Shown here piece by piece: positions 1-38,350 of a stretch of 38,350 nt of DNA. Made by a program: the position numbers and the translations under genes. Every line of letters starts with the position of its first letter. The stretch's first letter is position 1. Where the stretch lies: the IMG/VR virus record IMGVR_UViG_3300008261_000072, positions 1-38,350 of that record. One strand, given 5' to 3'. The notes beneath the pieces are model-generated. The model did not search any database and was not told the origin of the DNA. It saw only the letters and a program-made list of their open reading frames with translations. The DNA is from a virus.

Positions 1-615
1 TACTTTGGTATTAATGGAGAAGATCGTTTTGCAACTGCAAAGAAGCAGTTAGAAGTAGTAACACAGAAGGCAGTCGAGCTAGAGCTTTGGGAAGGCGTAG
101 CATCAATTGCTGAAACAAATGGGAACGACTTTTTAAGAAAAACAGGAGCAGCTACAGTAGTAAATACTGGTGCTTTGGCTCCAGCAACAGCACTTATGCT
201 GTTAGAACAAGCGATTTCTTCATCACCAGCAGGAACAAACGGAGTCATCCATATGACTCGTGATGTTGCGTCGATCTTAGGATCACGTCTCATCTACTCC
301 CCAGCTGATGGAGGAAAAACAGGTAAAGCAATGACACGCTTAGGTACAGAAGTAGTCATTGGTTCTGGTTACACAGGTGCTGGTCGTCTAGAAGACGCCA
401 ACACCACTGCATCTGCTTCAAATAAGTGGATGTTTGCAACTGGACCTGTTGATGTACATCTAAGCAAAATTGAGATTGTAAATGAAAACCTTGGTCAAGG
501 TGCAACTGTAAGCACAAACACTAATGACTTAACAGTCAAAGCAGTTCGTGCAGCAGCGGTATACTTTGATCCAAGCATTTTCTACACAATTCGTCTAGCA
601 CTACCAACAACCTAG
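1..615 (+). CDS. Major capsid protein, C-terminal 204 residues (5' end outside window)
   Basis: The frame is open from the first base of the window to the TAG at 613-615, so this is the 3' part of a longer gene. The visible part contains an ELWEG segment followed by a VIHMTRDVASILGSRL stretch and a LGTEVVIGSGYTG stretch. I recognise this pattern from the C-terminal half of actinophage HK97-type capsid proteins, which build the icosahedral shell. Its position directly ahead of the major tail protein and head-tail adaptor fits a capsid gene. Internal TTG or ATG codons, such as that at 175, should not be taken as the start because the frame runs in from upstream with the same character. The assignment rests on recalled family resemblance; another structural protein is possible but less likely. 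Confidence 0.7.
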   Translation, partial: YFGINGEDRFATAKKQLEVVTQKAVELELWEGVASIAETNGNDFLRKTGAATVVNTGALAPATALMLLEQAISSSPAGTNGVIHMTRDVASILGSRLIYSPADGGKTGKAMTRLGTEVVIGSGYTGAGRLEDANTTASASNKWMFATGPVDVHLSKIEIVNENLGQGATVSTNTNDLTVKAVRAAAVYFDPSIFYTIRLALPTT

Positions 616-643
616 TAAGAAATAAACAAAGGAGAACACTGGA

Positions 644-1519
644 ATGGCCACTCAGGACTTTGCGGCTAGCGTCCAAGGTGTGGCGATCCGAGTCACCAGA
701 CTGGACGCCGCTGGAAATCTGCTCAATGGGGCAGGAGACAGCTACACAACCTCGGCGTTCCTCCGCACATCTTTCACCCCAGAATATGAAGAGGGTGACG
801 AAATCGTTGAGAAGTCAGCAGACGGCACAGTATGCGTGTCATACAAAGCCCCTGACACACTTAAGCGAATCACAATGGAACTCGCAATTTGCGAACCAGA
901 TACAGAACTTTCACAACTAATCTCGGGCGGTTTGTTGCTTCGTAAGAACTTCGGTTCTTTCGCATCACCAAACAATAAGTCAGTCGGTTGGGCCGCACCA
1001 TCAGTTGGCGATGATCCTTCAGGCAACGGCGTTGCTCTTGAAGTATGGTCATTTGCTGTTGCAGATGGTCGTCGTGCTTCAAGTAACCCATACTTCCACT
1101 GGGTATTCCCATACGCAAAGCTTCGCCAAAGCGGAGACCGTGTAATTGAAAACGGAATGCTCGCAACCACATTTCTAACATCAAATGTTGCAACCCTAAC
1201 AACAGGTTCAGCACACGGATTCGAGACAGGACAAAGCGTGACAGTAAGTGGCGTAGATGCAACATTTAACGGAACTTACACAATCACAGCTACACCTACA
1301 CCAACATCATTCCGTTATGCAAAGCCAGACACTGGAGATGTAACATCTGCAGCTGTTAGCCCAGCAGGATCAGTATTGCGTAACCGTGGATACCTTGCAG
1401 TGACAGACTTTGCTTCACAAGGATCAACTTCTGCATACAACGTTCCAGGTAACGAAGAGTACAACGCAGATCTTCCAATCGACTTTATCATTGCGTCGAC
1501 TGAGGATCCAACCGCTTAA
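644..1519 (+). CDS. Major tail tube protein with one inserted beta-repeat domain
   Basis: This protein (291 residues) should form the tail tube by stacking as hexameric rings. The N-terminal 170 residues, with IRVTRLDAAGNL near residue 15, EYEEGDEIVEKSADGTVCV near 47 and YFHWVFPYAKL near 150, resemble major tail proteins of Streptomyces and related actinophages. Between VIENGML (about residue 173) and LRNRGYLAVTDF (about 245) lies an extra domain of the HGF/NGTY type (residues 181-226). It also occurs in three other tail proteins of this window. The usual C-terminal part, including YNADLPIDFI, resumes after it. A GGAG ribosome-binding site precedes the ATG. Codon choice is richer in GC and in CGT-type arginine than in the fibre genes, as expected for a highly expressed product. 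A hairpin follows the stop. Confidence 0.75.
   Translation: MATQDFAASVQGVAIRVTRLDAAGNLLNGAGDSYTTSAFLRTSFTPEYEEGDEIVEKSADGTVCVSYKAPDTLKRITMELAICEPDTELSQLISGGLLLRKNFGSFASPNNKSVGWAAPSVGDDPSGNGVALEVWSFAVADGRRASSNPYFHWVFPYAKLRQSGDRVIENGMLATTFLTSNVATLTTGSAHGFETGQSVTVSGVDATFNGTYTITATPTPTSFRYAKPDTGDVTSAAVSPAGSVLRNRGYLAVTDFASQGSTSAYNVPGNEEYNADLPIDFIIASTEDPTA
1184..1321 (+). repeat. Beta-repeat domain copy in the major tail protein
   Basis: Residues 181-226 of the major tail protein carry the motif series VATLTTGSAHGF, GQSVTVSGV, FNGTYTI and PTSFRYA. The same series recurs in the distal tail and Gp37-like proteins. Similarity between copies is at protein level, not nucleotide level, so the copies are old and have adapted to the codon use of each gene. 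Confidence 0.8.
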
Positions 1520-1529
1520 TTCCATAAGA

Positions 1530-1576
1530 AGGGCGGGCATGAGCCGATGTTTACACTACGGTCTTGTGCCCGCCTT
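1530..1576 (+). terminator. Hairpin after the major tail protein gene
   Basis: The arms 1530-1539 and 1567-1576 pair over ten bases with one G-U, with a GC-rich core (GGCGGGCA / TGCCCGCC). Further pairing continues inward around 1540-1546 and 1559-1566. It begins about 10 bp after the MTP stop. There is no clean T-run after it, so it may be a partial terminator, or a structure protecting the abundant capsid/tail mRNA, separating it from the less expressed connector genes. Confidence 0.55.
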
Positions 1577-1601
1577 ACTTACTTAGAGACGAGGTGATTT
1601 C

Positions 1602-2738
1602 ATGAGCAACCTATGGGTTACACCAGAAGAGTTAGACATCCCTTCGTCTGATTATGCTTATGAAGCTTGTAAGACAGCTTCTTACCTTCTTTGGGCCATG
1701 TCTGGTCGTAAATATAGTGGAATTACAACTGTTACAGAGCGTTATGTTTCTTCATACGATCCATACCTAAGATCAGGTGGATCAAGTCTTACTTACACAC
1801 CAGTACTTGTAGACGGCAATGTTGTAAATATTGCTTCTGGTGGTTTTAATCGTTATGCAGATGATGATTTTCAGGGTGATGGAACATCTGCCAATTCTCG
1901 TGTTCGACTTCGTGGTCGTAAAGTGGTTAAGATTCACACTCTTCGTGATCTTGACGGAAATATTATTGACCCAAGTAAGTATTATTTATCGGATCATTCT
2001 ACAATTTTAGGTGTGCCAGGAGCTGGATGGTCTCCTTCTCAAGTAGAAGTAACTTATACATACGGTACTCAGCCGCCAACAGCTGGTCGTGCTGCAGCAA
2101 GGCTTCTTGCTTCCGAACTAGTAAAGCTTTATGAGGGTGATGACACTTGTGCCCTCCCTCAAAGAGTAACATCGGTATCTCGCCAAGGTGTCTCTTATAC
2201 AATACTTGATAATCAAGATTTTATTGACGAACTTAAAACTGGTCTTTATGCAGTAGATCTTTTCTTAAAAACTGCCAATCCAGATAAAGCTCGTGCTCGT
2301 GCTCGTGTATTTAGCCCAGATCAACCTCGTGCTCGTCGCATAACTGGTGCGTCTCCACTATACCCATTGAGTGCATTTGATATTTATATTACAGCTGATG
2401 GTGCGTCTAACCTCTATTATTTCTCTGAAATAAACGGAGACTTCTTAGATTCAGATAACAACTGGACTATTCAAATTGATTTCTCAGATATAAATAATAA
2501 TAAAACAGTAGAAATACCTACTGCTGCTGTAATCGATAGAGCAGAGAATACAGTTAGATTTAGCTGCACATATAAACAAGCTTTAGATGTAATAGGCCCT
2601 CGTGATCCAGGTATTTTAGATATGTATGCTGTAAGACCAAGTCTTGCAAATCCAGCTGTAGATGAAGTGGTTCATTTGTTGTCAAGCAACATTATCACTC
2701 ATCTCGGCGAAAGAACTATTCCAATATATACTGTGTAG
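1602..2738 (+). CDS. Head-tail adaptor with an extra C-terminal domain
   Basis: This protein (378 residues) should sit between portal and tail. The first 220-240 residues look like an actinophage head-tail adaptor: a WVTPEELDIPSSDYAYEACKT start, a helical N-terminal part, a YTYGTQPPTAGRAAARLLASE helix near residue 150 and a SRQGVSYTI turn near 190. The family is usually 150-250 residues long. The extra part, from about residue 250 (SAFDIYITADGASNLYYF) to the end, is predicted beta-rich and I do not recognise it. Arginine codons change at this junction: by hand count about 16 of 19 are CGN before it and 1 of 5 after it. This suggests the tail domain was added later. Start ATG at 1602 is preceded by GAGGTGA. 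The gene follows the hairpin at 1530-1576. Confidence 0.6.
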   Translation: MSNLWVTPEELDIPSSDYAYEACKTASYLLWAMSGRKYSGITTVTERYVSSYDPYLRSGGSSLTYTPVLVDGNVVNIASGGFNRYADDDFQGDGTSANSRVRLRGRKVVKIHTLRDLDGNIIDPSKYYLSDHSTILGVPGAGWSPSQVEVTYTYGTQPPTAGRAAARLLASELVKLYEGDDTCALPQRVTSVSRQGVSYTILDNQDFIDELKTGLYAVDLFLKTANPDKARARARVFSPDQPRARRITGASPLYPLSAFDIYITADGASNLYYFSEINGDFLDSDNNWTIQIDFSDINNNKTVEIPTAAVIDRAENTVRFSCTYKQALDVIGPRDPGILDMYAVRPSLANPAVDEVVHLLSSNIITHLGERTIPIYTV

Positions 2739-2765
2739 TTATAAAGACAAGAGACAAGAGGACAA

Positions 2766-3233
2766 ATGGGCTTAGAAGTAAATCCAGCAACGGTATCGCC
2801 CGATGCTAAAAACTTAGCTAATCTTTTACAGGGTGTACTAGATGCAGTTATAGCAACATACACATCTTACACAATGCCTTTGCCTAGTCGTAGATATTGG
2901 ACTTTAGGAACTCCTGCAGTCGACTGCGAGCAGGTTGTAGTGACAATGTTGCAAATGTATATTGGATCGCCTGGAGACGAAGCAACAACTCCTCGCCGTT
3001 GTAATGACCCTAGATCTGCAACTCTTTTAGTTCAAGTTTCTCGTGAAGTGCCTACTGTAGGACAAAACGGTAGGGCACCTTCTGCTGATTCAATTCAAGA
3101 TGGATCTGAGATATCTGCATATGACGCATGGATTTTGTTAGATAGCGCTAGACAATTAGATCAATGGGATCCAGCAAATTTTGGTATGGGCGTTATTGCA
3201 ACAGTAGAAACGTGGCGGTACCATAATGGCTAA
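2766..3233 (+). CDS. Head-tail connector or tail terminator protein
   Basis: This 155-residue protein has a helical N-terminus, a RRYWTLGTPAVDCEQVVVT segment (about 42-60) and a SATLLVQVSREVP strand (about 84-96). The layout resembles small actinophage proteins encoded between the head-tail adaptor and the tail-assembly chaperones, which cap the tail tube or complete the head-tail joint. It lies between the adaptor gene and an HK97 gp10-like gene and overlaps the latter by 8 bp, so the two are translationally coupled. An AGAGG site stands just before the ATG. Which of the two joint roles it fills cannot be decided from sequence alone. Confidence 0.5.
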   Translation: MGLEVNPATVSPDAKNLANLLQGVLDAVIATYTSYTMPLPSRRYWTLGTPAVDCEQVVVTMLQMYIGSPGDEATTPRRCNDPRSATLLVQVSREVPTVGQNGRAPSADSIQDGSEISAYDAWILLDSARQLDQWDPANFGMGVIATVETWRYHNG

Positions 3234-3609
3234 AGTCAAAATTTATGATGGAGTTTTAGATAATCTACTCAATGATCCTAACGGGGAAGTTGGAAGATTT
3301 CTAAAAGGTAAAGGTAGAGAAATTCTTACTGTAGCTAGGGCACTAGTTGGAGTAAGAACTGGAAGACTTAGAAACTCTCTCCATATGAGACATATGAGAG
3401 ATCTAAGAGCACAATATATCTGGGTAGGTTCTACTTTAGATTATGCGTTAGCGCATCACGAAGGCACAGCCCCTAGGACTATCGTTCCAAAAAGTGGAAA
3501 GATGCTTAGGTTTGCCTCTCGTGGAAGGATTGTTTATACCCATGCGGTAGAACATCCAGGCACTAAAGCAAATAAATATCTAAGTAACGCTTTAAGAGCC
3601 AAGATATAA
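3226..3609 (+). CDS. HK97 gp10-like tail completion protein
   Basis: This protein (127 residues) carries the hallmark of the HK97 gp10 / minor tail component family: a VRTGRLRNSL motif near residue 43 followed by strands ending in VGSTLDYALAHHEGTAPRTI (about 66-85), a basic SGKMLRF segment, and a C-terminal helix with NKYLSNALR. Members act in joining head and tail or finishing the tail tube. The start overlaps the upstream gene by 8 bp. The tail-assembly chaperone gene follows 28 bp downstream, which is the usual neighbourhood for this family in siphophages. Confidence 0.65.
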   Translation: MAKVKIYDGVLDNLLNDPNGEVGRFLKGKGREILTVARALVGVRTGRLRNSLHMRHMRDLRAQYIWVGSTLDYALAHHEGTAPRTIVPKSGKMLRFASRGRIVYTHAVEHPGTKANKYLSNALRAKI

Positions 3610-3637
3610 TTAAACCAACGACAGATAAGGAAAACTG

Positions 3638-3988
3638 ATGACAACACGATTTAAAGATTTTGGTTCAGGAGAGAATGTAAACTCTGAACCAATTTCATTC
3701 AAACTTCATGGAGAAGATTTTGAGTGTGTAAAAAATCTCCAAGGAAGTGTAATTCTTAATATTGCAGCTAAGGCTGGTAGTGGAGACAGCACAGACGCCG
3801 CTGAGACTGTAAGAGATATTTTCTCTAAAGCTCTAACAAAAGAGAGCTATGCAAGATTCAGCGCATTAATTGAAGACTCAGAAAAGATTGTAACCGTTGA
3901 AACACTCGGAGCAATCACTGCTTGGCTAGTAGAACAGTATTCAGGCCGCCCTACGTCGGGGCCAGAGCAATCGCTGAGTGGGCAGTAG
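3638..3988 (+). CDS. Tail assembly chaperone, short (unshifted) form
   Basis: This 116-residue protein, mostly helical with an N-terminal beta part (PISFKLHGEDFECV), sits directly ahead of the tape measure gene, the conserved place for the lambda G-like chaperone that coats the tape measure during tail assembly. Its stop at 3986-3988 lies inside the next reading frame, which has no good start of its own in the overlap, as in other chaperone pairs. The last residues after the proposed slip site (PEQSLSGQ) are low in complexity, typical of the tail appended when ribosomes do not shift. An AAGGAAAA site precedes the ATG. Confidence 0.7.
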   Translation: MTTRFKDFGSGENVNSEPISFKLHGEDFECVKNLQGSVILNIAAKAGSGDSTDAAETVRDIFSKALTKESYARFSALIEDSEKIVTVETLGAITAWLVEQYSGRPTSGPEQSLSGQ

Positions 3989-4353
3989 AACTCTGGCCTT
4001 ATTTGAATGGAAAAGCACTAGTGAGCGGATTAAAATTAGCTGATATGGGTATGTCAGACATGCTTGATGTCTTGCATTACTACATGGAAGAAGATTTTAA
4101 AGTTGACTCTGCAGAACAAGCAGAGGCTCGTGATAAAGCTAGAGCTATTCTATACAAACTCATCTACAGTAGAGAGTACAAGCTTGGACAAGTTAAAGAA
4201 TATTCAAAACCTACAGCTTCTGGTTTTGAAGACCCTATTGTCCCTGTGGATCCTTTAAAGGAGCCCACAAAGTCCTATTTCCCACCAACGGACTTCAATC
4301 CAAATTCAACCAACCCATTCGGAGAAAAATTAGATTCTCCGCTTGAGCACTAG
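3922..4353 (+). CDS. Tail assembly chaperone, frameshift extension (lambda GT-like)
   Basis: This frame is in the -1 register relative to the gene at 3638 and overlaps its end. The first ATG lies well inside the frame, at about 4048, so it is best read as the C-terminal extension of a fusion product spanning about 3638-4353. The 3922 boundary is only a TTG and not a proposed real start. Conserved-looking content begins with ARAIAEWAVELWPYLNG and continues through helices to a proline-rich end. The long form normally binds tail tube subunits and tape measure during assembly and is made in minor amount. The tape measure starts 11 bp downstream. Confidence 0.65.
   Translation: MASRTVFRPPYVGARAIAEWAVELWPYLNGKALVSGLKLADMGMSDMLDVLHYYMEEDFKVDSAEQAEARDKARAILYKLIYSREYKLGQVKEYSKPTASGFEDPIVPVDPLKEPTKSYFPPTDFNPNSTNPFGEKLDSPLEH
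3958..3961 (+). other. Candidate -1 frameshift site (GGGG)
   Basis: In the overlap of the two chaperone frames, the zero-frame codon GGG at 3959-3961 can re-pair on GGG at 3958-3960, after which GCC AGA GCA continues the -1 frame. A second, weaker possibility is slippage of CCT at 3950-3952 onto CCC at 3949-3951. Neither is a full canonical heptamer. Confidence 0.4.
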
Positions 4354-4364
4354 GAGGTGACGGC

Positions 4365-7300
4365 ATGGCAGTTGTAGGCGAGGCATCGATAATTGTTCGT
4401 GCCGTTACCACTGGTGTAAAAAATGATATCCAAAGATCATTTGATGGTACTGACAGAATAGGAGAGCGTGCTGGTGCAGATGCTGGCGCTGGTTTTAGTA
4501 GAGGGTTTCAAAGAGGAAGCGGTGATGTAGCTTCTTTATTTGGTAAATCTCTATCTCAAGCCGATGTTGATAGATTCACTGCAGCAAGAGAAAAGTTTTT
4601 ATCTTTAGCTAGAGCTGGTTATGTCCTTGCTGCTGCTTTAACTGGTCTTGGCGGAATTATTGGATCTGTAGTAGGAGGTTTAGGTGCTTTAGTTGCTATA
4701 GCAGCGGGAGCTACTCCTTCTTTACTAGCTTTATCTGGTGCATTTTTAGCAGTGGCAGCTTCCGCTGCAGTACTTAGAGCAGCATTTGGTGGAGTAACTG
4801 AGGCTATACAAGCTGGAGCAAAAGTTGGACAAAATGCTGCAGCTCAAGCTGCACAAATTAAAGCAGCTACAGATAGAGCAAATGATGCTTTATATAATTA
4901 CAATGAAACTTTAAGAAATAATGCTAAAAGAAAAGCAGAAGCTGTAGAAGCTGAATCCGATGCAGCTCAGGCGACTGCAGATGCTGCAATTGCTGTTGAA
5001 AGAGCTGAAAGAAGTTATAGAAATGCAGTTAAAGGTACTGAAAAAGCTCTAGAAGACGTCACAAAAGCTCGTGAAGATGCTAAAGAAGCAATTCAACAAC
5101 TTCGCTTCGAACTTGAAGGTGGGGTTATTTCGGAAAAGAAAGCACGCCTTGAGTTTGAAAAAGCTCGTGACTCTTTACAGCGTGTACAAGATCTTCCACC
5201 TAATTCCCGTGCTCGACGTGAGGCTGAGCTTGCATTTGCCGAAGCAGATCTTAATTTGCGTAAAGCAATTGACAAAAATAACGATCTTCGTAAAGCAAAT
5301 TCAAAAGCAAATCGTGAAGGCGTAGACGGAAATGAAAGAGTTATTGCTGCTCAAGAGCGTCTTGTACAAGCTCAGCAGACTGAAGCAGATTCTTTAATAG
5401 ACGCTGAAAGATCAGTAATCTCTTATAGAGAAGCTGTAGAAGAATTAACTGCCGCCAGAGAAAGATTAAAGAAAGGCGGAGAAATAGATAGGGAAAACGC
5501 TAGAGCATTAGAGTTAGCAGCTAGAGAACTTAAAGATGCTACAGCTGCATTAGAACAAGCACAAAAACCTTCAGGGATTGATGATTTTACAGCTGCTTTA
5601 GAAAAACTTTCTCCAGCTGCACAAGATTTTGTAAAATACATTCTTAGCCTCAAAGAAGCTTTTGAAGAGCTTCGTAAAAAACTTCAAGAAGCATTTTTTC
5701 CTAAATTCACAGAAGCAGTAAAACTTCTTGTAGAGACATATTTACCTCTTCTAGAAGAGGATCTCATAAGTATTGCTGCAAAACTTGGAGAGCTTTCTTT
5801 ATTATTTGCAGAAGCATTTACTACTCCTAAGAAGATAGAAGAAATTAAAACAATCTTCGAATCTTTTACCCCAATCATTGACGCCCTAGGTAAAGCACTC
5901 ATTGCTTTAGCATCTGCGTTTGTAACTCTTCAAGCAGCCTTTTCACCATACGCGATTGAGTTTGCTCAGTTTATTCAGAAAAAAGCAGAAGCTATTCAAA
6001 AAACTATAGAATTAGCGGAAGCAACAGGGGAACTTAATAAGATATTTAAAGACTCTACAGATATAGTCCGTGGGCTAGGAGAAGCTTTTGGAAATACTTT
6101 TGGAGCTTTAGGAACTATTATTTTAGCTGCTATCGGTCCTGGAAGTGCTGGAGAGTATTTTGTTACTTGGCTTAAAGAAGTTACTGCCAACTGGGAAGCA
6201 ACCACTAAATCTCTAAGCGAAAGTGGAGAACTTCAAACTTTCTTATTAGAGTTAACTAAAAACTTTACGCAACTCCTAGAGGTAATAGGGCAGATTGCTT
6301 TAGGTCTTATACAAATTGCAGCTTCCCCGGGATTTGGAGAGTTTTTAAAATCTCTAGAAGAAGCAGTTCTTATATTCAATGAAATTGGATTAGAGCTATC
6401 TAAAGAAGGTGGAGCTTTAGCTGCTCTAGGAGATCTTATAGTTGCTATTGCCAAGCTAACCGCATTAATTACCAACTCTGGCGCTATAGTCATATTCTTT
6501 AGAACTTTAACTGCAGTCATTGAAGGTTTAGTTTTTGTATTAGATACCCCATTCGGCAAAGCTCTTTTAACTATTACTGGCAGCTTACTTGCTCTTAGCG
6601 CAGCTATTGGAATAACCACTAAAGCTTTTAGTTTTTACGGAAATGCTGTCGGTGGAGCTCTGCTCAATATGAGTAAATTTATAGATATTGGTCTTCGTGG
6701 TATTGGTATTTGGTCTGGTCCAGCTGAAAAAGCAGTTAAAGCTCTAAGACAAGAATTAGTTTTCCTAACATATGGATTAGAGTTTGCAAATAAAAAATTC
6801 TTACTTGTTAGCGGAACAATAGCAGCTGTCATATTGGTAGTTGTGATGGCATATCAAGCGAGCGAAGACCTTAGAAAAGCAGTAGATAAACTGTGGAAAG
6901 TAGTTGGAAAAGAGCTTACTGAAGCATTTAAAGAAATTAAAAAAGCATTAGATGATGCTCTTGCACCTATTGGGGGAGTTTCTGGTGCATTTAAATTATT
7001 AGGTGATATTTTAGCTGTGACTATAGTTCCATTAATTGAAATAACTCTAGTTGCTGCTATAAATATTGTCAAAGGCATTATTTTAGGTTTTATAGATACT
7101 ATAGCAAGTTTAACTAGCAAGTTTGAAACTTTTAAAACTACAGTTACAACAATTTATAACAAAATAAAAGAGTTTTTTGAAAAAATAAATGAGCTAACTA
7201 TCGGAGATATTTTTGACGGATTAAAAACTGGTTTTAAAGGTGCAATAAATTATGTTATAGATAAGTGGAATGATCTTAAGTTTGAATTGAGATTACCAGA

Positions 7301-7634
7301 TGAAATATACGGTCTGCCGCTTCCTGGTTTCTTAGCAGGTAAAGGTTTTACAATTAAGACGCCAAATATTCCAAGACTTGCACGGGGTGGAATTGTTCCA
7401 GCTACTTCAGGTGGAATGCTTGCAATGATTGGTGAAGCTGGTCGTCCAGAGCGTGTAGAGCCTCTAGACTCAGACGGGCTATCTAATCGAGATAAAGCTA
7501 TGATTCAAATGCTTGCTGGAGAAGCAAGAGGAATTCAAATAATTGTTAATCCGTCAGCTGGTATGGACGAACGTGAGCTTGCAGCTTTAGTTTCTCGTCA
7601 ACTTGCTTTCCAACTTCGTAAAGGTGCTGCATAA
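4365..7634 (+). CDS. Tape measure protein
   Basis: At 1089 residues this is the largest gene in the tail block and lies between the chaperones and the distal tail protein, the invariant place of the tape measure. It sets tail length and is ejected ahead of the DNA. At the usual 0.15 nm per residue it predicts a tail of about 160 nm. Hydrophobic segments lie at about residues 83-145 and again within 530-900, with a long charged coiled coil at about 150-400 (many A, E, K, R). The C-terminal MIGEAGRPERVEPL segment is characteristic of the family. A strong AGGAGGTGA site precedes the ATG. Arginine codons switch to CGN in two patches, about 5065-5360 and 7380-7630, with AGA elsewhere. No peptidase or lytic domain was recognised. 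Confidence 0.9.
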   Translation: MAVVGEASIIVRAVTTGVKNDIQRSFDGTDRIGERAGADAGAGFSRGFQRGSGDVASLFGKSLSQADVDRFTAAREKFLSLARAGYVLAAALTGLGGIIGSVVGGLGALVAIAAGATPSLLALSGAFLAVAASAAVLRAAFGGVTEAIQAGAKVGQNAAAQAAQIKAATDRANDALYNYNETLRNNAKRKAEAVEAESDAAQATADAAIAVERAERSYRNAVKGTEKALEDVTKAREDAKEAIQQLRFELEGGVISEKKARLEFEKARDSLQRVQDLPPNSRARREAELAFAEADLNLRKAIDKNNDLRKANSKANREGVDGNERVIAAQERLVQAQQTEADSLIDAERSVISYREAVEELTAARERLKKGGEIDRENARALELAARELKDATAALEQAQKPSGIDDFTAALEKLSPAAQDFVKYILSLKEAFEELRKKLQEAFFPKFTEAVKLLVETYLPLLEEDLISIAAKLGELSLLFAEAFTTPKKIEEIKTIFESFTPIIDALGKALIALASAFVTLQAAFSPYAIEFAQFIQKKAEAIQKTIELAEATGELNKIFKDSTDIVRGLGEAFGNTFGALGTIILAAIGPGSAGEYFVTWLKEVTANWEATTKSLSESGELQTFLLELTKNFTQLLEVIGQIALGLIQIAASPGFGEFLKSLEEAVLIFNEIGLELSKEGGALAALGDLIVAIAKLTALITNSGAIVIFFRTLTAVIEGLVFVLDTPFGKALLTITGSLLALSAAIGITTKAFSFYGNAVGGALLNMSKFIDIGLRGIGIWSGPAEKAVKALRQELVFLTYGLEFANKKFLLVSGTIAAVILVVVMAYQASEDLRKAVDKLWKVVGKELTEAFKEIKKALDDALAPIGGVSGAFKLLGDILAVTIVPLIEITLVAAINIVKGIILGFIDTIASLTSKFETFKTTVTTIYNKIKEFFEKINELTIGDIFDGLKTGFKGAINYVIDKWNDLKFELRLPDEIYGLPLPGFLAGKGFTIKTPNIPRLARGGIVPATSGGMLAMIGEAGRPERVEPLDSDGLSNRDKAMIQMLAGEARGIQIIVNPSAGMDERELAALVSRQLAFQLRKGAA

Positions 7635-10222
7635 TGGCTGAAGTCTATAATCAAAGTCAAGAGGATAATTTTGTAGATAGATCTTTAATTCCTCTTCCCG
7701 AGCCGCATCTGACTGGTATGAAGCTCCAAGGAGATATTGCCTTGGGAGACTTTCTTTTCAACACTATAGATGAGTACGGGGTAATCTGGGTAATAACAGA
7801 TATTGAAGGTTGGTGGCAACATCCAGAACCAGAAATGCCAGATATTCCTCGTGGTTTTGGTGATGGTTCTTATGACATTAAAGGTAGATACCAAGCTCGT
7901 ATTCTCACTTTAAGCGGGGTATTTCTAACCCCAGACCCAAGTTTGGTAGAAGCAGCTAGAGATCGTTTTATTGCGGCGACAGATCTGGTTTATAAAGGAG
8001 CTTGGTTAAAAACAGGTCTTTCATCTGACAACAAGCGGTCATCTTTTGTTCGTCTTAGCGGAGCCCCACAAATAGCAACAACTACAGCAAGAGGTAGAAC
8101 AGAGTTTTCAGTTGGATTAAAAGCAGCAGATCCAATCAAATATGCTTGGAATGATTCCGATCCAGACGGGTATGAAGTAATAGAAATTCCAGCAACTAAT
8201 AGAGCAACATCTGCAACTGGGGTAGAGACTGTTACGAATATAGGAAATGCAACAGTTCCTATTGAACTAGAAATAAGAGGTCCTATAACTGGACCAGCTA
8301 GAGTGTATAACAGAACATCCGACAAACTTTTATATATTGTATCTGGTCTTCGAGGAAGACTTACCTCTTCTATTGTAAATAAGCAGATGGTTTTTGACGA
8401 AGAAACTTTAGAAGATGTAGCAACAATAACTACAAGAACAGCACATGGGCTTTTAGTTGGAGATATTGTAGAAATAACTGGTTTAGGTAGTCCACTAGAT
8501 GGAGATTTTGAGATATCTTCTGTACCTACTGAAACGACTTTTACTTTTCCAGTGTTTCCTAACGTATCTACATTAGCTGCAATTGTAACTAAAAAACTGC
8601 AAAATACCGTGGCAACTATAACAACAAAAGAACCCCACGGATTCACAAGCGGTAATTCTATTTTTATTAAAGATGTAGACGCTGTTTTCGATGGAACTTA
8701 TACAATAAACGGAACTCCTACTCCTACAAGCTTTACTTATACAAAAAATAGAATTCCTCCCCGCTCTGTGTCTGGAGCTATTCTTGTTTCAAATATAGCA
8801 ACTCTTACTACAACAGAAGCTCACCAATTTATAGTGGGAGAATCTGTAGCTATAGGCAATATAAACGTAAACTACAACGGAAACTTTGAAATTACTGGAA
8901 TTCCGAGCCCAACTACGTTTAGTTACGCAGTTACCAGAACAAATAACAAGCCAATAATTAATAGAGCTATGACATCTGATGTTGTAACGGTTACTGTTGG
9001 AACTGAGCACGGGTTTGTTGTAAATGAAAATGTTGTTATAACAGGAGTTAACTCTACTTTTGATGGTATATACACTATTGCTTCAACACCAAATTCAACA
9101 ACTTTTACATATAAGATCATAAGAGAGACTCAGAATAGAGTGCTAATTAGAGCTAGATTCTCTAACGTATCTACTTTAAGCACAGAACAACCGCATGGTT
9201 TCTTCTTAGGAGAAAGTGTCGCAGTTTTTGACGTAGGAAATAGCTATGATGGAACTTATCAAATAACTCAAGTTCCAAGCAATACTACATTTGCTTATTC
9301 CAATTCTGCATCAGATGAAACCGCTTTGGCCTTGTCTGTAGGTTCAGTAATTCCTGTTAAAAGATATGTATCTGCTAAACAAGTGATAGGTGGGGTTGCA
9401 ACACTGTTTACAGCTGGAGCTCATGGCTTTTTAATCGGAGAAACTGTAACGATTACAAACCTAGGTGCACCTTTTAATGGCTCATTTACAATTCTTTCTG
9501 TCCCAAGCACAAACTCATTTACCTACGCAGTAACTTCTCCAAATATATCTTATGGCGTAGGTGGGGCAGGTATCATCAATAGAAACAGAGCTGGAACTCT
9601 AGTAACTATCACAACGGACGGTGCACATCCTTTCACTACAGGTCAATATGTAATAATTTCTGGAATGGACTCTGCAGCTGCTATTCTTAATGGGACTTAT
9701 GTAATAAATGTTACTGGGTCTAACACATTTACTTATAATACAGTTTCTTCTGGCGTAGTTGAGGCTGCAGTAACTAGCTCTACTAATGTAACTGCTATTG
9801 GAGGATTTGCTCAGACATCAAGGTCAATTTCATCTACAGCGTCTAGTGGATCTGCAAGTGTAGGTGGAAGTCTTCCTTTTACAGCTGTAAATGGAACAGC
9901 TACCGTTTCTCCAGACATACTAGCTTCAGATGGTGGGGAGATAGAGTCTGCTGGTATAGCCGTTAAAAAAGCAAATATACCTTTTACTCCAGGAATAACT
10001 GGAGCAGCGGTTGACTTTGGCCCAGATATATTAGAAGTTAACACATTAACTAGAGATGTTGCTTTGAATGGTTCTTATGATGGAGCCAGATCTAAATTAG
10101 ATGTTTTAACAGACTTCTTTTTCTTAGAGCCAGGCAATAGTGAGATAGAGTTTGAGGATCAAAAGAACTCTACAAGTACAGCTCTATTAAAAATTTTTTA
10201 TAGATCTGGATGGTTAGGATAG
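7634..10222 (+). CDS. Distal tail protein (Dit-like) with seven inserted beta-repeats
   Basis: This protein (862 residues) should form the ring joining the tail tube to the tip. Residues 1-240 look like the Dit N-terminal and early second domain (GWWQHPEPEMPDIPRGFGDG near 59, then ADPIKYAW near 165). The closing part of that domain appears only at residues 797-862 (DILEVNTLTRDVALNG, GNSEIEF, IFYRSGW). Between them lie about 550 extra residues: seven copies of the HGF/NGTY repeat (residues 260-702) and a Ser/Thr-rich linker (about 703-760). Ordinary relatives run straight from one part to the other in about 300 residues. The ATG overlaps the tape measure stop (TAATG). The first 450 bp use CGT arginine codons and the repeat region uses AGA. 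Confidence 0.7.
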   Translation: MAEVYNQSQEDNFVDRSLIPLPEPHLTGMKLQGDIALGDFLFNTIDEYGVIWVITDIEGWWQHPEPEMPDIPRGFGDGSYDIKGRYQARILTLSGVFLTPDPSLVEAARDRFIAATDLVYKGAWLKTGLSSDNKRSSFVRLSGAPQIATTTARGRTEFSVGLKAADPIKYAWNDSDPDGYEVIEIPATNRATSATGVETVTNIGNATVPIELEIRGPITGPARVYNRTSDKLLYIVSGLRGRLTSSIVNKQMVFDEETLEDVATITTRTAHGLLVGDIVEITGLGSPLDGDFEISSVPTETTFTFPVFPNVSTLAAIVTKKLQNTVATITTKEPHGFTSGNSIFIKDVDAVFDGTYTINGTPTPTSFTYTKNRIPPRSVSGAILVSNIATLTTTEAHQFIVGESVAIGNINVNYNGNFEITGIPSPTTFSYAVTRTNNKPIINRAMTSDVVTVTVGTEHGFVVNENVVITGVNSTFDGIYTIASTPNSTTFTYKIIRETQNRVLIRARFSNVSTLSTEQPHGFFLGESVAVFDVGNSYDGTYQITQVPSNTTFAYSNSASDETALALSVGSVIPVKRYVSAKQVIGGVATLFTAGAHGFLIGETVTITNLGAPFNGSFTILSVPSTNSFTYAVTSPNISYGVGGAGIINRNRAGTLVTITTDGAHPFTTGQYVIISGMDSAAAILNGTYVINVTGSNTFTYNTVSSGVVEAAVTSSTNVTAIGGFAQTSRSISSTASSGSASVGGSLPFTAVNGTATVSPDILASDGGEIESAGIAVKKANIPFTPGITGAAVDFGPDILEVNTLTRDVALNGSYDGARSKLDVLTDFFFLEPGNSEIEFEDQKNSTSTALLKIFYRSGWLG
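8411..9739 (+). repeat. Array of seven beta-repeat domains in the distal tail protein
   Basis: The repeats cover residues about 260-305, 325-370, 387-432, 449-494, 511-555, 587-632 and 654-702. Each reads V-A-T-I-T-T, two or three residues, H-G-F, G-x-x-V-x-I-x-x, F-N/D-G-x-Y/F-x-I, P-x-x-T-x-F-x-Y. Linkers of 15-30 residues separate them. The core resembles phage domains that databases often label as FCCH-like after ubiquitin-activating enzyme E1. This is a fold label and does not imply ubiquitin chemistry. Confidence 0.8.
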
Positions 10223-10235
10223 GACTAACACTAAA

Positions 10236-12278
10236 ATGACAACGACATCTACAACCCTTACAGACGTATCCTATCGGTATTTTTTAACCGATCTTGTTAG
10301 CAATCAGGTGATTGCAGAAATCCCTTTTTCAGGAGTTTCTTATGAAAGAGCTATAAGAAAAGCAGGGTCTTTTTCTGGAACTATTGCAGCTATTGAAGCT
10401 ACAAAAAATTACAATCTTTATGAAGTAACTATGCCTGGCAGAACTGGGTTATATGTACTAAGAAATGGAGTTTGCGTATGGGGAGGGATGATTTGGTCTC
10501 GTTCATATAGCGAAAGCTCTAAACAACTTTCAGTAGATGCTTCTGAATTTACAAGCTATCTTTATCATAGAAATATCTGGCAAACTCTAATATATGGATC
10601 AGAGTTTATAGGTATTAGTTCTTTTTCTATAGCAAGCGGTGTTGCAACAGTTGTAACAGAAGAACCTCACGGTTTTCAAATAAACGACTTTGTAAAAATA
10701 ACTTTTACAAATCCTACTGTTAATGGTACTCATAAAGTAACTTCTGTAAGCTCTTCAAATCAATTCTCTTTTATAGTTTCTGCGGGAAATGTGGTAAGTA
10801 CTCCCATTACAAGTGGAGCTGTTAGAAAATTAGTAGATACTTATGATTTTGTAAGAGACTTAGTTGCCAGATTAAACAACGATTTAGGCGGAGTAAATTT
10901 TGCTAATGAAGTCATCGAACCTGGAGAGACTTTAGAACATTCCGTTATATCTTTGGAAAGAGAAAACGGAGAAGTTACAATAAAAACTCTAGAGGAACAC
11001 AGTCTTGTTCCGGGACAAGAATTTGAACTAATAGAAGTAAACCCAAACATAAACGGACTGCATACAGTAAAAGAAACTCCTGACTCTAAAACAGTTATAT
11101 TTGAATTATTTGGATCTAATATACCTCTTACAGCAGCTTCTGGAATAAGAACTTTATATGTTACTCAAAGATCTTTAACTAACAATGTTGCAACAATAAC
11201 AACTCATCTACCTCATGGTGGCCAAGTTGGTCAAAAAGTTTTTTTAAGCGGCATAGATTCTTTCTTTAGTGAAAGATTAGACATTCTTTTTGACGGAGAA
11301 GTAACTATAAAAACAGTTCCAACTCCTACAACATTTACATATGATAAAGCTAGCGTTTTAGATTATCCAATAGCTACAGTGTCTGGAGGCACAGCTACTC
11401 TTGGAAGTAGAATTAATTATGGAACTTATGGGCCATATACTGCCAATTCAGATATAGATATACAAGTAGGAACTAATAAGACAAGTGGCTTATATCAAGA
11501 CACTCAAATTATAAGAGGGTTTGAGCTTAAAACTTTTGGAGAAGTTTTAGAAGATTACTCTAATAATCTTAATGGATTTGAGTATAGAATTGATTGCGAT
11601 TATGACTTCAGCACAGCTTCTTTTACTAGAACATTTACTTTGCTTAATATAGAAAATCCTAATGAAATATCGGAAAGTGTTAGCTATACAGATGAAGAAA
11701 GACTAGGCTATAACGAAGTAGTTTTTGAGTATCCAGGAAGCATATCTACATTTACTATAGAAGAAAGTGCTGAAGACGCTGCTACTAGGTTTTTTGTAGA
11801 AGGAAACATCTCAGATCTTTCTGATGCAGCTAGCCAGCCTTATGCTGTTGCAGCTGATGAAACTCTTTTAAACAATCAAGAGGGAAGAAGCTGGCCTCTT
11901 CTGGATCAGGTGGAAGTCATACAAAATACTGGAGATGAAGATACTTTGTATTCTTACGCTCAAGAATATCTTTATGAATCAAAACCTCCTATCGGAGATA
12001 TAAAAATAACAGTAAATGGGTCCCTTACACCTATAGTAGGAAGCTATTTGCCAGGAGATTGGTGCTCTTTAATTATTGATGATCCATTTATGCTTGCAAG
12101 ATTAGCTGACGATCAAGAACCAAGAGATGACATTTTAGTAAGAAAAATACAATCTTACAAAGTTTCAGTACCAGATACGCCAGCTTTTCCAGAAACAGTG
12201 GACATCGATCTAATCACTGACTGGAAAGTTGACCAAGCTGGTAGAGCAGCAGGACTTCAACCTTCAGGAGGTAACTAA
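10236..12278 (+). CDS. Gp37-like minor tail / baseplate protein with three inserted repeats
   Basis: This protein (680 residues) resembles the siphovirus ReqiPepy6 Gp37-like family, placed at the tail tip next to Dit. The family-like N-terminus (RYFLTDLVSNQVIAEIPFSG, then GRTGLYVLRNGVCVWGGMIW near 68-87) and the C-terminal two fifths (QIIRGFELKTFGEVLEDYS near 424, PGDWCSLIIDDPF near 605, DIDLITDWKVD near 655) are intact. Repeats of the HGF type are inserted at residues about 135-181, 246-291 and 317-370, the last two more diverged. Relatives without these are nearer 400-500 residues. Arginine is mostly AGA. The start follows the Dit stop by 13 bp; the stop overlaps the next gene by 1 bp (TAATG). 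Confidence 0.65.
   Translation: MTTTSTTLTDVSYRYFLTDLVSNQVIAEIPFSGVSYERAIRKAGSFSGTIAAIEATKNYNLYEVTMPGRTGLYVLRNGVCVWGGMIWSRSYSESSKQLSVDASEFTSYLYHRNIWQTLIYGSEFIGISSFSIASGVATVVTEEPHGFQINDFVKITFTNPTVNGTHKVTSVSSSNQFSFIVSAGNVVSTPITSGAVRKLVDTYDFVRDLVARLNNDLGGVNFANEVIEPGETLEHSVISLERENGEVTIKTLEEHSLVPGQEFELIEVNPNINGLHTVKETPDSKTVIFELFGSNIPLTAASGIRTLYVTQRSLTNNVATITTHLPHGGQVGQKVFLSGIDSFFSERLDILFDGEVTIKTVPTPTTFTYDKASVLDYPIATVSGGTATLGSRINYGTYGPYTANSDIDIQVGTNKTSGLYQDTQIIRGFELKTFGEVLEDYSNNLNGFEYRIDCDYDFSTASFTRTFTLLNIENPNEISESVSYTDEERLGYNEVVFEYPGSISTFTIEESAEDAATRFFVEGNISDLSDAASQPYAVAADETLLNNQEGRSWPLLDQVEVIQNTGDEDTLYSYAQEYLYESKPPIGDIKITVNGSLTPIVGSYLPGDWCSLIIDDPFMLARLADDQEPRDDILVRKIQSYKVSVPDTPAFPETVDIDLITDWKVDQAGRAAGLQPSGGN
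10638..11345 (+). repeat. Three beta-repeat domains in the Gp37-like protein
   Basis: Copies lie at about 10638-10778 (VATVVTEEPHGF), 10971-11108 (a diverged copy with EVTIKTLEEHSL) and 11184-11345 (VATITTHLPHGG, with a short insertion before FDGEVTI). They separate two family-like halves of the host protein. Confidence 0.7.
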
Positions 12279-13960
12279 TGGCTACTCGTCGTAGGTCTGC
12301 AAGAAAAACTATAACTGGAAATCTTACTGATGTTCAAAGACGTCTTAGATTTTTAGAAACTAGACCATCTCCTTCTCGTTTAGCTTCTAAGGCAGTAGAC
12401 ACTCAAAACATAAAACCTTATGCCATTGCTACAGATTTAATTGCAACCTCTCAAATTACAACTAGAACTATTAACGACTCGGCTGTAACTACAGAAAAAA
12501 TAAATAATACTAGTGTTACTAATGAAAAATTAGCAGATAACTCTGTAAATGGGGCAAAAATAGCTGCAAACGCTGTTGCAACAGAAGAAATAGCAAATAA
12601 CGCTGTAACTACTCCTAAAATTGCTGACGGAAATGTAACTGATGCAAAAATAGCAAGCGTTTCTGCTGGAAAAGTTTCTGGAGTTCTCTCCACAAGCAAC
12701 ATTCCTTCTTTACCAGCTAGTCAAATAACATCTGGAACCTTGGATCTTGCAAGAATTCCTTCTCTTCCAGCTAGCCAAACCACAAGTGGAACGTTTGATC
12801 TTGGAAGAATTCCTTCTCTACCAGCCAGCCAAACTACTTCTGGAGTTTTTGATGTAGCAAGAATACCTTCTATAACAGCTGACAGAGTTCCATCACTTGA
12901 CGCATCAAAAATAACTACAGGAACTTTTAGCATAGATAGAATTCCTACAATTACAGAAACAAAACTAGGGACTGGTGCAGTTACAGAAACAAAACTAGGA
13001 TCGAACGCTGTAACAAGTGGAAAAATATTTCCTGGCGCTGTTGGATTTACTCAGCTAGCTGCTAATGGCATATTTAATCAAAATATTAGAGCTGGTGCAG
13101 TTTACGGTAGAGTTATAAGTAGAATAGGTGTCTCTGGAACTCTAAGTGTATTAAATGCCTCCATCGATTCAGGTGATATGGCAGCTGACTCTATTGGTTC
13201 TTTAGAATTACAAGACAATGCAGTTCAATCTGGAAATATACAAAACGGAGCTGTAATTGAGTCAAAAATAGGAACTGGTGCTTGTACTAATACAAAAATT
13301 GGTGCTGGCGCTATTACTGTTGGAAAAATTTCTTCAGGAACTCCGATATTAACTACAGCTGGTGGAACAAGTCCTATACAAGTATCTTTAGAAACAGCTA
13401 CAAACGGCACTAGAGCTGTTGTTTCAGTAAACGTTGGTACTGGATCTAATCAAGTAGCGGCTGGAAACCATACTCATTCAGGTGGAACTACAGTAGCTTC
13501 CCACACTCACCCCCTTCCAGGAACTTCCTATGTAATAGGACCTAGCGGACAACACAACGGGCACTCTACACCTGCAACAAACACTGGTTCTCACCAGCAC
13601 GGTCTTACTCTTACTGGAAATACTCTTTCTAATACTTCTACAATGAAAGCTAAGAAAGAAATTCAAGATCACGATTTTGACCCTAAAAAACTTTTAACTC
13701 TTAAGCTTAAAAAATATAAATACAAAAAAGAATATAGAACTCTTCAAGATAATTTAAATCGTGAGTGGATGTATGGATATATTGCAGAGGAAGTTCAAGA
13801 AGCTGGAATTGAAGAAATTCTTGGATATGATGAAAACGGTGATGTAGCTTCCCTGCAATATGGAACTCTTGTAACACTAGCTATTGAACTTCTCAAAATC
13901 CAGCAAAATGAGATAGACTCTCTTAAAGAAGAGATTCAGAGACTGAAGGAAAAGATATGA
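12278..13960 (+). CDS. Tail fibre with C-terminal S74 intramolecular chaperone
   Basis: This 560-residue fibre has a short basic N-terminus (ATRRRSARKTITG), then a shaft of short repeats with x-NAVTTxKIA-type units (about 40-140), an 18-residue tandem repeat region (about 142-225), a His-rich patch (HTHSGG, ASHTHPLPG, near 400-440) and a C-terminal peptidase S74 domain (about 454-560). S74 domains help fibres trimerise and then cut themselves off. The expected start motif S-x-x-x-x-K-x-x-I is present as STMKAKKEI with Ser454, and the EWMYGYIAEEVQEAG and final coiled-coil parts (ELLKIQQNEIDSLKEEI) follow. After cleavage the mature fibre would end near residue 453. It probably contacts the host. 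Overlaps at both ends (TAATG, ATGA) place it in the tail operon. Confidence 0.8.
   Translation: MATRRRSARKTITGNLTDVQRRLRFLETRPSPSRLASKAVDTQNIKPYAIATDLIATSQITTRTINDSAVTTEKINNTSVTNEKLADNSVNGAKIAANAVATEEIANNAVTTPKIADGNVTDAKIASVSAGKVSGVLSTSNIPSLPASQITSGTLDLARIPSLPASQTTSGTFDLGRIPSLPASQTTSGVFDVARIPSITADRVPSLDASKITTGTFSIDRIPTITETKLGTGAVTETKLGSNAVTSGKIFPGAVGFTQLAANGIFNQNIRAGAVYGRVISRIGVSGTLSVLNASIDSGDMAADSIGSLELQDNAVQSGNIQNGAVIESKIGTGACTNTKIGAGAITVGKISSGTPILTTAGGTSPIQVSLETATNGTRAVVSVNVGTGSNQVAAGNHTHSGGTTVASHTHPLPGTSYVIGPSGQHNGHSTPATNTGSHQHGLTLTGNTLSNTSTMKAKKEIQDHDFDPKKLLTLKLKKYKYKKEYRTLQDNLNREWMYGYIAEEVQEAGIEEILGYDENGDVASLQYGTLVTLAIELLKIQQNEIDSLKEEIQRLKEKI
12701..12862 (+). repeat. 54-bp tandem repeats in fibre shaft
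   Basis: Three consecutive 54-bp units at 12701, 12755 and 12809 encode 18-residue repeats of the form IPSLPASQTTSGTFDLGR. A degenerate fourth unit follows to about 12950. Copy number of such repeats can change by slippage and alter fibre length. Confidence 0.8.
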
Positions 13961-14391
13961 TATCTTATCAAGCAAATTATGAAGTAGGCAATAAACCCTA
14001 CATTTGCAAAGTATTTACTGCATCTAATGGAGAAGAAGTTCATACCGCTCTTCATTTTGCAAATGAAGACGAAAGAAAAGAGTTTTCAGCAGAGCTAATA
14101 TATGAGCATCTTAGTAATGTTATTCAATACATAAGAGATGAAGCTAGTAAATTGGAAATGATTGCTATAGATGAACCAGTTGGGTCCAACCCTTGGGCAA
14201 TTAAAGGGTGGGAAAAGCTAGAATGGGCAAATGCAGAAGCTCATTTATGGTGGAACGATATCTATTACAGACCAGAAAGCCCAGTAAATAACCAACCAGT
14301 CGGTTACAGTATAGACACTGACCATACTCATGATGGAACCGAAGACCACGGGCACGATCCAGAGACAGGAGAGCCAATACCTAATGCATGA
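13957..14391 (+). CDS. Conserved-looking phage protein with His/Asp-rich tail
   Basis: I do not recognise this 144-residue protein. It has a mixed N-terminal part (YICKVFTASNGEEVHTALHF), a helix (ELIYEHLSNVIQYIRDEA) and a Trp-rich segment (NPWAIKGWEKLEWANAEAHL near 90). The end is crowded with His, Asp and Glu (DTDHTHDGTEDHGHDPE), which could bind divalent metal. The ATG overlaps the fibre stop by 4 bp (ATGA), so it is translated with the fibre and may be a small virion part or fibre assembly factor. No signal peptide or membrane segment is seen. Confidence 0.7.
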   Translation: MISYQANYEVGNKPYICKVFTASNGEEVHTALHFANEDERKEFSAELIYEHLSNVIQYIRDEASKLEMIAIDEPVGSNPWAIKGWEKLEWANAEAHLWWNDIYYRPESPVNNQPVGYSIDTDHTHDGTEDHGHDPETGEPIPNA

Positions 14392-14854
14392 GGTAAAAGA
14401 TGGTTCTAGAACTCTTCAGTTCAATGGACGCCTTCTTGGAGAGTCTTCTTCTTGGCGTAGAGGATCTACTCGTTGGATTGAATTTAAGCTATACAAAACA
14501 GAAAATGGTTCTTATATCCTTTCAAGAGTGGGTGTGTCAATAGTCTTTCACACTCCTACATGTCCTCTTGTAAAAAGGTATGGACTTAAAGAAGGTGACT
14601 CGGAAAATCTATCTGTAGATGCTATTCCCTGCGAAGAATGTAGTCCATCATACGATTTGCCTATAATTTTCCCAGAAACAGATAGAAACTGGGCCCAAGT
14701 AAGTGATGACCCAGACGCGGTACTTGATGCCCTTTACAAGTACGATTCTGGTGGTGCAAGATATCTTACTAACGTTGCTCAAAGACTTCTAGAGAAAGCT
14801 TCTGTAAACGACCAAAGGATAGAACTATTGTATAGAGTAGAAGTTATACCTTAA
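14384..14854 (+). CDS. Conserved actinophage protein with possible zinc site
   Basis: I chose the ATG at 14384, which overlaps the upstream gene by 8 bp, over the ATG at 14330. The earlier start would give a 62-bp overlap and an 18-residue leader unlike the rest. The product (156 residues) begins HEVKDGSRTLQFNGRLLGES and has SRVGVSIVFHTPTCPLV (about 47-63), an IPCEEC pair at 81-86 and a YKYDSGGARYLTNVAQRLLE helix near 115-135. His56, Cys60, Cys83 and Cys86 could hold a zinc ion. I recall similar proteins of unknown function in Streptomyces phages. The position between structural and replication genes gives no clear role. Confidence 0.75.
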   Translation: MHEVKDGSRTLQFNGRLLGESSSWRRGSTRWIEFKLYKTENGSYILSRVGVSIVFHTPTCPLVKRYGLKEGDSENLSVDAIPCEECSPSYDLPIIFPETDRNWAQVSDDPDAVLDALYKYDSGGARYLTNVAQRLLEKASVNDQRIELLYRVEVIP

Positions 14855-14883
14855 AAAATATTTACAAAGAGACGGAGGATAAA

Positions 14884-15522
14884 TTGAAAGACGAAAAGTT
14901 TGAACCTTTAGTTGTACCTGAAAAAACTATTGCTTTTTTCCCGATAGCTCCGCAAGAAGGTTTAGATTCTTTTGATTTAAAAAACATAGGCTTATTTTTA
15001 AGACCTTTAAATACAGATCATAAAAGAGATTGGTTTACTCCTAATTTTTACAAATGCCTTCCTTTAGCTATAGGAAATATGCAGGGTTTTGTTTTCAGCC
15101 TTCCTTATGGTTTTGATGTTTTATGGAATGGTGGAGGTATGAATGAAGATCTGCAAATAAAATGTAATGAAGATGTTATTCCTTTTATGGGTACAAATTT
15201 TATACATCCTAATTCAGAATTTGGAAGTGGCATAATAACCATTCATTTTCCTTTAACTTTAAAAACACCTCCTGGAGTTAATTTAATGACAATCGCTCCA
15301 CCCAACTATCCTCTTCCAGGTTTAAGCCCTCTTACTGGAGTAGTAGAAGCTGATAATTTAAGATTTACTTTTACTCTTAATATAAAAGTTGATATACCTA
15401 ACGTTCCTATACATGTTTTACCAAATACGCCTCTTGTAGGGTTAATACCTATTCCTCGATATTTTTGCGACCAATTTGAGCTCAAAAACGCTTATGATAT
15501 TTTTACTGAAGAAGAGGTTTAA
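14884..15522 (+). CDS. DUF6065 family protein
   Basis: This protein (212 residues, TTG start) is preceded by GACGGAGGAT, an unusually good ribosome-binding site that fixes the start. It matches the recalled pattern of the DUF6065 phage family: YKCLPLAIGNMQGFVF (about 57-72), FDVLWNGG (78-85), ITIHFPLTLKTPPGVNLM, PPNYPLPGLSPLTGVVEAD (about 139-157) and FTLNIKVD. The function is unknown; no catalytic site stands out. The frame stays open for 49 more codons after the TAA, and those codons look like protein, so the gene may be truncated by one base change or read through. It stands alone between the structural and replication blocks. Confidence 0.75.
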   Translation: MKDEKFEPLVVPEKTIAFFPIAPQEGLDSFDLKNIGLFLRPLNTDHKRDWFTPNFYKCLPLAIGNMQGFVFSLPYGFDVLWNGGGMNEDLQIKCNEDVIPFMGTNFIHPNSEFGSGIITIHFPLTLKTPPGVNLMTIAPPNYPLPGLSPLTGVVEADNLRFTFTLNIKVDIPNVPIHVLPNTPLVGLIPIPRYFCDQFELKNAYDIFTEEEV

Positions 15523-15672
15523 GAAGAAAAGACAGTAGTAGAAGAACATGGGCTGCAGCGAGAAAAAAATAATGGTGATTATAAGATAAAAGATGGATTG
15601 TATTATAAAGGAGAGGATTTTAGAGGAAATAAATTTAAAGACCACCAGCTTCCAAAAAAGCAAAAAAAGTGA
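15523..15672 (+). pseudogene. In-frame continuation of the DUF6065 gene after its stop
   Basis: Directly after TAA (15520-15522) the same frame runs 49 codons to TGA at 15670-15672, encoding a charged sequence with GDYKIKDGLYYKGEDFRGNK and a lysine-rich end. It has no ATG or GTG and no ribosome-binding site in a useful place. It therefore looks like the natural C-terminal tail of the DUF6065 protein, cut off by a stop or reached by readthrough. The rest of the gap to 15713 holds only a purine-rich leader with AAAGGAACGAG before the polymerase start. Confidence 0.45.
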
Positions 15673-15712
15673 TAGGTTTATGTAAATAATAAAAGGAACG
15701 AGTGACATATAA

Positions 15713-17536
15713 ATGACAAACGGGTTAGGCGATGTACAACTACATCTTGTTGATTCTGTTGAAAAAGCTAGAGAATTTATTTCTTGGCTAGGTGAGCGCA
15801 GACCATACAATGCTATTGCAATTGACACTGAAACTGGTGAATTGCCTGGCGGTAGAAGAGAAGATGCGCTTTCTCCTTGGCACGGAAAGCTTCGTCTTGT
15901 CCAAGTAGGAGATGGAATGCAGGGATGGTCCATTCCTTGGGATGAATGGTCTGGTGTTTTCTATGAGGCAATGGATAAGTTTGATGGTCCTATTGTTTGT
16001 CATAACATTGCTTTTGAAGCCCGATGGTTTGAAATCCAATCTCGATGGCGTATCCCGTGGGAACGTGCACATGACACAATGATCATGGCGCATATTATTG
16101 ATCCTCTCGGTTCTGGTGGACTAAAACCTCTCTCTGCTCTCTATGTAGACTCTAAAGCTGTTGCTATGCAAGAAGGTCTTGATCTTGGATTGATTGAAAA
16201 TGGGTGGACTTGGGGGACTGTTCCTATTAACTATGAACCGTTCTGGCTTTATGGTGCTCTTGATCCAGTACTAACAATGCGTCTATGGGAAATTTTCTAT
16301 AAGAAATGTGGCCCAGAGGGTCCATACAACCGTGCATACGAATTAGAAATGGCTACTCGAAAAATTGTTACACGCATGGAAATTAACGGGGCTAGAGTAG
16401 ATCTTGATTACTCAAAAAAGAAGTTTGATGAACTTATTAACTACTCAGAGTCTGTTAAAACTTGGGCAAAAGATACATATGGTGGAATCAGCATTACCAG
16501 TAACATTCAACTAGTTCGTTTGTTTGAAAGTCTTGGTGCAGAGATAACAGAGACAACTCCGTCTGGAGCAAAGTCTGCATCTAAAGACCAGCTTGCTCTT
16601 CTTTTAATTAATGGTAACAATGAAGTAAAAAACCTTGCTGACATAGTTTTAAAACAGCGTAAAGCAGATAAACTTGCCAATACTTACTTTTCAAACTTTA
16701 TGGAAAAATCAATTAATGGCATAGTTCATCCGTCTGTAAAAACTTTAGGTGCTCGAACATCTCGTATGTCTATCACTGATCCAGCGCTACAAACTCTTCC
16801 AAAAGGAGATGAAACAGTACGCACAGCTTTTATTCCAAGAGAAGATGACCATGTAATTATTACTTCTGACTTAGATCAGGTTGAATTTCGCATGTTTGCT
16901 TCTTTATCTGATGATGAGAATCTCATTAAGCTATTTCACCACGCAGATGCAACTGGCTCAGACCCATTTACGGAAATTGGTCGTCAGGTTTATCAAGACC
17001 CGACGATGCAAAAGTCTGATAAGCGACGTAACCTCATTAAGGGTGTTGTCTATGGTCGTCTTTATGGAGCAGGTGTAGCAAAGCAAGCTCTTACAGCTGG
17101 GGTACCAGAACCACAGATGCGTTCTGTGTCTGACTCATTTGACGCCAATTATCCAGGAATGTCTATTTTTCAAAAGCAAGTTGATCATATCGGTCAAACA
17201 AGACTTCGTAATGAAGGTCAAGGATATGTTCACACTTGGACTGGTCGTCGTATTCCTTGCGATGAAAACCGAACTTACACATTGGTCAATTACCTAATTC
17301 AGGGTGGAGCTGCAGAAGTGTTTAAGTCAAACCTTGTTAAGCTCGATCAAGCGGATCTTACGGACTACCTCATAGTCCCAGTACACGATGAAATCGTTCT
17401 TGAAGCTCCACGCAAAGATGCTGAAGAGATTAAAAAGCTAGTTCGTCAATGTATGACAACCACAGAAGGTTGGGCAGTTCCACTGACAGCAGATGTTGAT
17501 GGTCCTTTAGAGAACTGGGGTCAAAAGTACAGATGA
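15713..17536 (+). CDS. polA: Family A DNA polymerase with 3'-5' exonuclease domain
   Basis: This is the replicative polymerase (607 residues). The proofreading domain comes first: Asp38-Thr-Glu40 (Exo I), VCHNIAFEARWF near 95-106 (Exo II, with Glu102 where Asp is more usual) and YGALD at 180-184 (Exo III). The polymerase domain has motif A (SDLDQVEFR, Asp386), motif B (RNLIKGVVYGRLYG, Arg439, Lys443, Tyr447, Tyr451) and motif C (VPVHDEIVL, Asp559). Tyr447 stands where E. coli Pol I has Phe762, as in T7 polymerase. There is no 5'-nuclease domain. The ATG is preceded by AAGGAACGAG; the stop overlaps the resolvase start by 4 bp (ATGA). Arginine codons are mainly CGN, as in neighbouring replication genes. 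Confidence 0.95.
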   Translation: MTNGLGDVQLHLVDSVEKAREFISWLGERRPYNAIAIDTETGELPGGRREDALSPWHGKLRLVQVGDGMQGWSIPWDEWSGVFYEAMDKFDGPIVCHNIAFEARWFEIQSRWRIPWERAHDTMIMAHIIDPLGSGGLKPLSALYVDSKAVAMQEGLDLGLIENGWTWGTVPINYEPFWLYGALDPVLTMRLWEIFYKKCGPEGPYNRAYELEMATRKIVTRMEINGARVDLDYSKKKFDELINYSESVKTWAKDTYGGISITSNIQLVRLFESLGAEITETTPSGAKSASKDQLALLLINGNNEVKNLADIVLKQRKADKLANTYFSNFMEKSINGIVHPSVKTLGARTSRMSITDPALQTLPKGDETVRTAFIPREDDHVIITSDLDQVEFRMFASLSDDENLIKLFHHADATGSDPFTEIGRQVYQDPTMQKSDKRRNLIKGVVYGRLYGAGVAKQALTAGVPEPQMRSVSDSFDANYPGMSIFQKQVDHIGQTRLRNEGQGYVHTWTGRRIPCDENRTYTLVNYLIQGGAAEVFKSNLVKLDQADLTDYLIVPVHDEIVLEAPRKDAEEIKKLVRQCMTTTEGWAVPLTADVDGPLENWGQKYR

Positions 17537-17991
17537 AATATGTTTTATCAGTAGACCCCGGTAAAGCTAGCGGTATTGTTTTTATGTCTTTGGAAAATGA
17601 TGTCCCAAAAAGAATTGCTTCTATAGAGGCTCAGCCGCATGAGTTTGCAAATAATATAGATCTATTTTTAGATGGATGGAAGCAAAGAGAAGACTTCACC
17701 GTTGTCTGCGAGCGATTTACTATCAATGCTCAAACAGTACGAAACTCTCAAGCTCCCTACAGCCTTGAACAGATAGGGGTTTTAAAACATCTGTGCCGTG
17801 TTAGAAACTATGATCCAGAAAGTATTATATTTCAGTCCCCTGCCGATGCCAAAGCCATGTTCCCAAACGAAGCTTTAAAGAAAATTGGGACTTGGCATGT
17901 GGGAGGCGAAGGGCATGCAAATGATGCAATGCGACACGCCCTACTTAGATTAGTTAAAACTGGTTGGAAGCCAAGAGTTCTGCTAGACTAA
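17533..17991 (+). CDS. RuvC-like Holliday junction resolvase
   Basis: This 152-residue protein has the RNase H-like pattern of RuvC-type resolvases: a first strand with SVDPGKASGI (Asp8), VVCERFTI (Glu60) at the end of a central strand, and EGHANDAMRHAL with Asp131 in the last helix. These acidic residues bind the metal ions that cut branched DNA. It likely trims recombination and replication intermediates before packaging. It overlaps the polymerase by 4 bp and ends just before a two-part hairpin that separates it from the helicase. Confidence 0.85.
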   Translation: MKYVLSVDPGKASGIVFMSLENDVPKRIASIEAQPHEFANNIDLFLDGWKQREDFTVVCERFTINAQTVRNSQAPYSLEQIGVLKHLCRVRNYDPESIIFQSPADAKAMFPNEALKKIGTWHVGGEGHANDAMRHALLRLVKTGWKPRVLLD

Positions 17992-18037
17992 TATGCGGTA
18001 AGATAAACTTCTTCAAAAAAGTTTTACAACCGCATAT
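17991..18037 (+). other. Two-stem hairpin between resolvase and helicase genes
   Basis: A perfect 9-bp outer stem (ATATGCGGT 17991-17999 with ACCGCATAT 18029-18037) encloses an inner 6-bp stem (AAACTT 18005-18010 with AAGTTT 18019-18024) and an 8-base loop. It overlaps the last base of the resolvase stop. No T-run follows, so a processing, attenuation or protein-binding role is as likely as termination. Confidence 0.55.
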
Positions 18038-18065
18038 GACATAATGACAGGGAAAAGAGGATAAG

Positions 18066-19865
18066 TTGTCTGTAATAGCCGAAGTAGATATTGATAAAAA
18101 GCATATCCTGCTGACTACCGATTGGCGCTACAAAGAGTTATGCAAAAGTCTTCCTGGAGCCTCGTGGTCAGCAAAAGATCAAGTATGGAGAGCTCCTCTT
18201 AGTTGGACAACTTGCTTGGCTCTTAGGTCTACTTTTAGAGACGGATTGACTATAGGTCCAAACCTATCTGAATGGGCAACTAATGAGTTAAACACCCGTA
18301 TTACCCCTTCAAACGCCCTCAGAGAGCTTGAGAGCGCAGATGGTGATGAAGACCTGTTTCCTCATCAAAGAGCTGGAGTACAGTTCCTTAAAACAGCTCG
18401 TAGGGCTTTATTGGCAGATGAGCCTGGCTTAGGTAAAACTGCTCAAGCAATCCGTGCTTTAAAAGCTTTACAAGACTCTGGGGAACAGGTATTTCCAGCG
18501 CTTATTGTTTGCCCTAACACTTTAAAAAAGAACTGGGCTAGAGAATTTCAAAAATGGTGGCCTGGAGTAACTACTCAAGTAATTAAAGGGTCTTCTGCTC
18601 AGCGGAAAAAGCAGTTCGAGACTCCAGCAGATGTATACATAATAAACTGGGAATCTTTACGGTCTCACTCAAGATTGTCAGGTTACGGTTCCATTGCGTT
18701 AATCCATTGCAAAGCTTGTGGAGGAGAAAATGAGACTGTTTCGGAGACACGCTGTGAAGTCCATCCTCGTGAACTTAATAATATAGATTTTAAAGCTGTA
18801 GTGGCAGATGAGATCCATAGATCCAAAGACCCTAAATCAAAGCAGAGTCGTGCTCTTTGGTCAGCAACTGGTGATGCTGATATTCGTTTTGCTTTAACGG
18901 GAACCCCTATTGCTAACAATGTAGTTGATCTATGGGCAATTCTTCATTGGCTGTCCCCTAAAGACTGGCCTAGTAAAACTAAATGGATTGACCGAATGAT
19001 TGACATTATGCTCAATGCGTTTGGTGGAATGATGGTTATTGGTGTTAAACCAACCATGCAAGACGAGTTTTATAAATCTGTAAACCCAGTAATGCGTCGA
19101 ATGCTTAAAAAAGTAGTACTTCCACATCTGCCGCCAGTTATAACTGAGCGTAGAGATGTTGAAATGTCTACCAAACAAAAGAAAGCTTATGAGCAAATGC
19201 GAGATACGATGATCGCAGAGCTTGAGTCAGGAGACGCTCTTACTGCCCCAAGCATTTTGACTCAGACGACTCGATTACTTCAGTTTGCTAGTTCTTACGC
19301 TGATATGACAGTAGATGAGTCAACTGGTGAGATGAAAGCAATTCTTGCTGAGCCCTCCTGCAAAGTAGATGCTCTTATGGATGATATTGATAGTGGAGAT
19401 TTTGGAGACGATTCGGTTGCCGTTTGTGCTGTATCTCGTCAGCTTATAGAACTTCTCAGTGCTGCTATGACCAAGGCAAAAATACCTCACGGTCTTATAA
19501 CTGGAGCACAAAATGAAGATGAGCGCCAAAAAGCAGTAGACGATTTTCAAGAAGGTCGTATTAAATGGATTCTATTTACGGCACAAGCGGGTGGTGTTGG
19601 TATTACCTTGACTACAGCACGACGGTTGGTTATGCTTCAAAGACCGTGGTCACTTGTTGACCACAAGCAAGCTTTGGATCGAGTACACCGTATTGGAAGC
19701 GAGATACACGATTCAATCTTGATTATGGACTATGTAACTGAAGGAAGTATTGAGGAAAGAGTAATTCAAGTTCTTGAAACAAAGTCTGACAACTTCGAAC
19801 AGATTGTTCGAGATAGGGATCAATTGATGAAACTACTCAAGGATGATAAGGCAGGTTTGCTGTGA
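18066..19865 (+). CDS. SNF2-type DNA helicase/translocase with zinc insertion
   Basis: This is a superfamily 2 ATPase (599 residues). Residues 10-55 form a small N-terminal module (KSLPGASWSAKDQVWRAPLS) seen in phage SNF2 proteins. The ATPase core shows LFPHQRAGVQF (Q-motif region, 97-107), ADEPGLGKT (Walker A, Lys124), ADEIH (motif II, 247-251), LTGTPIANN (motif III, about 278) and QALDRVHRIG (motif VI, 535-544). Between motifs Ia and II, Cys215, Cys218, Cys230 and His233 form a probable zinc site. It probably remodels forks or branched DNA. The start is TTG at 18066, with AAGAGG just upstream. Its stop overlaps the next gene by 4 bp. Confidence 0.9.
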   Translation: MSVIAEVDIDKKHILLTTDWRYKELCKSLPGASWSAKDQVWRAPLSWTTCLALRSTFRDGLTIGPNLSEWATNELNTRITPSNALRELESADGDEDLFPHQRAGVQFLKTARRALLADEPGLGKTAQAIRALKALQDSGEQVFPALIVCPNTLKKNWAREFQKWWPGVTTQVIKGSSAQRKKQFETPADVYIINWESLRSHSRLSGYGSIALIHCKACGGENETVSETRCEVHPRELNNIDFKAVVADEIHRSKDPKSKQSRALWSATGDADIRFALTGTPIANNVVDLWAILHWLSPKDWPSKTKWIDRMIDIMLNAFGGMMVIGVKPTMQDEFYKSVNPVMRRMLKKVVLPHLPPVITERRDVEMSTKQKKAYEQMRDTMIAELESGDALTAPSILTQTTRLLQFASSYADMTVDESTGEMKAILAEPSCKVDALMDDIDSGDFGDDSVAVCAVSRQLIELLSAAMTKAKIPHGLITGAQNEDERQKAVDDFQEGRIKWILFTAQAGGVGITLTTARRLVMLQRPWSLVDHKQALDRVHRIGSEIHDSILIMDYVTEGSIEERVIQVLETKSDNFEQIVRDRDQLMKLLKDDKAGLL

Positions 19866-20791
19866 GTGATGTTGTAAGACTTTCAAATTCAGAGATACAG
19901 ACATTTAAAGATTGTCGTCGCAAATGGTGGCTTACCTACTATCGAAGATTGCAACCTAAATACAAAGATACCACTGGTGCTTTAGCGTTTGGTAGCCGTA
20001 TTCACGCAGCTCTTGATGCACACTACGCACAAGGCACACCTCTTATTAAAGCGCATTCTGATCTTGTAGATATAGACCGTCAGGCTCTTTTAGTTGACTT
20101 TCAAGATACATTTCAATTAGAGCAAGAAGCCGAAATGGGACGCATCATGCTTGAAGGTTATGAGCAATGGGTTGAAGAAAACGGTATTGATGCTGAATTA
20201 GAAGTTATATCTACAGAAGAGACAATTATTGCTCCTCTATTTAATGGAGAAGTAGAGCTTCAAGGAAAGCTTGATATGCGTGTTCGTCGCAAAGGCGATG
20301 GAGTTCGTATGTTCCGTGACTTTAAAACAGTAGGTGGTTCTCTCAGCGACTTTGCAAATTTAGCAAACATGAACGAGCAGGTACTTACATACATGCTCCT
20401 CGAGTCAACTAAGCGTGATGAATCTGATCGTGCTGAAGGTGGAATCTTTACTATGCTTAAAAAAGTAAAGAGAACAGCTAATGCTCGCCCTCCTTTCTAT
20501 GATCAAATTGAAGTTAGACATAATATTTTTACAATGCGTTCTTTTTGGAACCGTATTCATGGAACTATTACAGATCTAATGAGAGTTCGTAAAGGACTTG
20601 ATGAAGGCGGGGAACCTGCCTATCTTGCATATCCACGACCAACTCGTGACTGCAAATGGAAATGCCAATTTTTCGCTATATGCCCAATGTTCGACGACGG
20701 AAGCGCTGCCGAGCAAGCACTTAGCGATTCATATGAGGTCGCAGACCCATATGCGTACTACGAATCAACCGAGAAAAAAGGAAGCGAGTGA
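19862..20791 (+). CDS. Cas4/RecB-like nuclease with Fe-S cysteines
   Basis: This PD-(D/E)XK exonuclease (309 residues) has the Cas4-like set: LSNSEIQTFKDCRRKWWL with Cys18, His48 in GSRIHAALDAHY, Asp138 in QGKLDMRV, Asp153-Phe-Lys155 in RDFKTVG, and Q-x-x-x-Y at 173-177. Three C-terminal cysteines, 264, 268 and 274 (DCKWKCQFFAIC), with Cys18 would hold an Fe-S cluster. Such phage nucleases resect DNA ends for strand annealing. It starts with GTG overlapping the helicase TGA and ends overlapping the Sak4-like gene, so it belongs to the recombination operon. There are no CRISPR genes or arrays nearby, so a role in spacer acquisition is not suggested. Confidence 0.85.
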   Translation: MSDVVRLSNSEIQTFKDCRRKWWLTYYRRLQPKYKDTTGALAFGSRIHAALDAHYAQGTPLIKAHSDLVDIDRQALLVDFQDTFQLEQEAEMGRIMLEGYEQWVEENGIDAELEVISTEETIIAPLFNGEVELQGKLDMRVRRKGDGVRMFRDFKTVGGSLSDFANLANMNEQVLTYMLLESTKRDESDRAEGGIFTMLKKVKRTANARPPFYDQIEVRHNIFTMRSFWNRIHGTITDLMRVRKGLDEGGEPAYLAYPRPTRDCKWKCQFFAICPMFDDGSAAEQALSDSYEVADPYAYYESTEKKGSE

Positions 20792-21576
20792 CGATGAGCG
20801 AAATTCAACGCTCTCTTACTGTAATGGTGTACGGAGAGAGCAAGGTTGGTAAATCAAGTCTTGCTGTCACCGCACCTTACCCACGACTCATGCTTGACGT
20901 TGAAGGCGGTCACAGATTTTTGCCTATCGTCGTTAAGTATTGGGATCCATTGCGTGAGGAACCACCTCTGGCAGATGGAACATGGGACACTGTTGTAGTT
21001 ACAGTTCGTGATTATGACACTGTTCTAAAAACATACCAATGGCTTCAACTTGGAAAGCATCATTTTAAGAGTCTCATTATTGACTCTGTATCTGAGCTTC
21101 AAGTGAAGTGTTTGGAGAACATTGCTGGTGTCAATCAAATGACACAGCAGCAGTGGGGTGAATTACTTCGTCATATGGGCGGTCTTTTGCGAGATCTCCG
21201 TGACCTAACTATGCACCCAACTAATCCGCTAGAAGCTGTGGTTCTTACTGCAATGGCTAGAACTGATAAAGATGGGCGATATCGTCCATACTTACAAGGA
21301 CAGCTTGCAATTCAAGCACCCTACTTCTACGACATTCTGGGAGCTATCACTGTTGAAGAACGGATGAACCCAGATCCAACTCAACCGCCATACAAAGTTC
21401 GTCGTATGTATGTTGAGAGAACAAATCAATACGAAGCTGGCGAGCGTGTCCAAGGACGCCTCGGCAAGGTCGTAGAACAACAAGACATGTCAATTGAGCG
21501 AATGCTCGACATTGTTTTTGGACAAAGACAAGCAGCGGCAGCTGAAACTACAACACAGAAAGAAGGCACCAAGTGA
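20788..21576 (+). CDS. Sak4-like RecA-fold ATPase (single-strand annealing)
   Basis: This protein (262 residues) has a short RecA-like core: VYGESKVGKSS (Walker A, Lys22), LMLDVEGG (about 34-41), and SLIIDSVSEL (Walker B, about 94-103). A recombinase-type C-terminus follows with no separate DNA-binding domain. Sak4-like proteins anneal single strands with the phage ssDNA-binding protein, which is the next gene. The start is GTG at 20788 (4-bp overlap) or ATG at 20794; AAGGAAG upstream can serve either. The last 25 residues are Ala/Gln/Thr-rich and probably disordered. Confidence 0.75.
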   Translation: MTMSEIQRSLTVMVYGESKVGKSSLAVTAPYPRLMLDVEGGHRFLPIVVKYWDPLREEPPLADGTWDTVVVTVRDYDTVLKTYQWLQLGKHHFKSLIIDSVSELQVKCLENIAGVNQMTQQQWGELLRHMGGLLRDLRDLTMHPTNPLEAVVLTAMARTDKDGRYRPYLQGQLAIQAPYFYDILGAITVEERMNPDPTQPPYKVRRMYVERTNQYEAGERVQGRLGKVVEQQDMSIERMLDIVFGQRQAAAAETTTQKEGTK

Positions 21577-22112
21577 GTTCACGCAATTGGGCAGACCTCA
21601 TTAAAGACGCTGGAGATTCGGGTAACTATGACCCGCTACCAGACGGCGACTACGATCTCGTAGTAGTCGAAGCAACTGCGACAACATCGCAATCTGGCAA
21701 AACCATGTTCAAAGTAAAGGCGCAAGTTGAAGGCGGAGCCCACAACAAGCGTCTAGTATGGGACAACTTAGTTGTTTCACCTGATTCACCAGCTGCGCTG
21801 GGAATCTTGTTTAAGAAGTTCCACGCCATGGGAATTGGTCGTGGATACTTCGACAACAATCCATCAAATGCTCAGATTGAGCAAGCATTACTGGGTCGTC
21901 GATTCCGTGCTCAGATTGGTAGCCGTCTATATAACGGCGCTAAGAAGAACGAAATCAAGAACTACTACCCAAGCGCACAGACAATTGCTGCAATGAATGG
22001 GGAGACACCTGCTCCTGCCGCAACTGCTGCTGCACCTGCTCCAGCACCTGCTCCAGCGCCAGCACCTGCTGCCGCTCCTGCACCTGCTGCAGCCCCAACC
22101 GCTCCGTTCTAG
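21573..22112 (+). CDS. DUF669-like ssDNA-binding protein with Pro-Ala tail
   Basis: This protein (179 residues, GTG start overlapping the previous stop) has an OB-fold-type N-terminal domain: LPDGDYDLVVVEATA (22-36), GKTMFKVKAQVEGG and KRLVWDNLVVSP. A helical part follows (ILFKKFHAMGIGRGYF) and then LLGRRFRAQIGS. This is the layout of DUF669 phage ssDNA-binding proteins next to Sak4-type ATPases. The C-terminal 35 residues are almost only Pro and Ala and end in a hydrophobic Pro-Phe, recalling the PF end that many SSBs use to bind partners. The acidic residues of bacterial SSB tips are missing. The gene closes the replication operon, ahead of a strong terminator. Confidence 0.75.
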   Translation: MSSRNWADLIKDAGDSGNYDPLPDGDYDLVVVEATATTSQSGKTMFKVKAQVEGGAHNKRLVWDNLVVSPDSPAALGILFKKFHAMGIGRGYFDNNPSNAQIEQALLGRRFRAQIGSRLYNGAKKNEIKNYYPSAQTIAAMNGETPAPAATAAAPAPAPAPAPAPAAAPAPAAAPTAPF

Positions 22113-22123
22113 CTGGTTTTGCT

Positions 22124-22160
22124 AGGTTGCTACCCAACGGAAATCGTTGGGTAGCAATTT
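22124..22160 (+). terminator. Rho-independent terminator after the replication operon
   Basis: A perfect 13-bp stem (TTGCTACCCAACG 22127-22139 with CGTTGGGTAGCAA 22145-22157) and a 5-base loop, extended by three weaker pairs to 22124/22160, is followed by a short T-rich stretch (TTTAGT). It lies 12 bp after the ssDNA-binding protein stop. Confidence 0.85.
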
Positions 22161-22180
22161 AGTAAGCCAAGAAAGTAAAA

Positions 22181-23209
22181 ATGAAGATACTAATAACTGG
22201 ATGTACAGCTTCTCAGACTTCAAGTAAAAACATAGAAAGACATCCTTCTTTTACAGGACTTCTGTCTAGATCTATGTCTGAACTTGGTCACGATGTTGTA
22301 ATAAATTATCCAAGGTTTGGGTATACAAAAGAGTATCTAGACTCTTTTGATCTTATATATGTTGGCATATCTTCTCCTAGCAATTTATCAGCTCATTATT
22401 CTTATGGAGCTTTTGCCATTGCTGAAACAGCTAGAGAGTTAGGGAAATTAAAACTAATTATTGACATGCCAGAGCCTCAAAAAATTAAAAACACTATTAG
22501 AGATTTTTATAATAAAACTGATGATTTTTATAAAAGCTTTTATCAAAAAAGAGTTCAATATCAAGATGCTATTAGAAAAGAAAATAGAGAAAAAATAGAT
22601 TCTTTTATAAATCATCTACATACCGAGCAGTGGGAGCAGTCTTACGTCCCAAGTATGCCTTGGTTCTCTAAATCTGTAGTCACTCAATCTATACCAAATT
22701 TATCTGAAGAAAACATAGTAACTTTATGTTACGACAGAGTTCTTATAGACTCTGTAGAAGATAGAACAGAACCTGTATATGGAAACTATTGGTGTGCAGA
22801 CAACACTAAATCAGCGTGGACAAAGAAAATATCTAAAACTATACAATTTTCAATTCATCCAACTAGATACAATAACTACAGTACAAGTGAAGCTGTTGTA
22901 GAAAAAATAAAGAATTCAACTGGAACACTTATCAGTACATACCAAGGAGGAGACCCTTGGTGGTCTGTCTCAATACCTCAAACTCTGATGGCAGGTGTTC
23001 CTGTAGTAACTGACTGGCGTCACACCGCAGAGCTAGGAGCAGAATGGGCATATTTACCTTCGACGATAGAGGAGATGAGTCCAGAAGAAAGGCTAAAAGT
23101 GGCTCAGAGTCAAAAAGATTTTTACAGAGAGGCAGCTCCTTCATACGAAGACTCTCTGGAAAAAACAGCGAGAGCTCTGGACAACCAGAGCCAGTTGTCG
23201 TTAGTCTAG
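22181..23209 (+). CDS. GT-B fold glycosyltransferase
   Basis: This protein (342 residues) begins with a Rossmann-type strand and turn (MKILITGCTASQTSS). A second region (IDMPEPQKIK) and a C-terminal domain (TGTLISTYQGGDPWWSVSIP, then QTLMAGVPVVTDWRHTAELG, near 246-290) follow. The last segment is the usual nucleotide-sugar-binding end of GT-B glycosyltransferases. The acceptor is unknown: phage DNA bases, virion proteins or host glycans are all possible. It is the first gene after the terminator and so likely has its own promoter, though I see no clear one. The arginine codons are almost all AGA, unlike the operon before it, suggesting separate origin. Confidence 0.65.
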   Translation: MKILITGCTASQTSSKNIERHPSFTGLLSRSMSELGHDVVINYPRFGYTKEYLDSFDLIYVGISSPSNLSAHYSYGAFAIAETARELGKLKLIIDMPEPQKIKNTIRDFYNKTDDFYKSFYQKRVQYQDAIRKENREKIDSFINHLHTEQWEQSYVPSMPWFSKSVVTQSIPNLSEENIVTLCYDRVLIDSVEDRTEPVYGNYWCADNTKSAWTKKISKTIQFSIHPTRYNNYSTSEAVVEKIKNSTGTLISTYQGGDPWWSVSIPQTLMAGVPVVTDWRHTAELGAEWAYLPSTIEEMSPEERLKVAQSQKDFYREAAPSYEDSLEKTARALDNQSQLSLV

Positions 23210-23235
23210 GCAAAACTGTACGAAAGGACAGCGAG

Positions 23236-23676
23236 ATGGCCAAAGTAGATATGCCGTGGGTCAAAGAACAATTGACTAACAACCGCACAAAGCGAGTTGT
23301 CGGAGATCATGTTCTTGCCCTACTAGAAAAATGGGAAGATCTAAAAAACACAGATCCAGACCCAAAGAAAAATGAAGCGAACTTAAGTCAAATTATTGAA
23401 TTATTTGGAAAATTGGCTTTAGGACATGCTATCGTAAAAGAAGATAAGAATGAAACTTGGGTTCCTGCTCAAGCTGGTCAGATTGTTATATCTGATGAAG
23501 TCAGAGTTAAATGGAATGCATTCGATGGAGATATGGGGAAAACCCATAATGGACGTCGTGGAAAAGTTGTTTCTATTAGATATGGAGACATTATTGTCAA
23601 AACCACTGATGGAAAAGAGCCAATGCTAGACGGATTTCATTACACTCCTCAGCAACTAGAGAAAAGGATAAATTAA
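23236..23676 (+). CDS. Conserved actinophage protein of unknown function
   Basis: I chose the ATG at 23236, which has AAAGGA 7 bp upstream and gives 146 residues. The frame is open back to 23044 but that part overlaps the glycosyltransferase by 166 bp and is low in complexity. The protein has a helical N-terminus (PWVKEQLTNNRTKRVVGDHV), and a C-terminal beta domain (VRVKWNAFDGDMGK, GRRGKVVSIRYGDIIVKTTD) similar to a KOW-type turn. It ends HYTPQQLEKRIN. I recall close relatives in Streptomyces phages, without known function. The next ATG overlaps its stop (TAATG). Confidence 0.75.
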   Translation: MAKVDMPWVKEQLTNNRTKRVVGDHVLALLEKWEDLKNTDPDPKKNEANLSQIIELFGKLALGHAIVKEDKNETWVPAQAGQIVISDEVRVKWNAFDGDMGKTHNGRRGKVVSIRYGDIIVKTTDGKEPMLDGFHYTPQQLEKRIN

Positions 23677-23894
23677 TGAGAGTAGTAAAAGTAAAAAGCA
23701 TGGTTACAGGATTTACTTATGATGAACTTCTAGAAAAGGTAGATAAAAAGCTCTGTAACTTTTTTGAAGTTTCTATTGATGAGCTTAAAGACAAGGTAAA
23801 TTATGATGTAATGATCTGGGAAAGTGCTGATGACGGAATCACTCTACCTATATTTTCTGCAGAAGTCGTAGCTCAAGTTAAGAAGGACTTTTAA
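23676..23894 (+). CDS. Small acidic protein of unknown function
   Basis: This 72-residue protein begins MRVVKVKSMVTGFTYDELLE, continues with a helix (VSIDELKDKVNYDVMIW) and ends FSAEVVAQVKKDF. I do not recognise it. It is translationally coupled to the gene before it (1-bp overlap) and the next gene starts 3 bp after its stop, so it is very probably expressed. No Cys or His cluster, signal or membrane segment is present. Confidence 0.7.
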   Translation: MRVVKVKSMVTGFTYDELLEKVDKKLCNFFEVSIDELKDKVNYDVMIWESADDGITLPIFSAEVVAQVKKDF

Positions 23895-23896
23895 TT

Positions 23897-24214
23897 GTGG
23901 AGAACGAGTACACAAAGCAAAGCACAGATACTCCTTACAGAGTAGAAGCTCTTCGTGAAGCTGCTCGAATAACTACTCAGGAGAGAAACGCTAACTATGG
24001 TGGACCTGAAGAAAACTTTACTAGAACAGCTAAAATTTGGTCAGTGATACTTGGTCAAGATATTTCTAATGAGCAAGTAGCTATGATGATGGTTGGTCTT
24101 AAAATGGCTCGTTTTGCTCATGGGTCTGGGTTTCAACCAGATACTTGGATAGATATTGCTGGCTATGCTGGATGTGGCTACGAAGTAGGAAAAATAGACT
24201 CAGAAAACATCTAA
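23897..24214 (+). CDS. DUF6378 family protein
   Basis: This protein (105 residues, GTG start) follows the DUF6378 pattern: LREAARITTQERNANYGGPE (about 19-38), NFTRTAKIWSVILG, VAMMMVGLKMARFAHG (about 61-76) and TWIDIAGYAGCGYEVG near the end. The family is small, helical and widespread in phages; its role is unknown. It sits in a run of closely packed small genes ahead of the first WhiB gene. The GTG directly follows the upstream TAA after two bases. Confidence 0.8.
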   Translation: MENEYTKQSTDTPYRVEALREAARITTQERNANYGGPEENFTRTAKIWSVILGQDISNEQVAMMMVGLKMARFAHGSGFQPDTWIDIAGYAGCGYEVGKIDSENI

Positions 24215-24233
24215 ATAATGTTAGGGAGCAAAA

Positions 24234-24509
24234 GTGTCAAAATTGACGCCGCCTTGGGAGTTTAAAGAAGCCCTCTGTGCTCAAATAGGTACAGAGGTCT
24301 TTTATTTAGAAGACAGAGATGAAGTTAAAGAACATGCTAAACAAGCAGACTACACTATGGCAAAAAAAGTATGTCAAATCTGTACTCATCTTGTTGAATG
24401 CAGTGAATGGGGTATAAATAAAGAAAAATTTGGACTTTGGGGCGGCCTTACTCCACAAGAAAGAAGATTTATAAGAAGAAAAAGACACATAGTTATAAAT
24501 GAAGAGTAG
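24234..24509 (+). CDS. whiB: WhiB-like Fe-S transcription regulator
   Basis: This protein (91 residues, GTG start, AGGGAGC upstream) has the four cluster-binding cysteines, Cys15, Cys47, Cys50 and Cys56, with the C-x2-C-x5-C spacing, followed by FGLWGGLTPQERR (66-78) and a basic tail (RRKRH). This is the complete WhiB layout. Host WhiB proteins bind the sigma factor and regulate transcription, and phage versions can take over this control, as mycobacteriophage TM4 WhiB is known to do. Its presence is the best evidence that the host is an actinobacterium. Confidence 0.92.
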   Translation: MSKLTPPWEFKEALCAQIGTEVFYLEDRDEVKEHAKQADYTMAKKVCQICTHLVECSEWGINKEKFGLWGGLTPQERRFIRRKRHIVINEE

Positions 24510-24542
24510 ACTAGTAACCTAACTTATTAGAAAGTAGGACTT

Positions 24543-24839
24543 ATGGCTGCAGAACCTGTCATAAGTCCGTTCCCTGTTTGTGAATCTTGCTGGATGGAAT
24601 CTCATGCAAAATGGGAGCCAGAAAGTATGGACAAAACTGGAAGAATATTAATGAGGCTAAAAGGTATAGAAGTGCCTCAAAAAATAAATAATGGAACTGT
24701 GGAAGTTTGCGCTATGTGTGGCGCAGTAACAATAGCTGGTATATATGAACTAAAGTTGACTAGTGAAGTTTATTTTACAAACAAACCAAGCCCAGATTTT
24801 GAATTAAATATTAACCCTACAGAGGAAGATCAGGAATAG
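24543..24839 (+). CDS. Small zinc-ribbon-like protein
   Basis: This protein (98 residues) has two cysteine pairs, Cys13/Cys16 (VCESCW) and Cys56/Cys59 (VCAMCG), that can form one zinc ribbon. An acidic tail (INPTEEDQE) follows. I do not recognise the family. Similar small proteins are common next to WhiB genes in actinophages. There are 33 bp between the WhiB stop and this ATG, holding AGTAGGAC as a weak ribosome-binding site. The next gene follows 3 bp after its stop. Confidence 0.75.
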   Translation: MAAEPVISPFPVCESCWMESHAKWEPESMDKTGRILMRLKGIEVPQKINNGTVEVCAMCGAVTIAGIYELKLTSEVYFTNKPSPDFELNINPTEEDQE

Positions 24840-24842
24840 TTA

Positions 24843-25178
24843 ATGAAAGACCAAAGACCAGGTGAGTCTTTATGGGAAGAGTGGCAAGGTCTTGGCTATG
24901 AAAACAAAGTAGAGTCTTCTGTGACTTATTATACTTTTGAACACATAGATTTAGATAATGATCTTGTCAGAAGAGCTCTAGCTTCAGCTTTACAAAGAGA
25001 CGGAGTTGCTATATCTCTTGGAGATGGCTTTGCTATGATAGAGAAAAGTGTTCCCTATTATGGTTGGTCTGGGTTCATAGAAGATGATAACGAGTACTCG
25101 GTATGCGACGAGCATGGTGAAACCGAATATGGGGACCTTATAGATTTGGTACTACCTACAACTTGGATAGAGATATAA
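24843..25178 (+). CDS. Hypothetical acidic protein
   Basis: I do not recognise this 111-residue protein. It contains ESLWEEWQGLGYENKVES, a helix (NDLVRRALASALQRDGVAIS) and an acidic C-terminal half with YYGWSGFIEDDNEYSVCDEH. It is compact, without signal or membrane segments. Three bases separate it from the zinc-ribbon gene, so the two share a transcript. After it comes the longest non-coding gap of this block, with repeated TATAGT elements. Confidence 0.7.
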   Translation: MKDQRPGESLWEEWQGLGYENKVESSVTYYTFEHIDLDNDLVRRALASALQRDGVAISLGDGFAMIEKSVPYYGWSGFIEDDNEYSVCDEHGETEYGDLIDLVLPTTWIEI

Positions 25179-25191
25179 TTAAATAATTACA

Positions 25192-25251
25192 TATAGTGAC
25201 ATAATCGTGTCTAATCGTATATTTTAATAGTTTATAGTCTACTATAGTCAT
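25192..25251 (+). promoter_or_regulatory. Candidate promoter/operator before second WhiB-like gene
   Basis: This AT-rich gap holds three TATAGT boxes (25192-25197, 25233-25238, 25243-25248, the last overlapping the inverted arm), a 6-2-6 inverted repeat (TATAGT-CT-ACTATA, 25233-25246) and two TAATCGT direct repeats (25202-25208, 25212-25218) exactly one helical turn apart. No ribosome-binding site stands before the GTG at 25252. A -10 box at 25233-25238 would start the transcript only a few bases ahead of that GTG. Confidence 0.45.
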
Positions 25252-25746
25252 GTGTGGAAACCTTCTGACAATCTAAACTGGCAAGAAAACGCAACTTGTG
25301 CAAAACCAAGCAATAGACATGCTATAAATTGGTTTTTCTCTAAAGATTTTAATGAAAAGTATGCTGCAAAAAATATGTGTTTTACTTGCCCAGTACGCTC
25401 TCAATGTTTACAATGGGCTTTAGAGCATAGACAAATATGGGGTATATGGGGCGGTAAAGATGAAGTAGATATTCGCAGAGCTCTTTCTGTGTCCTATAAA
25501 GGTGAAGAAACTAGAAGACGTAGATATCCTAATTGTCCATTTTGTACTGCTAGACCCTCTAAATTAGAAACATCGGTAGAGCAGCTTCCTGATGGAGGTA
25601 GATGGACTACTGCAAAAGTAGTGACTTGTACAGAATGCGGATTTGCTTGGAGAAGTCGCACTAGCGCTAATGCCGTCGAGTCCTATAAACTTGATAGACT
25701 AGATAAGTCAAAAAAGAAGAAAAAGACGAAACGGAAAACAACATGA
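25252..25746 (+). CDS. WhiB-like protein fused to a C-terminal zinc ribbon
   Basis: This protein (164 residues, GTG start) has a WhiB domain first: Cys16, then Cys43, Cys46 and Cys52 (MCFTCPVRSQC), and WGIWGGKDEVDIRRA (63-77). After a basic linker come Cys95/Cys98 (NCPFC) and Cys126/Cys129 (CTEC), a zinc ribbon, and a final lysine-rich stretch (SKKKKKTKRK). WhiB proteins are usually 80-130 residues and end shortly after the WGG motif, so the second domain is unusual and probably adds DNA or RNA contact. The start lacks a ribosome-binding site and follows a candidate promoter. The next gene overlaps its stop (ATGA). Confidence 0.85.
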   Translation: MWKPSDNLNWQENATCAKPSNRHAINWFFSKDFNEKYAAKNMCFTCPVRSQCLQWALEHRQIWGIWGGKDEVDIRRALSVSYKGEETRRRRYPNCPFCTARPSKLETSVEQLPDGGRWTTAKVVTCTECGFAWRSRTSANAVESYKLDRLDKSKKKKKTKRKTT

Positions 25747-26327
25747 CAGAAAACCTTCCTAACTGGTTTGCAAGCGACGGGTTAAAAAATTTTGAGACCC
25801 ATTTAGTAAAAGAGTTTTCTGATAAACCAATAAAATCTTTACAAATTGGAGCTTATAAAGGTGATGCAAGTATTTGGTTATACAATAACATTTTAAAGAA
25901 AAACTCTGATTCCTTTTTAGTAGATATCGATACTTGGGAAGGCTCTGAAGAGCCTAGCCATAAAAATATGAATTGGGGCTCCATAGAAGAGACTTATGAT
26001 TTCGTTACTCAGGAGGGGCAAGCTGACGGATCAATAATAAAATATAAAGGGACAAGTGACAGATTTTTTAAAGAAAATGAAAAAACTTTTAATTTTATAT
26101 ATGTAGACGGAGACCATACTGCTTACGGTGTTATAAAAGATGCAATAAACTCTTACGAATACTTAGATGTAGGCGGTATTCTAGCTTTTGACGACTATAG
26201 ATGGTCTGCTGGATTAGGTCCTTTAAAAGAACCTAAAATGGCTATAGACTTCTTTTCAGATATATACAGAGATAAAATTAAACTTATATTTAGAGATTAT
26301 CAGTGCTGGTATAGAAAGGTAGCTTAG
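25743..26327 (+). CDS. Class I SAM-dependent methyltransferase
   Basis: This protein (194 residues) looks like the Methyltransf_24 type. Motif I is SLQIGAYKGDAS (about 32-43), followed by FLVDIDTWEG at the second strand (about 58-67), FIYVDGDHTAYGVIKDA (about 117-133) and GGILAFDDYRW (about 144-154). Relatives often act on sugars or small molecules, and they are frequent beside glycosyltransferases; a DNA substrate is not suggested because there is no target-recognition domain. It overlaps the WhiB-ribbon gene by 4 bp and is followed after 1 bp by the GT2 gene, so methylation and glycosylation are probably linked. Confidence 0.75.
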   Translation: MTENLPNWFASDGLKNFETHLVKEFSDKPIKSLQIGAYKGDASIWLYNNILKKNSDSFLVDIDTWEGSEEPSHKNMNWGSIEETYDFVTQEGQADGSIIKYKGTSDRFFKENEKTFNFIYVDGDHTAYGVIKDAINSYEYLDVGGILAFDDYRWSAGLGPLKEPKMAIDFFSDIYRDKIKLIFRDYQCWYRKVA

Positions 26328-26328
26328 T

Positions 26329-27399
26329 ATGAAAGTAGCTGTATACACAATCGCTCTTAACGAAAGACAGTTTGTTGAGAAATGGTTTGAATCTGCAAAA
26401 GATGCAGACTATTTAATGATTGCAGACACTGGATCAACTGATGGAACTATTGAACGAGCTAGAGAGCTGGGAATAGTTGTATACAGTATAAAAGTAACTC
26501 CATGGAGATTTGATGACGCAAGAAACGCTGCTCTTGCACTTCTTCCAGAAGACATCGATATGTGTGTTTCTCTAGACATGGACGAAGTCCTTGCTCCAAA
26601 TTGGAGAGAACCTTTAGAAGACCTTTGGAAACGTGGAGTAACTAGACCAAGATATAAGCATATTTGGTCTTGGAATGATGACGGATCGCCTGGATTAGAA
26701 TTTAGCTACGATCATATACATGCTAGAAAAGGTTATAGATGGAGACATCCTGTACACGAGTGTTTATATGTATATGGGATGGATGAAGTCCAAGAATGGA
26801 CAGATAAAATAGAAACTCATCACCATCCAGATCCAACCAAAAGCAGATCTCAATACCTTCCTCTTCTTTCTATGTCAGTAAAAGAAGATCCGTGGAACGA
26901 TAGAAATGCTTTTTACTATGGAAGAGAGTTGTATTTTTACGGAAAATACAGTGAAGCAGCCGTAGAACTGCAAAGACATTTAGATCTTCCTACAGCCCGC
27001 TGGGCACCAGAAAGAGCTGCATCAATGAGATTTATTGGAAAGTCTCTACCAGACGAAGCAGAAAAATGGTTTAGAAGAGCTGTACATGAAGCTCCTGGAA
27101 GAAGAGAGCCTTTTGTAGATTTAGCAAAACTCTACTATCAAAACCAAGAATGGGATAAATGTTTAGAGGCAGCTAAAGAAGCAATAGCTATAAAAGAAAA
27201 ACCTCTAGAGTATTTATGTGAGGCAGAAGCTTGGGGGTATGCTCCTTGGGACTATGCAGCTATAGCAGCTTTCAATTTAGGTCTTGTAGATGAATCTATT
27301 TTGTATGCTCAGGAAGCATATCGAATTGAACCTACCGATGAACGACTAAAGGAAAACCTAAAAGCTTGTTTAGCAGCTAAAAGTTTTAAACCTCAGTGA
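26329..27399 (+). CDS. Family 2 glycosyltransferase with TPR tail
   Basis: This protein (356 residues) has the GT-A fold at residues 1-180: VAVYTIALNERQFVEKW (3-19), IADTGSTDGT (31-40), a DMDEV metal motif near 86-90, and a WRHPVHECLY segment near 143. The C-terminal half has TPR-like helices (YSEAAVELQRHLDL, PDEAEKWFRRAVHEAPGRRE, EWDKCLEAAKEAI), which usually hold a protein partner or acceptor. It is the last plus-strand gene; its 3' end overlaps the 3' end of the convergent subtilase by 14 bp. A protein acceptor such as a fibre is plausible; the donor sugar is unknown. Confidence 0.85.
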   Translation: MKVAVYTIALNERQFVEKWFESAKDADYLMIADTGSTDGTIERARELGIVVYSIKVTPWRFDDARNAALALLPEDIDMCVSLDMDEVLAPNWREPLEDLWKRGVTRPRYKHIWSWNDDGSPGLEFSYDHIHARKGYRWRHPVHECLYVYGMDEVQEWTDKIETHHHPDPTKSRSQYLPLLSMSVKEDPWNDRNAFYYGRELYFYGKYSEAAVELQRHLDLPTARWAPERAASMRFIGKSLPDEAEKWFRRAVHEAPGRREPFVDLAKLYYQNQEWDKCLEAAKEAIAIKEKPLEYLCEAEAWGYAPWDYAAIAAFNLGLVDESILYAQEAYRIEPTDERLKENLKACLAAKSFKPQ

Positions 27400-28950
27400 A
27401 TGTGAAAGGTCTTTGACCTTTCATAGGCATATAACAAACTCTGTTATTTCCTCCATGTAAAGCTGTAGACACTGCATAGTCATTAGTTAAACCAGTGTCT
27501 CTCAGCTGTGCCTGAGACTTAGAAATCATCCACCTAACTACCTGAGATGGGGTCCAGTCTGGATGAGCTTGTAGAACTAATGCGGCTAGTCCAGCAACTT
27601 GCGGTGAAGCCATAGAAGTTCCTCCTAAAATGTCTTGTTTAAAATTTGAATTTTCGTTATATGGAAAACTAGTCGCACCATCGTTTGTTTCACTCATTGC
27701 ACTTAGAATTCTTGATCCAGCTGCATATAGTGTGATGGCTGGGCCAGAATTGCTAAAAGAAGACTTAGTATCTAAACCACCAAAAGTTCCAGAACCTAAA
27801 GAACCAACATCAAAACCAAAACTAGTTCCAACTGTTGGAGATCCTTTTCTATGATAATAGAAAGTACCAAAACCAGTTAAATTAATACTATTATCATAGT
27901 CTATTCCGCCTAAAATATCGGCTTTTACACTGTCATTTCCAGCAGCATTACATACAACCACTCCAGCTGCTATCAGCTGAGCAATGTCTGCATCTGTTGA
28001 AGACACTTTATAAGGGAATCCATAAACCCCATTACCATAAGAAGCTCCTGTATGTCCTTTAGCTGTATCTCTAACTGAACCAGTCCAAGGTGTTCCTCTA
28101 TATGTACCACCGTTTACTGCATAAGTAGTGCCACCACTAAAAGAGAAAGAAAAAGCATTATCGTTTGTTCTCCAAAAAATACTATAACCCCAACTGTTAT
28201 TTATTACAGTAGGTCTTGTATTATTTTTTGCTTGATGCCAACCTAGTAAAACATCAAAAGCTTGAGCTATAGATAATCCGTTTCCTGGATCTGGAGCTCC
28301 TTTTAGATCATTTAACTTTATAGCATAAATACGAGCATTTTTTGCCCATCCAAAAGTTTTGCCAGCTACAGTTCCAGCAACGTGAGTTCCATGTCCATCG
28401 TAATCTGTGTAAAAATTTGCTGGCATAGTACCTGGAACACCACTGGCAGCGAACCAATCTATTTGTTGAAGTCTGCTATTCCCCTGAGCATCTTGCCATT
28501 CTGGGTGATCTGCTTGTATCCCGCTATCTAAGATAACAACATCTACCCCAGTTCCATCTAAAACATAATCGTAAGTTCCGCCTGGATCTGCTGTAGAAGT
28601 ACCAAAAACATTAGTAGTATTTGTATGACGTAAAAGACCCCAGTTACCTTTTCCTAGCTCAGCGCCAGTAGTTTTACTAAAATTAGAATCTTGAAATGCA
28701 AATTTTGTTACTGGAACAGAAGATGGATCAAAAACATCTACTACTCTAGGATCATTTTTAAGAGCTTCAGCTTCCTCTTCAGTAAGTAGATAATTAGTGT
28801 TTAGTTGATTAATAGCTCTTTCATCGGAAACTTCTACAGATCTATTAGGTACAGTGTTAGATGAAGTATTGTCAGAAACTAAATCATCCCAAACAGAATC
28901 AGTGTCTTCTAAACTAGATGTCGTGACTATATATTCTTTAAAGTCACTCA

Positions 28951-28951
<1 letters not shown>
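27386..28951 (-). CDS. Subtilisin-like serine protease (S8) in fibre operon
   Basis: This protein (521 residues) has the complete catalytic set: Asp142 (VILDSGIQADH), His187 (DGHGTHVAG), oxyanion Asn339 (AAGND) and Ser446 (GGTSMASPQVAG). Residues 50-80 (LTEEEAEALKNDPRVVDVFD) resemble the end of an I9-type inhibitor/chaperone propeptide. There is no signal peptide, so it is made in the cytoplasm and either joins the virion or works during assembly. The ATG overlaps the stop of the collagen-like fibre gene (TAATG), so both are made together. It may cut host surface protein, process fibres, or act after lysis. A 60-residue Gly/Thr/Ser-rich insertion lies around 250-310. Arginine is mainly AGA. 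Confidence 0.9.
27403..27423. terminator. Hairpin at the convergent gene junction
   Basis: A perfect 9-bp inverted repeat (TGAAAGGTC 27403-27411, GACCTTTCA 27415-27423) with a 3-base loop lies just after the GT2 stop and inside the last codons of the subtilase. It lacks a T-run on either side, so it may stop or slow opposing transcripts without being a textbook terminator. Confidence 0.5.
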
Positions 28952-30828
<1,877 letters not shown>

Positions 30829-30844
30829 GGTTTTCCTTTCGTCC

Positions 30845-32350
30845 CTAGATTGCGCTTAGCGCCTTATGAATTATAGACCCTGTCATAACTGCATGTTTCT
30901 GACAAATGTATCTGTAACCTCCAGAAGCAGGTGTCATAGGGACATTCCAGTAAATTGTTCCAGATCCTTTAGCTTGAGCCTGTGCACCAACACTTACTTC
31001 TCCACTTACACTTATATGGGTTATTCCTGTTTCTATATTAACAAAACCAGACCCTGTGTCTTCTTGAATAAGAAATGGATGAGCTAACAAGCCTTGTAGT
31101 TTAAAAGCAATAGTGGTTCCACCTAAAACATAAACTGAAGGGTTATCACCAGAATAATGACTGCTTACTAAATAAGCACTAGCTCCATTATTAGTTACTT
31201 GAAGTTGTGCAATAGCTGGTTTAACTACATCTACAGTAACTCCAGCGCTTACAGCGTCGGTTAAATCGTTAAATTGAGTACTAGATTGTGGTCCAGTAGG
31301 TCCAGTAGGTCCTTCAGGTCCAGTAGGTCCTGTTACAGTACTAGCTGCACCAGTTGCACCTGTAGGTCCAGTATCTCCTGTTGCGCCAGTAGCTCCCGTT
31401 GGTCCTGTAGGGCCAGGAATAGTAGAAGGAGCACCTGTAGATCCTGTTGGACCTGTAGGACCAGCAATATTTCCTACATCATTCCAAGAAGTTCCGTCCC
31501 AGACATAAACTTTATTACTTTCTCCAGTAACAAAATAAGCGTGACCTACAGTTGCACCAGTTGGTAGTAGTCCTATAGTTGCAACACTTCCTTGAACTTG
31601 AAGAGTTGTTCCTTGTGGACCAGTTGCTCCAACTGGGCCAGGACCACCGCCAGGTCCAGTAGGACCTGTAGGTCCTTCAACTCCACCAATTCCAGCAGGA
31701 CCAGTTGCTCCCGTAGGTCCTGTTGCACCAGTTGGTCCAGTAGGACCTCCAGAAGGTCCAGTTGGACCTGTAACACCTTGCGGGCCTGTTGGTCCTGTAG
31801 ATCCTGTAGTTGGAGTAGCTCCAGTTCCAACAGTTTCCCAGCCATTTTCTGTTTTTACTTCAAGTGCGCCAAAACCATCATTTATTTCTGTATTAAATCT
31901 TACATAACCTACCTCTGCAGATCCTCGACGCTCTGCAGTAGTTCCTTTATCTAAATAAAGAGTATTGTTTAATCCTCTAATTTCTTTATTAGTAAAAGTT
32001 TGAACTATGTTTTCAATTAAACCTAGTTCTTCTTGGACCATACCGTTTAATGTGAAAGAAACTGTATTTGTATTAGATCTTACATATAAAGAATCTCCAT
32101 CACTAACAGCAAATCTAAATGTCTCAAAAGAAGAACCTATTGGAAGAACTAGATTAAAAGCAATATAACCGTACTGGGTAGTTAGTACAGCATTAGATGG
32201 GACAATCCAAATACTTACTCTAGTTATTGGATTTGCAGTTACAGCTCTATTTGCGGCAACTACTGACACTAAATGTGCAGAGTTAAAGGTCGTTAAACTA
32301 GTGTCGGTGTTAGCCGCAGGATTAGAGATTGCAAGTCGTTGTATCGCCAT
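30845..32350 (-). CDS. Collagen-like fibre with C-terminal cupredoxin-like domain
   Basis: This fibre (501 residues) has an N-terminal attachment domain (1-105) paralogous to that of the 625-residue fibre, a linker ([20 protein letters not shown]), collagen repeats at about 183-247 and 297-355, and one bead module (248-297, [15 protein letters not shown]). The C-terminal domain (about 380-498) looks like a plastocyanin-type cupredoxin: [20 protein letters not shown] with His424, and [16 protein letters not shown] with Cys483, His486 and Met489. These four residues match type 1 copper ligands, although Met is two residues nearer to His than in plastocyanin. AGGAGA precedes the start. The domain would sit at the tip of the fibre. 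Confidence 0.8.
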
Positions 32351-32359
32351 TGTAATCTC

Positions 32360-35300
32360 CTATGCCTGAGCTTCAGCCCATGACATCTTTGCAGCTGTTA
32401 ATGTATTAGATCCAGTTAACCTAGACACTGCAATTGTTAAAATGTCTGGTCCATCTGGGAAGATAGAGTCTCCACCAAGAATAGAGTTAGACAACTCAAA
32501 CAATGTGCTAAGAGGAACTGTAGTTGTAGATTCTGTACCACCAGATCCACCAGACGCTCTAAAGTTGTAAACCTGAACTCCACCAGAAACAGTATCTTGA
32601 GCTGTGTGCTCAACTACTTGGGTAAGTGATGGAGAATCTACTGGGGCAAAGTTTAAGTTGTTTAGACGTGGATTCAAAAGAATCTTGACATCTACCAACT
32701 GATTAGTAGAAACAGAAACTTCTTGCAATCTAAGTTGCATTCGGTTAATAACGTCTCTATCTCCTAGCTTTCCAGTCAAACCTTCAGATACTGAAGGAGA
32801 TAGACGTAGTGAGAGAAGAGGTTGGTAGTTAGGTCCAGAAGTATTATTTAATGATCCATCTGGATATAAGAAGTATGTATACTGAACGTTTCCTTGGGTT
32901 GTAAAGTTTAGAACTTCAGCTATAGCAATAGTTGTAGAAGCAATTGCAGTAACTGTTTGAGTTCCACTAACGTTAAATGTAAAACTAGTTGGGCTTGTTA
33001 CAGACACTGGACCAACATAATCTGGAATATTGGCTACACCAGATGCATAAACACCGACGTTATTATTTCCAGTGTTAGGTATGTTGTGGTTATTTGTAGT
33101 AGTTACAGTAACTGTGCTGCCAGATCTAGCAACAGTGATGGCTTGAGTGGCTCCCAAGCTAATAGTTGCAGTGAGAGGAGTTAAATGTATTAGGTTTGCA
33201 GAGTTAACAAAAGCTCTATACTTAACATTATTTGTTAAGTTTGCAAAAGAGTTAGATCCAATAACTTGAGTTGCTGGATTTAAAGTATTTACTCCTGGAA
33301 GACCGTTTGTTGCTACAGAAGTAAACTGTAGTATGTCTCCAGTTGCAAAACCGTGACTCTGAACCGTAAACAAATCTGTTGATAAATTGATACCGCCAGA
33401 TGCGAATGACTTTGCTGTTGTTCCAGGAACACCGAGAGTCTGGCTACCTGCAGTAAAGAGGTAAGCATTATCGTCATCAAAACGACCATCCATCATAACC
33501 GAAGTACCCCAGTGGAAGAGGTATGGAATGTATGTAGGGTTTAGATTAGTGACAACTTCATATCTAGCTGGCAAGTTACCAGAACGGAAATATGACTCGA
33601 ATAAATTATTGTTGTGGACAAATTCGTGAACATATTGAACTTGACCTTCTACCGTCTTAAATCCAAAGCGGATCTTTCCAGCTCCGTACCATGAGTAGTC
33701 TATGTAGCTCATCTGGATACGGCTAAGGTCAAGGTTATATCCTGTAGGTCCAGAACCATCGCAGACATCTAGAGACCAGCTGGATTGAGGAATTTTTGTA
33801 TCAACTGTCTTAGTTACGATAATACCTGACTTAGCAGGAGTAAACGAGTGGATAGTAGTAGTTCCTGTCGTAGATAAATCAACGACGCTAACAGAGTCTG
33901 GAGATGCTTTTAGTTTAAAGGAGTTGTTATCTATAAGATCTACATAGTATGTACGACCATTGATAAGACCACCGATAACTTCACCATCAATAGAGTTATA
34001 TACAACTGGAAGTAGGTTACTAAATCCGTGTCCAATGATTGCAAATACGTTTGTTGTAGTATTTACTACAGCTTGAGGATTAAACTCTTTTTCTGTTCCA
34101 GAAGCTCCTTTATACTCTGGTCTAACAGACATTCTTGTGTCAGATTCAATTTCAGTAATTCTATAGCTTTGACCTCTCATAACTACAAAATCACCTACAT
34201 CTAGCTGAGCTTGGAAGCTAGTATTTGTTCCAAATATAAGTTCGCTACCCTGAAGAGCAGCTACGGTTCCAGCAATCTGCTGAGTTGAAGAACGACGAAC
34301 ACAGTAGATATCTGTTCCATCAAACTCGAAGAACATACCGTTCTGGAAATCGAACATACCAGAACGTACAGCTCCGTTAGTCCATTCACGAACATAGAAT
34401 TGAGGGAATCCAAATGCTCTAGTTTCTGGAATAGGTTGCCCAGCTGGGAATCTAAAGGTTGTTAAATCTACTACTGTTACTTGGAAATCTCCATTATAGA
34501 CTGTGCTTACGTTTCCAAATGAATCTAAAGCCTGAGCAATTCTCACAAACAGACCTGACACCAAACCATGAGGTCTGCGTGTCTTAGCTTCTATAGTTGT
34601 AGTTGAGAACTTAGTTAAGCTTTCAATATCGATAGATGGTTGGAAGTTAATACCGCAAGAAGTCTGTAGACCCTTACCTGACTGGTAACGGAAGTACTTA
34701 CGAGTCTGACGGATAATCTGTCCATACGATGTTTTTGCACCGACAGACATTTCTACACCACCGTCGAATGGACGGTGTAGAGAATACCCTTGAGGGCGTA
34801 CATATACGAATGTTGGGTATGAATATGAAATACCGTTGTATGCAGAAGCATAAGGACGGTCTACAGTAATCTGGGTATCAGAACCGATAGCAGCAATTCT
34901 TCGAATAATTGGTCCTACTGGAACTGTTCTTGTTAATGTAAATAAAGATCCAGTTCCTTGAGTACTGAAATCTACAGCATTAGTATTGTTTGTTGCATCT
35001 GCGGCAGAATTGTGCAAAGTAATTTCTGTACCAGATACAGCTCTTACAAAGTAGTAGTAGCCATCTACAAGTGGGCTAGGAGCCACTCCACCGCCAGCAG
35101 AGAATTTAACAGAATCCCCAGTGCTATATGTATGAGCTTTTGTTACTCTATTGGTTATAACATTTACATCACCTGAAGCAAAAGTTATAGAGTTTGTAGT
35201 GTTCGGTGGGAAAATACGGAATCTATCTCCTACCTTAAGAATCTTTGAAAATGCAGTACCTGTTCCATTTACAAGAACAGATCCAGATGCAATGCTGATA

Positions 35301-38182
35301 GATCCAGAACCAGTAATGTTACCGTTTATCTGACTTGAAATAAACTTATGAGCAACACCTGTTCCATAATCTGTTACAGACAAAGTAATACCTGCTGCAG
35401 CATTTTCTGCAGTTGTAGCTAATTTTATGTAGTCTCTGTTTATGGCAACCACATAATAAGTATTTTGATCAACGAGACCGCTGATATCTGTAGCAGCATC
35501 TCCTTGCTGATACTCAATAGCTGTTCCTGTAGAGAAACCGTGAGAAGGTATTAAAAATGTGCTTAGATTTAGATCTACAGCTGCTCTTGGGTTATACGTT
35601 TTTGTAATAATAGGAACGTTTCCTGCTGCTTCGGCTGTAAAACTATCTGGACTAGGTACTGACTCAACAACATAAATTCCGTCTGGAGTTTTTGTGAGAG
35701 ATTGAAGAGTATGTCTTCCAACTCCAGCTGGGCTTTCTAAAATATTAACTGCTGTTCCAGCATTAGCATTTTCAGGAGTTGTTGCTAATTTAATGTTATC
35801 TCCGTCAATGAAAATTACATAATAAGGAGTTCCTGAAGTAAGACCATTTACTACAGTTTGACCTCTAGAGTCGTACTGAACCAACTCTCCTTGTAAAAAT
35901 CCGTGATTAGGAAGAGTTAATGTATCACTTGCAAAGTCTAGAGATGTAATAACTAGAGAATGTGTTCCTACACCTGGTCCAGTTATGTTTGCAGATGTAG
36001 TAAGAGCTTTAGTAGTAGCAAGTTTTACAATGCTGTTATCTACTTTTATAATGTAGTAAAGAGTTCCACTAGTTAAACCTGGAACGGAAGTTCCGCCATT
36101 ATTCTGATATCTAACTGCCTGACCTGAAACAAGACCGTGGTTAGGTATGTAAAGAGTGTCCTCGATATCATTAACTGTTAAGAAGATAAAGCTGTGAGCT
36201 GTACCAGTTCCAGCAGAAGTAAAGTTAATAAATGTAGGAGAGTTCAATGAAGACTTTAGTCTTATCTGATTTGCATCTACAACTTCAGCTACATAATAAG
36301 TAACCTGATCTTGAAGTGGAACTATAGGAGATCCTCCACCAGTATCGTACTTAAGAGGCTGATCTACTAAGAAACCATGGTTGTTTATTGTTAAAGTGTC
36401 AGTTGAAGTATTTACAATAACTCTACTCAAGAAAGAAGAAGTTATTGTATCTCTTCTTGCTGGAATTGTAAGATTTATTGTTGTAAAAGTAGGTGCAGGA
36501 GTTGAGCTTAGTCTATATGTATAGTCATTGACTTTATTTACATAATAAACTGTTGCATTTTGTACCCCAGAAGGTGCTCCTTGTTGGAATGTAAATACAA
36601 CGGCTTCTCCGTTAGATAAAGTATGCGGAACAGCGCTATGAATAAGATCATTTTGAGAATCAAAGTTAATTGGGACTAAAGCGTGATATGAATTTCCAGC
36701 TGGAGCTATATTAATACGATTTGTATCGGCATTAGCATCGACAGCAGTTGGGTATAGTCTGTTTCCAGTAGTAAATGAAGAAACTAGAGATACTCCTACG
36801 CTTCCATCACCTGTATTGTAAGCATTTAAGTTTGTAATTGCAGAACCGTTAAATGTTCCAGCTCCATCAAAAAGACCAGTTGAAGTTGCAACGTTTGTAG
36901 CTGAGTTAATTATGAAAGATCCACCACCACCACCAGCATGGTTTAGAGTTGTAGTTCTTGATCCACCGCCTCCAGAGTATCCACCCGCACCAGCTGCTTG
37001 ACCTAAATCGTTTGCATCTGGTTGTCCTCCACCACCAAAACCACCGTAACCGCCTCGTCTAGTATTTAAAGGCATAGTTAGACCGTCTAGGAAAGATCCT
37101 CCACCGCTCTGCTTCTGTGACGTAACAAATGGTAAACCGCTGTTTTCACCTCTTGAGTTAAAGCCACCACCAGCAGCAGAATAACCGCTAGGGCTAGAAG
37201 CTCTACCACCAAAACCTGGAGTAGTTCCAGCAGCTAAAGTTCCGTTAGTAGAAGTACCTCCGAGCTGCGTTAAAACACCATCTCTACCAGTTCCAGAACT
37301 AGGTTCACCTGTACCGCCTCCAGCAATAAACAAAGGCTGGTTTCCAGTTTTGCGTACTACGAAAGTACCTCCACCAGAACCGCCATATAAAGTAGTTCCA
37401 CCTGTTGGGGCTTCACCTACTTGTCCTACAGCAATAGTGATAACTTCACCTTTTGTAAGAGAGACTCTTCCTTTTACAGTTGCTCCTCTACCTACAGACC
37501 CAGCACCAGTTCCATTCCAACCTGAAGCTCCACTTACTGTAAATTCATATACACCAGAAACTGGAACTGTCCAGTCTTGGTATCCCTGAAAAGCTCCTAG
37601 ATTTAAATAAGAACTAGCCCATCCAGTTGCAGCATAAGCATTTCTCATTTGAGTTAGAGTTGGCCCTACTCTTCCAGTAACGCCGCAGCTAGTAAAAGTA
37701 TGTGCTGAGAAACTATATAAAGACTGTTGACCTACGAAATCTGAAATGGATACGTTTTTTAAGAAATAAGTATCTCCACTTGTAAGACCTGTTAGAGGAG
37801 TACCTGTTGTGTAATATTTAACAGCTTGGTTAGATGAAGTAGAAGCGTCTATGTTTAATCTTCCATCATAAACAATAGGAGAGTTAAATTTAATAGCTCC
37901 AGCGGCATAACCAGTTATGTTTGTAAGAGATCCACCTGAAGTACTACTAAAAGTTAATTTTTTAGGTTCTGTTGTGGCTACATACAAAAGACCACCGCTG
38001 GTGTATCCAGATATAGAACCTACACCGTCTGTGTAGATAAAAGTAGTAGCGTTGTTAAAGGCAGAAGGAATTACATCTTGTCCAGTGTTCTTAAAATAGA
38101 TGAAGTTATCGTCTACGTTAACATTTGTTTTTCTGAAGGTGTGTGTACCTGCTCCACCTACTGAAGTTATATTTACTGGCAT
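32360..38182 (-). CDS. Giant tail fibre with Gly-rich and beta-repeat modules
   Basis: This is the largest gene (1940 residues). An N-terminal part includes an RNAYAATGWAS / WTVPVSGVYEFTVSGA segment (about 180-220) leading into a glycine-rich domain (about 200-430; GGGGGSF, GGYSGGGGS). Long-type repeats follow, with HGF/HGL, L-x-x-G-T-x-Y-Y-V and I-K-L-A-T-T motifs, at about 594-665, 685-742, 753-828 and 874-945; others near 1007-1083, 1377-1446 and 1600-1675. Short-type copies lie at 1193-1245 and 1690-1736. Residues 1470-1580 (MSYIDYSWYGAGKIRFGFKT, EFVHNNN, YFRSGNLPARYE) resemble a conserved module I recall from cyanophage structural proteins. GAGGAAAAC precedes the ATG. It probably forms a long side or central fibre. 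Confidence 0.8.
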   Translation of the reverse strand: MPVNITSVGGAGTHTFRKTNVNVDDNFIYFKNTGQDVIPSAFNNATTFIYTDGVGSISGYTSGGLLYVATTEPKKLTFSSTSGGSLTNITGYAAGAIKFNSPIVYDGRLNIDASTSSNQAVKYYTTGTPLTGLTSGDTYFLKNVSISDFVGQQSLYSFSAHTFTSCGVTGRVGPTLTQMRNAYAATGWASSYLNLGAFQGYQDWTVPVSGVYEFTVSGASGWNGTGAGSVGRGATVKGRVSLTKGEVITIAVGQVGEAPTGGTTLYGGSGGGTFVVRKTGNQPLFIAGGGTGEPSSGTGRDGVLTQLGGTSTNGTLAAGTTPGFGGRASSPSGYSAAGGGFNSRGENSGLPFVTSQKQSGGGSFLDGLTMPLNTRRGGYGGFGGGGQPDANDLGQAAGAGGYSGGGGSRTTTLNHAGGGGGSFIINSATNVATSTGLFDGAGTFNGSAITNLNAYNTGDGSVGVSLVSSFTTGNRLYPTAVDANADTNRINIAPAGNSYHALVPINFDSQNDLIHSAVPHTLSNGEAVVFTFQQGAPSGVQNATVYYVNKVNDYTYRLSSTPAPTFTTINLTIPARRDTITSSFLSRVIVNTSTDTLTINNHGFLVDQPLKYDTGGGSPIVPLQDQVTYYVAEVVDANQIRLKSSLNSPTFINFTSAGTGTAHSFIFLTVNDIEDTLYIPNHGLVSGQAVRYQNNGGTSVPGLTSGTLYYIIKVDNSIVKLATTKALTTSANITGPGVGTHSLVITSLDFASDTLTLPNHGFLQGELVQYDSRGQTVVNGLTSGTPYYVIFIDGDNIKLATTPENANAGTAVNILESPAGVGRHTLQSLTKTPDGIYVVESVPSPDSFTAEAAGNVPIITKTYNPRAAVDLNLSTFLIPSHGFSTGTAIEYQQGDAATDISGLVDQNTYYVVAINRDYIKLATTAENAAAGITLSVTDYGTGVAHKFISSQINGNITGSGSISIASGSVLVNGTGTAFSKILKVGDRFRIFPPNTTNSITFASGDVNVITNRVTKAHTYSTGDSVKFSAGGGVAPSPLVDGYYYFVRAVSGTEITLHNSAADATNNTNAVDFSTQGTGSLFTLTRTVPVGPIIRRIAAIGSDTQITVDRPYASAYNGISYSYPTFVYVRPQGYSLHRPFDGGVEMSVGAKTSYGQIIRQTRKYFRYQSGKGLQTSCGINFQPSIDIESLTKFSTTTIEAKTRRPHGLVSGLFVRIAQALDSFGNVSTVYNGDFQVTVVDLTTFRFPAGQPIPETRAFGFPQFYVREWTNGAVRSGMFDFQNGMFFEFDGTDIYCVRRSSTQQIAGTVAALQGSELIFGTNTSFQAQLDVGDFVVMRGQSYRITEIESDTRMSVRPEYKGASGTEKEFNPQAVVNTTTNVFAIIGHGFSNLLPVVYNSIDGEVIGGLINGRTYYVDLIDNNSFKLKASPDSVSVVDLSTTGTTTIHSFTPAKSGIIVTKTVDTKIPQSSWSLDVCDGSGPTGYNLDLSRIQMSYIDYSWYGAGKIRFGFKTVEGQVQYVHEFVHNNNLFESYFRSGNLPARYEVVTNLNPTYIPYLFHWGTSVMMDGRFDDDNAYLFTAGSQTLGVPGTTAKSFASGGINLSTDLFTVQSHGFATGDILQFTSVATNGLPGVNTLNPATQVIGSNSFANLTNNVKYRAFVNSANLIHLTPLTATISLGATQAITVARSGSTVTVTTTNNHNIPNTGNNNVGVYASGVANIPDYVGPVSVTSPTSFTFNVSGTQTVTAIASTTIAIAEVLNFTTQGNVQYTYFLYPDGSLNNTSGPNYQPLLSLRLSPSVSEGLTGKLGDRDVINRMQLRLQEVSVSTNQLVDVKILLNPRLNNLNFAPVDSPSLTQVVEHTAQDTVSGGVQVYNFRASGGSGGTESTTTVPLSTLFELSNSILGGDSIFPDGPDILTIAVSRLTGSNTLTAAKMSWAEAQA
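35348..36403 (-). repeat. Four tandem long-type beta-repeats in the giant fibre
   Basis: The units correspond to residues about 594-665, 685-742, 753-828 and 874-945. Each has D-T-L-x-I-x-N-H-G-F, a loop with pairs of Gly, L-x-x-G-T-x-Y-Y-V, then I-K-L-A-T-T and an ending such as GTGxxHSF. They share the HGF core with the short repeats in the tail proteins but are 20-30 residues longer. Confidence 0.75.
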
Positions 38183-38189
38183 GTTTTCC

Positions 38190-38350
38190 TCAGATCCTCG
38201 TAATGATTACTTGGCCGTTACCGTTGTTTGAATCGCCAAAATTCAACTGGTTTGATCCATTGTTAATAGATCCTCCACCGCCACCAGACTGGTTAGATGA
38301 CCACTGACCACCTGCACCGCCTGAATAACCTCCACCGCCACCAGCAGCTA
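38190..38350 (-). CDS. Gly-rich virion protein, C-terminal end (5' part outside window)
   Basis: The minus-strand frame enters from the end of the window and stops at TGA (38190-38192), 8 bp before the giant fibre start. The 52 visible residues are glycine-rich (GGGGGYSGGAGGQW, SGGGGGSINN) and end NGNGQVIITRI. This is the typical end of the glycine-rich carbohydrate-binding-like domain also found inside the giant fibre. It is therefore a second fibre or adhesin protein of the same operon; its size is unknown. Confidence 0.7.
   Translation of the reverse strand, partial: AAGGGGGYSGGAGGQWSSNQSGGGGGSINNGSNQLNFGDSNNGNGQVIITRI

Follow-up and report, generated by a model that had tools for sequence, protein, structure and literature searches.

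How can a distal tail protein (Dit) carry seven repeats within a single turn of one of its domains and still close that domain? The question is raised by an open reading frame at positions 7634–10222 (+ strand, 862 aa) of the window, which is a whole virus record of 38,350 bases and a single metagenomic contig. The frame lies directly after the tape measure gene (4365–7634) and before the protein in hub position, as in the usual gene order around a Dit. It matches PF22768 and phrog_5577 (minor tail protein), and the structures closest in fold to its predicted model are those of Dits. The Dits of SPP1, Douge, monocin, TP901-1, 80alpha and p2 align from residues 28–32 to residues 861–862 (Z 14–18), showing a belt domain followed by a galectin-like C-terminal domain. 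A search of the Dit sequence against solved structures gave no relevant match. As in evolved Dits, one loop of the galectin domain has received a large insertion. The frame thus encodes an evolved Dit, the galectin-like (C-terminal) domain of which is interrupted by seven beads and a 92-residue return segment.

The first-pass annotation had proposed that a seven-fold expansion splits the second Dit domain, and the comparison with relatives bears this out. PF22768, the SPP1_Dit C-terminal domain, covers only profile positions 42–97 in the window Dit (aa 798–860), whereas in a relative with no bead (L090, 59% identical in the N-terminal part) positions 2–97 are matched without a break. In a second zero-bead relative (L103) the SPP1_Dit domain is likewise unbroken by Pfam. 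At the insertion site L090 reads ...LMLIIDSIPAGSFLEIDT..., where the window Dit has LLYIVSGLRG, the insert, and then GPDILEVNT. The same clean boundary is seen between L103 and two relatives with one bead (L095 and L137), the cores of which are near-identical. The gene can be divided accordingly, all on the + strand. The belt domain and the first part of the galectin-like domain (aa 1–238, 7634–8347) are conserved with the zero-bead relatives and match the SPP1 Dit fold from residue 31. The whole insert (aa ~239–797, 8348–10024) is replaced by 2–5 aa in the zero-bead relatives, namely L090, L103 and a further 16 unique sequences. The closing strands (aa 798–862 and the stop codon, 10025–10222) contain the PF22768 and fold matches. 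The interval first assigned to the expansion, 8411–9739, does hold the bead array (aa 260–702), but the insert is better placed at aa ~239–797, as the return segment (aa 706–797) falls outside that interval.

A full-length AlphaFold2 model, calculated with 37 relatives in the alignment, had a mean pLDDT of 87 and a pTM of only 0.54, which does not fix the overall course of the arm. SPP1 Dit aligned with this model at a Z-score of 17.9 and 3.3 Å over 235 residues spanning 31 to 861; therefore both flanks (31–250 and ~798–861) form one Dit in the model. The prediction that residues 1–250 and ~797–862 fold together was borne out in this way, using the full-length model and the zero- and one-bead relatives. 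The C-terminal domain and the bead of a one-bead relative (L031) were also modeled confidently by AlphaFold2 (pLDDT mostly 80–93), and the best PDB matches of this model are Dits (SPP1, monocin tip, 80alpha, TP901-1, p2 and Douge).

An HMM built from single-bead relatives only matched all seven beads of the window Dit with E-values from 2e-8 to 4e-19 (27.7–62.2 bits), compared with a best score of 5.9 bits among 200 shuffled copies. The bead cores lie at aa 262–309 (8417–8560), 326–374 (8609–8755), 388–437 (8795–8944), 450–497 (8981–9124), 512–559 (9167–9310), 588–636 (9395–9541) and 656–705 (9599–9748), all on the + strand. The motif is about 50 residues long and recurs within aa 260–702 with a period of about 62 aa. 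Where BLAST aligned them, pairs of beads are 30–52% identical; beads 6 and 7 are one pair without an alignment. Positional orthology of the beads is clear in comparison with a close relative (L018), largely clear for bead 3 and blurred elsewhere. No tandem repeat of matching period was found in the DNA of the gene, and the bead copies are therefore old.

PF16190 (E1_FCCH) matched the window Dit with 32.8 bits for the whole protein (cut-off 29.5) in a single stretch at aa 655–704, which is bead 7; the other beads alone stay below the cut-off. Structural alignment of predicted models assigns the FCCH barrel fold to the beads: the bead of L031 superimposes on the E1 FCCH domain with 2.2–2.6 Å over 75–78 residues, and on the endosialidase barrel with 1.9 Å over 77 residues. 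PF12195 (endosialidase beta-barrel) gave no match on the window Dit up to E = 1, though the fold matches, and the bead profile found only weak E1 matches (E ~0.08) and unrelated ones among solved structures. In E1 ubiquitin-activating enzymes the FCCH domain (PF16190) is present, unlike the beads, in one copy and in a eukaryotic enzyme, and a functional relation is not implied. The tailspike barrel of the K1F/NF and phi92 endosialidases has the same fold as the bead and is a polysialic-acid-binding adhesion module in K1F (PMC12632334); it differs from the beads as a single copy inside an enzyme, and the sequence similarity is weak.

The bead is found at other sites of the virion proteins. One copy (1187–1324, +; 64.9 bits) lies towards the C-terminus of the major tail protein (ORF 644–1519, phrog_792), where it would decorate the tail tube. 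Three further copies (10641–11354, +; 33.8, 15.6 and 46.0 bits) are located in the next tail protein, in hub/Tal position (ORF 10236–12278, phrog_1885 minor tail protein). Given its presence in both proteins, the bead is a general tail decoration module and the Dit one site of a wider scheme. The array had also been regarded as a potential extra fibre layer made without a separate fibre gene. This part of the proposal does not hold as worded, since the ORF at 12278–13960 (+), two genes downstream, encodes a separate tail-fibre-like protein (phrog_892 tail fiber protein) with an S74 chaperone match (PF13884) just above the cut-off. A giant ORF of 1940 aa on the opposite strand (32360–38182, −) has weak matches to E1_FCCH, ALK/LTK glycine-rich and endosialidase beta-barrel families, all below cut-off, and may perhaps encode a second adhesion protein of related barrels. 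Two collagen-repeat proteins (28951–30828 and 30845–32350, both −) adjoin a subtilase-family protease (27386–28951, −), and the gene at 26329–27399 (+) matches phrog_13126, a beta-1,4-glycosyltransferase, over its whole length.

What might the beads do? The window Dit gave no match to CBM families in Pfam; the bead fold is common to the glycan-binding endosialidase barrel. In K1F this barrel holds one of three polysialic-acid sites and is a hotspot of host discrimination (PMC12632334), and Dit inserts of phages of lactic acid bacteria bind host glycans (PMC7291167). Because of these two precedents, and because the bead decorates several tail proteins, glycan contact appears to be the likeliest role of the beads, with the proviso that a shared fold is no proof of a shared function. 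By analogy, the arm probably helps to grip the sugar coat of the host. Alternatively, the arm could have no binding partner and act passively, as a spacer that positions the tail tip or a shield that protects it. A bead number held at 6–7 over a whole clade would suit a set length, and the binding role is only a predicted one; yet the matching barrel and the known Dit inserts do bind glycans, and the bead also sits on tail tube and hub proteins, so that we regard a purely passive arm as rather unlikely.

Dit inserts as such are already known. In the evolved Dits of phages of Gram-positive hosts (Lactobacillus phage J-1, the lactococcal 936 group and S. thermophilus phages) large modules occupy a loop of the peripheral galectin domain (PMC7291167, PMC9437275) and project from the ring, as in the window Dit. 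Those proteins hold a single carbohydrate-binding module or a pair of them, flanked by linkers, whereas the group of the window Dit has six to eight FCCH-type barrels and an apparent laced return. Foldseek ranked the Dit of mycobacteriophage Bxb1 (gp23, PDB-entry 9d93; E 2e-12), an actinophage Dit with extra domains (PMC13252515), first among the matches of the full model. Its record aligns with D29 gp27 only at residues 9–265 and 614–685, which means that this Dit is also interrupted ahead of its final ~70 residues. Unlike the window Dit, Bxb1 gp23 has been described with three extra CTE-like domains, and Pfam detects no FCCH in it. The Dits of Oenococcus phage OE33PA and mycobacteriophage Corndog are likewise multi-domain proteins with extra domains (PMC8540738, PMC13252515). 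In the literature searched, coverage of which was incomplete so that absence is weak evidence, we found no description of FCCH-type bead arrays in a Dit or of a laced return, and no paper on FCCH-type domains in phage tails.

The beads are followed by the return segment (aa 706–797, 9749–10024, +), 92 residues rich in Ser, Gly and Ala. In the full-length model it is predicted to form one strand after another, and the pLDDT averages 73–94 per block. Barrel alignments to the model end within this segment: at residue 795 for bead 1 (SelB, aIF2-gamma), 780 for bead 2 (UBA6, UBA1), 759 for bead 3 (endosialidase NF), 744 for bead 4 (EF-Tu) and 725 for bead 7. For beads 1–4 these end points run in antiparallel order. 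Locally they are one strand short, and the barrel match is reached only with return residues; the ~75 residues aligned for beads 2 and 3 are the expectation if ~13 residues of the return are added to a repeat of 62. Consistent with this, array beads mostly match the first ~65 of 80 positions of the single-bead domain by the bead HMM, the last ~15 being mostly missing. In the model, it is apparently the return segment that holds the missing strands. This lacing was deduced from where structural alignments on a predicted model begin and end. For beads 5–7 the model gives an extra local strand, and it does not resolve a laced pairing of beads 5 and 6.

The length of the insert bears on the same point. 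Among 104 unique complete relatives the median insert measures 2, 79, 474, 558 and 646 aa for 0, 1, 6, 7 and 8 beads. A fit to 102 of them gave a slope of 80.06 aa for each bead, with an intercept of 0.24 and r = 0.9998, a rule dominated by one evolutionary event that the two length groups reflect. The slope equals the single-bead insert of 79 aa. In our reading, each bead still costs 80 residues, the last strand having been moved into the return segment. We therefore lean towards a laced repeat rod, in which the array sits at a single turn, several barrels (at least beads 1–4) are one strand short and are completed by one back-running segment, and both arm ends meet at the same point of the ring subunit. 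It could also be that the Dit is split as described but the beads are self-contained on a string, the return segment being a flexible linker that gives no strands. Its composition would fit a linker, tandem beads elsewhere in phage proteins show no obvious return, and beads 5–7 have their extra strand. We nevertheless consider this unlikely, since the model predicts ordered strands in that segment, the alignments of beads 1–4 need return residues, and each bead is paid for with 80 aa.

Taking the laced rod as the preferred reading, we propose the following architecture. An arm of seven FCCH-type barrels has taken the place of the tight turn that joins two strands in the galectin-like domain. 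The chain is predicted to leave the ring at aa ~239, to run through the barrels and to come back via aa 706–797. In beads 1–4 some five strands would come from the local repeat and the last one from the return segment, and both arm ends would rejoin at the same turn. Dit hexamers are known from homologues, and a hexamer of this protein would bear six arms around the tail tip. To judge from the homologues, the barrels may bind glycans or contact the surface and so increase avidity or reach during adsorption, and the arm would act together with the separate fibre and with the beads of the tail tube and hub proteins. An evolved Dit with a laced arm of seven FCCH-type β-barrels in place of the galectin-domain turn, six arms per hexamer and such a role in adsorption is, taken as a whole, likely in our view. 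The predicted lacing would answer how a turn of few residues can accommodate a long array without a stranded far end. It would also mean that copy number could change only if two segments far apart in the chain grew in step.

The earlier suggestion to look for copy-number variation among relatives proved fruitful. In the 104 sequences the same turn holds 0, 1, 6, 7 or 8 beads and never 2–5, which matched growth, if the rod is laced, could help explain. The rule of 80 residues per bead is testable, and natural 0-, 1-, 6-, 7- and 8-bead versions are available for comparison. Within the 6–8-bead group the return segment lengthens by only ~6 aa per bead, and in an 8-bead relative (L054) it is no longer than in the 7-bead ones. 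Both of the last two beads of L054 resemble bead 7 of L053, its 7-bead sister, most closely, and the eighth bead thus seems to stem from a terminal duplication. In a tree of the Dit cores (quick method, SH-aLRT support only) all 6–8-bead Dits form one clade (98*). The change from few to many beads occurred once, and the four bead-number states need at least 12 changes overall; therefore the zero/one state toggles several times. Zero- and one-bead inserts are nearly constant in length (2–5 or ~79–86 aa), as if cassettes were exchanged. An origin of the array in misassembly, or in low complexity arising by chance, is rejected as virtually impossible: only one metagenomic contig makes up the window, and composition is biased in the segment that follows the beads, but the same open architecture occurs in dozens of independent contigs, the bead copies have diverged at the DNA level, and shuffled copies score at most 5.9 bits.

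The host is probably a freshwater actinobacterium, because a relative, DSL-LC01, is predicted to infect Actinomycetia (PMC10611076) and the other database matches are mainly Microbacterium and Arthrobacter phages. A search of bacterial genomes for relatives found none. A repeat-array type of arm is added to the known evolved Dits, in widespread, uncultured and probably actinobacterial freshwater phages.

A long N-terminal extension is present in 35 of 55 few-bead Dits and in none of the 49 many-bead ones; in the sampled cases (L083 and L103, with one or no bead) it is a CBM_4_9 domain, which also counts in favour of a glycan-related role of the Dit periphery. The many-bead group is a single clade, so this confinement to few-bead Dits is suggestive only. 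In two relatives (L078, L085) the turn holds one bead, and another two are located at the N-terminal end of the Dit. The Microbacterium phages Cece (L045) and Pumpernickel (L047) have one bead in the turn, followed by FCCH-like repeats of ~36 aa after the Dit domain.
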